From Halorientalis sp. LT38 (GTDB lineage Archaea > Halobacteriota > Halobacteria > Halobacteriales > Haloarculaceae): DNA of 64,000 nucleotides. The translations under genes were made by a program, and so were the position numbers. The notes below the pieces were generated by a model that was given only the letters and a program-made list of their open reading frames with translations, was not told where the DNA came from and made no database searches. Below are positions 1 through 64,000 of this stretch, in pieces; position 1 is the stretch's first letter; each line of letters begins with the position of its first letter. The DNA lies in assembly GCF_037031225.1 (NCBI RefSeq), contig NZ_JAYEZN010000001.1, positions 1,054,001 through 1,118,000 on the forward strand, written 5' to 3'.

Positions 1-2
1 AC

Positions 3-1421
3 CACTACGACACGCCCCAGGACGTCGAGTGGGCCATCTTCGAGGGTGACGTCTACATGCTGCAGTCGCGCCCGATCACCACTATCGCCGAGGGCGAGGG
101 GACGGCCGCGACCGCCGACGGAAGCGGCGCGACGGCCGCCCAGAAAGACGAGGAAGACGTCCTGCTCTCGGGACTCGGCGCGAGCCCGGGGATCGCGTCC
201 GGTGCCGTCCGGATCGTCGACAAGCTCGACCAGCTCGACAAGGTCGGCGAGGGCGACATCATCGTCACCGAGATGACCACGCCCGACATGGTGCCGGCGA
301 TGAAACGCGCCGCCGGCATCGTCACGAGCGAGGGCGGGATGACCTCCCACGCCGCAATCGTCGCGCGCGAACTGGGTGCCCCCGCGGTCGTCGGGACCGG
401 CGGGGCGACCGAGGCCCTCGAGGACGATCAGGTCGTCACCATCGACGGCGACAAGGGGACCATCCGCGAGGGCCGGGAGGCAGAAGAGGAGACCGAGCCC
501 ATCGAGGAGGTCCGCCCCCAGGCCCCCGTCAAGCCGATGACGGCGACGGAGGTCAAGGTCAACGTCTCGATCCCCGAGGCCGCAGAGCGTGCGGCCGCGA
601 CCGGCGCGGACGGCGTCGGCCTGCTCCGGATCGAGCACATGATCCTGTCGACGAACAAGACGCCCCAGCGGTACATCGACGACCACGGTGAGGAGGCCTA
701 CGTCCAGGAGATCGTCGACGGCGTCCGCGGGGTCGCAGACGAGTTCTACCCGCGCCCGGTCCGGGTCCGGACGCTCGACGCGCCGACCGACGAGTTCCGC
801 CAGCTCGACGGCGGCGAGGACGAGCCCGAGGAACACAACCCGATGCTGGGCTACCGCGGCATCCGCCGCAGCCTGGACCGCCCGGACGTGTTCAAACACG
901 AACTCGAGGCGTTCCGCCAGCTCTACGACATGGGCTACGACAACGTCGAGATCATGTTCCCGCTGGTCAACGACGCCGACGACGTCCTGCGGGCCAAGGC
1001 GCTCATGCAGGAGGCCGGCATCGACCCCGAGAAGCGTTCCTGGGGCGTGATGATCGAGACGCCCGCCGCGGCGCTGGGCGTCGAGTCGATGGCCGAAGCC
1101 GGCATCGACTTCGCCTCCTTCGGCACGAACGACCTGACCCAGTACACGCTCGCGGTCGACCGCAACAACGGCAACGTGGCCGACCGGTTCGACGAACTCC
1201 ACCCCGCCGTCCTCGACCTCATCAGCCAGACCATCGAGGCCTGTCGCGAACACGACGTCAACACGTCGATCTGCGGCCAGGCCGGCTCCAAGCCCCGGAT
1301 GGTGCAGCACCTCGTCAACGAAGGTGCGACCTCCATCTCGGCCAACATCGACGCCGTGCGCGACGTCCAGCACGAGGTCAAGCGCGTCGAGCAGAAACTC
1401 CTGCTCGATTCGGTGCGCTAA
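3..1421 (+). CDS. ppsA: Phosphoenolpyruvate synthase, C-terminal part (5' end outside window)
   Basis: The reading frame is open from the first bases of the window, so the gene starts upstream. PEP synthase (pyruvate, water dikinase) makes PEP from pyruvate and ATP for gluconeogenesis. The visible part begins at the end of the ATP-binding domain (WAIFEGDVYMLQSRPIT). The swivelling phosphohistidine domain follows, with GGMTSHAAIVARELG and its catalytic His codon at 348-350. The C-terminal PEP-utilising TIM barrel comes next, with the catalytic Cys in SICGQAGS at 1272-1274. An acidic linker separates the swivel and barrel domains, as is common in halophiles. The gene ends 28 bases before the convergent SDR gene. 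Confidence 0.95.
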   Translation, partial: HYDTPQDVEWAIFEGDVYMLQSRPITTIAEGEGTAATADGSGATAAQKDEEDVLLSGLGASPGIASGAVRIVDKLDQLDKVGEGDIIVTEMTTPDMVPAMKRAAGIVTSEGGMTSHAAIVARELGAPAVVGTGGATEALEDDQVVTIDGDKGTIREGREAEEETEPIEEVRPQAPVKPMTATEVKVNVSIPEAAERAAATGADGVGLLRIEHMILSTNKTPQRYIDDHGEEAYVQEIVDGVRGVADEFYPRPVRVRTLDAPTDEFRQLDGGEDEPEEHNPMLGYRGIRRSLDRPDVFKHELEAFRQLYDMGYDNVEIMFPLVNDADDVLRAKALMQEAGIDPEKRSWGVMIETPAAALGVESMAEAGIDFASFGTNDLTQYTLAVDRNNGNVADRFDELHPAVLDLISQTIEACREHDVNTSICGQAGSKPRMVQHLVNEGATSISANIDAVRDVQHEVKRVEQKLLLDSVR

Positions 1422-1449
1422 CTTCGACAGCCAGGGTTTTCGCCCGCCG

Positions 1450-2199
1450 TCACATCGTCCCGAACAGCTCGAACTTGTCCCGCCGGTAGAGGTCGATCTC
1501 GCTCGCCATCGAGGGCGACTGCTCGGCGGCGAAGACGATCGCTTCGGCGATCTCTTCGGGTTCGCTCACCTCCCCTTCGTCGAACCGTTCCGCGAAGGTC
1601 TCGCCATAGACGCCGCCGAACTCCGTGCGCACCTCCGAGGGGTTGACGACCGTGACGGCGACGTCGTCGTCGCCGACCTGCGCGGAGACGCTCTTGGCGA
1701 AGCCGCGGGTCCAGAACTTGCTCGCGGCGTAGACCGGGTTGGACGGCCGGGGGAACTTCCCCGCGAAGCTCCCGAGGTAGACGAGCGTGCCGCTGGACTC
1801 CCGGAGGTGCGGGAGCGCTTCCCTGGTCGCGAAGAACATCCCGTCGCAGTTGACGGCCATCATCGTGCGGTACTGCTCGGTGCTCATGTCTTCGATCTTC
1901 GCGCCGCGGGCGAGGCCGGCGTTGTTCACGAGCAGGTCGAGGCCGCCGAACTCGTCGACGGTCGCCTCGATCAGCGCCCCGACGGCGTCCTCGTCGGTGA
2001 CGTCGGTCGGGACGACCAGCGCCTCGGTGCCGTGCGCTCGACTGACCGCGTCGGCGATCTCGTCGAGACGACCCTCCCGTCGAGCCGCAAGGACGACGTC
2101 GGCGCCCTCGCGTGCCAGCGCGTGGGCCGTGGCGCGCCCGATGCCTGCGCTCGCGCCGGTGATCACTGCCGTCCGCCCGTCGAGTGAGTCCCGTGTCAT
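1450..2199 (-). CDS. SDR family NAD(P)-dependent oxidoreductase
   Basis: A 249-residue classical short-chain dehydrogenase/reductase, normal length for the family. It has the N-terminal cofactor motif TGASAGIG, the NNAG motif, and the catalytic Ser and YxxxK (VYAASKF). The reading frame continues upstream, but ATG 2199 ([15 protein letters not shown]) puts the Rossmann strand at the usual distance from the N-terminus, and the upstream residues look non-coding. The substrate cannot be told from sequence. The SDR and mfnA start codons are 125 bases apart and diverge, so the two promoters share this short space. Confidence 0.9.
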
Positions 2200-2324
2200 C
2201 CCACCGACGTACGGAGTGGAGGCTGTTAATCGTTCGTCCCGGCCCGGGAAACAGCGTTTCCGTCGCGGCGGGCGCGAGTGAACAGAGCGCAACCCCTAAG
2301 CCGGTGCCCTCACTTGTCCTGCAC

Positions 2325-3377
2325 ATGCAGCGGGCCGAACCGCAGGACTTCAACCGCGTGCTCTCCTCGATGTGCACCAGGCCACATCCAGCGGCCCGCG
2401 ACGCCGCAGAGGAGTTTCTGGCGACGAATCCGGGCGACCCCGGAACCTACGAGGCGGTCGCCGAGATGGAGCAGGAGGCGGTGGAGATGCTCGGGACCAT
2501 CGCCGGCCTCCCCAGCGCCGCGGGGTACGTCACCAGCGGCGGGACGGAGGCCAACATCCAGGCGGTCCGCATCGCCCGCAACCGCGCCGAGACCGACCGG
2601 CCGAACATGGTCGCGCCCGAGAGCGCACACTTCTCCTTTAACAAGGCGGCAGACATCCTCGGCGTCGAGTTGCGGACGACGCCGACCGACGCGGACCACC
2701 GCGCCGACCCGGACGCGACCACTGCGGTCGTCGACGAGGACACCGTCCTCGTGGTGGGCGTCGCCGGCTCGACGGAGTACGGCCGCGTCGATCCCATCCC
2801 GGCGTTGGCCGACATCGCGAACGAGGTGGACGCGCTCTGTCACGTCGACGCCGCCTGGGGCGGCTTCGTCCTCCCATTCACCGACCACCGGTGGCACTTC
2901 GGCCACGCCGACGTCGACACGATGACGATCGACCCCCACAAGATGGGACAGGCCGCCATCCCCTCCGGCGGACTGCTCACCCACTCGAAGTCGCTGCTCG
3001 ACGAACTCGCCGTCGAGACCCCGTATCTGGAGTCCAAATCCCAGGCGACGCTGACGGGGACGCGTAGCGGCGCGGGGGTGGCCAGCGCCGTCGCGGCGAT
3101 GGACGAACTCTGGCCCGTCGGCTACCGAGAGCAGTACCACGAGTCGATGGCCAACGCCGAGTGGCTGGCCGACCGCCTGGCCGCGCGGGGCCACGACGTG
3201 GTCGAGCCCGACCTGCCCATCGTCGCGGCGGACATGTCGATGCCGGTGACCGAGGACCTGCGCCAGCGCGGCTGGCGGGTCACCAAGACCGGCGCGGGCG
3301 AGATGCGCGTCGTCTGTATGCCCCACGTCACCCGCTCGATGCTGCGGTCGTTCGTGGCCGAACTGGACTGGTTCTGA
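2325..3377 (+). CDS. mfnA: L-aspartate/tyrosine decarboxylase, PLP-dependent (MfnA)
   Basis: A 350-residue group II PLP decarboxylase. The PLP lysine lies in TIDPHKMGQ (K206), and the SGGTEAN cofactor region is upstream. In methanogens MfnA decarboxylates tyrosine for methanofuran. Haloarchaea lack methanofuran, and their homologues are thought to act on aspartate, giving beta-alanine for coenzyme A; that role is inferred here. ATG 2325 is chosen because [18 protein letters not shown] matches the family start and a TATA-like CCTAAG lies about 30 bases before it. The longer frame from 2184 overlaps the divergent SDR gene. Confidence 0.9.
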
Positions 3378-3471
3378 GCGCCGTCGACCGGCCGCTTTCC
3401 GTCCGCGGACGCTCGCTGCTGCGCCAAATTTATTCGGATCGAAACGATCGAAAGCTATTCGATCCCCCAGA

Positions 3472-4077
3472 GTGACACGATGGATAGAACGGGGCATGCA
3501 ACGACAGGCAGCGGTTCGGTCGGCTGGCGAACGCTCGCGGATCCTGGTCCTCGCGTCGACGTCCGACCTGGCGGCCGCGGATTGTTGCGTCGACCTGCTG
3601 GCGACCGAGCGCCCGGCGACCCAGCGCGTGCTCGCGCTCTCGTACGGGCGACGCCCGACCCGGATCGCCGACCACTGGGAGACGGTCCACGGGACGCTGC
3701 CGGACTCGATGGCCGTGATCTGCCCCGAGTCACGCGTCGAGGGCGAGCCACAGGCGGGCGTCCACACGACCCACGTCCCCACGAGCGATCTGACGGGCGC
3801 GAGCATCGCCCTCTCGCGGTACCTCGACCGCTGGGCGGAGACGGAGGCGCCGATCGCGGTCTGTCTCGACTCCGTGTCGTCCCTCCTCGACGCGACGGCG
3901 CGCGACCGGGTCTTCCGGTTCCTGCACACAGTCACCAGTCGGTGTCTGGCCGTCGACGCGACCGTCCACGCGCACCTGGACCCCGATCGAGCCGACGATC
4001 AGACCGTCGCCACCGTGGCGACGCTGTTCGACGCGGTCGTCCGGCGAGAGGCGGACGGCCGGACGATCCGGGAGTGA
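3472..4077 (+). CDS. DUF7504 family protein (RecA/HTR-like fold)
   Basis: A 201-residue haloarchaeal protein of the DUF7504 type. Family signatures are the RILVLAST strand, a mid-protein segment (VPTSDLTGASIALSRYL) and the C-terminal FRFLHTVTSRCLAVDATVHAHLDP with DDQTVATVATLFDAVV. The fold resembles the KaiC/RecA class but no Walker A motif is visible, so ATP hydrolysis is unlikely. The function is unknown; relatives are often linked to signalling. GTG 3472 is the longest start; ATG 3496 is an alternative. A TATA-like TTTATT lies near 3429. Confidence 0.75.
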   Translation: MTRWIERGMQRQAAVRSAGERSRILVLASTSDLAAADCCVDLLATERPATQRVLALSYGRRPTRIADHWETVHGTLPDSMAVICPESRVEGEPQAGVHTTHVPTSDLTGASIALSRYLDRWAETEAPIAVCLDSVSSLLDATARDRVFRFLHTVTSRCLAVDATVHAHLDPDRADDQTVATVATLFDAVVRREADGRTIRE

Positions 4078-4111
4078 GCGAGCGGGCGACGTCCGTCCGC
4101 GAACCGGCGGG

Positions 4112-4118
4112 TTTTAGG
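4112..4118 (+). promoter_or_regulatory. TATA-like box of metG
   Basis: TTTTAGG is centred about 27 bases before ATG 4142. This is the spacing expected for an archaeal promoter that makes a leaderless or nearly leaderless transcript. It also supports ATG 4142 over the upstream in-frame start at 4124. Confidence 0.5.
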
Positions 4119-4141
4119 CCCGTTTGGCGATACGTGAAGGC

Positions 4142-6232
4142 ATGAGCCACGAGGAGTTCCCCACCGAGAACCCCGCGGTGGTGACGGTCGGGTTGCCCTA
4201 CGCCAACGGCGACCTGCACGTCGGTCACCTCCGGGGGTACGTCACCGGCGACACGGTCGCCCGCGCGCTCCGCCGGGTCGGCCAGCAGACCGCCTTCGTC
4301 TGCGGTTCCGACATGCACGGGACGCCCATCGCCGTCAACGCCGCCGAGGAGGGCGTCTCGCCCGAGGACTTCGCGATGCGGTACCACGAGGAGTACGCCG
4401 AGACCTTCCCCGATTTCAACGTCGAGTTCGACAACTACGGCCACACCCACGACGAGACGAACGTCGAGACGACCCGGGAGTTCGTCCGCTCGTGGATCGA
4501 CGGCGACCACGTCGTCGAGAAGGAGATCCAGGTCGCCTACGACCCCGACGCCGACCAGTGGCTCCCGGACCGCCTGGTCGAGGGGACCTGCCCCTACTGC
4601 GGCGAGCATGCCCGCGGCGACGAGTGCGACGAGGGCTGTCAGCGTCACCTCGAACCCGGCGAGGTCGAGGACCCCGTCTCGACGCTGACCGGCAACCCCG
4701 CGGAGTACCGCGAGCGCGAGCACAAGTTCCTCCGTCTGTCGGACTTCCAGGACTACCTGCAGGCGTTCATCGACCGCATAGAGGGCACCGACAACGCGAA
4801 GAACCAGCCCCGGGAGTGGATCGAGGGCGAACTACAGGACCTCTGTATCACCCGGGACATGGACTGGGGGATCGATTACCCGGGCGAGGACGGCGAGGGT
4901 GAGGATCTCGTCCTCTACGTCTGGGTCGACGCCCCCATCGAGTACGTCTCCTCGACCAAGCAGTACACCGAACGCGTGGGTGCCGACGAGTACGACTGGG
5001 AGGAGGTCTGGACAGTCGACGACGAGTCCGAGTTGACCGGCGCGGACAACGGCGAGATCGTCCACGTGATCGGCCGAGACATCATCCAGCACCACGCGGT
5101 GTTCTGGCCCGCCATGCTGCGCGGGGCGGGCTACAACGAGCCCCGCGCGATCCTCGCGACGGGCTTCGTCGGCATCGACGGCAAGGCCCTCTCGACCTCG
5201 CGCAACCGGGCGGTGTGGGCCGACGAGTACCTCGACGAGGGCTTCCACCCGGACCTGTTCCGCTACTACATGATCGACGGGAGCGGGCTGGAGACCGACG
5301 TGGACTTCTCCTGGGACCGCTTCGCCGAGCGCGTCAACGGCGAACTGGTGGGCAACCTCGGCAACTTCGCCTATCGCTCCCTCCTGTTCGCCCACCGCAA
5401 CTACGACGGCACGCCGGACACCGCGGTCAGCGACGACGTGCGCGAGACGATCGAGACGGCGATCGAGGAGTTCGAGGCCGCCCTCAACGACTACCGAATC
5501 CGCGACGTGGGCGCGGCCGCGGTCGACCTGGCCGACTTCGGCAACGAGTACATCCAGCGCAACGAGCCCTGGAAGCTCACCGACGAGGATCCCGAGGAGG
5601 CCGCGCAGGTCATCCGCGACTGCGTCCAGTTGACCAAGGCCTGCGCCGTCCTGATGCAGCCGGTCATGCCCGAGAAGGCCGCCGCCCTCTGGGACCAGCT
5701 CGACGCCGAGGGCTCGGTCCACGAGACCGAGCTGAGCGCGGCCCTCGAAGCCCCGCCCGCCGCGTTCGGCGAGCCCGAAGAGCTGTTCTCCAAGATCGAG
5801 GACGACCGGATCGACGAACTGAACGAGAAACTGCAGGAACGGGTCGAAGAGGCCACGAGTGACGAAGACGACGACGGAGACGACGGCGACGGCGACCTCG
5901 AACCGCTGGCCGAGGAGCGGATCGGCTTCGAGGACTTCGGCGAGCTCGACATGCGCGTGGGCCGCATCGAGGTCGCCGAACCGATCGAAGGCGCGGACGA
6001 CCTCGCGCGACTGGAGGTCGACATCGGGTTCGAGACCCGGCAGGTCGTCGCGGGCATCAAGCAACTCCACGACCTCGACGAGTTGCCGGGCGAGCGGTGC
6101 ATCCTGCTCGCGAACATGGAGCAAGCGGAGCTGTTCGGCGTCGAGTCCAACGGGATGATCCTCGCGGCGGGGGACGAGGCCGACTTGCTGACGACCCACG
6201 GCGACGCGCCGCTCGGGTCGAAGGTCCGTTAG
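4142..6232 (+). CDS. metG: Methionyl-tRNA synthetase
   Basis: A 696-residue class I aminoacyl-tRNA synthetase that charges tRNA-Met. It has the HIGH motif as HVGH (residues 26-29), a zinc knuckle in the connective peptide (CPYCGEH followed by DECDEGC), and the KMSKS loop as KALSTS starting at K348. An alpha-helical anticodon domain follows. After an acidic, low-complexity linker (about residues 575-595) comes a C-terminal Trbp111/EMAP-II-like tRNA-binding domain, starting near GFEDFGELDMRVGRIEV. This is the dimeric, long form of MetRS. The start is ATG 4142 (MSHEEFPTENPAVVT). Confidence 0.97.
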   Translation: MSHEEFPTENPAVVTVGLPYANGDLHVGHLRGYVTGDTVARALRRVGQQTAFVCGSDMHGTPIAVNAAEEGVSPEDFAMRYHEEYAETFPDFNVEFDNYGHTHDETNVETTREFVRSWIDGDHVVEKEIQVAYDPDADQWLPDRLVEGTCPYCGEHARGDECDEGCQRHLEPGEVEDPVSTLTGNPAEYREREHKFLRLSDFQDYLQAFIDRIEGTDNAKNQPREWIEGELQDLCITRDMDWGIDYPGEDGEGEDLVLYVWVDAPIEYVSSTKQYTERVGADEYDWEEVWTVDDESELTGADNGEIVHVIGRDIIQHHAVFWPAMLRGAGYNEPRAILATGFVGIDGKALSTSRNRAVWADEYLDEGFHPDLFRYYMIDGSGLETDVDFSWDRFAERVNGELVGNLGNFAYRSLLFAHRNYDGTPDTAVSDDVRETIETAIEEFEAALNDYRIRDVGAAAVDLADFGNEYIQRNEPWKLTDEDPEEAAQVIRDCVQLTKACAVLMQPVMPEKAAALWDQLDAEGSVHETELSAALEAPPAAFGEPEELFSKIEDDRIDELNEKLQERVEEATSDEDDDGDDGDGDLEPLAEERIGFEDFGELDMRVGRIEVAEPIEGADDLARLEVDIGFETRQVVAGIKQLHDLDELPGERCILLANMEQAELFGVESNGMILAAGDEADLLTTHGDAPLGSKVR

Positions 6233-6308
6233 GCGGGGTGGCCGGTCGCGGCCGTCGGTTCGGCGCGCGGACCGTGTCCTTTTGGTCGTGAGGCGAGTAC
6301 CCGTTCGT

Positions 6309-6566
6309 ATGTCCGAGGGCGAGGACGACGGCGGCTGGAAGTTCGCGGTCGAGGACCTGCCCGACGAGGCGGGCGACTCGACCGACGGGGACGAGCAGCC
6401 CGGCGACGAGGAGCAGGGCGAGGACGAGGGCGGGAACGTCGCCGGCTCGATGGTCCTCGAGCAGCCGCTGGAGCCGGGTTCGCCGTCGCTCGAGAACACC
6501 GCGTTCGTCCTGCTGGGCGCGCTCTGTACGGTCGTCTTCTTCATGCTGCTCCTGGGGATCCTCTGA
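6309..6566 (+). CDS. Small haloarchaeal membrane protein, DUF7312-like
   Basis: An 85-residue protein with a very acidic N-terminal half (EDDGG, DEQPGDEEQGEDEG) and one hydrophobic C-terminal segment (about residues 62-83, ending FFMLLLGIL) after PSLENTAFVLLG. It is therefore a tail-anchored, probably single-pass membrane protein. The PGSPSLENTAF segment resembles the DUF7312 family; the family name is from memory. ATG 6309 is the natural start. It lies 76 bases after metG and 46 before the nfeD-like gene, with all three on the same strand. Confidence 0.7.
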   Translation: MSEGEDDGGWKFAVEDLPDEAGDSTDGDEQPGDEEQGEDEGGNVAGSMVLEQPLEPGSPSLENTAFVLLGALCTVVFFMLLLGIL

Positions 6567-6612
6567 GCGGGCGACCCCGAAGCTTAACCGCCGGGCGACC
6601 CTACCCGCGGGT

Positions 6613-7200
6613 ATGGCATCCTGGCTGTTCGCGCAGGCCTCAATCCTGGGGCAGGACCTCGCGCTCCTCCTGGTCGTCGCGGGGGCCGGGCTGGTCATCG
6701 CCGAGGCGATGGCCCCCGGTGCTCACTTCATCGTCCTGGGCGTCGCCCTCCTGGTGGCTGGCATCGCCGGCCTGCTCCTCCCGTCGAGTATCGGCATCTT
6801 CGCCCCGCTCGTACTGGCCGCGTTAGTACTCGTGGTCGGGGGGATCACCCTCTACGGCTACCGCCAGTTCGACTTCTACGGGGGGAAGGGCTCCGGCCAG
6901 ACCAGTTCCTCGGACGACCTGCGCGGGAAGACCGGTCACGTCACCGAACGCGTCACCGAGACCGGCGGCGAGGTCAAGCTCGCCGAGGGCGGGTTCAACC
7001 CGCTCTACCGCGCCCGCTGCGTCGACGGCGAGATCGCGGAGGGCACCGAAGTCATCGTCATCGACCCCGGCGGCGGCAACGTCGTCACCGTCGAGGCGAT
7101 CAGCGAGATCGAGGACGACATCGACCGCGAACTGGCCGAGGAGGCCCGCGCGGCCGAGACCGGGACCAGCGAACCGGACGCCGACGCGGACGCCGCCTGA
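6613..7200 (+). CDS. NfeD-like membrane protein
   Basis: A 195-residue protein with four to five closely packed hydrophobic segments in its first 85 residues. A C-terminal OB-fold domain (about residues 105-165: LRGKTGHVTERV, GEVKLAEGGF, EGTEVIVIDPGGGNVVTVE) follows, and the tail is acidic. NfeD proteins pair with SPFH/stomatin proteins in membrane-microdomain or quality-control assemblies. The next gene downstream (7701-8885) is such an SPFH protein, which supports the call. A TATA-like CTTAAC lies about 29 bases before the ATG. Confidence 0.88.
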   Translation: MASWLFAQASILGQDLALLLVVAGAGLVIAEAMAPGAHFIVLGVALLVAGIAGLLLPSSIGIFAPLVLAALVLVVGGITLYGYRQFDFYGGKGSGQTSSSDDLRGKTGHVTERVTETGGEVKLAEGGFNPLYRARCVDGEIAEGTEVIVIDPGGGNVVTVEAISEIEDDIDRELAEEARAAETGTSEPDADADAA

Positions 7201-7700
7201 ACACCTGTTCTTCGGACGCGTGCACAGTTTCTGCCCGCCGCACCACCGAGAGTGTACCGAACGACCAGTAGCAGTTCGTTTTTCGGTATCTCATCCAGAA
7301 TCGCGGCGTTTTTCGACACGTGCACACACTAATAGCAGATATTACTGTCCTTATACCCAATCTTTATTACCACCGCCGGACACTCGTGTAGATGTAATGC
7401 ACAGCAGGCGACGGGCGTACAGGGACTCGGACTGCGCTGCACGTACGGTCAGGTCGCGTGTGGCGGGAGTGCTCGCCGGCACCGCCGGTCCGGGGAGGTG
7501 GTCGCCAGGCTAGCTCCGACACCGCGCGCAGTCAGCGATAACACGTGGCTGGTCACCACTGGTGTCTGTGGTTCCGAATCCAAGCGTGTGACAGGCCCCC
7601 ACGACTGCCTGTCGACGCCCGTTTCCCCCCCCAACCCAACCATTTCGGAACCACCGTCCCGACCGAACCCTTTTCTGTGACTCGTCCGAAGGTCGAAGTA
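7201..7700 (+). other. 500-base intergenic region with possible promoter and small ORF
   Basis: No convincing conserved gene was seen between the NfeD and SPFH genes. The part from about 7250 to 7375 is A+T-richer than its surroundings and has TATA-like ATTACTG and CTTTATTACC. A 38-codon frame starting at ATG 7397 and ending at 7513 (MHSRRRAYRDSDC) is possible but unsupported. The segment 7400-7510 can fold into several GC-rich hairpins, such as CCGGCACCGCCGG, so a non-coding RNA is equally possible. Nothing was recognised between 7515 and 7690. Confidence 0.4.
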
Positions 7701-8885
7701 ATGCTCCCTCCGACAGTACTGGCCCTGGGCGGCGGCGGCGTCGTCGGCACCGTCCTGATTCTGGTGTTGCTGATCGCCGTGGTCACCGTCTACCAGATGG
7801 TCGAGATCGTCGACGCGACCGAGAAGCGCGCGCTCACCGTCTTCGGTGAGTACCGGAAGCTCCTCGAACCGGGTATCAGCTTCGTCCCGCCGTTCGTCTC
7901 GCGGACCCACACCTTCGACATGCGGACGCAGACGCTGGACGTCCCCCGGCAGGAAGCCATCACCCGCGACAACTCGCCGGTGACCGCGGACGCGGTCGTC
8001 TACATCAAGGTGATGGACGCGAAGAAGGCCTACCTCGAGGTCGACGACTACAAGCGGGCAGTCTCGAACCTCGCCCAGACCACCCTCCGCGCCGTCCTTG
8101 GCGACATGGAACTGGACGACACGCTGAACAAGCGCCAGGAGATCAACGCGAAGATCCGCCGCGAACTCGACGAACCCACCGACGAGTGGGGGATCCGCGT
8201 CGAGTCCGTCGAGGTCCGGGAGGTCAACCCCTCCCAGGACGTCCAGCAGGCGATGGAACAGCAGACCTCCGCCGAGCGTCGCCGCCGCGCCATGATCCTC
8301 GAGGCGCAGGGTGAACGCCGCTCCGCCGTCGAGAAGGCCGAAGGTGACAAGCAGTCCAACATCATCCGCGCGCAGGGTGAAAAGCAGAGCCAGATCCTCG
8401 AAGCGCAGGGTGACGCAATCTCCACGGTCCTGCGAGCGAAATCCGCCGAGTCGATGGGCGAACGTGCGGTCATCGAGAAGGGGATGGAGACCCTGGAGAA
8501 CATCGGTCAGGGCGAGTCCACGACCTTCGTCCTGCCCCAGGAACTGACGTCGATGGTCGGACGCTACGGCAAGCACCTCTCCGGCAGCGACGTCCAGACC
8601 AACGGCGAGGGCACCCTCGACAGCCTGGACTTCGACTCGGAGACCCGGGAGATGCTCGGCCTGGACAACATCGAGGAGATCCTCGGCCAGATCGACCAGG
8701 AAGCGGAAGTCGACGTCGAGGCGATGGAACAGCAGGCAAAGGCCGTCAAACAGGGCGACAACCCCGCCGACATCAAGGATCCCGACGACGTGATCGACGA
8801 GATGGACGACGACTTCGAGACCGGCGGTGGCGGCGGCACCGACGCCGGGTCGAGCGACGGCGGCTCGCAGTCGGACCAGAACTAA
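7701..8885 (+). CDS. SPFH/band 7 (stomatin/prohibitin-like) membrane protein
   Basis: A 394-residue protein with one N-terminal membrane segment (about residues 8-30) and a band 7 domain (VDATEKRALTVFGEYRKLLEPGISFVPPF, SPVTADAVVYIKV, LRAVLGDMELDDTLNKR). A long charged helix with repeated EAQGERRS/RAQGEKQS/EAQGDAIS units comes next, then an acidic Gly-rich tail. Family members oligomerise into membrane scaffolds and often bind proteases. ATG 7701 places the membrane segment at the very N-terminus; the reading frame upstream of it is open but looks non-coding. Confidence 0.9.
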   Translation: MLPPTVLALGGGGVVGTVLILVLLIAVVTVYQMVEIVDATEKRALTVFGEYRKLLEPGISFVPPFVSRTHTFDMRTQTLDVPRQEAITRDNSPVTADAVVYIKVMDAKKAYLEVDDYKRAVSNLAQTTLRAVLGDMELDDTLNKRQEINAKIRRELDEPTDEWGIRVESVEVREVNPSQDVQQAMEQQTSAERRRRAMILEAQGERRSAVEKAEGDKQSNIIRAQGEKQSQILEAQGDAISTVLRAKSAESMGERAVIEKGMETLENIGQGESTTFVLPQELTSMVGRYGKHLSGSDVQTNGEGTLDSLDFDSETREMLGLDNIEEILGQIDQEAEVDVEAMEQQAKAVKQGDNPADIKDPDDVIDEMDDDFETGGGGGTDAGSSDGGSQSDQN

Positions 8886-8967
8886 TCCGGCTGCCGGCCC
8901 CGCAACCATCCCGTACGGACCCCTCACCAGCCCGTCCGTAACGGGCACGGTCGAGTAGTCGAAGCCG

Positions 8968-8974
8968 TTTTATC
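8968..8974 (+). promoter_or_regulatory. TATA-like box of the tandem wHTH gene
   Basis: TTTTATC is centred 26 bases before ATG 8997, the expected position for a leaderless haloarchaeal transcript. Confidence 0.55.
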
Positions 8975-8996
8975 CTCGTCTTACCAACCGATAGTC

Positions 8997-9602
8997 ATGC
9001 CCGACGAGGGGGTCGACGAGTCCAAGCGGTCCACGTTGCGCCGGTTCGCTGCCGTCGGCGCCGTTAGTCCCCTCGCCCGCTTTCAGTCCGACGACCGGAG
9101 CGACAGCGACGCCCCCGACGCCATCGCCGGCTACGTCGCCGCGACCCCGGGCGCGCACTTCTCGAAGCTCCGCGACGACCTCAAGCTGGGGACCGGCGAG
9201 GCCCAGCACCACCTCCGGCGGCTCGTCCGGGCGGGCGCCGTCGAGACCCGCAAGGACGGCGACTACCGCCGGTACTTCCCCGCGGACCAGTTCTCCGAGT
9301 TCGAGCAGGTCGCGCTCGGATATCTCCGCCGGGAGACGCCCCGCGGGATGTTGATCGCCCTCCTCCGCGATCCGACGCTGACCGCCGGCGGGCTGGCCGA
9401 GCAGCTGGACGTGTCTGCGCCGACGGTCAGCAAGTACGCGAGCGAACTCGAGGCGGCCGATCTGCTCTCCCGGGCCGACGGCTACGCCGTCGAGCATCCG
9501 GAGACGGTGACGCTGTTGCTCGTCCGCTACGCGGACTCCTTCGGCCCCGCGGCCACGCAGTTGGCCGCCGAGGCCGATCAGCTGCTCACCTACGATCGCT
9601 GA
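8997..9602 (+). CDS. Winged-helix transcriptional regulator with two wHTH domains
   Basis: A 201-residue protein with two winged-helix units. The first (about residues 40-95: IAGYVAATPGAHFSKLRDDLKLGTGEAQHHLRRLVRAG) is followed by a basic wing (TRKDGDYRRYFP). The second (about residues 113-165: LIALLRDPTLTAGGLAEQL, PTVSKYASELEAADLL) ends with hydrophobic residues that may dimerise. This is a common haloarchaeal regulator layout. The ligand and targets are unknown. The nearby SPFH gene ends 111 bases upstream. Confidence 0.82.
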   Translation: MPDEGVDESKRSTLRRFAAVGAVSPLARFQSDDRSDSDAPDAIAGYVAATPGAHFSKLRDDLKLGTGEAQHHLRRLVRAGAVETRKDGDYRRYFPADQFSEFEQVALGYLRRETPRGMLIALLRDPTLTAGGLAEQLDVSAPTVSKYASELEAADLLSRADGYAVEHPETVTLLLVRYADSFGPAATQLAAEADQLLTYDR

Positions 9603-9632
9603 GAGAGCCGCGAAGAAGAGGGGCGCCCGTTC

Positions 9633-9884
9633 TCAGGCGGTCACTTTCCAGGTCGTCGAGGAGGAGTAGCCCCACTTCTCGACGTCGACGTCGAACTCGC
9701 CCTGCTGGATGGCGGGCATGTTCGTCCCCACCTCCTTGGCGGACATGTCCAGCGCGTCGCCGATGAGACGGGACTTGAAGTAGGTCTGGGTGTCCGCGTT
9801 CTCGCTGAGGTACTCGAGGATGCGGAGCTGTTTCTCGGACAGAGTCGCGCGGGTTGCGGTCGCCGCGTTCGCGGTCGCGCTCAT
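9633..9884 (-). CDS. DUF7123-type small HTH-like protein
   Basis: An 83-residue protein widely conserved in haloarchaea. It has an Ala/Thr-rich N-terminus, a predicted helix-turn-helix (LSEKQLRILEYLSENA, SRLIGDALDMSAKEVGTNMPA) and a C-terminal VEKWGYSSSTTWKV. It probably binds DNA, but its targets are unknown. It converges with the wHTH gene before it (30-base gap). The family number is from memory. Confidence 0.78.
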   Translation of the reverse strand: MSATANAATATRATLSEKQLRILEYLSENADTQTYFKSRLIGDALDMSAKEVGTNMPAIQQGEFDVDVEKWGYSSSTTWKVTA

Positions 9885-10029
9885 ACCAGATTCTACGGTA
9901 AGGTCCCCTTTAGCGGGTTTGGTACAGACGGTTAATCGGTCGCTGTCCGGCGATTAGTCACCCGGACCGACTGGCCAACGGTCTCCGGGCGACGCCGAGC
10001 GGGTCGCGTTGGTACAGCCGGGTAACGGC

Positions 10030-10425
10030 TCAGACCGATTCGTCGATGATCTCGCCGACCGCGAAGTTGGACTTGACCTCGGTGATTTCGACCTTGACGC
10101 GCTCGCCGATCTCGGCCCCCGGGACGATGATGACGTAGCCGCGCTCGACGCGGGCGATGCCGTCGCCCTGCTTGCCGATGTCCTCGATCTCGACGTAGCG
10201 TATCTCGCCGGCCTCGACCGGCGGCTGCGGTTCCGACGACGGTGCCTCGGGTTCGGTGTCGACCGACCCCTCGCGCTCGCGCTCGATGAGCGCCACGCGG
10301 TAGGTGTCGCCCGCCTCGACGGATCCGGTGTCGAGTTCCCGCTGGGGAATCTCGATCACGTACCCGTCGTCGCTCCGCTCGACTTCAGCGCTGAACAAAC
10401 ACAGGAGTTTATCAGAGATTTCCAA
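10030..10425 (-). CDS. TRAM domain-containing protein
   Basis: A 131-residue protein with an N-terminal EISDKLLCLFSAEVE segment and a C-terminal TRAM domain (about residues 68-128: VEIEDIGKQGDGIARVERGYVIIVPGAEIGERVKVEITEV). TRAM domains bind RNA; haloarchaeal stand-alone TRAM proteins may act as RNA chaperones. TTG 10425 is chosen as start for two reasons. GGTGAGG at 10435-10441 is a good ribosome-binding site 9 bases upstream. The paralogous pseudogene at 45429-45842 starts with ATG at exactly this point (MEIPDQLQCLFSAKLE). GTG 10446 and GTG 10440 are alternatives. Confidence 0.88.
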   Translation of the reverse strand: MEISDKLLCLFSAEVERSDDGYVIEIPQRELDTGSVEAGDTYRVALIEREREGSVDTEPEAPSSEPQPPVEAGEIRYVEIEDIGKQGDGIARVERGYVIIVPGAEIGERVKVEITEVKSNFAVGEIIDESV

Positions 10426-10434
10426 TGTAAGATC

Positions 10435-10441
10435 CCTCACC
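10435..10441 (-). promoter_or_regulatory. Ribosome-binding site deciding the TTG start of the TRAM gene
   Basis: GGTGAGG, read on the minus strand, is nine bases before TTG 10425. It resembles the archaeal Shine-Dalgarno core GGAGGTGA and lies inside the longer frame that would start at GTG 10446. Confidence 0.6.
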
Positions 10442-10519
10442 GGCACGTGGTAGGCCTACAGTAAAGAACTTGCCCGTAGCTCGGCGGTATGCGACCGAAG
10501 TCGACCGATCCCGGCTCGC

Positions 10520-11266
10520 TCACTCGACCGGCGTCCCGTCCGGCCGTTTTGCCCCCTCGGAGTCGTGGACGACCACCTCACCCCGCCCGGTCTCGACCGG
10601 GTCGTAGCTATCCCGGACGCCGATGGCCTCCTCGAGTTCCCTGACCGCCCGTTCCTTGAGCGCACCCGCCAGGTCCTCGGCCTCGGCCCGCGAGATGTCC
10701 CGGCCCAGCCCCTCGCACTCGTGGGCGCGGACCATCCCTTCCGAATCGACCGCCTCGCCCATCGGCTGGCTCGTCCCGCCAAGTGCGACGGAGAAGGGGT
10801 AGGTCCGACAGATCAGCGGCCGGTCGTCGTGGACCGTACAGGCCCCCGTCCCCGCGTCGTCTTCGGCGTAGAAGGTGCAGTCGCCGCAGGCGTCGGTCTG
10901 GAGCGCCCACTCGAAGGTCTCGCCCTCCGGCCCGTCCGGGCCCTCTTCGAGGCCGTAGGGCATCGGCCGTGCCACGTCCCGGTAGTCCCGCGAGGGGACC
11001 GAGGGGGACGTCGGGACGGACACGTCCCGGTAGTCGTACGCCTCGTCGCCGGCGTCCTGGAGCCGGCGGATCTCGTCGGGGAACACCGTCGCAGTGTGGG
11101 GGTCGCCGGACTCCTCACCGTCGTCGCTCCCCCCGTCGCCACAGGTTTCGGCCTTGCAGCAGGCCCCACAGCGCGTGCACTCGAAGCCGATTGCCTCGAT
11201 GGCGTCGGCGAGCTCGTCGACGTCCAGCTCGCGCGCTCGCTCCAGTTCGGCTTCGAGGCTCTCCAT
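10520..11266 (-). CDS. YkgJ-type cysteine-cluster protein (putative metal-binding)
   Basis: A 248-residue protein of the YkgJ/CxxCxxCC family. The N-terminal CTRCGACCKAETC is followed by a halophilic acidic insertion. Later come DACGDCTFY, GACTVHDDRPLICRTYPF and a HECEG motif, together forming the expected Cys/His set for zinc or an iron-sulfur cluster. The biochemical role of the family is not established. The gene lies upstream of the TRAM gene on the same strand but 94 bases apart, so co-transcription is possible but not shown. Confidence 0.85.
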   Translation of the reverse strand: MESLEAELERARELDVDELADAIEAIGFECTRCGACCKAETCGDGGSDDGEESGDPHTATVFPDEIRRLQDAGDEAYDYRDVSVPTSPSVPSRDYRDVARPMPYGLEEGPDGPEGETFEWALQTDACGDCTFYAEDDAGTGACTVHDDRPLICRTYPFSVALGGTSQPMGEAVDSEGMVRAHECEGLGRDISRAEAEDLAGALKERAVRELEEAIGVRDSYDPVETGRGEVVVHDSEGAKRPDGTPVE

Positions 11267-11330
11267 GGCTCCGGTTGCTGGCCGAGACGCAAAAGCAGCG
11301 CGGCTCTACGCCCGGTCGGAACCTGCCGGC

Positions 11331-11819
11331 CTATCGGTTCCGCGCGTCCTCGTCGAACGGACTCCCGGCGTGCTCCGGTTCCTCGCCAGGGCGGGTGACC
11401 AGGTTCTCCCGCCCGAGGCGGATCTTCCTGACCTGATCGTCCTCGGCCATCGCCGAGAGGACGCGGCTCACCTTCGACTTCGACCAGCCGGTCCGTTCGA
11501 CGATTTCGGACTGTGGGAGCCGTCCGCCGTGTTCGTCCAGCAACCGGCGGACCTGCCAGGCGTCGGGGTGTGCCGGCGCCGACGCGTCGTCGGACTCTGC
11601 CGAGTCGGTGGTTCCCCCGGTCCGCAAGGTGACGAGAGCCATCGTCCCGACCAGCAGCGCGAGCAGGGCGATACTCCCCAGGAGGACCAGGGGCCGGACC
11701 GTGACGAGGGGCAGCGCGGTGACCGGACCGAGCGCGGCGCCGGCCCGCCGTCGGCCCGTGGCTGCCGGGGACGCGGCTGTACCGCGGATCGCGTCCGTCA
11801 TGGGATCGGAGAGGCGCAT
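11331..11819 (-). CDS. Membrane-anchored winged-helix regulator (DUF7343-like)
   Basis: A 162-residue protein with a hydrophobic stretch at about residues 42-65 (LVLLGSIALLALLVGTMALV). A C-terminal winged helix follows (about residues 87-140: AWQVRRLLDEHGGRLPQSEIVERTGWSKSKVSRVLSAMAEDDQVRKIRLG), so this is probably a membrane-tethered DNA-binding protein. ATG 11819 is preferred because a TATA-like CCTATG lies about 35 bases upstream. The longer GTG 11840 start would leave only about 10 bases. It sits between the cysteine-cluster gene and the HerA-like ATPase gene, all on the minus strand. Confidence 0.75.
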   Translation of the reverse strand: MRLSDPMTDAIRGTAASPAATGRRRAGAALGPVTALPLVTVRPLVLLGSIALLALLVGTMALVTLRTGGTTDSAESDDASAPAHPDAWQVRRLLDEHGGRLPQSEIVERTGWSKSKVSRVLSAMAEDDQVRKIRLGRENLVTRPGEEPEHAGSPFDEDARNR

Positions 11820-11950
11820 CAGGAACGCGTGAGATGACACCGGCCGGGAACATAGGCCTCCTTGCGGGAAAGCCGCCGGACTGGTACTGGTTCCGGAGTA
11901 TCCGGTGCGGGACGGTTGGCAGCACCTCTCTCGGCGATCGGCTGGCCGTG

Positions 11951-13033
11951 CTACTCACCCCCCGCGGTCCGCTCGATCACCACGTCGCTGGCGCTGGGGC
12001 TGTCCCCGCCGTGGGGCGTATCGCGGGCCCGAATCCGCGCGGCGTGGACCGTCTCGGTGGCGTCGTCGACGACGATCACATCGCCCGTCGCCGTCGGCAT
12101 CCGGTCCGGGTCCGTCAGCGCCCCGTTCGCGTACGTCGGCTGGGCGGCCCGTAACGCGTCGCGGTCCGCCTCGGCCGTCAGCCGGTGGGCGACGAGCACG
12201 TCGGCCTGGGAGATGGCGACCTCGGGGACCGCACTGGGTCGCTGGGTCGCCGCGACGAGGCTGACCCCCGGCGCTCGCCCGCGGGTCAGGACGCGCTCCA
12301 GCGCCGGCCGGGCGACCCCCTCGAAGAACGCGTGGGCCTCGTCCAGCAGGAGCCACGGGAGGCGATCGATCGTCTCCGTCTCCCGCGCCCGGTAGAGCGC
12401 CTCGCCGATCCCGCGAACGACGGCGTTCGACGGAGCCGGGGCCAGCCCGGAGACGTCGACCACCGTCACCGCCGGGCCGGCCAGGTCGGTGGCCGTCAGC
12501 CCGTCGGGGTCGAACACGCCCCACCGCGCTGCCATGGCGAGGTGGTTCCGCGCCGCCCGCCTGTCGGTCCCCGGCGCGTCCGTGGCGGCGACGTGCTCGC
12601 ACATCCCGTCTATCGTCTGGGCCTCGGTCGCGGCCTGCCAGACCAGCCCTCCGGCCCCGGACTCGGGTGAGAGGCCCAGCAGCGCACACCACGACCGCGG
12701 GTCGAGTGCGTCGGGCGCGACCGCCGGCTCCGCGACCACGCGCGCTGGTACCGGGTCAGCCCCGGCGTCTGTGGGGTCGGCCAGTCCCCGAAAGACGCCC
12801 ATCGGGTCCACGAGCACCGGCGCGACGCCGCGGGCCCGGGCGAGTCCCTCTGCGACGACGCCCAGCGTGTGGGACTTCCCGTAGCCGCGTTTGCCGACGA
12901 TCAGCCCGGCGTGGGGGCCGTCGAGATCGAGTTCGAGCGGCGCCCCGCGACTGCCGTCCAGCGCCCGGTAGGCACCCAGGTGGCCGGTCGGGCCGGTTTC
13001 GGACTGTTCGCCGCGTCCGATCACGAACGTCAC
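11951..13033 (-). CDS. HerA/DUF87-like ATP-binding protein
   Basis: A 360-residue P-loop ATPase. Walker A is GKRGYGKS (residues 47-54), Walker B is WLLLDEAHAF, and a later segment (ATQRPSAVPEVAISQADVLVAHRL) is typical of HerA/FtsK-type ATPases. Such proteins pump or remodel DNA, or act in membrane complexes; the partner is unknown. GTG 13033 (VTFVIGRG) is the likely start. The frame continues far upstream on the minus strand but there it is antisense to the histidine kinase gene. Confidence 0.82.
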   Translation of the reverse strand: MTFVIGRGEQSETGPTGHLGAYRALDGSRGAPLELDLDGPHAGLIVGKRGYGKSHTLGVVAEGLARARGVAPVLVDPMGVFRGLADPTDAGADPVPARVVAEPAVAPDALDPRSWCALLGLSPESGAGGLVWQAATEAQTIDGMCEHVAATDAPGTDRRAARNHLAMAARWGVFDPDGLTATDLAGPAVTVVDVSGLAPAPSNAVVRGIGEALYRARETETIDRLPWLLLDEAHAFFEGVARPALERVLTRGRAPGVSLVAATQRPSAVPEVAISQADVLVAHRLTAEADRDALRAAQPTYANGALTDPDRMPTATGDVIVVDDATETVHAARIRARDTPHGGDSPSASDVVIERTAGGE

Positions 13034-13135
13034 ACCGCCCGGTGGTCCCGTCACCGCCCTTGAAGGTTCGGCCCCGCCTTTCGGTCGCGTGAGTCGACCG
13101 AAAAGTACGTCCTCCGGGCCGCCCTCCCGGGAGAC

Positions 13136-14866
13136 GTGCTCCCGACCACGCTCTGGCCCGTGGTCGGCTCGCTCGCCGCGGCCGCCGGGACGGTCGCGCT
13201 GGCCCGTTCGATCTGGCCCCGCCGCGACCGGCCGGGCGCGACCTGGTTGCTCCTCGTCCTCGGCGTCCAGTTCGTCCTGACGGCCGGTTACGGCCTGGGG
13301 TATCTGGTCGCCACCCCGTGGCTGCGCTGGGCGGTCGAAGTGCTGTTCTGGGTGTCGTACATCTGGCTGGGCGCGCTGTTCGTCGCTTTCGCGCTCGCCT
13401 ACACCGGCCGCGGGCACGTCGTTCGCTCGCCGTGGTTCGCCCTGCTGCTGGTGCTCACGGTATTGTTGACGGCGCTGGTCCTGACCAACCCGCTGCACCA
13501 GCTCGTCTGGGCCGACTTCGCGGTCGGCTCGACCGGGGGGCTGGCGACGGCCATCTTCACCCGTCGGGGCGGGACCTTCCTGATCCTCGGGGTGACCAGC
13601 ATCGGCACCGCCGTCGGGACGCTCCTCCTCGTCGATACGATCATCAGCTACGGGAAGCTCTACCGGGCCGAAGCCCTGGCGGTCGCGCTCTCTCCGTTGC
13701 CGCCGGGCCTGGGTCTCATCGCCTGGACGTTCGGCATCGTCCCCGCGCCGGGGATCAACGTCGCGCCCGTCCTCTTCCTCGCCCACGTCGCCTTCGACGC
13801 CTACGCCTTCGTCGGCAGCGGCATGTTCGACTTCCACCCCGCGACCAGGCGCGCGGGCAACCGAGCGGCCATCGCCGACCTGGCCAACCCCGTCGTCATC
13901 GTCGACGAGCACCAGCGCGTGGTCAACTACAACCCCGCCGCCGGGCGGGCGTTCGACCTGGCCGACCGGGACGTGTTGACCCAGTCCTTCGCCGACTGCT
14001 ACGAGGGCGACGCGATCGACCCGTCCCTGCCCGAACAGGACGCCACCATCGGGACCGAGGACGGGCGACGGACGTTCAAGGTCACGTCGACGGACCTCGA
14101 CGGCGGGTCGGGGAGTCACCTCGGGTACACCCTCGTCTTCCAGGACATCACCGCCGAGCGCCGACGCGAGCAACGGCTGGCCGTCCTCAACCGTGTCCTG
14201 CGCCACAACCTCCGCAACGACCTCACCGTCGTCGGGATGAACCTCGACGCCGCGGCCGAGCGGGCCGACGGCGACGTGGCGGACCTACTCGACCCCGCCC
14301 GCGAGAAGACCACCGGGCTGGTCGAACTCAGCGAGAAGGCGCGCACCTTCGAGCGCGTGATCGAAGAGGACGGGACGTCGCTCGTGTCGGTCGCCGACGC
14401 GGTCGGCGAGGTGGTCGCGGACCTGCGCGAGTCGTTCCCGGACGCCACCGTCCGGGTCGAGGGGACCGACGCCGCCGTGCTCCGGATCGACCCCGCCCTG
14501 CTCCGGGTGGTCGTCCGCAACCTCGTCGAGAACGCGCTCGAACACGGAACCGGGGAGGGGACTGGAACCGACGACGAACCGGACGTGACGGTCGGCGTTG
14601 CGGACGACGGTCAGGAAGTGGTCGTGACCGTCCGCGACCGCGGCCCGGGCGTGCCAGACCACGAACTGGCCGTGATCGAGGACGGCGACGAGACGGACCT
14701 CGAACACGGGAGCGGGCTCGGCCTGTGGCTGATCACCTGGAGCGTGACAGCCGCCGGCGGCGAGATCGAGTTCGACGTGAGCGACGCGGGGACGACGGCG
14801 ACCGTCCGGTTCCCCACGGTCGGCGGGGACGGGACGACCGAGGGCGCGGTCGGGTCCGGTCCCTGA
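13136..14866 (+). CDS. 7TM sensor histidine kinase
   Basis: A 576-residue kinase. Seven predicted membrane segments cover about residues 1-225, as in the haloarchaeal histidine-kinase 7TM sensor domain. A PAS domain (about 235-345: ANPVVIVDEHQRVVNYNPAAGRAF) follows, then the phosphoacceptor box RVLRHNLRNDL (H357) and the ATPase domain. The ATPase has an N box (LVENALEHG), a G1 box (RDRGPGVP) and a G2 box (GSGLGLWL). The signal is unknown, and no response regulator is adjacent. GTG 13136 is the start, with GGGAG a few bases before it. Confidence 0.88.
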   Translation: MLPTTLWPVVGSLAAAAGTVALARSIWPRRDRPGATWLLLVLGVQFVLTAGYGLGYLVATPWLRWAVEVLFWVSYIWLGALFVAFALAYTGRGHVVRSPWFALLLVLTVLLTALVLTNPLHQLVWADFAVGSTGGLATAIFTRRGGTFLILGVTSIGTAVGTLLLVDTIISYGKLYRAEALAVALSPLPPGLGLIAWTFGIVPAPGINVAPVLFLAHVAFDAYAFVGSGMFDFHPATRRAGNRAAIADLANPVVIVDEHQRVVNYNPAAGRAFDLADRDVLTQSFADCYEGDAIDPSLPEQDATIGTEDGRRTFKVTSTDLDGGSGSHLGYTLVFQDITAERRREQRLAVLNRVLRHNLRNDLTVVGMNLDAAAERADGDVADLLDPAREKTTGLVELSEKARTFERVIEEDGTSLVSVADAVGEVVADLRESFPDATVRVEGTDAAVLRIDPALLRVVVRNLVENALEHGTGEGTGTDDEPDVTVGVADDGQEVVVTVRDRGPGVPDHELAVIEDGDETDLEHGSGLGLWLITWSVTAAGGEIEFDVSDAGTTATVRFPTVGGDGTTEGAVGSGP

Positions 14867-15027
14867 GAACCCTCGAAACGACGGGATCGGGAGACGGTGA
14901 GTCGAAGTCGGTCGGTGTCCAGTCCGGGACGGCGACTCGACCGCCAGACACAAACCCCAGTTGAAGTTTCCACGAGGCTTATAGTACCCGTCCCACAAGG
15001 GGACGGTGACCCAGTCCCCTCCAACAC

Positions 15028-16845
15028 ATGGCCCTCGGTGACGTCTTCGCCGCCCCGCTCGGCCTGGCCGCGCTGGTCGCCCTGGTTCCGCTGCTCGCGC
15101 TGTACCTGATCCAGCCGGATCCCCGTGAGCTCTCGCTGCCGACGGCCGAATTCCTCCGCTCGGATCCCGAGGAGGGCGGCTCGAACCCGGTGCTAGAGCG
15201 CCTGCGTCGCAACCTCCTGTTGCTCCTGCAGGTGCTCGTAATCGTCCTGCTGGCGGCTGGGCTGGCCGCGCCGTACGTGACGACGACCCGGGAGGTGAGC
15301 GCCCAGCCCACGGTGCTGGTCGTCGACGCCTCGGCCAGCATGGCGACCGAGACGGGCGACGGGACCCGGTTCGCCGAGGCCGTCGCCGCCGCGAAGGATT
15401 CGGTCGGGACGCCGACGACCGTCGTCGTCGCGGGCGGCGACGTTCGGACGCCGGTTACCGACGCCGACCCCGAGGCCGCCAGAAGTGCACTCGACGAGCT
15501 CTCGGTCACGCACGCGCCGGGCGATCTACGGGGCGCGGTCGAACGGGCGCGAGAGGCTGCCGGCTCCGAGAGTCGCGTGCTCGTGTTCAGCGACTTCGCG
15601 GGGTCGGACGGTTCGGACTGGCGTCGCGCCGTCGACGGCGTCCGGGCGACGGGCGCCTCGGTGACCCTCCGGCAGTTCGACGACGGCCACACCGAGAACG
15701 TCGGCATCGTCGGCCGGTCCTTCGACGGGCGGCAGGTCGTCTTCCGCGTCGCGAACACGGGCACCGAGGCCGCCGAGCGCACCCTGACGTTCGCGGGCGA
15801 GTCCCAGACGGTCTCGCTGGAACCTGGCGACAGGCGGTCGCTCGTCTTCCCGCTGCCTGCCGAGCCCTCGACCGCCCGGCTGGACGGTAGCGACGCCTTC
15901 CCGACGGACGATCGGGTTCACGTGACCGTCCCGGACGAGCAGACGGTCGACGCGCTGCTGTTGACCAACGGGGGCAACCGGAACCTGCGGACGGCCCTCG
16001 AGGTGATCGAGACGGTCGACGTCACGGTTCGAAATCCGCCGGCGACCGAACTCGGCGACTACGACGTGATCCTGTTCAGTAACGTAACCGCCGAGCGAGT
16101 GCTGGGCTCGACGGTCGAGACCGCGCGCGAGACCGTCGCCGACGGCGGTGGCGTCGCGATCCAGGCCCAGTCCGACGTGAGTACGGTCGGCTACGGCGAC
16201 CTGCTGGCCGTGAGTCCCGGGACGGTCCGGGCGACCGGCGGGGTCGCCGACGTCGAGAGCCACCCCGTGACCCGCGGGCTGGAGTTCCCCGCGCCCGGCG
16301 CCCACCTCGAGGCCGAGACGGCGGGGACGGCGACGGCGGTGGTGACGGTCGACGACGGCTCGCCGCTGCTGGCCGTCGACGACCGAACAGCCGGGCGGGT
16401 GGTCTACCACGGCTACCTGCCCAACCAGACGGCCTTCCGGTTCGACTATCGGTACCCCGTGTTCTGGAAGCGGGCGACTCACTGGCTGGCCACGCGGCCC
16501 GCCCTCTCGGAGTTGAACGGCCGGACCGGCGACCGGATTCGGCTCGACGGTGAGACGACCGTCGAGGGTCCCACCGGCCAGCAGCAGACGGCGGAGATCC
16601 GGCTGGATCGGGTCGGCACGTATCGCACTGCGAACCGGCGTGTGAGCGCGAGCCTGCTCGATCCCACGGAATCGAACGTGTCCGCCCCGGCGCTCGACGC
16701 GGCGGCGGGTGGTGACGGTGGGACCGACGGCGGCCCGACCACGGACGAGCCCGTCCGGCGGGACCTCACGCCGCTGATCCTGCTGGGCGTGCTCGGCCTG
16801 CTCGGGGCGGAACTGGCCTACCTCCGACGACGGGGTGATCTGTGA
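15028..16845 (+). CDS. BatA-like membrane protein with VWA domain
   Basis: A 605-residue first gene of a six-gene operon. It has an aerotolerance-type BatA N-terminus: two membrane segments (about residues 12-28 and 62-80) around LRRNLLLLLQ. A von Willebrand A domain follows with the MIDAS motif VVDASAS (D100, S102, S104). A long outward-facing part and a C-terminal membrane helix (LTPLILLGVLGLLGAELAYL) complete it. VWA proteins encoded with MoxR ATPases take part in metal insertion or protein maturation at the membrane. The stop overlaps the next ATG (TGATG). Confidence 0.85.
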   Translation: MALGDVFAAPLGLAALVALVPLLALYLIQPDPRELSLPTAEFLRSDPEEGGSNPVLERLRRNLLLLLQVLVIVLLAAGLAAPYVTTTREVSAQPTVLVVDASASMATETGDGTRFAEAVAAAKDSVGTPTTVVVAGGDVRTPVTDADPEAARSALDELSVTHAPGDLRGAVERAREAAGSESRVLVFSDFAGSDGSDWRRAVDGVRATGASVTLRQFDDGHTENVGIVGRSFDGRQVVFRVANTGTEAAERTLTFAGESQTVSLEPGDRRSLVFPLPAEPSTARLDGSDAFPTDDRVHVTVPDEQTVDALLLTNGGNRNLRTALEVIETVDVTVRNPPATELGDYDVILFSNVTAERVLGSTVETARETVADGGGVAIQAQSDVSTVGYGDLLAVSPGTVRATGGVADVESHPVTRGLEFPAPGAHLEAETAGTATAVVTVDDGSPLLAVDDRTAGRVVYHGYLPNQTAFRFDYRYPVFWKRATHWLATRPALSELNGRTGDRIRLDGETTVEGPTGQQQTAEIRLDRVGTYRTANRRVSASLLDPTESNVSAPALDAAAGGDGGTDGGPTTDEPVRRDLTPLILLGVLGLLGAELAYLRRRGDL

Positions 16846-19175
16846 TGCCCGTCGAGACCACCCTCGCAGGGGTCCGGACGGGGCTCCAGCGCCCACTCCT
16901 GTTGCTGGCGCTGCCCGTCGCGGTTGCCGCGCTGGGATACGTCTTCCGCCAGCGGGAGGGGGCGGTCTTTACGGGGCGCTCGCGCGCGCTTCTGGCCGGC
17001 TCTCGACTCGTGCTCGTGACGCTGCTGGTCGTCGCGGCCGCCGGACCGTACACGATGAGCACCGCGGGCGCGGCCGGCGAGCCGTCGGTGACGATGGTGG
17101 TCGATCGCTCGGCGAGTATGGCGACGACCGACGCGGCGGCGGGCGACCTCGCTGCGGCGATCGAGGAGGAGGGCGTCACCGTCCGGACGCGGACGGTCGG
17201 GAGCGAGACGGGGTCGCCGGTCGGCGACGCGGTGGCGAGCGCGCTCTCGCCGAACGGGAGCGTCCTGCTCGTCTCCGACGGACGCGTGACCGAGGGCCGC
17301 TCGCTCGACGAGGCCGCCGGCGTCGCCGTGGGCGTGAACGCGTCGATCCACGCCGTCGACCTGGACGCGAACGCCACGGAACGAGCGGTCAGCGTCGCCG
17401 GCCCGGCCAAAACGAGCACGGGCGTCTCGAACACCTTCCGCGTCCGCGTCGACGGCACGGGACTGGACGGCGACACGGCCACGCTCTCGGTCAGCGTCGA
17501 CGGCGAGGAGATACGGCGGGAGGAGATCGAGGGGACCGGTGGCGTCGAGTTCACCCACGCGTTCGAGGCGACCGGGAGCCACCGGGTGACCGCCAGGATC
17601 GACGGGTCGGACCTGTACGACCGCAACGACGCCTTCCGGAAGACCGTCCGGGTGGTCCAACCCCCGAAGATCCTCTACGTCGCCCGCGGCGAGTACCCCT
17701 TCGCGGGCTTCCTCGACCGCGTCTACGACGTCGAACGCGCCGACTCGATCCCCGCGAACCTCTCGGACTATTACGCCGTCGTGACCCAGGACGTGGCCGC
17801 GGGCGACCTTGGCAACGTCAGCGCGCTCCAGCGGGCGGTCATCGACGGGACCGGCTTCGTCTCGGTCGGCGGGCCCAACGCCTTCGACCGCGGGAACTAC
17901 CGCGAGTCGCCCGTCACCGACCTCCTGCCGATCACCATCGGCGAGGGCGGCGAGACCTCCCGCGTCGTGGTCGCGGTCGACATCTCTGGGAGCACGCGCG
18001 GGACGCTGTCGGCACAGCAGGCGCTCGCGCTCGACGTTCTCGACCAGCTCGGCGACGACAACCGGGTCGGCGTCGTGGCGTTCAACGACGAGGTCTACAG
18101 CGTGGCGGGCCTCACGGGACTAGGGAATTCCCGACGGTTCCTCGAGGACCGGATCCGCCGGCTGGAGAGTGAGGGGAGCACGGACGTCAGCGCCGGCATC
18201 GAGGGCGCGACGCAGATGCTGGGCGGGAGCGGCACCATCATCCTCCTGACCGACGGCCGCGCCCACGGGGGCGACGCCCCGGCTGCCGCCGCCGAGGCCA
18301 ACGAGCGAGGGATCGAAGTGATCCCCGTCGGCGTCGGCGAGGACGTGGCCGTCGACCACCTCCGGCAGGTCGCCGACGCGGGCGGCGGCGTCTTTCTCCG
18401 GGCCGACGAGTCCAACAAACTCCGGATCGAGTTCGGCGGCGAGAGCCGCCAGTTCGAGGGCGACGGGCTCACCGTCCTCGACCGAACGCACTTCGTCACG
18501 AGCGGCGTCGAGTTCGCCGCCGAGCCGGCAAACACCCACTCCGTCGCCGCGGCTCGCGGGGCGGACCTGCTGGTCGCCGGCCCCTCCGGCGCGCCCGCCA
18601 TCACGACCTGGCGGTACGGACTCGGTCGGACGGCCGCGATCACGGCTTACGACGACGACGGGACCCTCGGCGGCCTGCTCTCGGCACCGGACTCGCTCGG
18701 AGTCACCAAGACAGTCAACTGGGCCATCGGCGACCCCGAGCGACTGGCGACGGACCTGACGTCGGTCGCCGACGCCCGCGTCGGCAGTCCCGTGACCGCT
18801 ACCTACGAAGGAAATAGCCGACCGTCGGCCGACGGCCACCGGTTCCGGCAGGTCGACGCGGGGCAGTACGAGAGCACGTTCGTCCCCGCCGAGGCGGGGT
18901 ACGCAAGCCTGCTCGACGCCGAGTACGCCGTGAACTACCCCCAGGAGTTCGGCGGCTTCGGCCAGTCGCGAGCCGTCGCGACCGCGGTCGAGCGGACCGG
19001 GGGCCAGACCTTCGAGCCCGACGAGGCCGCCGCCGTCGCCGACCGGGTGAAAGCCGAGTCCCCGGCGCCCGAGCCGGTCGCTCGCGAGTGGGCGTGGCTC
19101 GCGCTCGTGGCCGCCCTGGTCCTGTTCCTCCTCGAGGTCGGCGCCCGCAGACTCACGCGCATCAAACAACAATGA
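16845..19175 (+). CDS. Membrane protein with two VWA-type motifs
   Basis: A 776-residue protein with membrane helices near residues 15-30 and 45-65 and near the C-terminus (WAWLALVAALVLFLLEVG). A first VWA-like motif, VVDRSAS (D87), is followed by a large central domain and a full VWA domain with MIDAS VDISGS (D379, S381, S383) and later TDGRAHGG. The glutamine-amidotransferase-like segment before the second VWA (SVGGPNAFDRGNY) is typical of this class. ATG 16845 overlaps the preceding stop, and the gene's own stop overlaps the next ATG (ATGA), so translation is probably coupled. Confidence 0.85.
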   Translation: MPVETTLAGVRTGLQRPLLLLALPVAVAALGYVFRQREGAVFTGRSRALLAGSRLVLVTLLVVAAAGPYTMSTAGAAGEPSVTMVVDRSASMATTDAAAGDLAAAIEEEGVTVRTRTVGSETGSPVGDAVASALSPNGSVLLVSDGRVTEGRSLDEAAGVAVGVNASIHAVDLDANATERAVSVAGPAKTSTGVSNTFRVRVDGTGLDGDTATLSVSVDGEEIRREEIEGTGGVEFTHAFEATGSHRVTARIDGSDLYDRNDAFRKTVRVVQPPKILYVARGEYPFAGFLDRVYDVERADSIPANLSDYYAVVTQDVAAGDLGNVSALQRAVIDGTGFVSVGGPNAFDRGNYRESPVTDLLPITIGEGGETSRVVVAVDISGSTRGTLSAQQALALDVLDQLGDDNRVGVVAFNDEVYSVAGLTGLGNSRRFLEDRIRRLESEGSTDVSAGIEGATQMLGGSGTIILLTDGRAHGGDAPAAAAEANERGIEVIPVGVGEDVAVDHLRQVADAGGGVFLRADESNKLRIEFGGESRQFEGDGLTVLDRTHFVTSGVEFAAEPANTHSVAAARGADLLVAGPSGAPAITTWRYGLGRTAAITAYDDDGTLGGLLSAPDSLGVTKTVNWAIGDPERLATDLTSVADARVGSPVTATYEGNSRPSADGHRFRQVDAGQYESTFVPAEAGYASLLDAEYAVNYPQEFGGFGQSRAVATAVERTGGQTFEPDEAAAVADRVKAESPAPEPVAREWAWLALVAALVLFLLEVGARRLTRIKQQ

Positions 19176-19768
19176 CTCTCATCGGAACCAGACTCAACGT
19201 CGTCCTGCTCGCCCTGGTCGGCCTGTCGGTCGTCGGCGTCGCCGGCGTGACCGTCTACTACGAGTACAGCGTGTCGGACGTCGGCGACCGCACGGAGCGA
19301 CTCGCCGAGGAGAAAGCCAGCGTCGAGCGCGAACTCGCAACCGTCAACGAGCGGCTCAACCGCTCGCGGGAACGACTGGCGCGCATCAACGACAGCCTCG
19401 AGACCAGACAGTCCGACGTGCAGGACCTCGCCGTCCAGTTGAACCGGACCGAACGGAACCTCTCGAACGCCCGCGACCGGATCGACGATCTGGAGGCAGA
19501 GAAGGCGGACCTCCGGACCGAGATCGATCAGTTACTCAGCGAGCGGGCGAACCTCCGCGACGAGGTCGCCGAACTCGAGGACCGACGCGACGAACTGCTC
19601 GAGGAGAACGCGCGCCTGCAGAATCGGATCACCGATCTCGAGGATCGGGCCGACGAGCTGAACGCGACGATCGACGATCGGGATCAGGAGATCGACGACC
19701 TGGAGGGCGACCTCGACTCGCTCTGCGGGAAGATCGACAACAGTTCGGACTACCAGGAGTGTGACTGA
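19172..19768 (+). CDS. Membrane-anchored coiled-coil protein
   Basis: A 198-residue protein with one N-terminal membrane helix (about residues 8-30: VVLLALVGLSVVGVAGVTVYY) and then an almost continuous coiled coil to about residue 185 (ERLAEEKASVERELATV, DDLEAEKADLRTEIDQL, LEENARLQNRITDLEDR). The tail contains two Cys residues (SLCGK, QEC). It lies inside the MoxR/VWA operon, overlapping the VWA gene by four bases, and probably forms a spacer or scaffold for that complex; this role is inferred. Confidence 0.8.
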   Translation: MTLIGTRLNVVLLALVGLSVVGVAGVTVYYEYSVSDVGDRTERLAEEKASVERELATVNERLNRSRERLARINDSLETRQSDVQDLAVQLNRTERNLSNARDRIDDLEAEKADLRTEIDQLLSERANLRDEVAELEDRRDELLEENARLQNRITDLEDRADELNATIDDRDQEIDDLEGDLDSLCGKIDNSSDYQECD

Positions 19769-19770
19769 GA

Positions 19771-20589
19771 ATGAGTGAAGAACGCCAGACGATCGAGCGC
19801 GCGATCCGGGCGATCAGACGCGAGGACCGCAAGGCCGCAGCCCTCCACGCGGTGGTCGACGCCGTGGCCGTCTTCCTGGTGGCGAACCTGCTGGCCCGGG
19901 CCCTGGAATTCTCGCTGCCGGCGATCGGCCCGCTCCGCGGGGCCACGCTGGTGGCGGCTGGCGTCGGCCTCCTGGTCGGCACCATCGAGTTCTGGCTCAG
20001 GGTTCGCGGCGACCCGGTCGAGCGGTTCGAGGCGGCGAATCCGGTCGTCGCCGACGCGCTCCGGACCGCCCGGGACGCGGCGACCGAAGCGCAGGATACG
20101 CCGATGGCCCGGCGGTGCTACCGGGACGTGACCGAGCGGCTCCAGCGGACGAGCGCCGCCGGCTTCCTCGACACCAGGTGGCTCTCCGCGGGCGCGCTCG
20201 TGGTCGTCCTCGCGAGTGCGCTCACCGTCCAGGCGGCCGTCGCCGGCGTCGCCTTCGCGCCGGAGGGCACCGCGCCGGACGAGGGGGAGTCCGACGACTC
20301 CTTCGTCGGGCCGGACAACGGCCGGTCGGAACTGCAGGATCCCGAGGACGTCCTCGGCGAGCGCAAGCAGGCGGCCGAGGGGCGAGACGAACTGGACCTG
20401 AACGTCTCGGCCGGCAGCGGTGGCGGGGCGGGCGACGAGGTGCGTGAGTACGAGGACAGCGGGCTCTCGGCGGGCGACGACGCGGTCGCGGCCCGGGAGG
20501 CCGGATTCGCGGCCGACCGGAACCTCGAGGACGCGGACCTGGTCCGCGAGTACAACCTGCGCGTGCAGGCTGGTGATTCGGATGACTGA
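19771..20589 (+). CDS. DUF7502-like membrane protein of the MoxR/VWA operon
   Basis: A 272-residue protein. A helical N-terminus (ERQTIERAIRAIRREDRKAAAL) is followed by two membrane segments (about residues 26-45 and 52-72). A helical domain (PVERFEAANPVVADALRTARDAA) leads to a third membrane segment (about 135-155) and an acidic tail. It matches a haloarchaeal family found in MoxR/DUF58 operons, recalled as DUF7502. Function is unknown. The start is two bases after the preceding stop, and the end overlaps moxR by eight bases. Confidence 0.78.
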   Translation: MSEERQTIERAIRAIRREDRKAAALHAVVDAVAVFLVANLLARALEFSLPAIGPLRGATLVAAGVGLLVGTIEFWLRVRGDPVERFEAANPVVADALRTARDAATEAQDTPMARRCYRDVTERLQRTSAAGFLDTRWLSAGALVVVLASALTVQAAVAGVAFAPEGTAPDEGESDDSFVGPDNGRSELQDPEDVLGERKQAAEGRDELDLNVSAGSGGGAGDEVREYEDSGLSAGDDAVAAREAGFAADRNLEDADLVREYNLRVQAGDSDD

Positions 20590-21538
20590 CGACACAGAGA
20601 TCGACGACGCGGCGGTGGACAGGCTCCAGGAACGACTCGGCGCGGTGCGCTCGGAGGTGCAAAAGCGGCTCGTCGGCCAGGAGGCCGTGCTCGATCAGGT
20701 GCTGGCCTGCCTGCTGGCCGACGGGAACGCACTCCTCGAGAGCACGCCCGGGCTCGGGAAGACGATGCTCGTCCGGACCATCGCCGAGGTCACGGACTGC
20801 TCGTTCTCGCGGGTCCAGAACACGCCGGACCTGATGCCGAGCGACATCACGGGCACCGAGATCATTCGCGAGACCCGCGACGGGCGCGAGTTCGTCTTCG
20901 AGCCCGGTCCGATCTTCGCCAACGTCGTGCTGGCCGACGAGATCAACCGCGCGACGCCGAAGACCCAGGCCGCGCTGCTGGAGGCGATGCAGGAACGGCA
21001 GGTCACGGCGGGCGGCGAGACGCGTGCGCTTCCCGACCCGTTCTTCGTCCTGGCGACGCAGAACCCCGTCGAGCAGGAAGGGGTGTACCGCCTGCCCGAG
21101 GCCCAGAAGGACCGCTTCCTGGCGAAGATTCTCGTCGACTACCCAGACGAGGGGGCCGAACGGGAGATCGTCGACCGGTTCACCGGCCGCGTGGACGAAC
21201 CGATCCCGGTCGAGCAGCACCTGACGAGTTCGGACCTGCTGCGCGCACAGGAACTGGTGCGGCAGGTCCCGATCGCCGAGGATCTCCGGGATCGGGCCGT
21301 CGAACTGGTGCGCGCGACCCGGACCGCGGACCGACTGGAGTACGGCGCGAGCCCCCGCGCCAGCATGGGCCTCGTCGTCCTCTCGAAGGCCCGCGCGTTC
21401 ATGGCCGGACGGGCCCACGTCACGGGCGAGGACGTCGAGGCGATGGCGAAACCGGTGCTGCGCCATCGGGTCGTCGTGGACTTCCGGGCCGAGCGCGACG
21501 GCGTGACCGCCGACGACGTCATCGAGGCGTTGCTGTGA
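20582..21538 (+). CDS. MoxR family AAA+ ATPase
   Basis: A 318-residue MoxR-type ATPase with Walker A STPGLGKT (residues 54-61), Walker B VVLADEINRATPK, sensor 1 (VLATQNPVEQEGVY) and a C-terminal lid (TADRLEYGASPRASMGLV). MoxR ATPases act as chaperones that load metal cofactors or mature complexes with VWA partners. ATG 20582 overlaps the preceding gene; the stop overlaps the GTG of the DUF58 gene. The frame upstream to 20420 is a shadow. Confidence 0.93.
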   Translation: MTDDTEIDDAAVDRLQERLGAVRSEVQKRLVGQEAVLDQVLACLLADGNALLESTPGLGKTMLVRTIAEVTDCSFSRVQNTPDLMPSDITGTEIIRETRDGREFVFEPGPIFANVVLADEINRATPKTQAALLEAMQERQVTAGGETRALPDPFFVLATQNPVEQEGVYRLPEAQKDRFLAKILVDYPDEGAEREIVDRFTGRVDEPIPVEQHLTSSDLLRAQELVRQVPIAEDLRDRAVELVRATRTADRLEYGASPRASMGLVVLSKARAFMAGRAHVTGEDVEAMAKPVLRHRVVVDFRAERDGVTADDVIEALL

Positions 21539-22407
21539 TCGAACCTGCCTTCCTCGACGAACTGGCGCGTTTCGACCCCTCCGTCCAGCGCCGGGTCGAC
21601 GCCGTCCGGCAGGGCGAACAGCGCTCGACGGAGGTCGGGGAGGGACTGACGTTCAGCGATCACCGCAGGTACACGCCGGGCGACGACACCCGGCTGGTCG
21701 ACTGGCGGGTGTACGCCCGGACCGAGGAGCTCTACGTCAAGCAGTACGAGGCCGAGCGCAACCTCACGGTACATATCCTGCTCGACGCCAGCGCGTCGAT
21801 GGACTTCGGCGGCGACCGCACCGAGCGTGCGACCCCGCACAAGTTCGAGTTCGCCGCGAAACTCGGCCTGGGCTTCGCCGCGCTGGCCGCCGCCGAGGGC
21901 AACGACTTCCGGGTGTCGCTGCTCGGGGAAACCTTCGACCGACTGGATCGGGGCCGCGCGACCCAGGGCGAGGTTCTGCGCCTGATCGAGCGCTGTAACG
22001 AGATCGAGCCGTCGGGCGAGACCGACTTCCGGACGGCCTGTGCGGACTACGCCGCGACGATCGACTCGAAGTCGCTCGTGCTGGTCGCCAGCGACTTCCT
22101 CGCGGACCCCGCCGAGATCGAGGCCGGGCTGGGCGCCCTTCAGCGCACCGACCTCACGCTGGCCCACGTCCTCGCCCCCGACGAGCGCGATCCGCCGGCG
22201 CGCGGGGACACGATCTTTCGCGATCCCGAGCGGGACACCCGGCTGCGGACCTACTTCGGCGGCTCGGTGGAAACGCGGTACCGCGACCGACTCGACGACC
22301 ACCGCGACGCGGTCGAGGCCGTCGCGGATCGCCTCGGTGCCCGGCACGTCCCCGTCGACACCGGTGCAGACTTCTTCGACGCCTTCGGCGAAGTCTGGGT
22401 GGAGTAA
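21535..22407 (+). CDS. DUF58 domain protein (VWA-like), MoxR partner
   Basis: A 290-residue protein with the DUF58 signature (SDHRRYTPGDDTRLVDWRVYAR) and an integrated VWA-like motif (LLDASASMDFGG). DUF58 proteins are regular partners of MoxR ATPases. No membrane segment is visible, so it is probably cytoplasmic. It is the last gene of the operon. GTG 21535 overlaps the moxR stop (GTGA), a sign of coupled translation. Confidence 0.9.
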   Translation: MIEPAFLDELARFDPSVQRRVDAVRQGEQRSTEVGEGLTFSDHRRYTPGDDTRLVDWRVYARTEELYVKQYEAERNLTVHILLDASASMDFGGDRTERATPHKFEFAAKLGLGFAALAAAEGNDFRVSLLGETFDRLDRGRATQGEVLRLIERCNEIEPSGETDFRTACADYAATIDSKSLVLVASDFLADPAEIEAGLGALQRTDLTLAHVLAPDERDPPARGDTIFRDPERDTRLRTYFGGSVETRYRDRLDDHRDAVEAVADRLGARHVPVDTGADFFDAFGEVWVE

Positions 22408-22440
22408 GCTCGGGAGCGCACGCTGGTGTCAGACCGCGGC

Positions 22441-22449
22441 ACATATTAC
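22441..22449 (+). promoter_or_regulatory. TATA-like box of the acyl-CoA synthetase gene
   Basis: ACATATTAC is centred about 27 bases before ATG 22472. It separates this transcription unit from the MoxR/DUF58 operon, which ends at 22407. Confidence 0.5.
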
Positions 22450-22471
22450 GACAGAGATAGACACGGAAAAT

Positions 22472-24451
22472 ATGACGTCGGGGGATCCGCAGTGGCTCGA
22501 GGCCGAACGGGAGTACGAGGACGAGGTGATCGGGACCGGCACGATTCCGGAACTGTTCGAGGGGAGCGTCGAGCGCTTCGGCGACGGCGAGGCACAGATG
22601 TACAAAGGGGGCATCTACCCCCGATCGATGACGCCGGAGGTCGTCGACGAACCCGATCCGGGCGCGTACACGTCGATCACCTACGAGAAGATGGGGCGGA
22701 TCGTCCGCTCCCTCGCCGCCGGCTTTCGTGATCTGGGGGTGTCGGCGGGCGATCGCGTCGGCATCATGTCGGACTCGCGGATGGAGTGGGCGCAGTCGGA
22801 CTTCGGCATCCTGGCGGCCGGTGGCGTCGTGACGACCATCTACACGGAGTCCTCGCCCAAGCAGATCAAGTACCTGCTCAACGACCCGGGCGCGACGGGG
22901 GTCGTGGTCGAGAACGAGAAACTGCTCGACCGGCTCGTCCGGGTGCAAGACGAGCTCAGTCTGGAGTTCGTCGTCGTCATCGACGAACTCGACAAGTACC
23001 AGCACGTCGACCAGATCTACACGCTCAAGGACGTCTACGACCGCGGGGCGGACGAGTTCGACGAGGCCGAGTATCAGGGGTGGCTCGACGAACGCGACGC
23101 ACACGATCTAGCGAGCCTCGTCTACACCTCTGGCACGACGGGCAAGCCGAAGGGAGTGAAGCTGACCCACCAGAACTTTCGGGCGAACGTAAACCAGATC
23201 CGCAAACGCGTCGGGCCGCGGCCGGACAAGGGCGACGACGTTCCCGTGCTCGACTCGGAGAAGCGGGCCATCTCCATCCTCCCACTGGCGCACGTCTTCG
23301 AGCGGACGGTCGGGCACTTCAGCATGTTCGCCGCGGGCGCGACGGTCGGCTACGCCCAGAGCACGGACACGGTCGGCGAGGACCTCAAGAAGATCCAGCC
23401 ACACGGCGGGTCGAGCGTCCCGCGGGTGTACGAGCGCATCTACGCCCAGGCGCGCGAGCAGGCCAGCGGTTCCGACTTCAAAGAGCGCGTCTTCGAGTGG
23501 TCGGTCGACGTGGCCCGCCAGTACAGTCGCGCCGACAGCCCGGGAATGGGGCTGCGGGTGAAACGGGCGATCGCCGACAAACTCGTCTACAGCACTGTCA
23601 GGGAGGAACTCGGCGGGAACATCATCCTGATGGTCAGCGGCGGGGGGAGTCTGAGCGACCGGCTCGCCGAGTTCTTCGACGGGATGGGCATCCCCATCTT
23701 CGAGGGCTACGGGCTGACCGAGGCCGCACCCGTAGTCACGGCGAACGCGCCCGAGGACCTCCAGACCGGGACGCTCGGCCCGCCGCTTGCTGACGTCGAT
23801 ATCCGGGTCGACCCGTCGAAGGTGTCCGACGACCAGTTCGCGGACGCGGAGGGGTTCGTCGGCGAACTCCTGATCAAGGGCCCGAACGTGACCGAGGGCT
23901 ACTGGGAGAAACCCGAGAAGACCGAGGACGCCTTCACGGCCGACGGCTGGTTCAGGACCGGCGACATCGTCGAGCGCCTCGACGACGACTACCTGGTCTA
24001 CCACGACCGGCTGAAGAACCTGCTCGTGCTCGACACCGGGAAGAACGTCGCGCCCGAGCCGATCGAGGAGCGGTTCTCGACGTCCTCCCGGATCGAGCAG
24101 ATCATGGTGATGGGCGACGACGAGAAGTTCGTCAGCGCGCTGATCGTGCCGAACTTCGACGCCATCGAGCGGTGGGCCGACAACCGGAACATCCAGCTCC
24201 CGGCCGGCCGGAACGACATCTGCGAGGACCAGCGCGTCCAGGACTGGATCGCGGAGGACCTCTCGCTTGTCAACCGGAACCTCGAGAAACACGAGACCAT
24301 CAAGGAGTTCGCGCTCGCCCCCGAGGAGTGGACCCCCGAAAACGACATGCTGACCCCGTCACTGAAGAAGAAACGCCGCAACATCCTCGACGAGTACGCC
24401 GAGAAGGTCGACCGGATCTACGGTCGCGAAACCGCCCTCGCCGACGACTGA
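22472..24451 (+). CDS. Long-chain acyl-CoA synthetase (AMP-forming)
   Basis: A 659-residue ANL-superfamily enzyme that activates fatty acids to acyl-CoA through an acyl-adenylate. The P-loop motif YTSGTTGKPKG begins at residue 218. Also visible are YGLTEAAPVV, GWFRTGDIVE and the C-terminal hinge region YHDRLKNLLVLDTGKN. Length and layout match long-chain synthetases rather than acetyl-CoA synthetase. The frame is open upstream to 22040, but that part lies in the DUF58 gene. ATG 22472 is supported by the TATA-like box. Confidence 0.92.
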   Translation: MTSGDPQWLEAEREYEDEVIGTGTIPELFEGSVERFGDGEAQMYKGGIYPRSMTPEVVDEPDPGAYTSITYEKMGRIVRSLAAGFRDLGVSAGDRVGIMSDSRMEWAQSDFGILAAGGVVTTIYTESSPKQIKYLLNDPGATGVVVENEKLLDRLVRVQDELSLEFVVVIDELDKYQHVDQIYTLKDVYDRGADEFDEAEYQGWLDERDAHDLASLVYTSGTTGKPKGVKLTHQNFRANVNQIRKRVGPRPDKGDDVPVLDSEKRAISILPLAHVFERTVGHFSMFAAGATVGYAQSTDTVGEDLKKIQPHGGSSVPRVYERIYAQAREQASGSDFKERVFEWSVDVARQYSRADSPGMGLRVKRAIADKLVYSTVREELGGNIILMVSGGGSLSDRLAEFFDGMGIPIFEGYGLTEAAPVVTANAPEDLQTGTLGPPLADVDIRVDPSKVSDDQFADAEGFVGELLIKGPNVTEGYWEKPEKTEDAFTADGWFRTGDIVERLDDDYLVYHDRLKNLLVLDTGKNVAPEPIEERFSTSSRIEQIMVMGDDEKFVSALIVPNFDAIERWADNRNIQLPAGRNDICEDQRVQDWIAEDLSLVNRNLEKHETIKEFALAPEEWTPENDMLTPSLKKKRRNILDEYAEKVDRIYGRETALADD

Positions 24452-24554
24452 GCGCGCGGCCATCCCCGAGTCGAGATGGTCCAGCACAATCGTGTGCCCC
24501 GTCAACACTCGCCGCAAAACCAGGGGGTATGGCGTGGGGGGGCGTGAGTGTAGT

Positions 24555-24947
24555 ATGAGCGACACTGCAGTCAGCGACGTGATGACGACGCCGGTCCTGA
24601 CCGTCGCGGCCGACGAGACCCTCTCGGAGGCTGCCTGGGCGATGCGCGACACCGAGATCAAGTCCATCGCCGTCATCGACGCGGACTGCGACCCGGTGGG
24701 TATCCTCACCTCGACGGATTACGTCCAGGCCGCGGCCGACGACGTCTCCACCGACGAGACCACCGTCGCCGACTACATGACCACCGACGTCGAGACCGTC
24801 GCGCCGGACACCACCGTAGCGGACGCCTCGGAACACCTCCTCGACAGCGGGTTCAACCACCTCCCCGTCATGGACGACGACGGCGTCGTCGGCATCCTCA
24901 CCACCACCGACATCCTCCGCCACACCGCTGGCGCACCCGCCCCGTAA
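24555..24947 (+). CDS. CBS domain protein
   Basis: A 130-residue stand-alone pair of CBS domains: VSDVMTTPVLTVAADETLSEAAWAM ... VGILTSTDYV and VADYMTTDVETVAPDTTVADASEHL ... VGILTTTDIL. CBS pairs bind adenosyl ligands such as AMP or SAM and act as energy sensors. The regulated partner is unknown. ATG 24555 gives the normal family start (MSDTAVSDVMTTPV). Confidence 0.9.
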   Translation: MSDTAVSDVMTTPVLTVAADETLSEAAWAMRDTEIKSIAVIDADCDPVGILTSTDYVQAAADDVSTDETTVADYMTTDVETVAPDTTVADASEHLLDSGFNHLPVMDDDGVVGILTTTDILRHTAGAPAP

Positions 24948-25005
24948 ACAGGGAGGTCTGGGATCGACCCGTAACTTATCCGCGTCCAGCCCCTGGTGTG
25001 CGTGT

Positions 25006-25230
25006 ATGTGTCACGGACTCGCGCCAGCCTTCGTCCTGCGGGACGAGATCGCCGAGGAACTGCTCACCGAGGTCGAACGAGCGGCAGCGAGCGGCGACGC
25101 GGACGCGGACGGTGACGCCGCGTCCACGGGGGGCACCCCCGCGTTCGCGACCGAGGACGAGCCAGCGGGCGAGGCCCTGACCGGCGGCGCCAGCGACCGG
25201 TCCGACCGGCCGTCGGGCGGCCCCCAGTAA
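25006..25230 (+). CDS. Small hypothetical acidic protein
   Basis: A 74-residue protein. The first 26 residues (MCHGLAPAFVLRDEIAEELL) look helical and conserved in style; the rest is low-complexity acidic (GDADADGDAAS). A TATA-like AACTTATCC at 24973-24981 is 25-33 bases before the ATG, which supports a real leaderless gene. No family is recognised. Confidence 0.5.
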   Translation: MCHGLAPAFVLRDEIAEELLTEVERAAASGDADADGDAASTGGTPAFATEDEPAGEALTGGASDRSDRPSGGPQ

Positions 25231-25288
25231 CGCGTCTCGAACCGGTCCGAATATTCAAGCCGACCGGGGGGAAACCAGGGGTCGTTCG

Positions 25289-25690
25289 ATGCGAACCGAC
25301 TACGACACCATCGTGGACGACTTCGGGGACCGGGCCGGCATCGGGAACATGGCCAACGCCGAGCGTGCGGCCATCGAGACGCTGCTCACGCTCGGGGAGT
25401 CCGTCCCCACCGCGGAGGCCGACGCCCTCGGAGTCGTCCTCCCCGGCGCGCTGGGCGACGCCATCACCGAGCGCGCCGAGACCCACGAGGAGCGCGACGT
25501 TGAGGAGTTCGTCACCCTGGTCGCAGAACGCCAGGGCTTCGGCGTCGACGCCGAGGACGCCGTGATCCACGCCCGCGCGCTCATGGCCGCCATCGCTGCC
25601 CACGGCGGCCACGACGAGCTGCAGCGAGCCCACGCCGAGTTGCCCGACGACTTCGATCCGCTGTTCGAGACGGCCGAACTGGCCGGCTGA
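25289..25690 (+). CDS. DUF2267-like protein
   Basis: A 133-residue helical protein with two similar halves (RAAIETLLTLGESVPTAEADALGVVLPGALGDAI and HARALMAAIAAHGGHDELQRAHAELPDDFDPLF). This matches the DUF2267 family, which has no firm function. A TATA-like AATATTC lies at about 25251, 33-38 bases upstream of ATG 25289. It is a single-gene unit. Confidence 0.75.
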   Translation: MRTDYDTIVDDFGDRAGIGNMANAERAAIETLLTLGESVPTAEADALGVVLPGALGDAITERAETHEERDVEEFVTLVAERQGFGVDAEDAVIHARALMAAIAAHGGHDELQRAHAELPDDFDPLFETAELAG

Positions 25691-25736
25691 AGCCCCGAGG
25701 CCGTCCGTTCGACCGTCCGGTCCGACCACCGACACG

Positions 25737-25745
25737 TTCATATCC
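25737..25745 (+). promoter_or_regulatory. TATA-like box of the YdjM-like gene
   Basis: TTCATATCC is centred about 29 bases before ATG 25770. Confidence 0.45.
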
Positions 25746-25769
25746 TTCTGTCCCCTGCAATAGGACACG

Positions 25770-26417
25770 ATGATGCTCCCGACCCACGCGCTCGCGGGGA
25801 TGGCACTGGCGCTCCCGGTCGCGTTCGTCGCGCCGGAGTACGCGAGCGTCGCCTTCGCGGCCGGGTTCGTCGGGGGCGTCTTCCCGGATCTCGATCTGTA
25901 CGTCGGGCACCGGAAGACGCTGCACTACCCCGTGTACTTCGCCGCCCTCGCCCTGCCGGCGGGAGCGATCGCCGCGCTCGCTCCCACAGCGACGACGGTC
26001 GGACTGGCCCTCTTCCTGCTGGCCGCGGCACTCCACAGCGTCACGGACGTCTTCGGCGGCGGCCTGGAGTTGCGCCCCTGGGAGGCGACCTCCGACAGAG
26101 CCGTCTACGACCACTACAACGGCCAGTGGATCGCACCCCGGCGGTGGGTCGGGTACGACGGCTCGCCGAGCGACCTCCTGCTGTCGGGCGTCCTCGCCGC
26201 CCCGCTCGTCGCGACCGTCGACGGTCGCCTCGAACTGCTCGTACTCTCTGGCCTGGGTGTCGCCGTCGCGTACGCGACCGTCCGGCGCGTGCTGCCGTCG
26301 ATCGCCGAGTGGCTCTTCGGCGGTGTGCTCGGGTCACTCCTCCCCCCGTCCCTGTTGACGCGGCTGCCGGCCCGCTATCTGCCGGACGGCGCCCAGCGAA
26401 CGGGCGTCGACCGGTAG
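25770..26417 (+). CDS. YdjM-like (DUF457) membrane-bound metal-dependent hydrolase
   Basis: A 215-residue membrane protein. The N-terminal MLPTHALAGMALALP, the GGVFPDLDLYVGHRKTLHYP segment and the later LHSVTDVFGGG supply the conserved His and Asp residues of the YdjM/DUF457 family of putative metal-dependent hydrolases. About four to five membrane segments are visible. ATG 25770 is followed directly by a second ATG at 25773; either could be used. The substrate is unknown. Confidence 0.85.
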   Translation: MMLPTHALAGMALALPVAFVAPEYASVAFAAGFVGGVFPDLDLYVGHRKTLHYPVYFAALALPAGAIAALAPTATTVGLALFLLAAALHSVTDVFGGGLELRPWEATSDRAVYDHYNGQWIAPRRWVGYDGSPSDLLLSGVLAAPLVATVDGRLELLVLSGLGVAVAYATVRRVLPSIAEWLFGGVLGSLLPPSLLTRLPARYLPDGAQRTGVDR

Positions 26418-26505
26418 GTTCTCCTGTGCCGCGACGGTCAGTTCCCGGTGAAATGAGGGAGCCGAGCGTCACAACCCGCCAGGTTCGCCACGAGGCACCC
26501 TACCG

Positions 26506-27186
26506 ATGAGTGACGCACTCTCGCTCCTGGCAGTCGCGCTCCAGGTCGCGATCGCCGTGACGCTCGTCGAAGCCGTTCGGCGACGAAACCTCGCCGCAGT
26601 CGCGAACGCGCTCCTCGCGCTCGGCATCGCGGTGCTGCCCCCAGTCGTCGTGTTCGTCGTCGACGCGGTGTTCGGCCGACCCCTCACCGTGGATGCGACC
26701 GTCACGATCTGGATCGCGGCGGCGGGCGTTCTCCACTCGCTGGGGATGCTGGGGCTCTACGAGTCCGTCTGGTGGTGGGACCACCTCACGCACACCGTCT
26801 CCGCGGCGCTGGTGGCCGCGCTCGTGTACGCGGCCCTCGTCGTCACGCTCGCGGCCTCCACGCCCGCCATCGCCGTGCTGACCGTCGGCTACACCCTCAT
26901 CGTGGGCGTGTTCTGGGAACTGATCGAACTCGTCGCCCGCGATGTCGCCGAGCGGTACGACGTCGAACCGGTGCTGGTCCACTACGGCTGGCGCGACACC
27001 GCCCTGGACCTCGTCTTCGACGCCGTGGGGGCACTGCTCGTGGTCGGCTTCAACCTCCGTGTGTTCGTCCACGTGTTCGGCCGGTTCCCCAGCATCACCC
27101 GCACGCTGTTTCTCGGCGGCACCGGCGTCATCCTCCTCGGGTCGCTGGTCATGGTCGTCTCGCTCGCGCCCATCGGTGGCGAGTGA
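26506..27186 (+). CDS. Polytopic membrane protein, unknown function
   Basis: A 226-residue protein with about six membrane helices. Charged and aromatic residues sit inside or next to the membrane parts: YESVWWWDHLTHTVSAAL, FWELIELVARDVAERYD and HYGWRDTALDLVFDAVGALLV. These DHLTH, WELIE and DT-DLVFD motifs resemble YjdF/DUF2238-type membrane proteins. Function is unknown. It may be co-transcribed with the YdjM-like gene 88 bases upstream. Confidence 0.75.
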   Translation: MSDALSLLAVALQVAIAVTLVEAVRRRNLAAVANALLALGIAVLPPVVVFVVDAVFGRPLTVDATVTIWIAAAGVLHSLGMLGLYESVWWWDHLTHTVSAALVAALVYAALVVTLAASTPAIAVLTVGYTLIVGVFWELIELVARDVAERYDVEPVLVHYGWRDTALDLVFDAVGALLVVGFNLRVFVHVFGRFPSITRTLFLGGTGVILLGSLVMVVSLAPIGGE

Positions 27187-27370
27187 CGAAGCGGCGTCGC
27201 AGCCACGGACGTGGGGTTCGAGCGCCGAGTGGCCCAATCAGGCCGGTCCGCCGTTAGAGACCGCCGAGGTGGCGAACTGAGCGTTCCGGACACCGATCCC
27301 GAATCCCAGTTCCTGATCAAACTGACCGGCACCCGAACGACGAAGTGTTCGCTGGGAGAACGGAGCACCG

Positions 27371-28006
27371 ATGCCCTCCCTGCTCGAACGACTGCTCGGC
27401 GACGACACCCCAGACGAACAGGTCGACCTCGAATCACGACAGGAGACGGCCGACCAACGGCTGCGAGACGCGGTCGAACGCGGCAGCTACGCTGTCGAGG
27501 ACTGCGGCGTGACCGGGATCGCGGTCGTCAACGAGGGGCCCGACGGCGAACCGATCGTCGTCCCTGTCGCGCGGTTCTCCCTGGGCGAGGACGTCGAGGA
27601 GCCGGATATGGCCCTGGTCTGGGACCTCGTGGGCGAAGCCACCGACGCGCTCCAGACGCCCTTCGAGGACGTGTTCGTCCGTCACTACGACGTGCAGTTC
27701 ACGTTCGACGGCGACGGCCTCTTCGAGGCCGAGACGTGTCGTCGGGTCGCGCTCACCGACGAGTTCGTGGACCGGTATACGTCCGACCCCGGATTCGGCG
27801 TCGCGGACCTCCGGGAGGCGCTCCTCGAAGCCGACGACATCGACGACGAGATCGCGCCCGTCGCGTGGGGCGAGTGTAAGGACTACAGCCAGACCGACGA
27901 CGCGGCGATCGTTGTCGCCGGCGCGGCCGCCGCGGCAGGCGCCAGCGCGAGTGCCGCGAGCTGCGCCGGAGCCGGTGCGGGCGGTGCCGGCGGCGGCGCC
28001 TGCTGA
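27371..28006 (+). CDS. Hypothetical protein with Gly/Ala/Cys-rich C-terminus
   Basis: A 211-residue protein with no recognised family. The N-terminal 170 residues are acidic and look like a folded alpha/beta domain (DVFVRHYDVQFTFDGDGLFEAETCRRVALT). The C-terminus is an Ala/Gly/Cys-rich low-complexity tail (AAAAAGASASAASCAGAGAG, ending GGAC). A GGAG lies about 8 bases before the ATG. It converges with the DUF4112 gene. Confidence 0.7.
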   Translation: MPSLLERLLGDDTPDEQVDLESRQETADQRLRDAVERGSYAVEDCGVTGIAVVNEGPDGEPIVVPVARFSLGEDVEEPDMALVWDLVGEATDALQTPFEDVFVRHYDVQFTFDGDGLFEAETCRRVALTDEFVDRYTSDPGFGVADLREALLEADDIDDEIAPVAWGECKDYSQTDDAAIVVAGAAAAAGASASAASCAGAGAGGAGGGAC

Positions 28007-28043
28007 CCGATCCCGGGGCTGGGACCGGCCCAGCCGGAGTCCG

Positions 28044-28526
28044 TCACTCGCCCCTGACGTGCCGTTCGAGCGCCCGCACGTTCCACTCGTTTGCCTTCCA
28101 GAACGCGTCGAAGACCGGGCCGAGCGCCGGAATCGACCCGATGAAGGCGTCGATTCCGACGAGCGCGAGCATCTTCGCGAGCGTGCCACGCGAGGCGTCG
28201 AGCCGGTAGGCCTCCAGGACCGGGTACAGCGACAGCGCCGCGGCCACGGAGTCGCCTGCGACGGGGAGCACGCCGATGATGGGGTCCAGTCCGATCCGGA
28301 AGTCGGTGCCGGGGACGCGGACCGCCTCGTCGAGCAGTCTGGCGACGCGGCTGGCGCGCCGGATCGCCGCCGCCTCGCGGCTCGTCACGTCCGGGTCGGC
28401 GGCGAGCGAGAGCGCCTCGCGGGTGTCCTCCAGGGCGGCCCCGACCGTCACGGCTCCCTGACCCCCGCCGCTGCCGTCGGTGCGCCAAGTGCGGTCGTCG
28501 CTGTCTGAATCCGCGGAGTCGGTCAT
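28044..28526 (-). CDS. DUF4112 domain protein
   Basis: A 160-residue protein with a DUF4112 domain: RVARLLDEAVRVPGTDFRIGLDPIIGVLPVAGD, LYPVLEAYRLDASRGTLAKMLALVGIDAFIGSIPALGPVFDAFWKANEWN. Two hydrophobic segments suggest a peripheral or integral membrane protein. The acidic, disordered first 45 residues are typical of halophiles. No biochemical role is known. Confidence 0.88.
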   Translation of the reverse strand: MTDSADSDSDDRTWRTDGSGGGQGAVTVGAALEDTREALSLAADPDVTSREAAAIRRASRVARLLDEAVRVPGTDFRIGLDPIIGVLPVAGDSVAAALSLYPVLEAYRLDASRGTLAKMLALVGIDAFIGSIPALGPVFDAFWKANEWNVRALERHVRGE

Positions 28527-28662
28527 GCCATTCGAAGAGGGCCACTAGCCCCTTCGTCACATTCCTTGCATCTGCAGGCCGGCGGCGCATCCGACGAGTG
28601 CACATAGACCGATACAGGGCGTACGCCCGTCAGTGGAGTCTCTGAATCCACATCATACCGTC

Positions 28663-30030
28663 TCAGGGGAACTCCCGCCGAGCGACCGTTCCCGTGACGC
28701 CGTCGACGGTGACTGTCACAATGACCTCGTCCCCCTCGGAATCCACAAACACATTGAGAAACGTGACCGAACCAGTAGTCGATATCGACGTTTCCCCTTC
28801 GCCCTCGACCGAGCGAACCGTCACCTTGTCAGCTTCGAACTCTTTCACGAAATCGACACGTACCATCTGTTGCTTTTCCGTGTACGAGAATTCGAATGCA
28901 CCGTCCGGCACCGCCTCAGCCACCTTTGCTGGTGGGTTGCCGGTCCCGGTCCCCTCACCGCTATCGGTAGTTTCTGTTCCGTCGACAGTCTCTTCCGGTT
29001 CGGTGAACTCCAAGTCGAGGATGTCGTCCGGGTACGTTCCGGTTGCTGTAATCCTGTCGTTTTCGGCGGTGAAAGACGATTCCTGACTCGCCGAACCGAA
29101 TCGTGACTTCAGTCGATTTTCTATGGAATCTCCCAGTTCGGGGGACTGAACGGCGAATCTGGCGGTTATGTTTTCAGTGTCAGCCGAAAACGTCACTGAC
29201 GATACCACATCGTCGTCCGTGGAGACGAGGTCCGCTGCAGGCCGCTCAGATGGATCGCCCATGTAGATATCTGAAAGATCGGCACCGCCGCACCAGCCCA
29301 TCGCCAAGTGGCCATGACCAGCAGTGTCGACCCCCCACCCGAACGAGTCCGTCTCGTCTACGGCTCGCCGGTGGTTATTACCTCTGGTATCGATAACGGT
29401 CTGGATCTCGTTACGGGTATCGCCTATCAGGACTGCCGTTTCGCTGACTGCTGTAACGCCGTCCAGATCTCCTGAAACGGGTTCATACAGCGCAAAATTG
29501 TCGATTTCGCCGGCTTCCTCGAACCTGATCTCCCCGAGAACTCCCTCCGTTCCCGCTTGGAGCTTTTCGTCGGCTTTCTCGAGGTCTATCTCACCGATCC
29601 CGATCACGGTGCCGTTCGCGACGAGGAGTTCCTCGACGCCACGGGTCGGTTGGGCTGGATCGATGAGATACCCAAGCCCCGACGCGGCGAGTCCGATATT
29701 GCCAGCCACGATCATCTGACCCCCGACCTCGATAGGGAACGTCAGGAGCGGATCGTCGATCTCGTCGAGTCCAGAGAACCCGGGGACAAATTCGGTTACA
29801 TCCGTGTCGTCTCTGGACGGCAAGATCACCGGTAGCAACTGATTGGCTTTCGATGATTCCTGGGAAATCCGAAGGTCGATGTATGCAGTAAAGAGCCCGT
29901 CGTCTGCAGGGGGAATCCAGTCAGTATACGCCGGATACTCAGTGCTCCCGGTTCCGGAGCATCCACCGAGTGCTGTAGCAGCCGCCGCGGCACCGATTCC
30001 CAGGAATTGACGTCGATCAAAAGCTGGCAT
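28663..30030 (-). CDS. Tat-exported lipoprotein, unknown function
   Basis: A 455-residue surface protein. The N-terminus MPAFDRRQFLGIGAAAAAT is a twin-arginine signal, followed by the lipobox LGGC. The mature part has an unrecognised domain, a Thr/Gly/Glu-rich linker (about residues 345-365) and a C-terminal beta module of about 75 residues (VRVDFVKEFEADKVTVRS ... GDEVIVTVTVDGVTGTVARREF). That module is shared with the divergent neighbour at 30265. Codon use is less G+C-biased than in the genes before it, which suggests accessory DNA. Confidence 0.8.
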   Translation of the reverse strand: MPAFDRRQFLGIGAAAAATALGGCSGTGSTEYPAYTDWIPPADDGLFTAYIDLRISQESSKANQLLPVILPSRDDTDVTEFVPGFSGLDEIDDPLLTFPIEVGGQMIVAGNIGLAASGLGYLIDPAQPTRGVEELLVANGTVIGIGEIDLEKADEKLQAGTEGVLGEIRFEEAGEIDNFALYEPVSGDLDGVTAVSETAVLIGDTRNEIQTVIDTRGNNHRRAVDETDSFGWGVDTAGHGHLAMGWCGGADLSDIYMGDPSERPAADLVSTDDDVVSSVTFSADTENITARFAVQSPELGDSIENRLKSRFGSASQESSFTAENDRITATGTYPDDILDLEFTEPEETVDGTETTDSGEGTGTGNPPAKVAEAVPDGAFEFSYTEKQQMVRVDFVKEFEADKVTVRSVEGEGETSISTTGSVTFLNVFVDSEGDEVIVTVTVDGVTGTVARREFP

Positions 30031-30264
30031 GATTGGAGGTCAGAGCCGGTCACCAGCACGAACAGGTAACCGGATACGTCAGAATTCGAGCGGATATTGT
30101 TAAAGTATACTGACTTCATCCGTGCATACCGGCTGATAGGTGGACATTCCCCCTTCCTGAGGGAAGGGGACCCAAGTCCGCTCGGAAAGTATCTTTCCCT
30201 GTGTATCGTTCCGAGAAACGCTCACTCACACCTAAACAGGAGCCCGGTAGTATCGACGCCTGGA

Positions 30265-31380
30265 ATGGCTCCCCGCATCACGAGACGACGATACCTCAGT
30301 GGTCTCTCACTGGCCGGTCTCACCGCCCTCGCCGGCTGTACAGTTTCGTTCGAGGACGACCGGACTAACAGTACAGACACGCCCACCAGGACGGACATTG
30401 ATACCACCGATGGGACCAAAGACAACGGCAGTGGCACTGCCACTGACGGTTCACCGACTGCAGTCGTTCGTGCGTATCTGGAATCAAGTACTGATGACGC
30501 GGCGAAAGTCCAAGGCTACTTCCATCCTGTGCATCCGCTCCATCCGGACAACATGGATTCAGAAGATGCAGATCAGTTCCTCACGCGATCAACGCGCACG
30601 ATCACAGATATCGATGTTGCAACAGACGAACACGAAGTGTCAGTGAAAACAGTTCTCACTGCCCCGCTTCTGTCGATGGACGATATCGGTGAAGACACAA
30701 TCGCGGACACAGTAGATGGCGAACGGAGCGCCATCGTCGAAGCGACGGTCATAACCGAAACCGGATTCAGGAACGATTCCCGCATCGTGACCGTCACCCA
30801 CGAGGGCAGCTGGGTCATCCTCGCCCAGGGGATACGAATGACTGGTGAGAGTCCATCGCTCGAAATCCCTGTCGTCGACGACGTAACGTTCGACACCGAA
30901 GAAGACAGCGCTCGGGTATATTTTGCTGACTCGCTGCAAGCCGACAGTGTCACCGCGAAAGCAGGGAACGCGTTTTCGTCTCGATCCTCCGAGACACCCG
31001 AGATCATCGAGTATTTTGACCTTAGCCTGAACCCCGAGGGGGATGCCGTGATCGTGACGGTGACGGTAGATGAGAAATCTCGACCCGTTCATCGCGAACG
31101 ATATCCCCCGTCGGATCGGATCGTCGAGAGCATCAGCTTCGACAAAGATCCGGAAACAGGCCTGTATGATGCCAAAGCACGGATCACGTTCACTGGCAAC
31201 GGCGGGGACGGACGCCTCCGGGTGGAATCGACCGTGCAGGGCTCAGAAATGACGTTCGATAGTGTCTCGAACGCCTCGCACAGCGTCATCGGAATCGCTC
31301 CCGAAGGCGACGAAATTGTCGTCACCCTGACGGCCGACGGCTCGTCCGACGTGATCCATCGCGAGCGATATCACCCCTGA
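30265..31380 (+). CDS. Tat-exported lipoprotein with repeated C-terminal module
   Basis: A 371-residue protein. MAPRITRRRYLSGLSLAGL is a Tat signal ending in the lipobox LAGC, which fixes the start at ATG 30265; the frame upstream to 30097 would bury the signal. A Thr/Asp-rich linker leads to a domain resembling a DUF4878/NTF2-like fold (AVVRAYLESSTDDAAKVQGYF, then EGSWVILAQG). Two copies of a beta module follow, ending GDAVIVTVTVDEKSRPVHRERY and GDEIVVTLTADGSSDVIHRERY. The same module ends the divergent lipoprotein. The domain-fold reading is tentative. Confidence 0.8.
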   Translation: MAPRITRRRYLSGLSLAGLTALAGCTVSFEDDRTNSTDTPTRTDIDTTDGTKDNGSGTATDGSPTAVVRAYLESSTDDAAKVQGYFHPVHPLHPDNMDSEDADQFLTRSTRTITDIDVATDEHEVSVKTVLTAPLLSMDDIGEDTIADTVDGERSAIVEATVITETGFRNDSRIVTVTHEGSWVILAQGIRMTGESPSLEIPVVDDVTFDTEEDSARVYFADSLQADSVTAKAGNAFSSRSSETPEIIEYFDLSLNPEGDAVIVTVTVDEKSRPVHRERYPPSDRIVESISFDKDPETGLYDAKARITFTGNGGDGRLRVESTVQGSEMTFDSVSNASHSVIGIAPEGDEIVVTLTADGSSDVIHRERYHP

Positions 31381-31407
31381 TTCGACATCGATATCCCCGG
31401 GAGTCGG

Positions 31408-33063
31408 TCAATTTCGGAGGTCAGGAAGGTGAACCGTCACAGTACTCCCACGAGCATCCCGGGCTGTGAATTCCAGGCGCCCCCCGAGCCGAGTTGTGCC
31501 CCAGTATACCAGCCACAGTCCGATCCCTCGACTGTGCATGACGGCTGTTTCCTCGCCTTCGAGCAACACTGCTCTTTCGTGCTCGGGGATACCGGGACCC
31601 TCATCGTGTACCGCAATGATTCCGCCATCTGATGTTTGCGCCACTTCAATTTCGGCGGCCGAGTTCTCACCATCCGCATGTTCGATGGCGTTGTCCACCA
31701 ACTCCTGCAGGATGAGCCGTAGTACGGGTCGATCGGATCGTATCGTTACGGGTTCATCGGGCGTATCGATGGTTATCTCCCTGTCTCGAGACTCAGCGGC
31801 CACTTCTCGAGCAACACTGCCCAGATCACATCGCCCCCGTTCGAGCGTCGGTTCGGTCAGTAACTGCTCCGAGCGTTCGATAGCAGACGAAAGCTCGACG
31901 AGTTCGTTCGCCATCGTTTCGATCCGTTCCAAGTACAGTTCTGTTTCGTCCGGCCGTATTTCGTCGTCGCGAACGGTTTCCGAGAATCCGCGTATCGCGT
32001 CCAGATCGTTTCGAAGGTTGTGCCGGACGATTCTGTTGAGTACCTGAAGCCGTTGTTCGCGTGTCTGGCGATCGGTCACGTCACGGAAGCGGTATGCGCG
32101 ACCGAGGATGGTCTCGGCCCCGTCGGTAATCGAGTTGCGGGTGACGGCGAAGTCTCTGCGTCCCGCCGCCGTCCAAATCGAAACGGGATCGGTGAGATCG
32201 GTCTCTGCGGTGATTCCGGCGACATCTTCCAGCGATCGGTCTCTGTGAGCGGACCTATCGATAGAGAAGACGTCTTTGGCGGCCACGTTCACGTCGAGAA
32301 GGCGGTTCTCGCGATCGACCACGACCATCGGCCGCTCCAATGTATCGAGGACCGTTTCCCTGGCGAGATGGCCAGCAGTCGGCCCCGGCTCAAACAGACC
32401 GCCCCGGAGTTGCAACGTGGCAAATATTCCGCCGATGACGGAAAGCTGCACGAACGTGACCGCCAGGGAAGTGGACTGCCCAAACTGCTGCCCGAACCCG
32501 ATAGTTAGCGGGAGGAGCGCGATCCCGGTACCAGCACTCACCAGCACTACCGCGCGCCCGTTGGATAAGTCATCGTACGTGAGGGTCCCCCGTGCGATGA
32601 GGAACACTCCGAGCAAACCCAGCGAAAATACGGTCAGCTGGAGGACGAACGTCGAAAGATACGACACGCGCCCGATCGCTCCGAGATCCATCTTTCCGAT
32701 CTCGTGGACCCACGTAATGAGCGTGCTCCCGATCGTCACACAGCCGAGACCAGCCAACCCGACAGCACGTCGGCGAGTGATTGCTGGACCCCGGCCGGTG
32801 TACTCGAACACGAACGCGATCCAGAGTATCGCGGTGAAGACTGACCCACCAAGAAGGAGCAGGTAGATCGACGACCCCTCCCCGATCGACCTAGAACTGG
32901 TCCGAAGCACCGGGATTGCCACCGTCGAGAAACCGACGAGAGAGAGCAGCAGTGCAAACGGGATCGCGCCAGGATGTTCTCGGTCCCGGGCCACCCGTCC
33001 AGCCAGTACGAGACAAACTGCGGCCACAAACGCCCCTGCGACGATCCAGCCGAGGGACATCAT
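31408..33063 (-). CDS. 7TM sensor histidine kinase (canonical)
   Basis: A 551-residue kinase with seven predicted membrane helices (about residues 4-220), a PAS domain (RPMVVVDRENRLLDVNVAAKDVF) and the phosphoacceptor box RIVRHNLRNDL (H348). Its ATPase domain has an N box (LVDNAIEHA), G1 (DEGPGIPEHE) and G2 (SRGIGLWL). The start overlaps the stop of the degenerate kinase gene (ATGA), so the two are translated as a unit. It converges with the lipoprotein gene. Confidence 0.88.
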   Translation of the reverse strand: MMSLGWIVAGAFVAAVCLVLAGRVARDREHPGAIPFALLLSLVGFSTVAIPVLRTSSRSIGEGSSIYLLLLGGSVFTAILWIAFVFEYTGRGPAITRRRAVGLAGLGCVTIGSTLITWVHEIGKMDLGAIGRVSYLSTFVLQLTVFSLGLLGVFLIARGTLTYDDLSNGRAVVLVSAGTGIALLPLTIGFGQQFGQSTSLAVTFVQLSVIGGIFATLQLRGGLFEPGPTAGHLARETVLDTLERPMVVVDRENRLLDVNVAAKDVFSIDRSAHRDRSLEDVAGITAETDLTDPVSIWTAAGRRDFAVTRNSITDGAETILGRAYRFRDVTDRQTREQRLQVLNRIVRHNLRNDLDAIRGFSETVRDDEIRPDETELYLERIETMANELVELSSAIERSEQLLTEPTLERGRCDLGSVAREVAAESRDREITIDTPDEPVTIRSDRPVLRLILQELVDNAIEHADGENSAAEIEVAQTSDGGIIAVHDEGPGIPEHERAVLLEGEETAVMHSRGIGLWLVYWGTTRLGGRLEFTARDARGSTVTVHLPDLRN

Positions 33064-34727
33064 GACTTACCCTCTGGCCCACCCCGCACTGCAGGATCGA
33101 TCTGACTGGTGGTCGTCGGTAGGCGGATCGTCACACGCCGCCGTGCATCGGACTCACGCATCACGGAGAGACTGCCCCCGACCTGTTCCACCGCGAGACG
33201 GATCACAGAGATGCCTGCTTCGTCAGATGCTGGAACCGGCGCGGGATCCTTCGGCCCGTCAGTGGCTGTTGTGACCGTGACCGTCACCTGCTCATCGGCA
33301 GTTATCTGCAGTCTGACGGCGTCACTCGCGTGCTCCACCGCGTCTTCGAGCACAGTTTCAATGATCACCTCGAACAGGGGGCCAGAAATTACGGCCGAGA
33401 GGGGGGCGTCGGGGATATCGACCGTGATCGGTAGATCGACGTCCTCGGTTACCGTTTCCACAACCGTCTCGATCCGGGACCGGACGTCCATGACAGGTTT
33501 CGCTCCATCTTTCCCGGCGGCGATCGCCCGTTCGACATCTCGGGCCCGTGCAACGAGTGTCGTGAGTTCGGTCGTCGTCGTCCATATACGATCGGCGATC
33601 TGACTCCGATCGGGTGATGGATTGCGATCAGCGGGATCGGCGGCGATCTCGGAGACCTCGATCATGTGGCTTCGTACCACGTCAGCAACGAACCCGCCGA
33701 GGAGGGTCAGTTGCTCTTCTCGGATCCGTCGGTCGGTTACGTCCTCACAGAGAAGAAGCGTCCCAACGGACCGGTCGTGTCGATCCCGGACGCGAGTACC
33801 CGTGATCTCAAGCGTCGTCTGGCCGTCGAGTTCCACACGAACTGGGTTCCGGGATTCGACCACGTCAGTGGGATCGATCACCGGATCGAGAATCGTCGAG
33901 AGTGGCTCGTCTACGATCTCGGAGCGCTGCACACCGAAGAGCGCTTCGGCAGCAGGGTTCAGATCAGCCAGGTTCTCCGCACGGTCGACGACGAGTACAC
34001 CGTCGGTCATCTCTTCGATGACGCGGTCCCGGCCGGCCACTCGCGCAGCCGGCAGCGTCTCGAAGACGGGGTATCGATGCACCGGGACGAGAAACAAGAC
34101 GCCCGAGAGTGCGACGCTCGCAGGAAACAACGGGGGCTGATCGAACACCTGTGCGACGTGAATCCCCGACAACAGGACGACGATTCCAGCGGACAACAGT
34201 AGCGGTTCCCGGACAGGAAACGCGTTCTGTCCGATCGAGGCCCACAGTAACAGGAAGATCCCCACCGTCACGAGAAAGCCGACCAAGATATAGCCCACCG
34301 TGAGCGCGTTTACGAGCGCGATCTCCGGGCCGACGCGTACTGCACGTCCCGCGATGCTGATACTCCCGATGGAGACGACCGCGACACCGGCGGTGAGCAC
34401 TCGCCGCAGTCGCCGAGCGCGACCGGTGTACTGACATGCAAACAGTGACCAGATCCCGCCGGCGACTACACTCGCGGTTGCCGCTAACACGACCCAGAGC
34501 AGGGCAGTCGGTTCCCAGCCGGTCAGATCGACGACCCCACTCGAGCCACTCAAATCGACAACCAGAAGATGGAGCACGCTGCCGACGAACATGACCGTCG
34601 CGACGCCGAGCAACGAGCGAGCGGTCGCGTCGCGACGATGTCGCCAGAGCGAGAGCAGCAGTGAAGCAGCTAGAAGGACCGCCAGAGTGCTGATTCCCAG
34701 TCGCGTTCCGCGAGCGATGGCATTCAT
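33060..34727 (-). CDS. Degenerate 7TM histidine kinase-like protein (putative pseudokinase)
   Basis: A 555-residue protein with the same layout as its downstream neighbour: 7TM sensor domain (about 1-225), PAS (DGVLVVDRAENLADLNPAAEALF), then a histidine-kinase-like region. The phosphoacceptor box is lost: where the neighbour has VRHNLRND this protein has VADVVRSH, an Asp in place of His. The N box is changed (VLEDAVEHA), and no G1 or G2 glycine boxes are visible. It is therefore probably a sensor partner or regulator of the canonical kinase rather than an active enzyme. The frame is intact, so it is not a pseudogene. Confidence 0.82.
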   Translation of the reverse strand: MNAIARGTRLGISTLAVLLAASLLLSLWRHRRDATARSLLGVATVMFVGSVLHLLVVDLSGSSGVVDLTGWEPTALLWVVLAATASVVAGGIWSLFACQYTGRARRLRRVLTAGVAVVSIGSISIAGRAVRVGPEIALVNALTVGYILVGFLVTVGIFLLLWASIGQNAFPVREPLLLSAGIVVLLSGIHVAQVFDQPPLFPASVALSGVLFLVPVHRYPVFETLPAARVAGRDRVIEEMTDGVLVVDRAENLADLNPAAEALFGVQRSEIVDEPLSTILDPVIDPTDVVESRNPVRVELDGQTTLEITGTRVRDRHDRSVGTLLLCEDVTDRRIREEQLTLLGGFVADVVRSHMIEVSEIAADPADRNPSPDRSQIADRIWTTTTELTTLVARARDVERAIAAGKDGAKPVMDVRSRIETVVETVTEDVDLPITVDIPDAPLSAVISGPLFEVIIETVLEDAVEHASDAVRLQITADEQVTVTVTTATDGPKDPAPVPASDEAGISVIRLAVEQVGGSLSVMRESDARRRVTIRLPTTTSQIDPAVRGGPEGKS

Positions 34728-34811
34728 ATGTTCCGTGTTCCGATGGCTGTGTACCCGTCAGCGATGTTCGCAGAGCCGACCACCGATCGTATCGGCCGGC
34801 CCCTCGATCAG

Positions 34812-35243
34812 TCAATCGTCTGCCGGAACGCGAGTCGGGACTGGTGACTGTCTTTCGGCCGTTGACTCCGTTTCGACGACGATCTGGAGTCCGTCTTCGT
34901 CGAACGTGACGGAAAATCTATCGATCACAGCACAGTATTGTTTGTGATGGTGCCCACCATCGGTATCTAGATACTGACTCGTCGCTACGAGTCCGTAGTC
35001 GACGAGTTCGTTGAGTCGCCGAAACGCTGTGGCTCGGGAGATGCCCGTTGCGTCTGCAACGTCCGCACCACTCATTGGTTCCTCGAGGACCGCTTCGAGC
35101 ACCAGTCGGGTATACTCGTCACCGAACAGGTCAAGAAACTCCTCCGGGTGGTCCTGCCCGGATTTTCCGGACGGTCGCTTCTCCGCTGGTGACTCGAGCG
35201 TCGTCGTGTGGTCGTGTCGCCGGGGTCGTGGATTTGTCGTCAT
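34812..35243 (-). CDS. Winged-helix transcriptional regulator
   Basis: A 143-residue protein. After a disordered basic N-terminus come EEFLDLFGDEYTRLVLEAVLEEPMSGADVADATGISRATAFRRLNELVDYGLVATSQY, an ArsR-like winged helix, and a wing with GGHHHKQYCAVIDRFSVTF. It is the first gene of a three-gene minus-strand set with the degenerate and canonical kinases (84-base gap) and diverges from the HalX regulator gene at 35483. Confidence 0.85.
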   Translation of the reverse strand: MTTNPRPRRHDHTTTLESPAEKRPSGKSGQDHPEEFLDLFGDEYTRLVLEAVLEEPMSGADVADATGISRATAFRRLNELVDYGLVATSQYLDTDGGHHHKQYCAVIDRFSVTFDEDGLQIVVETESTAERQSPVPTRVPADD

Positions 35244-35482
35244 CGTTGCTTCTACCCAGTCCCCGTATCCTGCTATCGACGCATGCTAACTATCGAGACC
35301 AACCTATCAGGGCGCATCTAGTAGTATAGAGTTCGATAGTCTGTGCGACAGTGTGCCCCTTCGCACGTCTCAGGGACCGATTCCCGGAGCGATCGAGAGC
35401 CTCATGTCGTCGGAGTTCGGTCTCCTGAAAGCGGAACGACAGCCGTTATTACGGATGCGCTCCGAATCGAGCGTGACCCGAC

Positions 35483-36064
35483 ATGGTCGAACCGACGGAC
35501 GAGGCGCTCCCGCGTGCCCTGGTAGTCGACGACGAGCGGGAGGTAGCGGACGCGTACGCACTCCGATTGCGTGGCGTCTGCGACGTCGAGACGGCCTACG
35601 ACGGTGAAGCCGCGTTACGGGCAGTCGATGACCGCCGGATCGACGTCGTCCTGCTGGACCGCCATATGCCTGGCCTGTCCGGGGATGAGGTCCTCGAACG
35701 TCTCGAAGAACGGGACTTCCCCGGTCGAATCGTCATGATCACGGCGATCGATCCCGGCTTCGACATCCTCGACATGCCCTTCGACGACTATCTCTGTAAA
35801 CCAGTCGACAGGGAGGACGTGCAAGCAGCAGTCACACACCAGTGTACCATTCTGGGCTACGAGACGCTCGGTGAGTACTTCGGTGTCGAATCGAAACGGC
35901 GAGTCGTCGCGGCCGAGCTCTCAGCTGACGAATGCAACGCCCACGACGAGTACCAGGCACTGGAAACCAGTGCACGAGACCTCGAACAGCGGGCCCGGCG
36001 GTTGCTGACCGACACACCAGAGATCTTGAGCGCGTTCGAGAACGTGGACCGCGAAAGCAAGTAG
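35483..36064 (+). CDS. HalX-domain response regulator
   Basis: A 193-residue protein with a receiver domain: acidic pair D16/D17, phosphoacceptor D59 in VVLLDRHMPG, T87 and K106 in YLCKPVD. A C-terminal HalX domain follows (about residues 125-190), a haloarchaeal output helix bundle. The kinase partner is unknown; the three histidine kinases within 6 kb are candidates. It diverges from the winged-helix gene, sharing a 239-base space. Confidence 0.9.
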   Translation: MVEPTDEALPRALVVDDEREVADAYALRLRGVCDVETAYDGEAALRAVDDRRIDVVLLDRHMPGLSGDEVLERLEERDFPGRIVMITAIDPGFDILDMPFDDYLCKPVDREDVQAAVTHQCTILGYETLGEYFGVESKRRVVAAELSADECNAHDEYQALETSARDLEQRARRLLTDTPEILSAFENVDRESK

Positions 36065-36188
36065 ACGGCGTCTTGGGCACTAAGCAATGCATTTTGTCAG
36101 GTGTTTCTGACTCTGAAACTCGGCAGATCCACTCTTGTTGCCACAGGGACGATGCTCCGACGGAGTCAGATCCGGGCTCCGTGAAACT

Positions 36189-36845
36189 ATGGACATCGAT
36201 CAGTTCAAATCCGACCACGCGCCGACAGAGACCGACGAGACGTTCCAGCTCGAGAATAGCTATGCCCTCGACGTAACAGTGGAGGGGTCCGTGATGGCCA
36301 AGGCCGGTTCGATGGTCGCGTACACCGGAGACCTCTCCTTTACCGGGCAGGCCTCGGCCGAAGGTGGAATCACCGGGTTCATCAAGGAAGCCGCCACCGG
36401 TGAAGGGACGCCAGTGATGGCCGTCGAAGGGCAGGGACACGTCTACCTCGCCGACGAACGAAAGAAGGTCCAGGTTCTCGAACTGGACGCTGGTGAATCG
36501 GTGACGGTCAACGGTGAAGACGTCCTGGCCTTCGAATCCGAACTGAACTACGAGATCAGTACCATCGACAGTCTCGCCGGCTCGTTCGCCGGCGGCTTCA
36601 CCAACGTCTACCTAGAAGGGCCCGGCTACGTCGCCCTTACCACCCACGGCGATCCGCTCGTCATGGAACCGCCGGTTTCGACTGATCCGAGCGCGACGGT
36701 CGCCTGGAGCGGTACGACCCCGGACGTGGAAGTCAACACGAACCTCTCCGACATGATCGGCCAGGAATCGGGCGAACGCTTCCAGATGGACTTCGCCGGC
36801 GAGGGCGGCTTCGTGGTCGTCCAGCCCTACGAAGAACACGTGTAG
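36189..36845 (+). CDS. AIM24/TIGR00266 family protein
   Basis: A 218-residue beta-rich protein of the AIM24 family (VTVEGSVMAKAGSMVAYTGDLSFTGQ, GQGHVYLADERKKVQVLELDAGESVTVNGEDVLAFE, SLAGSFAGGFTNVYLEGPGYVALTTHG). Family members are often annotated as TIGR00266; their molecular role is not settled. ATG 36189 (MDIDQFKSDHAP) is preferred over the longer frame from 36135. Confidence 0.88.
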   Translation: MDIDQFKSDHAPTETDETFQLENSYALDVTVEGSVMAKAGSMVAYTGDLSFTGQASAEGGITGFIKEAATGEGTPVMAVEGQGHVYLADERKKVQVLELDAGESVTVNGEDVLAFESELNYEISTIDSLAGSFAGGFTNVYLEGPGYVALTTHGDPLVMEPPVSTDPSATVAWSGTTPDVEVNTNLSDMIGQESGERFQMDFAGEGGFVVVQPYEEHV

Positions 36846-37303
36846 GCTAGCTTGGTCCCCCTCCTCGGGTCAGTCGAATTCTAATCCGGACCGTCTGGCA
36901 GTGTTTCAGGCGGTGCAACACCGCCCAGTGATTGAATTACCACCCACTCCAACCGATAGCTGCCCGCCGAGGTCGGAGGCGGGACTGGAAATATCCGACC
37001 CCACCCGCTCTCTGGACAGCCCCCCTCGTTTTTTGTCCGGGAGACAATCCACTCCGGGCACGCCCTCGCGCGTCTCGCTCCCACCGAGACCTGTTTCGGC
37101 CAACTCGCCACGTCGAAACGGCGATACTCGAGCAGTGGGTTTCGGGTCGACTCCTGGCGATATCGGCAGGCATCTTAATAGCTAGAGTCCGTGATTAAAC
37201 CGCTCGGCCGTCTACCCCGTACCGAGACCGATCGCACGATGCATCCCGATATACCACCCCTCAGCCACGTACCGCGACTGCCCAGAAGGGGGTGGGCAGC
37301 AAC
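36846..37303. other. Gene-free stretch before the soluble histidine kinase
   Basis: No gene is supported here. It contains a short imperfect inverted repeat (GCCCGCCGAGGTCGGAGGCGGG near 36962-36983, shown by its two GC-rich arms), a T-run at 37028-37033 and TATA-like CTTAATAGC near 37175. The T-run could end transcription from the AIM24 gene and the TATA-like element could serve the kinase. The composition is mixed; an old mobile-element remnant is possible but not demonstrated. Confidence 0.35.
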
Positions 37304-38356
37304 GTGAGCGGCGACAGCGCGAATAACCGGTCGATTCCGATCGCTCACTGGCCCGATCCGGTCTGTTACTTCGTGATCGACGACGGGACACCCATCGTAG
37401 AGTCCGTCAACGACCCGTTCGAGGAGGCCTTCGAGAAGATATCGTCGGGAACGGCTGTTACAGCAGCCCTGGACAATATCGGCATACGGCCCCGTTCGCC
37501 CACCACTCGCTTCGAGGCCGTGTTCTCGGGTAGCGGTCGGCTCGCTGTGCAAGTGTCTTGCGGGTCCGATACTGACGGCCACACAGAACAGTACCTCGTC
37601 CAAAGCGTGCCACCCGAGCCATCGGACGATGGGTTTCTCGTTTTCACACACGTTCGACAGAGCTGTGACTTCGATGACGGGGCAGAGTGGATCGACGTCG
37701 ACCACGTCGCGAGCGTGGTCAGCCACGATCTCCGGAACCCGCTCGACGTCGCGAAGGCCCGTCTTCGAGCCGGACGTGAAAGCGGGGAGCGCGAGCATTT
37801 CGATCACGTCGAACAGGCCCACGGCCGGATGGAGCGGATCATACAGGACGTCCTGACACTCGCCAGGGGCGCCGACGTGGTCGAGCCTGCGGAATCAGTC
37901 GGGCTGACCGACGTCGCCGAGTCGGCGTGGGACACCGTCGAAACCGACGACGCGACACTCGACGTCGAGCGCCCCCTACCGACGGCGATTGCCGACGCAG
38001 ACCGCGTCAGCCGACTGTTTGAGAACCTGTTTCGGAACGCAGTAGAACACGGGTCGTCAGCCCACCAGCCAGCGGGCCTTGACGATCGACGTGACGTCAC
38101 TGTGGTAGTCGGACAGCTCGCAGGCGATGCCAGCGGCTTTTTCGTCGCCGACGACGGGCCCGGCATCTCCGAAGCCGAGCGCGAGCGCGTGTTCGAACCT
38201 GGCTTTAGCTCCGACGAGCATGGGACCGGGCTCGGCCTCGCGATCGTCGCCCGTATCGTCGCCCTCCACGGCTGGTCGATCACAGTCACGGAGTCCGCCT
38301 CGGGGGGAGCGAGGTTCGAGATCGGCGACGTCGAGTCACCCGGCGACGAGACGTGA
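37304..38356 (+). CDS. Soluble sensor histidine kinase
   Basis: A 350-residue kinase without membrane segments. The N-terminal sensor region is PAS-like (WPDPVCYFVIDDGTPIVESVNDPFEEAF). Then come HisKA with VASVVSHDLRNPLDVAKARL and an ATPase domain with N box (LFRNAVEHG), G1 (ADDGPGISEAE) and G2 (GTGLGLAIVARIV). GTG 37304 is chosen because GGGGGTG at 37288-37294 is well placed as ribosome-binding site; GTG 37292 is the alternative. It is followed 54 bases later by the bat-type regulator, which may be its partner. Confidence 0.87.
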   Translation: MSGDSANNRSIPIAHWPDPVCYFVIDDGTPIVESVNDPFEEAFEKISSGTAVTAALDNIGIRPRSPTTRFEAVFSGSGRLAVQVSCGSDTDGHTEQYLVQSVPPEPSDDGFLVFTHVRQSCDFDDGAEWIDVDHVASVVSHDLRNPLDVAKARLRAGRESGEREHFDHVEQAHGRMERIIQDVLTLARGADVVEPAESVGLTDVAESAWDTVETDDATLDVERPLPTAIADADRVSRLFENLFRNAVEHGSSAHQPAGLDDRRDVTVVVGQLAGDASGFFVADDGPGISEAERERVFEPGFSSDEHGTGLGLAIVARIVALHGWSITVTESASGGARFEIGDVESPGDET

Positions 38357-38410
38357 ACGGTATATGTATCTGGTACTTGTAACTCATCATACTCGAGAGG
38401 TCGGTACGAC

Positions 38411-39946
38411 ATGGACGAACGATTACGGAACGCGCCGGTCGGGATACTGGACGTCTCTCCGGACGGGTACGTCCGTGCCATCAACCCGGCTGCCGCTGAC
38501 CTCCTCCAGGTCGACGCGGAGACCGCAGGCGGGGAGTCTCTCGACGCAGTGTTTCCCGCCTCCGTCGAGGAACGTGTCCCGCGGGCCTTGGACACGCCAC
38601 TGAGCGAGGAGCGCTCATTCGAGGAGTACTATCCGGATCTCGACTGCTGGCTCACCGTCTCGCTCGTACCCCACGGCGACGCGGTCTCGGTGTATCTCCG
38701 CGACCGAACAGCCGCCTACCGAACCGAACGTCGGCTGGAGGCGGTTCGGGACGATCTTGACCGCTCGACGATCACGAACGAACTCGTTGGAGATATTCTG
38801 GCGGAGCTCGTAGCAGCTTCGACCAGAGAAGAGATCGCGGAGACGATCTGTACACAGCTGGGCGAAACTGACATCTACGAATTCGCCTGGGTCGGCGAGC
38901 GTGAGGTAGGTACTGGTGACATCGTCGTCCGCGCAACGGCCGGGACGACAAACCGGACGCTCCAATGTATCGAAGCTGAACTCGAGAACGAGACGTCCAT
39001 CCCGGAACTCCGTGCAATCGAGAGCGGCACGCCGGAGTCAGTCCACCCGCTAGGGGAAGAGGAGTCCGTCCCGGAACCGATTCGCCGAGCGGCCTTCGCC
39101 GACGGAGTACAGTCGCTGCTGGCAGTTCCCCTGCGTTACGGGTCGAGCGTCTACGGCGTGGTCGGAATCTACGTGTCCGATCGAGACGGGTTCACCGAAC
39201 GCGAACGAAGTAACTTTGACACGGTCGGTGAGATGGCCGGGTTTGCCATCAACGCCACCCGCAACCGTTCGCTGCTGCTCTCCGATACGGTCGTCGAACT
39301 CACCTTTCGCCTGACCGACCACGAGGCGCCGTTCGTCGCTGCCGCAACGGAACTGGAGGCAACGCTGTCGGTCGAGGGTCTCGTTCCCGATGCCGATCAA
39401 CTTCTCTGTTATCTCGAGGTCGAAACCAACGCTCCCGATATCGTCGAGAGAACACTCAGAACGTTCGGGACAGTAACCGGTACGCGCCTCATCGGGACAC
39501 ATGACGACGAGGTCACCGTGGAAGCGACGCTGGCTGAGGCGACACCACTCGGTCAGTTGGTGAGTCAGGGGGCAACGCTTCAGTCGGCCACGTATGGTGA
39601 GGACGGTGCCCGAATCGTCGTCGAACTCCCGCCGGACGAGGACATCCGACGGATCGCGGATGCGTTTACGCGACAATACGATGCTACCGTCGCCGCCAAG
39701 CGCGAACACAGGCGAGACAACAGGACTGCGAGCGAGTTCCGGAACGCCCTGGACGAACGGCTGACCGATCGCCAGCGGACTGTGCTTCGGACCGCGTTTT
39801 TCGCCAATTACTTCGAGTCGCCACGAGACAGTACCGCCGAGGAAGTGGCCACGTCGCTCGATATCACTGGACCGACGTTACTCCATCACCTCAGGGCAGG
39901 CCAGCGGAAACTGCTCGCCGCGTTCTTCGACGCCGGTGACCCCTAG
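38411..39946 (+). CDS. Bat-type transcriptional activator (PAS-GAF-BAT-HTH_10)
   Basis: A 511-residue regulator. It has a PAS domain (about 5-95: APVGILDVSPDGYVRAINPAAADLL), a GAF domain (about 130-290: EEIAETICTQLGETDIYEFAWVGER ... LAVPLRYGSSVYGVVGIYVSD) and the bacterioopsin-activator domain (about 295-430). A C-terminal HTH_10 (LTDRQRTVLRTAFFANYFESPRDSTAEEVATSLDITGPTLLHHLRAGQRKLL) follows. Relatives regulate bacteriorhodopsin and other redox or light genes; the target here is unknown. An upstream TATA-like GTATATG lies near 38361. Confidence 0.9.
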   Translation: MDERLRNAPVGILDVSPDGYVRAINPAAADLLQVDAETAGGESLDAVFPASVEERVPRALDTPLSEERSFEEYYPDLDCWLTVSLVPHGDAVSVYLRDRTAAYRTERRLEAVRDDLDRSTITNELVGDILAELVAASTREEIAETICTQLGETDIYEFAWVGEREVGTGDIVVRATAGTTNRTLQCIEAELENETSIPELRAIESGTPESVHPLGEEESVPEPIRRAAFADGVQSLLAVPLRYGSSVYGVVGIYVSDRDGFTERERSNFDTVGEMAGFAINATRNRSLLLSDTVVELTFRLTDHEAPFVAAATELEATLSVEGLVPDADQLLCYLEVETNAPDIVERTLRTFGTVTGTRLIGTHDDEVTVEATLAEATPLGQLVSQGATLQSATYGEDGARIVVELPPDEDIRRIADAFTRQYDATVAAKREHRRDNRTASEFRNALDERLTDRQRTVLRTAFFANYFESPRDSTAEEVATSLDITGPTLLHHLRAGQRKLLAAFFDAGDP

Positions 39947-39966
39947 CGGGTCAATTCCAGCCGATC

Positions 39967-40425
39967 TCAGACCCGCACGACTGCCGTTCCCGCCGCCCGG
40001 TCGCCGAGTCGGGACCGCTTTTCGGAGAGCGCGAGCGCGAGGATCCCCACAAGGTAGAAGGCCGGAAGCCAGTCGACCAGTCGCAGGAGGTTCCGGGTGA
40101 GAGACGCCCCGAACGACGCGGGCGAGCCGTCCGCCCTGACCACCTGGATGCGGACGAGCGCCTTCCCAATCGTCTTCCCGAATCGCCACTCGAGCAGCGT
40201 GTGATACCCGATCGAGAGGCCGAGCCAGAGGGCCAGTCCCATTGCGGCCGGGGTGCCCTCGAGGTCGGTGTCGAGGCCGCTCGCGGTCGTCTCCGCCTGC
40301 CCGGTGGCGACGCCGACGATCGTCAAGGCGACGATGAACAGGAGGAACCAGACGGCCGAGTCAATCCCCATCGCGACCCCGCGGATGCCGACGCCACAGC
40401 GGTTCGTCGTCTCGTGATCAGACAT
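39967..40425 (-). CDS. RDD family membrane protein
   Basis: A 152-residue protein with an RDD domain: the N-terminal RGVAMGIDSAVWFLLFIVALTIVG, LGLSIGYHTLLEWRFGKTIGKALVRIQVVRADG, a third segment, and the final SRLGDRAAGTAVVRV. Three membrane helices are visible. Members may transport ions or be scaffolds; the role is unknown here. It converges with the bat-type gene (20-base gap). Confidence 0.88.
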   Translation of the reverse strand: MSDHETTNRCGVGIRGVAMGIDSAVWFLLFIVALTIVGVATGQAETTASGLDTDLEGTPAAMGLALWLGLSIGYHTLLEWRFGKTIGKALVRIQVVRADGSPASFGASLTRNLLRLVDWLPAFYLVGILALALSEKRSRLGDRAAGTAVVRV

Positions 40426-40598
40426 GTGTGGCCTGATCGAGGACCGGGGGAAACGTCAAGCCTGGAGCGCTGTTTCAGGCCGAGAAACAGCGCCGGGCGG
40501 CGGTCGCCCAGCCTCGCGGGACGAAGTGCTATCAAATCCATCAGATTTCGTCCGCCGGTACCGTAAGTTTAAGTCGGAAAACGATACCAAGCCGACAC

Positions 40599-40736
40599 AT
40601 GAGCCAGCGGGTAGGGGAACGGCAGGTGCCGGCACCGGTTCCGCCGGACGATCCGGACGCCTGGTACGCGCCCGACGTGTGTACGCAAGACGAGGTCCAT
40701 CCGGGGGTCGTCGCGACGATCCGCGAGCGCCCTTCT
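40599..40736 (+). pseudogene. Truncated 5' end of a protein gene (possibly secretion ATPase-like)
   Basis: ATG 40599 has a TATA-like GTTTAAG about 30 bases upstream and opens with about 43 plausible residues, including DDPDAWYAPDVCTQDEVHPG and VVATIRER. From memory, this resembles N-terminal regions of haloarchaeal type II/IV secretion ATPases (a YAPDV..Q.EVHPGVVATI pattern); it could not be checked. After about 40736 the frame continues through G+C-rich palindromic DNA whose translation (Arg/Ala/Ser-rich) does not look like a protein. The gene therefore appears cut off, probably by an insertion or rearrangement at the edge of the accessory region. Confidence 0.5.
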
Positions 40737-41040
40737 GGGCGCGAGCGACGCGCGCTTTCGGCCGTGGCCCGAACCAGCACCGCGCGCCGACCCGCCCGGA
40801 GCGAGCGGCCAGCGGAGAAAGCGTGGGGGGTGAGCAACCTGCGCAGCCCCCCGCGCTTTCCCGCTGGCGCCGAAGGCACATTCACTTTAGCCCGGAACGG
40901 CGAGCTTGCTCGGCGCATGCCCGGAATGGTTGGTCGCGAGCGACGCGGAGGTTCCGCGAACGAAGTGAGCGGGACGCCGGTGAGCTTGCTCACCGGAAGG
41001 CGGCATGCGGCGAGCGGTGCGGGCCGTCACGTAAGCCCAA
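40722..41040. repeat. G+C-rich block dense in short palindromes
   Basis: A cluster of short inverted repeats includes GCGCCC-TTCT-GGGCGC near 40727, CGAGCTTGCTCG near 40901, GTGAGCTTGCTCAC near 40981, and the long hairpin 40809-40867. Recurring words such as GAGCGA and GAACGAAGTGAGCGG fit low-complexity intergenic sequence found near haloarchaeal insertions. The block ends sharply at about 41045, where A+T-rich sequence begins. Confidence 0.6.
40809..40867. repeat. Long imperfect inverted repeat (hairpin)
   Basis: The left arm 40809-40830 (CCAGCGG, GAAAGCG, GGGGGG) pairs with the right arm 40847-40867 (CCCCCC, CGCTTTC, CCGCTGG). There is one extra base and one mismatch, and a 16-base loop. 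It is the strongest hairpin in the palindrome block. It could be a terminator-like structure or a remnant of a mobile-element end. Confidence 0.7.
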
Positions 41041-41166
41041 GCAAGAGGTGTTTTGAATTTTTTGCTCGTTGGAACTACAGTCTCGTGCTGTATTCCTTAG
41101 AATTTGAAAGAAAAAGTTCACAGCATCGATTTTTGAACGCAAGGCAAAGAGAGGGTTGGACCAGGC

Positions 41167-41412
41167 TTACCAAAGGATCCGCAGAAGAACTGCGCTGATC
41201 ACGCCAATCACGATGACCCAGATGCCGACCCCGGACATCAATCCGAACAGGGGTGGCAAGAGGATACTCCATGCACCACCGATGAGGACGGCGATTATCA
41301 GTCCGACGCCAAGCGCCAACACGGCGTTCCATGGCCCGATCGATCGGAATACTTGATAGGCAATATAGAGAGCGGCGAGTGCGGCGAGGGCAATGGGGGC
41401 GATGCCGACCAT
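41167..41412 (-). CDS. Small membrane protein, last gene of the bactofilin-like operon
   Basis: An 81-residue protein made almost entirely of three hydrophobic segments (APIALAALAALYIAYQVF, AVLALGVGLIIAVLIGG, VGIWVIVIGVISAVLLRIL) with few charges. No family is recognised. Its ATG overlaps the stop of the beta-helix gene (TGATG), so it is very probably translated with it. It could anchor the operon's product to the membrane; this is inference. Confidence 0.7.
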   Translation of the reverse strand: MVGIAPIALAALAALYIAYQVFRSIGPWNAVLALGVGLIIAVLIGGAWSILLPPLFGLMSGVGIWVIVIGVISAVLLRILW

Positions 41413-42215
41413 CAGTCCACTGCGAAGCCGGCCTGATCGATATCGAGGGACGACAACACCACATCAATGTCGATCTCCGCCGGGCCCTCACCGTTCATGT
41501 CAGCAACGATCTCCATGATAGCAGCCTCGAGTTCTTCGAGTCGGTCAGTCACCTTCTCGAGATTCAGAATACGAGGAGCAAGCGTGAGGTACGTCCGATC
41601 GTTTTGGACATACCGATCTTCGTCCGTCATTTGAGGGAGATCCTGACCGTCGTCGTTGGTACCAGTATCGAGCGGACCTAGACCGGCCACCGAAACCGGC
41701 GTTTGTAGATCCAGCGGTCCATCGGCTATAACCTGGGGTAAGATCGTGGTGACCTCCATCAGCGTCGTACTGCCGCGGGCCCTGAATGTGTAACAGAGCG
41801 AGTCCTCAATCGTCAGCTCCTCGTCACTAGTCGTAATGCCAAGGACGATACAGTTTTCGAGAATCACCTGTGCACCGACGACATTTCCGCGAACGATGCA
41901 GTCTGTGAGTCGGACACGCTGACCGGTCACGGTCCCCTCGACATGGACACCATCGCAAACGACTTTGCCGGGTGATCCAACCTCGCCCTGTACATGGCAA
42001 TCGCTTAATTCGATAGCATCGCTTGCCATGACCGATCCTTCGACGGTTCCATCGGAATCGACATCTATTGTCTCACCATATACTCCACCCTGGACCGTTG
42101 CTCCCTCTCGAATCCGGACTGGGCGTCCTAACTCAGCTTGAACAGTGGGAATCAGTTTTCCGTCGTAAGTTTCATTGGCTTCAACGACTGCACGAGTTTT
42201 TTCGATATCTGCCAT
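41412..42215 (-). CDS. Bactofilin/halofilin-like beta-helix protein
   Basis: A 267-residue protein. Residues about 30-150 show short repeated turns typical of a right-handed beta-helix: VRIREGATVQGGVYGETIDV, GTVEGSVMASDAIELSDCHV, GEVGSPGKVVCDGVHVEGTV and GQRVRLTDCIVRGNVVGAQV. Such repeats occur in bactofilins and in the haloarchaeal halofilins, which polymerise and shape cells. The C-terminal third has a helix (ILNLEKVTDRLEELEAAIMEI). Start and stop overlap both neighbours (TGATG), so it is part of a tightly coupled four-gene operon. The halofilin assignment is by fold resemblance only. Confidence 0.65.
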   Translation of the reverse strand: MADIEKTRAVVEANETYDGKLIPTVQAELGRPVRIREGATVQGGVYGETIDVDSDGTVEGSVMASDAIELSDCHVQGEVGSPGKVVCDGVHVEGTVTGQRVRLTDCIVRGNVVGAQVILENCIVLGITTSDEELTIEDSLCYTFRARGSTTLMEVTTILPQVIADGPLDLQTPVSVAGLGPLDTGTNDDGQDLPQMTDEDRYVQNDRTYLTLAPRILNLEKVTDRLEELEAAIMEIVADMNGEGPAEIDIDVVLSSLDIDQAGFAVD

Positions 42216-43162
42216 CAGTCCTCACCTCCAGTAGTCTGTACTGGGACCCGGTCTGGCAACGTTTTGCCAAAGACGTCTGCATACGATTGTCCGAACGAGG
42301 TTTCGCCGTACTCCGACATAATATCGACCGCCCGGTCCGAAGACAGATAGTCTACGTTGCCCTCGGAGACACCGTCAGCGTCATCCAGAAGACGGTCGGC
42401 ACCGCCGATTGAAGAGAGTTCAGCCCCACACCAGTTATCGTTCTCTGCAGTCGATAGGTGCGAAGGCGCGACAACATCCCGTTTCGTCACCCCATCAACT
42501 TCGTACGTAACAACGTAGTACGGGAACTGCAACTGTCTCACCTCGTCAGTCGTTTTCTCCACGATTGAACCGCTCGTGTGTCGATGTCCGTGGATCTCTT
42601 CGACCAATGATTCCTGTCGGTCGATGAAATCCTGAATTGACTCAACTACAGAGTCGGTCGTATCCGTGATTCGTTCGTTGCGTTCCTCTTTGACTGTGAC
42701 GTTGTGAGACTGGAAGGTTTCCCAGGCCGTCGTCACCTGTTCGACGAACGGCTTCTCGATGCCATCCTCGAATTGCTCTTCGTTAATCTGGAAAATGTGA
42801 TCGCCGAGTTCACGGATCCGCTCCTCGGCCTTTTGATCAAGTTCTGCGTGTCGTTGCTCATACCGTTCGTCGATATTCTCCAGTCTCTCGTCGAGTTCCG
42901 CTCGTTCGATCTCGATCTGTTCTTCTTCTGCATCGATCTGCGGTTCGATCGCCTCGACCTCCATCACGTGTTCCATCATTTTCAGCTCAGCCTGGGCCTG
43001 AATGTTCTCCTTGATGGCATCACTGATGGATTGAAATCCTTCCTTGAGCGTCTCTCTGACTTTCTTGACTTCACCGGTGAGTTCGATGACTTCCTCTTTT
43101 ACTTTGTTCGTTGACTTAATGAGCTGCTTGAGCAACGGGTGAAGGTCATCGCTGCCCGCCAT
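42215..43162 (-). CDS. Coiled-coil protein of the bactofilin-like operon
   Basis: A 315-residue protein. The N-terminal 50 residues look like a methyl-accepting-type or tether coiled coil (LLKQLIKSTNKVKEEVIELTGEVKKVRETL). A long charged coiled coil follows to about residue 125 (EEEQIEIERAELDERLENID). The C-terminal 110 residues appear globular (FPYYVVTYEVDGVTKRDVV ... NDNWCGAELSSIGGADRLL). No family is recognised. ATG 43162 is chosen because GAGGAGGG about 8 bases upstream is a strong ribosome-binding site; it starts one base after the preceding stop. Confidence 0.72.
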   Translation of the reverse strand: MAGSDDLHPLLKQLIKSTNKVKEEVIELTGEVKKVRETLKEGFQSISDAIKENIQAQAELKMMEHVMEVEAIEPQIDAEEEQIEIERAELDERLENIDERYEQRHAELDQKAEERIRELGDHIFQINEEQFEDGIEKPFVEQVTTAWETFQSHNVTVKEERNERITDTTDSVVESIQDFIDRQESLVEEIHGHRHTSGSIVEKTTDEVRQLQFPYYVVTYEVDGVTKRDVVAPSHLSTAENDNWCGAELSSIGGADRLLDDADGVSEGNVDYLSSDRAVDIMSEYGETSFGQSYADVFGKTLPDRVPVQTTGGED

Positions 43163-43163
43163 T

Positions 43164-44834
43164 TCACTTCCCTCCTCGAACTGATGCACCGGTGAGTCGG
43201 TCCCACGCGTACCGGGCTTTGTTGATGACGGACGAGGAACTCATTTTCCCCCGCGTGGTGAAATTGTGCTGTTCGACGTGTTGTTCGTACTCCTGCTCCA
43301 TTTTTGCTTGAGTGCGTGCATCCGCCCGCTCTTGTTCGTGCGCCATCCGTTGGTTCTCCGCTTGTTGTTCGGCGATAAACTTCGCGCGCTCGCGCTGCCG
43401 CTCTTCTTCTCTTAGAAGCTCGGCTTTCTGTTTGGCTGCCTGCTCGGCTTCTTCCAGCCGCTCTTGATCCTCGTTCCGGGTTTCCTCAAGGATCTCTTCT
43501 GTCTTCTCGTCGATATCTTCGAAACTCTCTTCGACGTCTGTTCGGAACTCTTCTTTTCGCTGTTCGTTGAGGCGATCGTATTTGACCATCAACTCGCCGA
43601 TTCGATCGACAGTTCCTCTGGACGCTTTCGCCTTCGTCTGAAGGTCTCGGATCTCTGCTCGTAGATCACGGATTCGATCCGTCGCCGAGCGTATCTCCTC
43701 CTGACGCTGTTCGAACTCTCGTTCCTTGAGGTCCGATTTTTGATCCTCGATGTTCCCGTATATCTTGCGTCGCTCGTCGTCCTTTTCGGCCCATAGCTGA
43801 TCCCACACAGGATTGACGAGGTCATCTTTCAGTTCGTGTCGCGGAACCAAATTCTCGGTCTCGTGGTGGGATCGGCAGGTGTCACAGTACCAATCACTGG
43901 TCTCCGGATCGGAAAGGGTCACCTGTGAATCGATGTCGTCTCGCAGGCAGTCTGGACAGTAGAAGTTATAGCTCACTATTCCAAACGCGTCGGCGGCAGT
44001 CTGGACGTGGTCGTTAAGGAGTTCTACGGCCGTCTCCTGTAATCCCGAGAGATCATCAACAAGCTGTTGACTCCGTTCTGAGATGTCCTCTAGCGCCTCG
44101 TCTCCACCGTCTTCAGCCGCTGTCTTCTGGAGCTCGAAAAGCATCTCGACGTCTTCAGTTGCAGTCGTCTCGTCGATAGCCTTCCCCCACTCGAACGTCT
44201 CTGAATCGGCCTGTTCGGCGATATATTCGAGCGTCTCACTTTCCGGTGAATCCGCCGGGACGACCGGAACCTCAACGGTCTGCTCCTCCGAAGAATCAAG
44301 TGTTTCTTCCACACTTGTAAGAACATCCGTTACCTCCTTTTCTAGATCGTTGGATTCGGGCATGATGACCGGAAATTCATTGATCTCGTCCAGACGCTCG
44401 TGGGCATTCTGGATGGGGTCAGTACTGGTGAGACGTTCTAAGTTGAATTCAGTTCTAGGAACCGAGTCCGTGCCGTCGTAGACAACGACACTTTCTGGCC
44501 CTCGTGGGATACAATAGCCGTTCCAGTACCCCTTCTCGACCCCCTTGATCTCGATGTCTGAGGACTGTTGATCCGCGTATACATATCCACCTACTGCGAT
44601 TCCGATGCTTGCGAGAATTACGAACACCCAGAATGGGCTACTGGCAATGACCAGTCCCAAAAGCCCAATTATAGCCCCTATGCCACCTACAATACCGGCA
44701 CGGTAAACTGTCTGTTTACGATCATCCAGATGTGACTCAAGACGTTCGTTGAGAGCTTCGTTGATAGCTAACACGCGGGCTCTGGTTTCACTGACTGCTG
44801 TATCCTTCTCGTAGACAACATCAGTTGCCTTCAT
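43164..44834 (-). CDS. Membrane protein with zinc ribbon and long coiled coil
   Basis: A 556-residue protein. Two adjacent membrane segments (about residues 46-88) follow a helical N-terminus. A cytoplasmic acidic region leads to a four-Cys zinc ribbon (C293PDC296 and C317DTC320). Then comes a very charged coiled coil of about 170 residues (EEILEETRNEDQERLEEAEQ, AKQKAELLREEERQRERAKF) and a basic C-terminus. No family is recognised. It is the first gene of the operon, with a possible TATA-like GATTACA about 25 bases upstream. The layout suggests a membrane-attached filament or scaffold organiser; that is inference. Confidence 0.72.
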   Translation of the reverse strand: MKATDVVYEKDTAVSETRARVLAINEALNERLESHLDDRKQTVYRAGIVGGIGAIIGLLGLVIASSPFWVFVILASIGIAVGGYVYADQQSSDIEIKGVEKGYWNGYCIPRGPESVVVYDGTDSVPRTEFNLERLTSTDPIQNAHERLDEINEFPVIMPESNDLEKEVTDVLTSVEETLDSSEEQTVEVPVVPADSPESETLEYIAEQADSETFEWGKAIDETTATEDVEMLFELQKTAAEDGGDEALEDISERSQQLVDDLSGLQETAVELLNDHVQTAADAFGIVSYNFYCPDCLRDDIDSQVTLSDPETSDWYCDTCRSHHETENLVPRHELKDDLVNPVWDQLWAEKDDERRKIYGNIEDQKSDLKEREFEQRQEEIRSATDRIRDLRAEIRDLQTKAKASRGTVDRIGELMVKYDRLNEQRKEEFRTDVEESFEDIDEKTEEILEETRNEDQERLEEAEQAAKQKAELLREEERQRERAKFIAEQQAENQRMAHEQERADARTQAKMEQEYEQHVEQHNFTTRGKMSSSSVINKARYAWDRLTGASVRGGK

Positions 44835-45428
44835 TTGTGATACACCCGCAGACAGCTACGTTTGTAATCGACTCTCCAGGCACTGGTATCGCTGTTTCTC
44901 GATTTCATGGTTTTCTTTCACGGATTGCTAGCCTGAATGCTAGATTTGCTTGAGAGGGCAACATGAGGGACCAGTTGGAACGGAACGCTCCTGAGGATTG
45001 ACTACGGAATACTCCCCTTGGGCGATGGAAAGGGCGGTCAGTGTTTGTGGAGGAAAATTTGGATATTTTCGCAGCTTGGTGGCGATCCTGACGGTGGACA
45101 CTGTTACATCCCCCCACACGCGGCAAGTGTATTTTCCAAATCACATAATTCTAACTATATCCGTAATATCAGCCTAAATTAGCTCTGGCTCGTTTCTGAA
45201 GCTGTCTAAAGATAACAAATCAGGTTACATAGTTGGCCAAGAGTAGACGATACCATATCTCGATACCCTCTCATCCAATCTCAGCATCCACTGTCAAGAG
45301 CCACTAGAACATCCAGCCGGCCCTTGATTACAGACTGATCAACCGTGTCGTCCAAGCACCCTTTAGAATCTTCATAACGCTGGAAACATAAGCTAGCTCG
45401 AAAAAACCAACAGAACCGTGCCTCGACC
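44835..45428. other. Gene-free A+T-rich stretch
   Basis: No supported gene was found in about 590 bases. The part 45140-45260 is strongly A+T-rich with several TATA-like words (CTATATCC, CATAATTC). The bases next to 44834 should contain the promoter of the bactofilin-like operon. Short open frames here have no plausible protein character. Nothing else was recognised. Confidence 0.4.
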
Positions 45429-45842
45429 CTACTCGTAATAGCTGAGGCGCTCGACAACCTCCGCAAAGGCGACGTTCTCCCGCACGTCGGTAATCTCGAC
45501 GGTGACGCGTTCGCCCTGTTCGGTATCGGGGACGATGACGACGAATCCCCGTTCGACACGGGTAACGCCATCACCCTGTTCGCCGATGTCCTCAATCTCG
45601 ACGTCCCGTTGTTCCCCAGTCTCGACTGGTGGCGTCTCTGGGCCGGATCTTCGTTCCGACTCGGGCGCAGATCTACTGTTTCCGCTCCGCTCGGAGGCCG
45701 GTAGAATCGCCACCCGTTATGTCTCACCGGGCTGCAGGGTACCAAGTTTGATCTCCTGGGCCGGGATTTCGATTACGCCGGACTCATGTTGCGCTTCGAG
45801 CTTCGCCGAGAAGAGACACTGGAGTTGATCGGGAATTTCCAT
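45429..45842 (-). pseudogene. TRAM domain gene with one in-frame stop codon
   Basis: ATG 45842 opens a frame (MEIPDQLQCLFSAKLEAQ) that aligns with the intact TRAM protein at 10030-10425. At codon 42 (45717-45719) there is a TAA where the intact paralogue has Tyr (DTYRVALIE against ET-stop-RVAILP). The same frame then continues without change to the end of a complete TRAM domain (VEIEDIGEQGDGVTRVERGF, then VTVEITDV). A single nonsense change thus interrupts an otherwise intact copy. Re-initiation at GTG 45713 could still produce the TRAM part alone. Confidence 0.85.
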
Positions 45843-46061
45843 CAGTCAGTTTCTGGGCCCGCTTCTGGGGCAGACCACTTGGTTCTACTGCCCAACAGTA
45901 ACTGGTGAATGAGCTGGTAGCGGCGATACCGGAGAACCGGTTATCTGTCTTCTCACTGGACTCCTTAGACCCCGAGCGATTGCTTTTCTGTCCGATGGTT
46001 GAGATCGGCGCCAACCTCCCGAGCACAACAGAGTGATATTCTCGGGTTTTAGGCCATCTCT

Positions 46062-46087
46062 AAGCGTTCTATCGGAAACGCTTATAG
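46062..46087 (+). promoter_or_regulatory. Inverted repeat overlapping the promoter of the HalOD1 gene
   Basis: AAGCGTT (46062-46068) and AACGCTT (46077-46083) form a perfect 7-base inverted repeat with an 8-base spacer. The right arm runs into TATA-like CTTATAG (46081-46087), which is centred about 28 bases before ATG 46112. This arrangement suggests a regulator-binding site that would block or assist promoter use. Confidence 0.5.
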
Positions 46088-46111
46088 CGCTCACTGTATT
46101 GCACTCGTGTG

Positions 46112-46360
46112 ATGGATTCTGACTGCACACAAGTCGGCACGAAAGGGTCTGTGCATCAGCAACCCAACCCAACTGACAAGGTGGTGCGTGCTGTTGCAAG
46201 GGCCCAGGACTGTACGAGTACTGATCTCCCTCCATTAGCGTACGTCCTCGATCCAGAGGCGTTAGATAGTCTCGTCCAGAGCGGTTCTACTGTCAAGTTT
46301 GAATATAATGGACATCACGTTACAGTGAGCCCCCAAGAGGTCACCGTTCGCGACACGTAG
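46112..46360 (+). CDS. HalOD1 output-domain protein
   Basis: An 82-residue haloarchaeal output domain 1 protein: VVRAVARAQDCTSTDLPPLAYVLDPEALDSLV ... VKFEYNGHHVTVSPQEVTV. HalOD1 occurs alone or on response regulators and probably mediates protein contacts. ATG 46112 is preferred to GTG 46109 because of the TATA-like box spacing. Confidence 0.85.
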   Translation: MDSDCTQVGTKGSVHQQPNPTDKVVRAVARAQDCTSTDLPPLAYVLDPEALDSLVQSGSTVKFEYNGHHVTVSPQEVTVRDT

Positions 46361-46583
46361 GTCACCATTAGAGTTGGACATTGGCGTAACCGATGGTTTC
46401 AGGATAGTACTTCAGCCAGTTCATTCTGCTATCAGTCCACCCCGGCGATAGCCGATCAAGGAGGCTGTGCCGGGGACCTGAAAGGCAACACACCATGTGC
46501 AATCGAAACTAGGTCGTGTCCCAGTATGGTCGTTGAATAATTTTGGGGATTGGCTTAATCCGCTACCGTGCCTTCAGGCCAAT

Positions 46584-46949
46584 ATGGCAACACAGACTTC
46601 CGACGAAGCAGACAGACTCTATCCGCTGCACGTATCAGACCCGTCTCTGAGTCTCGAAATACTGAAAAATGAATCGCGGTGTATTGCGGTCGAGTATCTA
46701 GCTACAGCCGAAGACACTGTTTCGATGAGTGAACTGGTAGACCACGTGGTGGAGAAGAAGGACGAACAATCGGAATCGGAAGATACCCACAGGCGGGCGA
46801 AGGTCCGATTCCATCACGTGCACCTTCCGAAGATGGAGGATGCAGACCTCCTCCACTTTGATACGGACCACCATACCATCACGCCGATGGAACGGATTCA
46901 GCAAGCTGCCCTGTCTCTCAAAGGATTCGCCCTGCCGTCGGCACAGTAG
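46584..46949 (+). CDS. DUF7344 winged-helix protein
   Basis: A 121-residue protein matching the haloarchaeal DUF7344 winged helix: LSLEILKNESRCIAVEYLATAEDTVSMSELVDHVVEKKD, RRAKVRFHHVHLPKMEDADLLHFDTDHHTI. Probably a DNA-binding regulator. ATG 46584 is preceded by TATA-like GCTTAATCC at about 46552, 27-31 bases upstream. The longer frame from 46497 is unlikely. The 245 bases after it, to 47194, hold no recognised gene. Confidence 0.83.
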   Translation: MATQTSDEADRLYPLHVSDPSLSLEILKNESRCIAVEYLATAEDTVSMSELVDHVVEKKDEQSESEDTHRRAKVRFHHVHLPKMEDADLLHFDTDHHTITPMERIQQAALSLKGFALPSAQ

Positions 46950-47194
46950 ATTCACCGCCGGTAGGCGACCTGCTGGTGGAGCATTCAGGCACGGATCTGT
47001 TCTCTTCGATGAGTCTGATTCAACGATGTGAGTCGGTGAGGGAAACCGGAACGGGCGGGACCAATTGTGACGGTGAACGACCGAGAAACCACGTGGTAAT
47101 CAAGGAGTAGACACAATGCGATTCAGTCGGCGTCAGGTTCGTGGGCGTCGTTCATTGAAGTCCTCCCAGAGCACGGAGCACCGACAACCGTTAC

Positions 47195-47485
47195 TTACTG
47201 ATCATCGTCGTCATCGGATGGTGGTCGCTGAGATAGCCGATCGAACCGTGACTGGGATTCATCAGTTCGATCGTTCGTCTCCGCTGCCTGGTACGTCGCC
47301 GCAGACAGCTCACCAGTTGCAATCTCGACGGTGAACACCGCATCGACGTGCTGCCCATCTTCGGGCAGTTCCTTCTGATCCACCACCAACTCCCCGACCA
47401 GGTCTTCCTCACCTTCGACGAGCAGCACCGCCAGTTCGTCCTCGAATCGGTCCAGTACCGCCGTGTGGGTTCCGTCGTCGATCAT
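47195..47485 (-). CDS. DUF3006 domain protein
   Basis: A 96-residue acidic protein with the DUF3006 pattern (AVLDRFEDELAVLLVEGEEDLVGELVVDQKELPEDGQHVDAVFTVEI). DUF3006 genes commonly follow MBL-fold ComEC-like genes in bacteria and archaea, as here: its start overlaps the end of the MBL gene by four bases. Its biochemical role is unknown; the conserved pairing suggests a partner of the hydrolase. Confidence 0.85.
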   Translation of the reverse strand: MIDDGTHTAVLDRFEDELAVLLVEGEEDLVGELVVDQKELPEDGQHVDAVFTVEIATGELSAATYQAAETNDRTDESQSRFDRLSQRPPSDDDDDQ

Positions 47486-48939
47486 GAATACTCCTCCTGA
47501 ATCACGAGTTTACCCGCCTCGTTGCGGACGATAACCGTATCGCCCCCGTTGTTCCAGATCGGACTGCCAGAGCCCCAGTAGAGGTCCGTCTCAGTGTCCT
47601 GTCCACTCCCGGTGTGCAACGTGACCTCCGCACCCGGATCCAGTGTAAACTCGGACGGGAACGTGTAGGTGTGATCGGCCGCATCGGCAACGGTCCACCC
47701 CGACAGATCCAGTGGCTCGCCACCGCTGTTCTCGAAGACGACGTACTCGTCGTTCAGGTTGTCGTACTCATCGCCGGCAGCCTCTTCGTGAATTTCTGTG
47801 ATCGAGAGGTCACCACCAGTGTCCTCGGGCGTCGACATGGGTGTCGCCGTCGCCGTCGAAGTGTCAGAACCGTCGTCGGTCACGATGGGTTCCGTCTCAC
47901 CACCGACGTCGAACACGGTCCGTGTCTGCACTGCACCACCACTGCCAGGAGCGATCGAGTCACCGTCTCGGAGTTCGAGCGGCGACGTCGGTGCAGCCTG
48001 CTGAGTCGCGACCTCGATCGCCGACCCGTTACTGGTCAGGACGACGTCACCGTGAGTCGCGGTCCAGTAGGTCTGGATCGACCGTGACGTCAACCGGTCC
48101 AACACGGCCTCGTCTGGATGGCCGTACTGGGAGTCGTACGCACTGGAGATCACTGCCAGCCGTGGGGTCGCCGCGTCCAGCAACGCGGCGCTCGAGCTCG
48201 TATCACTGCCGTGGTGGCCCGCCTGCAGGACCGACACGTTCAGTGCCGACTCGTACTCGTCGACGAGATACTCCTCGCCTTCGGGGCCGGCGTCACCGGG
48301 CAACAGGAAACTCGACCCGCCGTGAGCGACCCGGAGGACGATACTGTTCTCGTTGCGGTCACCGTTAGCGACGTACCCATCCGGTGGTGCGAGCACGTCG
48401 ACCGATGCCCCCTCGAAGGAAATCCCATCGCCGGCTCGCGTCTGGTACAGCGTCACGTCGTGTTCCTCGATGGCGTCGAGATAGCGTTCGTACGTCTGGC
48501 TACTCGACGTGATCCCCGGGTCGTACACGGCACCGACGCCGTCGGCCTCGGTTTCGAAGTAGTCGATTACCGCCGCGTGCCCACCGATGTGGTCTGCGTC
48601 GGCGTGAGTCGTAACCAGGTGATCGATGCGCTCCATGTCGTTGTCGCGCAGGTACTCGAGAACGTACTCCCCGTCGTCCTGCCAGTCGCCACTGTCGATC
48701 AGTATCGTCTCGTTATTCGGCCCGACGACCAGCGTGCTCGACCCCTGGTCGACGTTGATGAAGTGGACCGAGAGCGAGCCATTCGCACTCGCGACAGTCG
48801 GCGTTCCAGTAGTCGATCCATCCCCAGTTGTGCCCGGTGTCGACGCCGGTGTTCCGTCCATCCCGACGTCCGTCATGCTCCCGCAACCGGCGAGGGCGAC
48901 GAGGAAAGCAACGAGAACGACAGCAGCCCATCTTCGCAT
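47482..48939 (-). CDS. Exported MBL-fold hydrolase with lamin-tail domain
   Basis: A 485-residue lipoprotein-like protein. The N-terminal signal (MRRWAAVVLVAFLVALAGC) carries a lipobox at C19. The metallo-beta-lactamase domain (about residues 54-310) has the metal motif HADADH (H112 to H117), and resembles the ComEC/Rec2 hydrolase domain. A Thr-rich linker leads to a C-terminal lamin-tail domain (LSITEIHEEAAGDEYDNLNDEYVVFENSG, then LDLSGWTVAD). It probably acts outside the cell, perhaps on DNA or phosphodiesters. ATG 48939 is preceded by TATA-like CCTATTC, about 30 bases upstream. Confidence 0.85.
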   Translation of the reverse strand: MRRWAAVVLVAFLVALAGCGSMTDVGMDGTPASTPGTTGDGSTTGTPTVASANGSLSVHFINVDQGSSTLVVGPNNETILIDSGDWQDDGEYVLEYLRDNDMERIDHLVTTHADADHIGGHAAVIDYFETEADGVGAVYDPGITSSSQTYERYLDAIEEHDVTLYQTRAGDGISFEGASVDVLAPPDGYVANGDRNENSIVLRVAHGGSSFLLPGDAGPEGEEYLVDEYESALNVSVLQAGHHGSDTSSSAALLDAATPRLAVISSAYDSQYGHPDEAVLDRLTSRSIQTYWTATHGDVVLTSNGSAIEVATQQAAPTSPLELRDGDSIAPGSGGAVQTRTVFDVGGETEPIVTDDGSDTSTATATPMSTPEDTGGDLSITEIHEEAAGDEYDNLNDEYVVFENSGGEPLDLSGWTVADAADHTYTFPSEFTLDPGAEVTLHTGSGQDTETDLYWGSGSPIWNNGGDTVIVRNEAGKLVIQEEYS

Positions 48940-49071
48940 ACAGTACAACGGGGAGGGCCAGCCGAATAGGTCTGCTGGCATCGTTGGTCGCCGGAAGAAT
49001 TTGGATCCCTGACCGTTTCACGGGAAGGGTGAGTGTGGCCCGATCACCAGATGGAATCTGCAATCAGAAAC

Positions 49072-51090
49072 TCACGTATCTACCCCTGAGTCAAGCATTC
49101 TCTTCTCGAATCCACTTGCTCGCACTCGCAACGGGAACCAGCCCTCTTCATCGATTCCAAGCAATGCTTCCGAGAACCCGTCTTCGTCGTTTCCGGCTTT
49201 CGCCGTGCGAACCCAGTTCACCTCACGCTCGCTTAGCCCAAACCACTCGGCCAGTTTCTCGGCTTCTTCGTTTACCCGGTGGATCAGTGTCATCGAACAC
49301 AGATTTGCGATCGTCTGTGCCTGCGGTGTGAGCGTGAACTCACCACCCGTCTGCGTGATGAAGTGAAGCGAAAGGTCGTAGTGGCGACTGTGCCTGACAG
49401 CCATCTCCAGAAACTCCAGTGAGGTCGCATCGTTCATCAGGTAGTGGGCTTCGTCGATGACGAACACGACCCGTTTGTCCGTCTGTTTCGCCCGTTCGTA
49501 GACGGCATTGAACAGGACGGACATCATCAGACTCGTTTCAGTTCTTCCGCGGGCTCCTTCTTCCTGGTGCAAATCCAGATAGAGTACCTTCGAGTCCAGA
49601 TCGAACTCAGTGGCTTGGGCGAGATTCGCCAGGTCACCATCCGGCCGGAACGACGGCCGCAGATCCGTCAGCAAAGATTGGGCATCCTCTCGAACCCCTT
49701 CCTGCTCGCTGGCCGTCGGATAACCAAATGAGACCGGATCATCCAGTAGATCTTCGAGAACAGCGATTACGTCCCGAATCGTCGGCGACTCGTGATGGTG
49801 GGTCTCCGGATCGCGCGTGATCCCCTGGCGCTCGTAGGCTTCCTGCACCGCACGCCTGAGCGTCTGCTTACGCTCCTCAAGGGGATTGTTGGCGATGTGG
49901 GTGAAGAAGGTATCACAGAAGGTCAGCACCCAGCTGATCTGTTCGGCCCACGGGTCCAGATCGGGAACTCGATCTAGAACATGCTGTGGTGTCGACTGCA
50001 GCTCAAGTGGGTTGAACCCACGCCGACCGCCAACGGTGATTCGCTCGCCACCGAGGGCTTCGTTCACGCCTGCAAATCCCTCCATCGGGTCGAGCATGAC
50101 GATCAGCGTTTCCGGATCGTACATCGCCCGCCTGAGCAGTTGCAACTTTGTCGAGAAGGATTTCCCTGCACCCAACTGGCCGATAACCATCGTACAGTAG
50201 CCCGTCTCCCGATTGAATCGATCGAGAATGAGCGGGCTCTCGTTGAGTGCATAGGTACCGTACTCGACACCGGGTTCAGCGAACGACCCCGAGACAAACG
50301 GGAACATCGCCCCGACAGCGCCGGCGAGCATCGGCGTCTTGGCATCCAGTGACTCGTCAAGTTTGTCGACACCGATAGGACTGGCCGAGATGAGCGACTC
50401 CGTCTGTGCCCACCGTGGCGTGACGGGTGTGAGATTTGCAGGCGCACGTCTCGTTGCTTTCCGAACAGCGTCGGTCTCTAACTCATCACGTTCTGCAGCG
50501 CCAGTCGTGAGATACATCGAGGCGTCGAAGGCCCGCATCGACGTATTCCGGAGGACGTCGTACAGTTCGCGGTGATCTTCGAGGTCTTTCTGGATACCCC
50601 GAGCGCTGGCTCTGTGTTTCTCGGAGAGGTACTCGAATTCAGCTTCCAGATCCTCTAATTGGTTCTCCAGCGAATCGAGTGTACTCTGGGTATCCCGCGG
50701 GTCAAGATGCATCGAGATATCCGTCCGCCGGGTTTCGCCCGTCGAATAGAGCGCTTCGAGCAAGCCATCGGCTGGTGCATCCGCGAACTCGCCGATCCAC
50801 TGTGTCTGGAGCCATCGGTTGCCCGCTCGAATCGCACCCGGCGTCTTCTCGATTGCTGATGGTGCGATAATCGACGAATGAACGTCTGACTCTTCTTGGA
50901 GTGGACTATTCGGCGTCTCGTGGGTCACCGAGAACGGCGATGTATCGTCCGTGTCTGACTCGGGTTCGATAGAGTGGCCTGTAGTTTCAGCATCAGTCGT
51001 TTCTTGTTCGGCTGATTGGGCCTCAGCGTCTGTCTCGGGTTGTTCTTGGGAGGTATCGTCTTCCTTCACGTGTTCGATATCGCTGCTCAT
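49072..51090 (-). CDS. VirB4-like conjugation ATPase (C-terminal ATPase half)
   Basis: A 672-residue protein. About 200 N-terminal residues are acidic or coiled coil. Then comes an ATPase domain with Walker A GQLGAGKS (K310), GGRRGFNPLEL, Walker B VVFVIDEAHYLM (D546) and the later HFITQTGGEF. This is the VirB4/TraC class, which powers assembly of type IV secretion systems. The N-terminal half of a usual VirB4 is encoded by the upstream gene (51087-52115), with which this start overlaps (ATGA). It is the last gene of the T4SS operon. Confidence 0.88.
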   Translation of the reverse strand: MSSDIEHVKEDDTSQEQPETDAEAQSAEQETTDAETTGHSIEPESDTDDTSPFSVTHETPNSPLQEESDVHSSIIAPSAIEKTPGAIRAGNRWLQTQWIGEFADAPADGLLEALYSTGETRRTDISMHLDPRDTQSTLDSLENQLEDLEAEFEYLSEKHRASARGIQKDLEDHRELYDVLRNTSMRAFDASMYLTTGAAERDELETDAVRKATRRAPANLTPVTPRWAQTESLISASPIGVDKLDESLDAKTPMLAGAVGAMFPFVSGSFAEPGVEYGTYALNESPLILDRFNRETGYCTMVIGQLGAGKSFSTKLQLLRRAMYDPETLIVMLDPMEGFAGVNEALGGERITVGGRRGFNPLELQSTPQHVLDRVPDLDPWAEQISWVLTFCDTFFTHIANNPLEERKQTLRRAVQEAYERQGITRDPETHHHESPTIRDVIAVLEDLLDDPVSFGYPTASEQEGVREDAQSLLTDLRPSFRPDGDLANLAQATEFDLDSKVLYLDLHQEEGARGRTETSLMMSVLFNAVYERAKQTDKRVVFVIDEAHYLMNDATSLEFLEMAVRHSRHYDLSLHFITQTGGEFTLTPQAQTIANLCSMTLIHRVNEEAEKLAEWFGLSEREVNWVRTAKAGNDEDGFSEALLGIDEEGWFPLRVRASGFEKRMLDSGVDT

Positions 51091-52115
51091 TGGGCAGCCC
51101 TCTCAGCGTCAAGAATCGAGCGCACCTGGAAGGCTTTCTCCGAGTCGCCATACTCAATCTGCTCACCGGCCCAGAACGAGGCCAACAATTCAACGGCTTC
51201 TGTCGCAGGGACTGCCCGCGCCCCACAGCCTTCGATCTCACGAAGGCCGCGTTCAATTCGAGAAAGTCGCTGTTCGAGCGTCCCGAACATGGCATCGCGC
51301 TGCTCGTTTCGGGAGGGCGCTAACCAAACGCGAACGAGCGTTCCGAGGAGGGGTACCCGAGCGAGTTTTCCGACGAGGCTTTCGTGTTCGAATTGTACTT
51401 CTTCGGGCGCGATCGTGACGATCACGTAGTGATCACGGATCGTCATCTGGCGCTGTTCGAGGTCGGTCTCGTACCACTCAATATAGTTCTCGATCAAGGC
51501 GGCGAGTTGCGGATTAGCCTTCACGTCGTCATCGCCGAGTCGTGATTCGTAGTGTGCGAGGTACTCCTCGACAGGGAAGTCCCGCGTTGTCGAGTAGATC
51601 TGGATCGGAAATTCGACGACCGTGTTCAGGAAGTCCTGAAAGGCGTCTGCTTTCTGTGCCCACTGCGCTCCCGTCGCGAGGGCCATGTTGGGTGGCTCGA
51701 CTTGAATCAATCCGACGAGCGCTCCGTCAGTCCGCTCTATGGCATTCTGATCTGGGTGGATGCGTTCGACCTGTGTATATTCCTTTGCGTCGTCGTGTTC
51801 GAGTTCGGTGTCGTTCGAATAGAAGCTGATCACCGTCTGGAGCCAGTCTAGACTGGTCGTATAATTCGGCGTCAGTGAGACGAAGATCGCCCCAATCGTA
51901 ATCGCCACACCGGCAATCGGGAGCGTCAGCGTCTGGATCGAATAGCCGGCGATGATTGCTGTGGGAAAGAGTAGTTGCGTACAGAGGACGACGAGGACGC
52001 CCGGGAAGAGTGCCACGGCAACGTCGGTCAGACTGTAGCTACCGATGAGGTTCGCGTCAGTGTTGAGTGATTTTGGAATGCGCTTCGACGGATCGGAGTG
52101 CGGAGTATCTGCCAT
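51087..52115 (-). CDS. VirB3/PrgI-like and VirB4 N-terminal half
   Basis: A 342-residue protein. The N-terminus has two membrane helices (about residues 28-80) after a short charged region, as in VirB3/PrgI proteins. The remainder (about 100-330: NAIERTDGALVGLIQVEPPNMALATGAQWAQKADAFQDFLN ... FPIQIYSTTRDFPVEEYLAHYE) resembles the N-terminal domain of VirB4/CagE. VirB4 is thus split in two genes. It lies 9 bases after the VirB6-like gene and overlaps the ATPase gene by four bases. Confidence 0.8.
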   Translation of the reverse strand: MADTPHSDPSKRIPKSLNTDANLIGSYSLTDVAVALFPGVLVVLCTQLLFPTAIIAGYSIQTLTLPIAGVAITIGAIFVSLTPNYTTSLDWLQTVISFYSNDTELEHDDAKEYTQVERIHPDQNAIERTDGALVGLIQVEPPNMALATGAQWAQKADAFQDFLNTVVEFPIQIYSTTRDFPVEEYLAHYESRLGDDDVKANPQLAALIENYIEWYETDLEQRQMTIRDHYVIVTIAPEEVQFEHESLVGKLARVPLLGTLVRVWLAPSRNEQRDAMFGTLEQRLSRIERGLREIEGCGARAVPATEAVELLASFWAGEQIEYGDSEKAFQVRSILDAERAAQ

Positions 52116-52124
52116 TAGTTGATG

Positions 52125-53462
52125 TTAGTTGATGTACCGTGGTCGGTCGTCGTCGCTATTGCTGTCAGTACTGGATCGAGATCTACGCGTTCGGGGCCGG
52201 TCTCGATCACGGAGTGTCTCGAAATTCGTCGATTTGTTCTGCTGGGTTCGGTCGGCTGTCCCGGGTGCACTCGAATCAGTCGTAGTCGAGGCGTCAGCGC
52301 CAGAATTCGGAGTATGGTCATCGGGGCCCTGGCCAGGACTTGCACTCGAGCCAGTCGTTCCACCGCTACTACCTCCGCCACCCTTTCGAGTGTTGGAGGT
52401 ACTCTGCAATCGCTGTGTCGCGTCAGCGAGTTGTTTCCCTGCAGCGTGAGCGCGTGAGTCACCGGAGCCAAGAACAGACTGCCCGTTGGGTTTGATCGCT
52501 GGCTTCCCGTCCATACCACGCGAGAAGTTTCTCGTCCCGTGAGCCGTACGCGAGCCAACATCGCGCGATTTAGTGACTCGGTTTCGAGCTTGTGACCCCG
52601 ACAGTCGTTGGGAAGCACGGTCTGCAACGAAGAAGATCGCACCTGCCTGCCAGAACAGCACCAGTGGTGAGATAACTGCGATCAGTGGAATCACGAGTGC
52701 CGTCAGCCACAGACCGAATCCACCCATCGAGACGCTGAAGCTCGATCCCAGAAGCGCACCGAGTCGGAATAGGATCGCGACCGGGATCGTCATGAACAGG
52801 AACGGTACGTAGAATCCCGAGAGCCGGCTCACGAATCGCGATACAAGCGTGAACGGCCCGACGCCAGGAACCCAGAGTGCGATCAAAATCGGCATCATGA
52901 GGACGAAGAGATACAGCACGACCTCACGAGCGAGATAGATCAGTGCGATCAGTACGAAGAGAACGAAATCTGCAGAGAGCGTAAGGACGAGACCGAGTAC
53001 GCCCATCGAACTGAACGAAAGTGTCTCGAAGAGCGCGATATCCGACAGTGACGGGACGATAATCTCAGCCAGCGCACTCATAAACCGAAGTGAGAGAGCG
53101 GCGATCCACCACCACATGAGAATACCGAGAAGGCCAGTGAAAGCTCGCTTCTTGAGCTTCGTTCGGTGGTAACTACTGAATAGGTGACTCGTCATCTCGA
53201 AGAAGATTACCAAGCCGATCGAGACCGCCCAGAGAAACAGCGACAATGGGATCATGCTCTCCCAGTAGTACTCGTAGATCGCGGGCCAGGCACCGTTCGT
53301 CGGCGGCCCGAAGACGGAGTTCGGATGGGGTGTTCCGACAATTATGTCTACTAAGTCGGATCCGTAGTCCTCAATGAGTTTAGTGATTGGGCTAAAGAGA
53401 CCTCGAAGAACCTCTTTGAGAGCATCGACAATGACATCACCCAGTGCGCTGAAATCAGCCAT
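52125..53462 (-). CDS. VirB6/TrbL-like polytopic membrane protein
   Basis: A 445-residue protein with six or more membrane helices between about residues 60 and 290, and helical ends. A long Ser/Thr/Gly/Arg-rich, probably disordered C-terminus follows (from about residue 300). Layout, size and place between pilin and VirB4 genes fit VirB6/TrbL, the inner-membrane channel of conjugation systems. The sequence match to bacterial VirB6 is weak, so the call rests mainly on context. The start overlaps the lipoprotein gene by eight bases. Confidence 0.75.
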   Translation of the reverse strand: MADFSALGDVIVDALKEVLRGLFSPITKLIEDYGSDLVDIIVGTPHPNSVFGPPTNGAWPAIYEYYWESMIPLSLFLWAVSIGLVIFFEMTSHLFSSYHRTKLKKRAFTGLLGILMWWWIAALSLRFMSALAEIIVPSLSDIALFETLSFSSMGVLGLVLTLSADFVLFVLIALIYLAREVVLYLFVLMMPILIALWVPGVGPFTLVSRFVSRLSGFYVPFLFMTIPVAILFRLGALLGSSFSVSMGGFGLWLTALVIPLIAVISPLVLFWQAGAIFFVADRASQRLSGSQARNRVTKSRDVGSRTAHGTRNFSRGMDGKPAIKPNGQSVLGSGDSRAHAAGKQLADATQRLQSTSNTRKGGGGSSGGTTGSSASPGQGPDDHTPNSGADASTTTDSSAPGTADRTQQNKSTNFETLRDRDRPRTRRSRSSTDSNSDDDRPRYIN

Positions 53463-54348
53463 CGCTATCCTCCTCGATTAGATCAAGCTGAACCTCTGTG
53501 CAGGAGTAACGGCGACCATACCTCCCCTGCTCTATTTTTCCACCAGCGTCAAATTGGGCAGTTGCACGAACGTTGTTCCCATCTGCGAGACCAGCAATGA
53601 TTCCTATTTGACCAGATAGATTAGCACACCCACTGTGCTCATTTGTGGAGAACAGAAGCGCCTCTTCGTCTGGCACATATGTTTGGTCTCCATCAGAAGG
53701 AATCAAGATCTTCTCTGGCGTTTCAGGTTCTGTATAAGTTGGAATGCTTGAATGGCCCCGTAGATCGTGATTTGCAGCAAAGTATGGGGAGTCCTCAAAG
53801 ACGATATCGGATACCCAAGTTGGCCCGGTTCCGCTGTTATGAACCGTGACTTCGATTTTGGCGTACTCTTGATCGAATTTTCCATTCCTATACTGCTTGA
53901 CTTCTGTAATCTCCAGATCCGGGTTCAAATCAATCGCTACCGTATCGCTGATCGATCCATCTGAGATGAGTGCTAACTCGTGGGTACCTGGCGTATAGTG
54001 GGAGTAGCGACCCATAACCGACGGGATTTCGATGATCTGCAGACGCACCGTTGTCTCTCCTGTCGCGACCGATGTCGACGTGTAGAGACTCCCCTCTGGA
54101 TCGAGCAGATTCAACTTCGAGATGTCGTGTCCGTCGACGAGTCGAACGACGATGTCCTGACCCTCGAACCCAATCGCCTGCACGAGTGAACTCTGGGCAG
54201 CCAATCCGTCTTCGCGAGCGTCCGGATTGGACTCTTGATCTGTCTCACCTGAACCGAGACAGCCCGCAACGCTCGTGAGGAGACCGACTGATCCGAGGCG
54301 AACGAACGACCGACGGGAGAGACGGGTACGTCCCGAAGAATCCTCCAT
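53455..54348 (-). CDS. Tat lipoprotein of the T4SS operon
   Basis: A 297-residue lipoprotein. RRSFVRLGSVGLLTSVAGC is a Tat signal with lipobox. The mature part is beta-rich (DIVVRLVDGHDISKLNLLDPEG, DLEITEVKQYRNG, YAKIEVTVHNSGTGPTWVSDIVFED) with a CARDB-like adhesion domain. It is encoded between the membrane protein gene at 54349 (adjacent, no gap) and the VirB6-like gene, so it probably decorates the secretion apparatus at the cell surface. Confidence 0.8.
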   Translation of the reverse strand: MEDSSGRTRLSRRSFVRLGSVGLLTSVAGCLGSGETDQESNPDAREDGLAAQSSLVQAIGFEGQDIVVRLVDGHDISKLNLLDPEGSLYTSTSVATGETTVRLQIIEIPSVMGRYSHYTPGTHELALISDGSISDTVAIDLNPDLEITEVKQYRNGKFDQEYAKIEVTVHNSGTGPTWVSDIVFEDSPYFAANHDLRGHSSIPTYTEPETPEKILIPSDGDQTYVPDEEALLFSTNEHSGCANLSGQIGIIAGLADGNNVRATAQFDAGGKIEQGRYGRRYSCTEVQLDLIEEDSDG

Positions 54349-56079
54349 TTAGACACCCCTCCACGGTGGCCAGACACGCCATCCAGTGATCCGGTCGATG
54401 AGATACACCCCGACCAGAAACAGCGACACTGGAACGGCGAACCGAAACAGCGTCGCTAACCACTCAAGAACAGTTCCACGAGCATAGACCACGTCCGAAT
54501 CAGCCATGTAGCCCGGCGTGTCCCACCACCAGAAACTCGGAACGTATCGCCCAGCAATCGAACCATCTCCCCTGGGGAGCGTCGTGATGACCGTTCCGTT
54601 TCTCGTGGTGTTGAATCGCTCACCTGCGATTATCACGTATCCATCACGGTCTCCAGTTTCAACTGGGTCACCGGTCGCGTTCGATCGGAGTGTCGCCTTG
54701 ATCCGAATCGTCGACGCATCACGGTCGAGAATTTCGAGTGTAAAGTTGCTCTCGGAGAGTTCCATCTCCTCGAATGACGAGAAGGGGCGTTCGGCTGTCA
54801 CACCACGTACCAGACCCGTTGCAACCACCGGGTCAGGATCCCGATCCGTCTTCGTTCGCGTCGCGATTCCAAAGCTCGCTGTGTATGGTTCCGTGAGTGT
54901 ATCGAGGTTGATCGCGTCGGGGAGCGCCCCCGGTTGAGTTTGCTCGCCGTAGGTTTCGAGGATCGTCACGTTCGCACGCGGTGATGGAGTCGGCCCAGTC
55001 TCGATCGGGTAGGCCGTCACCTGCAGTGGCTGTGCTGGCGAGGAGATTCGTTTCTGGCCGTCGTCACTCGATTGAACGAGTGAGTCCCACTCTGTGTCAC
55101 GAGCGCTATAGAAGCGCCAGACACCGCGGACCTCGCCATTCGGGAGCGCGTGTCCAAGCCATGGGTAGTTCTTGTAGACGACGAGTCCCAGATCACCATT
55201 TGGATAGGTCGTCCGATACCCCGAAATATCGAGATCGTAGACTGTCACATTCTGCGAGTCCCGAACTGTGAGGGTCTCCGAATCAGGCTCCAGTTCTCTG
55301 TCGAAATCGATACAGGCCCTGCCATATCGGTTGTACTGGTTGCAATTCTCCAGAATGTGGATCAGATCAACCCTGATATCGGCTTCCAGCGTGAGGGTCA
55401 GATTCACACTACGATAGCTATCGAGGTCCTCGAATGGGACAGTCACTCGCTGTGAGCCAGACTGGCGTGACAGAACCTCGCCGTCGACGAGGAGTCGCAC
55501 TTCAGAGACCTCGTGAGAGCGAAGGTTCCAGAAATTACGCTCGCCCAGCATCGCAGTGGGCTCCTCGATTTCGAGGCGGTAATCGACCGACCCCAGTACG
55601 GATCCCGATGGGCCAACGAACAAGGGCTTCTCACCTTCTTGGATGCGCGCTCGTGTCGAGGGTTGGACGGCGAAGATATTCGCGGTTGCATCCTTCAGGA
55701 ACGATCCATCCGTGAGGGTCGCATTCGGTGGATAGACCGACTGCTCTCGACCCGTGTTTGGAACGTCACCCAGATCCCCTCGATTCCACTGCTCGACAGT
55801 AGCCGGAGGTTCATCAAGTGGGATGTCCGTCCCGTTCGCGAGGACAGCCATCGCCGATCGCGCTCGCGGGCCGGTCACGTTTGCCGGTGAGACGAAAGCA
55901 TCTCGATCGCCCGACCAGAGGACATGAAACGTTTCATTCGAGAGTCCGTGATCGGTCTGGTTCGGTGGCGACCGCGATGCAGGCGCATAGGCAGTCGTTG
56001 CAGTGGCTGTCGAGACGAGCGTCACGAATAGGATGACGCTCAATCCAATCCCACCGACGAGGGATTTCAGAAGCCGCAA
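54349..56079 (-). CDS. Large exported membrane-anchored protein of the T4SS operon
   Basis: A 576-residue protein with an N-terminal signal/membrane helix (LSVILFVTLVSTATAT), a large extracellular beta-rich part and a C-terminal membrane helix (about residues 545-562, FAVPVSLFLVGVYLIDR). No family is recognised. Its start overlaps the VirB2-like gene by 13 bases. The position suggests a T4SS surface component or mating-pair protein specific to archaea. Confidence 0.75.
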   Translation of the reverse strand: MRLLKSLVGGIGLSVILFVTLVSTATATTAYAPASRSPPNQTDHGLSNETFHVLWSGDRDAFVSPANVTGPRARSAMAVLANGTDIPLDEPPATVEQWNRGDLGDVPNTGREQSVYPPNATLTDGSFLKDATANIFAVQPSTRARIQEGEKPLFVGPSGSVLGSVDYRLEIEEPTAMLGERNFWNLRSHEVSEVRLLVDGEVLSRQSGSQRVTVPFEDLDSYRSVNLTLTLEADIRVDLIHILENCNQYNRYGRACIDFDRELEPDSETLTVRDSQNVTVYDLDISGYRTTYPNGDLGLVVYKNYPWLGHALPNGEVRGVWRFYSARDTEWDSLVQSSDDGQKRISSPAQPLQVTAYPIETGPTPSPRANVTILETYGEQTQPGALPDAINLDTLTEPYTASFGIATRTKTDRDPDPVVATGLVRGVTAERPFSSFEEMELSESNFTLEILDRDASTIRIKATLRSNATGDPVETGDRDGYVIIAGERFNTTRNGTVITTLPRGDGSIAGRYVPSFWWWDTPGYMADSDVVYARGTVLEWLATLFRFAVPVSLFLVGVYLIDRITGWRVWPPWRGV

Positions 56080-56480
56080 CTTGCCCCACCTGCAACGACG
56101 TTGTTCAGGAGGAACTGCAGGATCACCGTTGCCAGCGGTGCAACGATCACACCCCAGATGAGACCCTGATTCCGGATTTCCTTGATCTCCTTTTTCAGAT
56201 CCGCACGGCGGACGGCCGGCGTCGCAACCGTCGCACCCAGAAAGATCGTCCCGCCGAGTAGCGGGCCACCGAACTGGATGATGGTGAAGATGTTGCGGAC
56301 GGTTTCTGCCATATCAGTCGAGCAGAAGTCGTTCCCGACTGACTGGGCCAGGACGGGGTCGACAGCGACGACACTCAGGAGAAATCCGGTGAGAATTGTC
56401 CACCGAACTGTGCGGACAGATGGACTGATTGAACAACGAATCGACAACGAACCTGCAGTATCTGTAGTATCAGCTGACAT
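56067..56480 (-). CDS. VirB2/TrbC-like pilin
   Basis: A 137-residue protein. An unusually long N-terminus leads to a signal-type helix ending VDPVLAQS, a likely cleavage site. The mature part has two membrane helices (about residues 73-93, FGGPLLGGTIFLGATVAT, and about 110-128) joined by a charged loop (RRADLKKEIKEIRNQG). This is the layout of VirB2/TrbC pilins. Two Cys residues (FCSTD, ASCGF) flank the helices. It is the first gene of the T4SS operon; the 235 bases upstream, to 56716, should hold the promoter. Confidence 0.75.
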   Translation of the reverse strand: MSADTTDTAGSLSIRCSISPSVRTVRWTILTGFLLSVVAVDPVLAQSVGNDFCSTDMAETVRNIFTIIQFGGPLLGGTIFLGATVATPAVRRADLKKEIKEIRNQGLIWGVIVAPLATVILQFLLNNVVAGGASCGF

Positions 56481-56715
56481 AGTTGCTACTCAGGGAGTCA
56501 CTTTGCGTCGAACCCCACCCAAGGATGGAATTGACCGCAACGCGACGAGTACATCTGATCTGGTGAATGGGTGGGATATAAACCTATAGATTCGATCGTT
56601 GTATGGCGTTTTTCGTGAGTAAGGCGCAACTATCTTAGTAGCAATTGACTCCTAAACTTGCCATCCAGTGTAGCATTCTGACATAACCACTTCGCGTCTG
56701 GGGATGGTGCTGATA

Positions 56716-57168
56716 TTACTCTGGCAGTGGCTTTTTACCAGTTCTCACACATTCCCAACAGGGGAAATCCTCGAAGCACTCCTCGCACTCGTCTGGGTCT
56801 GTCTGAGAAGCTATAGGGGAATCGTCGGCGGTCGTCCTGTCCCCAATGGGACGCTCGTCTGTACGAGTGGTTCCACCATCGGCTGCGACGCGGGTCGTCG
56901 CTGCATCGAGGATCGGCTTGCGGATCGCAACGGCGACGCGGTGTTTGCAGGCACCCTCGAAGCGGGCATCCGCTGGACAGGTGCAGTGTGTGGGGAGCCC
57001 ATCCCTGATCGTGATGAGATATTCGTGATCCTCGGGATTTGCGTAGCTACCGTTTCGCACCTGGACGCCCCCGGGAGTGAGCGTGTACTCGAAGGCTTCG
57101 TACTGGGCACGCTTTCGGACACGGTTCGTGAACTGAAGTCTGGCAAGTGGATTGTCTGTCTTCGACAT
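56716..57168 (-). CDS. SWIM zinc-finger protein
   Basis: A 150-residue protein with a SWIM zinc finger CTCPADARFEGACKHRV (C62, C64, C74, H76). A disordered acidic part and a C-terminal CEECFEDFPCWEC that may bind a second metal follow. SWIM proteins bind DNA or proteins and are common on haloarchaeal plasmids. ATG 57168 (MSKTDNPLARLQF) is chosen; the frame upstream to 57492 crosses the hairpin element and the end of the PIN gene. The GC-rich hairpin at 57195-57219 lies just upstream. Confidence 0.82.
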   Translation of the reverse strand: MSKTDNPLARLQFTNRVRKRAQYEAFEYTLTPGGVQVRNGSYANPEDHEYLITIRDGLPTHCTCPADARFEGACKHRVAVAIRKPILDAATTRVAADGGTTRTDERPIGDRTTADDSPIASQTDPDECEECFEDFPCWECVRTGKKPLPE

Positions 57169-57194
57169 TCGTATTTCAGGACACATCGATCGAT

Positions 57195-57219
57195 GTGCCC
57201 CGCGCCCCTCGCGGGGCAC
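57195..57219 (-). promoter_or_regulatory. Recurrent GC hairpin upstream of the SWIM gene (copy 1 of 4)
   Basis: GTGCCCCGCG (57195-57204) and CGCGGGGCAC (57210-57219) are perfect 10-base arms with a 5-base loop. On the coding strand it is preceded by TTTTGTTG. It is separated from ATG 57168 by 26 bases, including GAAATACGA next to the ATG. Confidence 0.7.
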
Positions 57220-57337
57220 CAACAAAACACGATACGGATGCAGGATAGCCACGCTGTTCCCAAACCCACCGGTAAGCGGCTGTTTCAATTGTCGTAGACC
57301 GTGCGGTAACAGAGAATCGGGGCCGCTGTCGTCAGTC

Positions 57338-57850
57338 TCAGGACTCTGAAAGCAACGAGCGAGCCCGTTGTACGTAGCTGTTCGCGTCCCAACTGCGGGC
57401 GTCGCTGATCTCATCGAGGAGCAACCGTGCATCAGAAGCTGACAACTGCTCGGTTCGAACGAGAATCGAGAGTAGTGTCGGGGTCGTGACAAGCCGGGTA
57501 TCAGCGAGCGAGGCGTGAATCAAGCCAAGCTGATTGAATTCGTCACAGAGCAACAGGGCGACATCGAGTTCGTTCGCAAGTTTGACGGCAGCGTTTTCGC
57601 CATCATCGAGCGGAAACTCGGCATCAAGGTTAACTGACCGCGTCTCCAGCGCATCAGTTCGGTCAAGGACGGTGCTTGCAGCACGGCCGTGTGTATCATC
57701 GTAGGAGGCGATCTCTCGGAGTTCCTCGATAACAACCGTTGGGACGACAACCTCATATTGGGCAAGACAGATTCCGAGTGGGTCGGGATCGTCCGTAGCA
57801 ACGACTCCGAGACTGACGAGAGCAGAGGCATCTGCGACGAGTGGCGACAT
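57338..57850 (-). CDS. PIN-domain toxin (VapC-like)
   Basis: A 170-residue PIN-domain protein. The acidic residues of the RNase site are visible: D7 in VADASAL, E42/E43 in VIEELREI, the Glu of DDGENAAVKLA and Asp in LLCDEFNQLG. Probably a ribonuclease toxin. Its ATG 57850 overlaps the last base of the antitoxin stop (TAATG), the classic antitoxin-first arrangement. Confidence 0.87.
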   Translation of the reverse strand: MSPLVADASALVSLGVVATDDPDPLGICLAQYEVVVPTVVIEELREIASYDDTHGRAASTVLDRTDALETRSVNLDAEFPLDDGENAAVKLANELDVALLLCDEFNQLGLIHASLADTRLVTTPTLLSILVRTEQLSASDARLLLDEISDARSWDANSYVQRARSLLSES

Positions 57851-58152
57851 TATGCGTCAGCGACTTCGTCGATAAAATCCTCGTCCAACTGTTGTTTCAA
57901 TACCCGGAGATTCGCCGCCTCTTCGGCACCGACGAGCGCTTTGAGCTGTTCGAAGGTGATCTCGTTGTCGTAGTACGCGGCCGCAATCTCCTGGGTGAGT
58001 GCATCGTCGTGCGTAGCCTCCTGAAGATACTCTCGAAGGGCAGTCAGGAGGATATCCGTCCGGTCTTCTCCCAGGACCGCTGCGAGGGCGTCAGTTCGGT
58101 CAACGAGCCTGTGTGGTGCTCGGAACTGGACGCGTTTCTTCTCGCTACTCAT
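57850..58152 (-). CDS. Antitoxin of the PIN module (ribbon-helix-helix/UPF0175-like)
   Basis: A 100-residue protein. The N-terminus RVQFRAPHRLVDRTDALAAVLGEDRTDILLTALREYLQEA fits a ribbon-helix-helix DNA-binding domain. The C-terminus (IAAAYYDNEITFEQLKALVGAEEAANLRVLK) resembles UPF0175-type antitoxins. ATG 58152 (MSSEKKRVQF) is chosen over the longer frame from 58278. The promoter is flanked by two direct repeats (58156-58209), consistent with self-repression. Confidence 0.82.
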   Translation of the reverse strand: MSSEKKRVQFRAPHRLVDRTDALAAVLGEDRTDILLTALREYLQEATHDDALTQEIAAAYYDNEITFEQLKALVGAEEAANLRVLKQQLDEDFIDEVADA

Positions 58153-58155
58153 TAT

Positions 58156-58209
58156 GTGTACATTGTGAGCCAGACTACTTAGCCCTTCTCGTGTGTACAG
58201 TGTGAGCCA
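58156..58209 (-). promoter_or_regulatory. Direct-repeat operator at the toxin-antitoxin promoter
   Basis: GTGTACATTGTGAGCCA (58156-58172) and GTGTACAGTGTGAGCCA (58193-58209) match at 16 of 17 positions, with starts 37 bases apart. Each contains the palindrome TGTACA. Between them, on the coding strand, GGCTAAGTAG (around 58176-58185) is placed like a TATA box, about 28 bases before ATG 58152. One copy would cover the start site and the other the TFB-recognition region. Confidence 0.75.
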
Positions 58210-58287
58210 AAACAACTTGCACAGATCTAGCCAGTGTGTGGAAAACAGCCCCTTTGCGGTTGTGCAGAGAACAGTCAAATTACAGCT

Positions 58288-58893
58288 CTACCAATCGTCC
58301 CCCAGCCACTCTCGAACTCGTTCGTACTCATCGTTCGTCCGCCAGCACGCACCAGAGTCGACGTGTCGGACCTCATAGCGACTCTTACAGCGACCACACC
58401 GGTACCCGTCATCGGGATGGGTCACTGACTTTGAGGCACGGTGTCGATCGAGGTGCCAGCCACAGTCTGCATTGATGCAGACGAGTTGGAGACGAGCCTC
58501 AGTGAACGGCCGACAATAGCGTGGTGCACCGATCTCTCGAGCCTTCTGGAGAAATCGCTCCCCATGCGTGGATTCGCCGAAGTGCTGGAACTCCCAGGCA
58601 TGGATGAGTTCGTGTCGAATCGTTCCGGTGAACTCCGCCCACCCGTATTCTTCGTAGGCAGCCCAGGCAAGTGTGATCGTAATCTGTTCTGTGAGGTGGT
58701 TGTACTCGCAACAGCCCGCATAGCGCTTTGCTCGCTGGGAAATCTTCCAGTCAATCAGCGGAACGTCGACGTCGAGGTCGACAGCTCGTGCGTATTCAGG
58801 GGCCCGTTCGAGCAGCGCTGCTTTGCTTTGGGGATCTTGTTTCTGAGTCGGTCGGTGAAATCGATTAGCGTCGAGTGTCGTCTGTTTTCTCAC
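58288..58893 (-). CDS. SprT-like zinc metallopeptidase domain protein
   Basis: A 201-residue SprT-like protein: metal motif HELIHAWEF (H94, E95, H98), the following GESTHGERFLQKAREIG, and a C-terminal zinc ribbon (CINADCGWH ... YRCGRCKSRYEV). SprT/Spartan relatives cleave DNA-protein crosslinks. GTG 58893 is the start. One of the recurrent hairpins lies 22 bases upstream. It is a frequent gene on haloarchaeal plasmids and conjugative elements. Confidence 0.87.
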   Translation of the reverse strand: MRKQTTLDANRFHRPTQKQDPQSKAALLERAPEYARAVDLDVDVPLIDWKISQRAKRYAGCCEYNHLTEQITITLAWAAYEEYGWAEFTGTIRHELIHAWEFQHFGESTHGERFLQKAREIGAPRYCRPFTEARLQLVCINADCGWHLDRHRASKSVTHPDDGYRCGRCKSRYEVRHVDSGACWRTNDEYERVREWLGDDW

Positions 58894-58898
58894 GAGTG

Positions 58899-58939
58899 CT
58901 CAGGGGCACACGAAATGCGCCCTCGCCCCGCAGGGCGCA
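58899..58939 (-). promoter_or_regulatory. Recurrent GC hairpin upstream of the SprT-like gene (copy 2 of 4)
   Basis: TGCGCCCT (58916-58923) and AGGGCGCA (58932-58939) form a perfect 8-base hairpin with an 8-base loop (CGCCCCGC), 22 bases upstream of GTG 58893. CTCAGGGGCACACGAAA (from 58899) is nearly identical to the right half of the copy at the TFB gene (CTCAGGGGCACACAAAA). On the coding strand the hairpin is preceded by TGTTGTG. Confidence 0.65.
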
Positions 58940-59048
58940 CACAACAGAGAGCAGCTAGCGCCGGTCTCAGCAAAGTTGGAACCAATCCCGTCGTCGGTTT
59001 GATCTGATCCGTCGTGGACTAGAGATGTATCTTCGCTTTTTGACTCAT

Positions 59049-59588
59049 TCAGGAGATCTCCTCAATCAGCTCAAATCCATCTACGAATTGGACTCGGTCT
59101 TCGAAGCCATTTGCTGTGAGAGACGCAACGACTCCCTCCCCTGCATCGGTATCCGTCGTTACGACCGAGACAAACTCTGCATTACCGTTGGTCAAGCAGT
59201 CGACGGCAACAGCACCAAGCGCTGTATCTGCCTTCTCGATTTGATCCTCGTCACGGTTCGACGAGGTAGCGATGAAGGTCCGAATATCGTCCATCACGCT
59301 CGAGACTGTGCTGTCCGTGTAGTCCGGGTCCGCAGCAACCGTCACCCACCCAGCGTCGATAGCGCTATTGATGGGGGTCTGGCCAGGAGTACTGCGGTCC
59401 GGTGCGCCGCCAAGTTCAGCGTAGACACGCTTGGGAATCACGAATGTGATGTCGTGTCGATGTACAAACCGTTCGAGTGCGGTGTACTTGTTATTCTCTT
59501 GTCGACCGCACGCGATGAACAGGCCGGAATCGGCGATCCAGACCACTGACTCATCGACATCGTCGAACGGCCCGCTCTCTTTGGGCAA
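59049..59588 (-). CDS. PIN-like toxin, partner of the HTH protein
   Basis: A 179-residue PIN-like protein: VVWIADSGLFIACGRQENNKYTALERF with the first catalytic Asp, IPKRVYAEL with the Glu, EKADTALGAVAVD, and SVVTTDTDAG with the last Asps. Likely a ribonuclease. No ATG is available at the right place. TTG 59588 is chosen because GGAGG at 59597-59601 is an excellent ribosome-binding site 8 bases upstream. It lies in the same frame as the preceding HTH gene, only one codon after its TGA. Confidence 0.8.
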   Translation of the reverse strand: MPKESGPFDDVDESVVWIADSGLFIACGRQENNKYTALERFVHRHDITFVIPKRVYAELGGAPDRSTPGQTPINSAIDAGWVTVAADPDYTDSTVSSVMDDIRTFIATSSNRDEDQIEKADTALGAVAVDCLTNGNAEFVSVVTTDTDAGEGVVASLTANGFEDRVQFVDGFELIEEIS

Positions 59589-59591
59589 CCT

Positions 59592-60176
59592 TCAGTCCTC
59601 CGAACTGGGGGGTTGCTCACGCGCATTCTGGATGTCCTCGAAGTACGGATCCAACGACTGCATATCGAGAACCACGTCTCGGAGCGCTTGTAGCACCGCG
59701 ATACCGAATGCGTACTGGAGATCGAGTTCTCGAGACGCAACACGCTCAGACATTTCGCCATTCGTGTATGGGACCGCGTACGTGAGGGCGGCAGCGAGCT
59801 TACCAAGACCATGCTTCTCGAGCAGGAGATCTAGATCTTGGTCGTGGGGCGAGCGACCGAACGCAGCAATGAGCGTCGGCGTGACCGTGTACTTGTCGCC
59901 GTCAAGCGTCGCGGTGAGCGTGATCGGGACGGCCGAGTAGGTGTGTGTCTTCTGGTCGTCGTCTCGCGTGAGGAGACCGAGGTCGACGAGAGTCGCAGTA
60001 TCCGAGTATGCAGTCGTCCGTGGCAGCGCGAGGTTGTCGGTGATGTCGTCGATCGTAACCTCAGTTTCACGGAGGACAAACGTGTACAGGCGTGCCAGCC
60101 GAGGCTCCTCTAGAAGTTGTGCAACCGATAAGAGGCCATTGACCGCCCGTTCGGGACCCTCCGTGGCTTTCGACAT
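59592..60176 (-). CDS. Winged-helix protein paired with PIN-like gene (DUF7437-like)
   Basis: A 194-residue protein with an N-terminal winged helix (PRLARLYTFVLRETEVTIDDITDNLALPRTTAYSDTATLVDLGLLTRDDD, wing THTYSAVPITLTATLDG). A C-terminal helical part (LLEKHGLGKLAAALTYAVPY) follows. Gene pairing with a PIN-like protein is a known haloarchaeal arrangement and suggests an antitoxin/repressor. Its A+T-rich upstream (CATTACATAATTC near 60179, GTTATTACCC on the coding strand) fits a promoter. The family number is from memory. Confidence 0.8.
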   Translation of the reverse strand: MSKATEGPERAVNGLLSVAQLLEEPRLARLYTFVLRETEVTIDDITDNLALPRTTAYSDTATLVDLGLLTRDDDQKTHTYSAVPITLTATLDGDKYTVTPTLIAAFGRSPHDQDLDLLLEKHGLGKLAAALTYAVPYTNGEMSERVASRELDLQYAFGIAVLQALRDVVLDMQSLDPYFEDIQNAREQPPSSED

Positions 60177-60312
60177 ACATTACATAATTCGTGTATTGGG
60201 TAATAACGCTTTGGACGGACGAGCAACTACAGATGTGCCTACGGTGTGTCGCGTAGAATCTCCCCGAAGACGCCTACGAGGAAGACTCCCATACACCAAG
60301 TTCTGGTGAAAG

Positions 60313-60459
60313 CTACTCTACCTGATACACTGCAATGCCAGCTCGCCCACAGAGCGGACAGGATTCACCGGAGGACTCGACAGTCGTTCCACAGTGACGA
60401 CACTCACAGATCTGCTCGAACCGAGATCGTCTCAGAACCCGAGTGATGAAATCGAACAT
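60313..60459 (-). CDS. Zinc-finger microprotein downstream of TFB
   Basis: A 48-residue protein, MFDFITRVLRRSRFEQICEC followed by RHCGTTVESSGESCPLCGRA. It has two CxxC knuckles (ECRHCG and CPLCG), typical of small haloarchaeal zinc-finger proteins. Its ATG shares one base with the TFB stop (TGATG), so translation is coupled to TFB. It is paralogous to the protein at 61662-61814. The function is unknown; a regulatory role in the TFB operon is possible. Confidence 0.8.
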   Translation of the reverse strand: MFDFITRVLRRSRFEQICECRHCGTTVESSGESCPLCGRAGIAVYQVE

Positions 60460-61439
60460 CACTCGACCACCGCCGAAGATGCAGATGCGCTAAGATCGAT
60501 ATCATTCGTCCGCTCCAGATCCCAGATCGCATTTCGCTGGCTCCGGATCGTCGCTGGTGTCACGTCCGCTGCATCGGCGATTGCCTGCTGTGTGATCGGT
60601 TCGTCGAAGGCATCAACCGCAACCGCGAGACAGCCACCAGCCACTCCTGCTGGATTACATCCGGTCGTGATTCCCGCCTCCGTTGCTACTTCTGTGAGTT
60701 TTCTGGCGTAGAATTCGATCTCGGATGCCAGATCAAGAGCCGAAGCGAGCGTCGGAATGAATTCCACTGGAAACAAGGGGCGAACCGCCATCTGGAGTTC
60801 CCGGTTCAGCGTACTGTACCCGTTCCACACCTGCTGGTCAGAACACCGCGCGACCTCGGCAACGTCGGTGAGTGTTCTGGTGTGCTTGCTTCGGCGACAG
60901 GCCGCATACGTAGCGCCTGCAGCGATCCCTTCGATCGACCGCCCCTGTATCAGATCGGCCGCTTGTGCCTCTCGATAGAGCTTGGATGCCTCTTCGCGGA
61001 CGCTTCTGGGGAGTTCTAATGCACTTGTGAGTCGAGCGATCTCTGTACACGCGAGCCCGAGATTCCGTTCGGCCTTGCTCCGCCAGCGTGCCCGGTTGTG
61101 CTCACGACGAAGGCGACCAAGTTGGCGTTGTTTACGGTTCGAGAGGCTGTTTCCCTTCGCATCTCTCTTGAAGCCAATCTCGCTGGACAGCCCTCGATCG
61201 TGACGTGCCTGAGTGAGTCGCGGGCCAGTCCGCTTTCGGTTCTGCTCGTTACTCGGACGGGAGAAAGGCCGTGCCGCATGGTCAAGACGATACTCGTCAA
61301 GGATCAGGCCACACTCCGTACAGGCAGTTTCGCCGCCATCCGTTTCGAGTGGTCCCGCACAATCGGGACACTCGGTCGCAGCGATTGTTTTTCCGTCATC
61401 CTCATCGAAGCCACAGTCGTAGATTTCTCTCGAAGTCAT
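60459..61439 (-). CDS. tfb: Transcription initiation factor TFB (element-encoded paralogue)
   Basis: A 326-residue TFIIB homologue. The N-terminal zinc ribbon (C24, C27, C40, C43: CPDC and CTEC) is followed by a B-finger-like region (LDHAARPFSRPSNEQNRKRTG) and two cyclin repeats (about residues 110-205 and 215-310: EIARLTSALELPRSVREEASKLYREAQ, GRSIEGIAAGATYAACR, PAGVAGGCLAVAVDA). TFBs recruit RNA polymerase at TATA/BRE promoters, and haloarchaea have several. ATG 61439 (MTSREIYDCGF) is chosen; the longer frame crosses the hairpin at 61462-61483. Confidence 0.92.
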   Translation of the reverse strand: MTSREIYDCGFDEDDGKTIAATECPDCAGPLETDGGETACTECGLILDEYRLDHAARPFSRPSNEQNRKRTGPRLTQARHDRGLSSEIGFKRDAKGNSLSNRKQRQLGRLRREHNRARWRSKAERNLGLACTEIARLTSALELPRSVREEASKLYREAQAADLIQGRSIEGIAAGATYAACRRSKHTRTLTDVAEVARCSDQQVWNGYSTLNRELQMAVRPLFPVEFIPTLASALDLASEIEFYARKLTEVATEAGITTGCNPAGVAGGCLAVAVDAFDEPITQQAIADAADVTPATIRSQRNAIWDLERTNDIDLSASASSAVVE

Positions 61440-61461
61440 GTTCGTATTCCAGGGACTTGCT

Positions 61462-61483
61462 TGCCCCGCACCCCTCAGGGGCA
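61462..61483 (-). promoter_or_regulatory. Recurrent GC hairpin upstream of TFB (copy 3 of 4)
   Basis: TGCCCC (61462-61467) and GGGGCA (61478-61483) form a 6-base hairpin. An alternative smaller hairpin CCCC-TCA-GGGG uses the right arm. On the coding strand it follows TTTTTGTG. It is 22 bases upstream of ATG 61439 and the sequence next to the start, GGAATACGAAC, resembles that of copy 1. Confidence 0.7.
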
Positions 61484-61661
61484 CACAAAAACGTGCGGCG
61501 CGTAGGCAGAGAGACTCGTCTGCAGAGAAGCCACTGTTCTTCGGGACGAGCGTCAGACACTCGGCTGACGCAAGATCCGTGACTAGTGCGCCGTCCTGTG
61601 GTTTTTAGTTTCAGTACGGCTGGCTGGCCTATTTACGGATTCTTGCGCATGTACCGATAAC

Positions 61662-61814
61662 ATGATCAACCGAATCAAGCGCGCGGTCACAGGACATCAA
61701 GGACGGAATCGGTTTTGTGAGTGTCGGCACTGTGGCTCACGTATCGACAACGCTGGTATGAACTGTCCTGCATGTGGATCCTCTGAAGTAGCTCAGTATG
61801 AACTAGAATTGTGA
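61662..61814 (+). CDS. Zinc-finger microprotein, paralogue of the TFB-linked one
   Basis: A 50-residue protein, MINRIKRAVTGHQGRNRFCE followed by CRHCGSRIDNAGMNCPACGS. It has the same CECRHCG and CPxCG knuckles as the protein at 60313-60459, and the spacing between knuckles is nearly equal. TATA-like ATTTACGG at about 61631 is some 27-31 bases before ATG 61662, so it has its own promoter. The function is unknown. Confidence 0.75.
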   Translation: MINRIKRAVTGHQGRNRFCECRHCGSRIDNAGMNCPACGSSEVAQYELEL

Positions 61815-61914
61815 ACCAACAAGGAGACATATTCCGTCCAGCAGGGGTACGAAAACCGGGATGGACTAATCAGGCGTAAGTGGCCGTTTCTATCTCCCAG
61901 TGGCCTGACCTACT

Positions 61915-62853
61915 CTAGCTTGTGCTGTCACACAAGTGGTCGGTAACTGCGTCGATGATCGTTGTCGCCGTCGTACTGATACGCTGGAGTCTGTCAGTGA
62001 TCGTGTCCGCCTCCTCGTCAACCCACGCCGCCAGATAGAAGGCCGCATTGTGCGTGTCGAGTCCGAAGTACCGACCGACGATGTACGCCACCGCTTCGGC
62101 TTCGACCTCGCGTTTCGCCCGTTCGCTGTCGTCAGCGACCTGAAAATGCAACAGTGCGTGGGCATACTCGTGGATCAATGTCGTCGCCAGATCGGCATCG
62201 TTCGCTCTGTTCTTTGCCTTCACCACCGGCCGTTCGTCCTGCCCCGACTGACTACAGACACCAGTTGCACTCGGATAGGTCCAATCGGATTGAGCTACGA
62301 TTTGGACCTCGATATCGAGAGTGGGTGCAGCCACCTGGAGTGCGTCGACTAACTCTGTTCCATCGCCGTACGTCTCAGTCTCGAGCTCGGGAAGTGGCTC
62401 GCCTTCGGTCTGGGAGACGTCGAACACCGGTGCGGGCTTGAACCCGACCAACCCCTGGCCCCACTCCTCCGGTGGCGTCTCATCGTACTCACACCCCGAC
62501 GTGTCGTGATACGACGGTGCGTTCTCACATTCGGGACACCGCGTGGTGATGATCGGTACCCAGATCCAGATGGCCGATTCACCTTCTGTGACGTGTCTGT
62601 CGAACTCCTCCTGCCACGTCCGGTAGCCCGCAACCTTCGTCGCCTCCGGACACTGCTGTTTGATCAGGAGTGTATTCCGATGTGAGTAGTCGTGAAGGCG
62701 ACTCTGGACATCCAGCCACTCCTGGAACTCCGCACTGGCTTGTGCCTCGTCGACGAGATCGGTCAGGTCATCGACCCATTCGTCGATGGTTGCTCGCATC
62801 TGTTCATCACGCGTCTCCCGGTCGTCGAATGTCGTATTGTCACTAGTCGCCAT
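61915..62853 (-). CDS. ArdC-like antirestriction protein with ImmA/IrrE-type metallopeptidase domain
   Basis: A 312-residue protein. The N-terminal region (EEFQEWLDVQ-like AEFQEWLDVQSRLHDYSHRN, GYRTWQEEFDRHVTEGESAIWIW) matches the ssDNA-binding domain of ArdC. A Cys-containing insertion (CPECENAP) is followed by a metallopeptidase motif HEYAH (H228, E229, H232) with later EVEAEAVAYIVGRYFG. ArdC proteins protect incoming conjugative DNA from restriction, which fits the T4SS context. A hairpin copy lies 26 bases upstream of ATG 62853. Confidence 0.85.
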   Translation of the reverse strand: MATSDNTTFDDRETRDEQMRATIDEWVDDLTDLVDEAQASAEFQEWLDVQSRLHDYSHRNTLLIKQQCPEATKVAGYRTWQEEFDRHVTEGESAIWIWVPIITTRCPECENAPSYHDTSGCEYDETPPEEWGQGLVGFKPAPVFDVSQTEGEPLPELETETYGDGTELVDALQVAAPTLDIEVQIVAQSDWTYPSATGVCSQSGQDERPVVKAKNRANDADLATTLIHEYAHALLHFQVADDSERAKREVEAEAVAYIVGRYFGLDTHNAAFYLAAWVDEEADTITDRLQRISTTATTIIDAVTDHLCDSTS

Positions 62854-62879
62854 CCCGAATCAGCGCGACCACAGTGTGT

Positions 62880-62902
62880 GGCCCCGCACCCCTTCGGGGG
62901 CC
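62880..62902 (-). promoter_or_regulatory. Recurrent GC hairpin upstream of the ArdC-like gene (copy 4 of 4)
   Basis: GGCCCC (62880-62885) and GGGGCC (62897-62902) form a perfect 6-base hairpin with an 11-base loop. On the coding strand it follows TGTTTTTG. It is 26 bases upstream of ATG 62853 and lies between this gene and the divergent gene at 62958. Confidence 0.7.
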
Positions 62903-62957
62903 AAAAACAGACCGGCGCGGTGGGTTCAAGCGGGCTCCGGGTCTACTGGATACCAGG

Positions 62958-63821
62958 ATGGTCTCCGAGGCCGAGATCGAGCGCCTCCGTCTGGAAGCCG
63001 ACACGATCATGACTCGCTATCAGACGGTCGAGGAGGCCCTCCAGCAGGCGCGCAACGAACCCGGCGACCACTGGGAGGAGGGCGAACTTACGGTCACACT
63101 GGAGACCCCACAGGGAGAGGCCATCGAGGTGGTGCTGGATCTCGATCAGGATCCGGCAGCCAACGCCCAGCAGCGCTACGAACGGGCCAAGGAGTTGGAA
63201 GCCGAACTCGAACAGCAACAGGCCGTCGTCGGACAGCTTGCACCACTTCCGGCCAATCCGGTGGCGTATCAGGTTCTGTATCACCTCGACACGGTCGAGG
63301 GGAACTATCCGCGGTCGATGGCCGGCCACCTCGATGCCGAACGGAAACAGGTCGAAGCGCTGTGCGAGGAGATGGAAACGGCCGGCATTCTGGAACGCGT
63401 CGAGTCGGGAACGGTCAAGCAACGCCGTGTGAAGGCCAAGAAGGCTGACGAGGTCCGACAGCACCATACCTACTACCGCCTCTCGCGGGAGGGCGATCAC
63501 CTGCTGCGCTTTCTGGAAGAGCGAGAAGGCAAGAAGAACGTCCTCCGGCACTTGCCCGATGGGCAGACGATCGCAAAGCGACTGGCTCGTGGTGGCCCCG
63601 ACTACCCGCGGATGACCGCTGATGAACTGGACATGGAGTTCGAGTACGTCCGCCATCTGTACCGTGCGCTTCGGCGTGTGGGACTGGTGACTACCTACGA
63701 GGGAAGTACGATCAAGGCCAGCGAGCGCAAGCTGAAACCCAAAGACGAGACCCACCGCAAGCACACCTACTACGTGACGACAGCCGTGGCTGAAGAATTG
63801 CTGCGGGAGTTAGAGGAGTAG
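62958..63821 (+). CDS. Coiled-coil protein with tandem winged helices (DUF2250-like)
   Basis: A 287-residue protein. The N-terminal half has a coiled coil interrupted by a small beta segment (EIERLRLEADTIMTRYQTVEEAL; ELTVTLETPQGEAIEVVLDLDQD; YERAKELEAELEQQQAVV). Two winged helices follow: VAYQVLYHLDTVEGNYPRSMAGHLDAERKQVEALCEEMETAGILERVE and RGGPDYPRMTADELDMEFEYVRHLYRALRRVGLVTTYE. Both end in a similar HTYYRLSREGDHLL/HTYYVTTAVAEELL strand pair. DUF2250-type archaeal regulators look alike. It may regulate the element. ATG 62958 is chosen. Confidence 0.72.
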   Translation: MVSEAEIERLRLEADTIMTRYQTVEEALQQARNEPGDHWEEGELTVTLETPQGEAIEVVLDLDQDPAANAQQRYERAKELEAELEQQQAVVGQLAPLPANPVAYQVLYHLDTVEGNYPRSMAGHLDAERKQVEALCEEMETAGILERVESGTVKQRRVKAKKADEVRQHHTYYRLSREGDHLLRFLEEREGKKNVLRHLPDGQTIAKRLARGGPDYPRMTADELDMEFEYVRHLYRALRRVGLVTTYEGSTIKASERKLKPKDETHRKHTYYVTTAVAEELLRELEE

Positions 63822-64000
63822 GAGGGTCCCTGTAATGCGGGTTTTGATTTTTCCTGCTCAATTGAGGAGAGTCAAGAGAGATGAATAACCCTAGAACAGG
63901 CCGAGAGAATCATCAGAATCTGTCTTATACAGCAAGTCAAATGCTGGGTGTTTGTGCAGAATTTCATCACATGAGAGACATTGGGTCAGTAGAGGGCGGT
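63822..64000. other. Intergenic end of the window
   Basis: Nothing was recognised in the last 179 bases; composition is A+T-richer, with no open frame of note. Confidence 0.4.

Follow-up and report, generated by a model that had tools for sequence, protein, structure and literature searches.

The window analysed here, a stretch of 64,000 nucleotides from the haloarchaeon Halorientalis sp. LT38, carries three adjacent genes, referred to as A, B and C, that are most safely described as a conserved membrane module that is centred on a bactofilin-family protein and moves by horizontal transfer. What is new is that A-B-C adjoins an ESCRT-III/Vps4 cluster in two haloarchaea and in a distant genome, G435, which belongs to another class. 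The position of A-B-C inside the ESCRT clusters of some species suggests an undescribed membrane scaffold, and in some lineages the module appears to be part of the ESCRT-III/Vps4 apparatus. Archaeal bactofilins are known as single proteins, and to our knowledge no function has been established for archaeal ESCRT systems beyond those of the TACK and Asgard archaea. This compact module joins a membrane anchor to a bactofilin-family protein, and some lineages add ESCRT-III/Vps4, kinase and SPFH genes; it thereby opens both questions to experiment, with named genes, in haloarchaea that can be cultivated.

Gene layout and protein features

An earlier note on this DNA had described four open reading frames, translationally coupled through gaps or overlaps of one base, and both the ORF list and the sequence bear this out (Table 1). 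A and B are separated by one base, while B and C, and likewise C and D, overlap by one base.

Table 1. The four genes of the operon and their positions in the window
Gene	Position	Strand	Product length	Remark
A	43164-44834	-	556 aa	Open reading frame present
B	42215-43162	-	315 aa	ATG at 43162
C	41412-42215	-	267 aa	Open reading frame present
D	41167-41412	-	81 aa	Three-TM; optional member

The same note read A as a membrane, zinc-ribbon and coiled-coil protein, B as a coiled-coil protein, C as a bactofilin-type beta-helix and D as a small transmembrane protein, a reading that our results support. A is laid out as a hydrophobic hairpin near the N-terminus (~46-88, with a strong hydrophobic window at 46-64 and a weaker hydrophobic helix at ~68-88), a cytoplasmic domain, a CPxC...CxTC zinc ribbon at ~293-320 whose cysteines are invariant among relatives, and a long coiled coil (~342-527), which an AlphaFold2 model of low overall confidence resolves into long helices at 342-404 and 408-527. 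In the A alignment, the cysteines of the zinc ribbon and the initial stretch of the coiled coil rank among the most conserved columns. B is an acidic, helix-rich coiled coil with a conserved C-terminal domain (LQxPYYVVxYExDGV), in which a transmembrane segment was sought and none is present, and D has three hydrophobic segments. No family was named for A, B or D by Pfam, NCBIfam, PADLOC or PHROGs, and hhalign comparisons found B unrelated to ESCRT-III and A unrelated to SPFH. One hit, to a "tendon repeat" design, was set aside as reflecting helical composition. The AlphaFold2 models were made from single-sequence or two-sequence inputs, with mean pLDDT values of 55.6 and 48.2.

Gene C and the bactofilin family

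The sole meaningful family match among the four proteins in these collections was that of C to Pfam Bactofilin (PF04519), at 2.7e-5 and 24.8 bits in a single-protein scan, where the gathering score is 27.9; when the genome was searched, the frame as a whole totalled 28.4 bits. The single-sequence AlphaFold2 model of C contains a confident beta-helix at ~33-137, and residues 48-137 of this model align by VIA-align with the Thermus bactofilin 6ria (6ria_1) with a Z of 11.0 and an rmsd of 1.8 Å over 86 residues at 21% identity. Hexapeptide-repeat enzymes and the other matches listed for the model aligned no better than at an rmsd of ~10-11 by VIA-align, and a plain Foldseek search of the model against the PDB gave no significant match. 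Judged by its sequence and modelled fold, C is a divergent bactofilin-family protein.

C resembles the Thermus thermophilus bactofilin (PF04519, PDB 6ria) in its predicted beta-helix core and its Pfam match, but in the single-protein scan that match stays under the gathering score, and C has an extra region at 138-190, a conserved C-terminal helix (~208-238, TYLTLxPRILNLE) and the constant partners A and B. It is by predicted fold that C is likened to the bactofilin filament proteins, and C may polymerise as they do. The halofilins HalA and HalB of Haloferax volcanii are described in a review as bactofilin-family proteins of haloarchaeal shape and curvature (Curtis et al. 2024, cited in PMC12186497). 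C, compared with them by description only, is likewise a haloarchaeal member of the family, but it is restricted to ~4% of haloarchaea. The C-terminal helix region is found alone in G016 and G077, where it perhaps represents decayed copies of C. Stand-alone ORFs that match only this region of C lie at L041 10023-10232 and L042 9142-9429. The window genome has a second PF04519 match elsewhere, which is only remotely similar to C (hhalign probability 37%).

Distribution of the module

Among 97 close relatives, A and C were found together in 12, every time with B between them; a few others show small fragments of C or weak matches to it. In the class-wide set A is present in 15 of 391 genomes, and full-length C in exactly those 15. 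With G001, G034 and G051 these make 18 haloarchaeal genomes, and with G435 a total of 19. In all 19 the three genes are adjacent and in fixed order, with a spacing of mostly -4 to +3 bases, and this shared order excludes chance for A-B-C. The haloarchaeal proteins are 35-62% identical to those of the window, and in G035 gene A is split into two frames. A match to A in G016 lies in a copper ATPase and was rejected as chance. Searches of viral contigs and plasmids gave no relatives of A or C.

The gene order that the earlier note proposed to look for in other haloarchaea is conserved for A-B-C, whereas D directly follows C in only three loci (the window, L092 and L096). Three genes rather than four make up the conserved unit, and D is a real but minor, optional member. 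Nine loci have next to the triad a gene for a transmembrane protein that ends in HEAT repeats (PF13646); in five it precedes A and in four it follows C. Six haloarchaeal loci have neither this gene nor D. D and the HEAT gene never occur together, an outcome with an expectation of ~10% by chance alone.

Association with ESCRT-III/Vps4 clusters

The archaeal "Main"/Halo_FHA ESCRT systems consist of ESCRT-III, a Vps4-like AAA, arCOG09748, arCOG08177 and Ser/Thr kinases (Makarova et al. 2024, PMC10936438), and clusters in G010, G306, G035, G135 and G435 fit this description, the two arCOG labels being assigned here by that description rather than by arCOG profiles and ESCRT-III being identified from locus context and architecture, with no Pfam or NCBIfam name. 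Vps4 and ESCRT-III lie beside the module in G010, G306 and G435 only, and elsewhere in the genome in G035 and G135. In G435, A-B-C is preceded by genes for arCOG08177-like, arCOG09748-like and ESCRT-III-like proteins, an AAA ATPase, a helical repeat protein, a Ser/Thr kinase and a transmembrane coiled-coil protein. The arCOG09748-like protein is helical and coiled-coil with a winged-helix-like C-terminus, and the ATPase is Vps4/CdvC-like, with a single AAA and a helical, MIT-like N-terminal region (NF041006, 216 bits over most of its length, below the cut-off). An FtsZ-family gene (L105 3719-4816) is situated within ~12 kb of the G435 ESCRT loci.

In G010 (L036/L108) and G306 (L094/L109) a single cluster holds kinase-A-B-C-HEAT together with ESCRT-III-like, Vps4-like AAA, arCOG09748-like and arCOG08177-like genes, as well as SPFH-zinc-ribbon and FHA-like zinc-ribbon proteins. 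The ESCRT cluster of G035 retains, as a remnant with two stops, the N-terminal part of an A gene next to a kinase and a transposase, the main A-B-C copy being located away from it, and the two ESCRT loci of G135 are on other contigs than A-B-C. The window genome, in contrast to the systems of PMC10936438, has A-B-C without those genes, and it has no match to the ESCRT-III or the arCOG09748 profile. Bactofilin or beta-helix proteins are not mentioned in the text of PMC10936438, and in the literature searched, an incomplete selection of texts lacking figures and supplements, none links bactofilins to archaeal ESCRT systems.

Searching haloarchaea with the G435 ESCRT-III alone gave no convincing match, and haloarchaeal profiles were therefore used. 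The ESCRT-III profile matched 22 of 391 genomes, 15 of them at E<1e-30, and four lie among the 15 ABC genomes. Strong matches (E<1e-30) occur in 4/15 ABC genomes versus 11/376 others (one-sided Fisher p 0.0015), and enrichment is also seen for all profile matches (p 0.007, likewise one-sided), in tests that ignore phylogeny and with an A5 profile built partly from ABC genomes. An initial contrast of 5/19 ABC genomes with 0/61 others had a small control set and was superseded by the 391-genome test. Of the 15 sampled haloarchaea with ABC, 11 gave no match to the ESCRT-III profile, one of them being the window genome, and 11 of the 15 genomes with that ESCRT-III subtype are without ABC; the co-occurrence is enriched but partial.

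An ESCRT-III/Vps4 cluster without A-B-C is present on the Halomicrobium mukohataei plasmid pHmuk01 (L142 1-42019), accompanied by numerous Ser/Thr kinases and a PP2C phosphatase, and its ESCRT genes are annotated as hypothetical protein or ATP-binding protein. A double-AAA ATPase of 832 aa (L147 9601-12099; G000:C1 ~1021.6-1024.1 kb), nearer to the haloarchaeal Vps4-like AAA than Cdc48 is, adjoins a 999-aa repeat protein, and similar genes occur in G001, G002, G198 and G279. These five genomes have the gene in other neighbourhoods; no ESCRT-III-like gene was recognised beside it, and for this reason it was not counted as ESCRT.

Phylogeny of the module

In the ABC tree the four ESCRT-bearing haloarchaea group together (support 64), nested in a clade that also contains G001 and G051, has full support and is far from the window copy. 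The ABCs of G010 and G306 are sisters, so the ESCRT adjacency in these two counts as one event. The tree is discordant with taxonomy: G000 and G001, of the same genus, fall in different clades. G001 is of the window's genus but stands outside the window's ABC clade, an indication of horizontal transfer.

A possible role for the module

The explanation we prefer, to which we would give about an even chance, is that A-B-C encodes a mobile bactofilin scaffold anchored in the membrane, which in some lineages teams up with membrane-remodelling machinery and in others acts on its own. A membrane-tethered scaffold is the most likely mechanism, and we infer polymerisation, a physical complex and a membrane-scaffold role. 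C would assemble via its bactofilin-like beta-helix; A would be the anchor to the cytoplasmic membrane through its N-terminal hairpin and would reach C by its long coiled coil, with B as a bridge between them and the C-terminal helix of C docking the coiled coils. A further membrane protein may tune the scaffold, D in the window and the TM-HEAT protein elsewhere. In one ABC subclade and in G435 the scaffold most likely organises or recruits the ESCRT-III/Vps4 machinery encoded alongside it with a Ser/Thr kinase, while in most carriers, the window genome included, it would act without ESCRT machinery. We consider only tentatively, as rather doubtful, that A-B-C is a bactofilin-based platform organising archaeal ESCRT-III/Vps4 under Ser/Thr-kinase control and was later freed in haloarchaea for other membrane partners. 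If so, it would be a so far unknown bridge between the bactofilin cytoskeleton and ESCRT membrane remodelling.

The bactofilin-like fold predicted for C, and the shape control that the review PMC12186497 attributes to the halofilins as haloarchaeal bactofilins, would also agree with a halofilin-type cell-shape cytoskeleton unrelated to ESCRT, in which C would be a third haloarchaeal bactofilin and A and B its dedicated anchors in the membrane; the ESCRT subtype is indeed absent from most ABC genomes. We think this unlikely, since a module found in only ~4% of haloarchaea does not belong to core morphogenesis, and the ESCRT adjacency in two distant lineages would be left unexplained. A chance neighbourhood, in which ABC came to lie next to ESCRT genes in islands where accessory genes accumulate and has no functional connection with them, is also improbable. 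Most ESCRT loci are without ABC and most ABC loci without ESCRT, pHmuk01 being an example of the former; however, the kinase-A-B-C order within the clusters of G010 and G306, the remnant of A next to the kinase in G035 and the independent adjacency in G435 argue against chance.

We regard as very unlikely that the module is a horizontally spread anti-virus or anti-plasmid defence island, encoding a sensor/effector complex anchored in the membrane. It contains no enzymatic, nuclease or NTPase domain, and its PADLOC matches are weak, coiled-coil ones, although such matches to defence proteins, e.g. ZorA, are many. The kinase, HEAT and ESCRT neighbours are no defence markers, but a restriction gene lies near one ESCRT cluster without ABC. 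The patchy spread over 15 of 391 genomes in several families, the discordance of the ABC tree with taxonomy and the low GC of the window copy would all be compatible with defence.

Surroundings of the window copy

The ABC copy of the window has a GC of 0.53 versus 0.64, and along the window GC drops from ~0.70 to 0.52-0.60 towards a conjugation-like island; the copy is probably on a low-GC, acquired island. The low-GC conjugation-like island adjoining the operon (47000-64000) encodes a TraG/VirB4-like ATPase (49072-51090), TrbL/VirB6 (52125-53462), TFB (60459-61484) and an ArdC-N protein (61915-62853). Positions 47482-48981 encode a secreted protein that combines a metallo-beta-lactamase (ComEC-like) domain with a lamin-tail domain.
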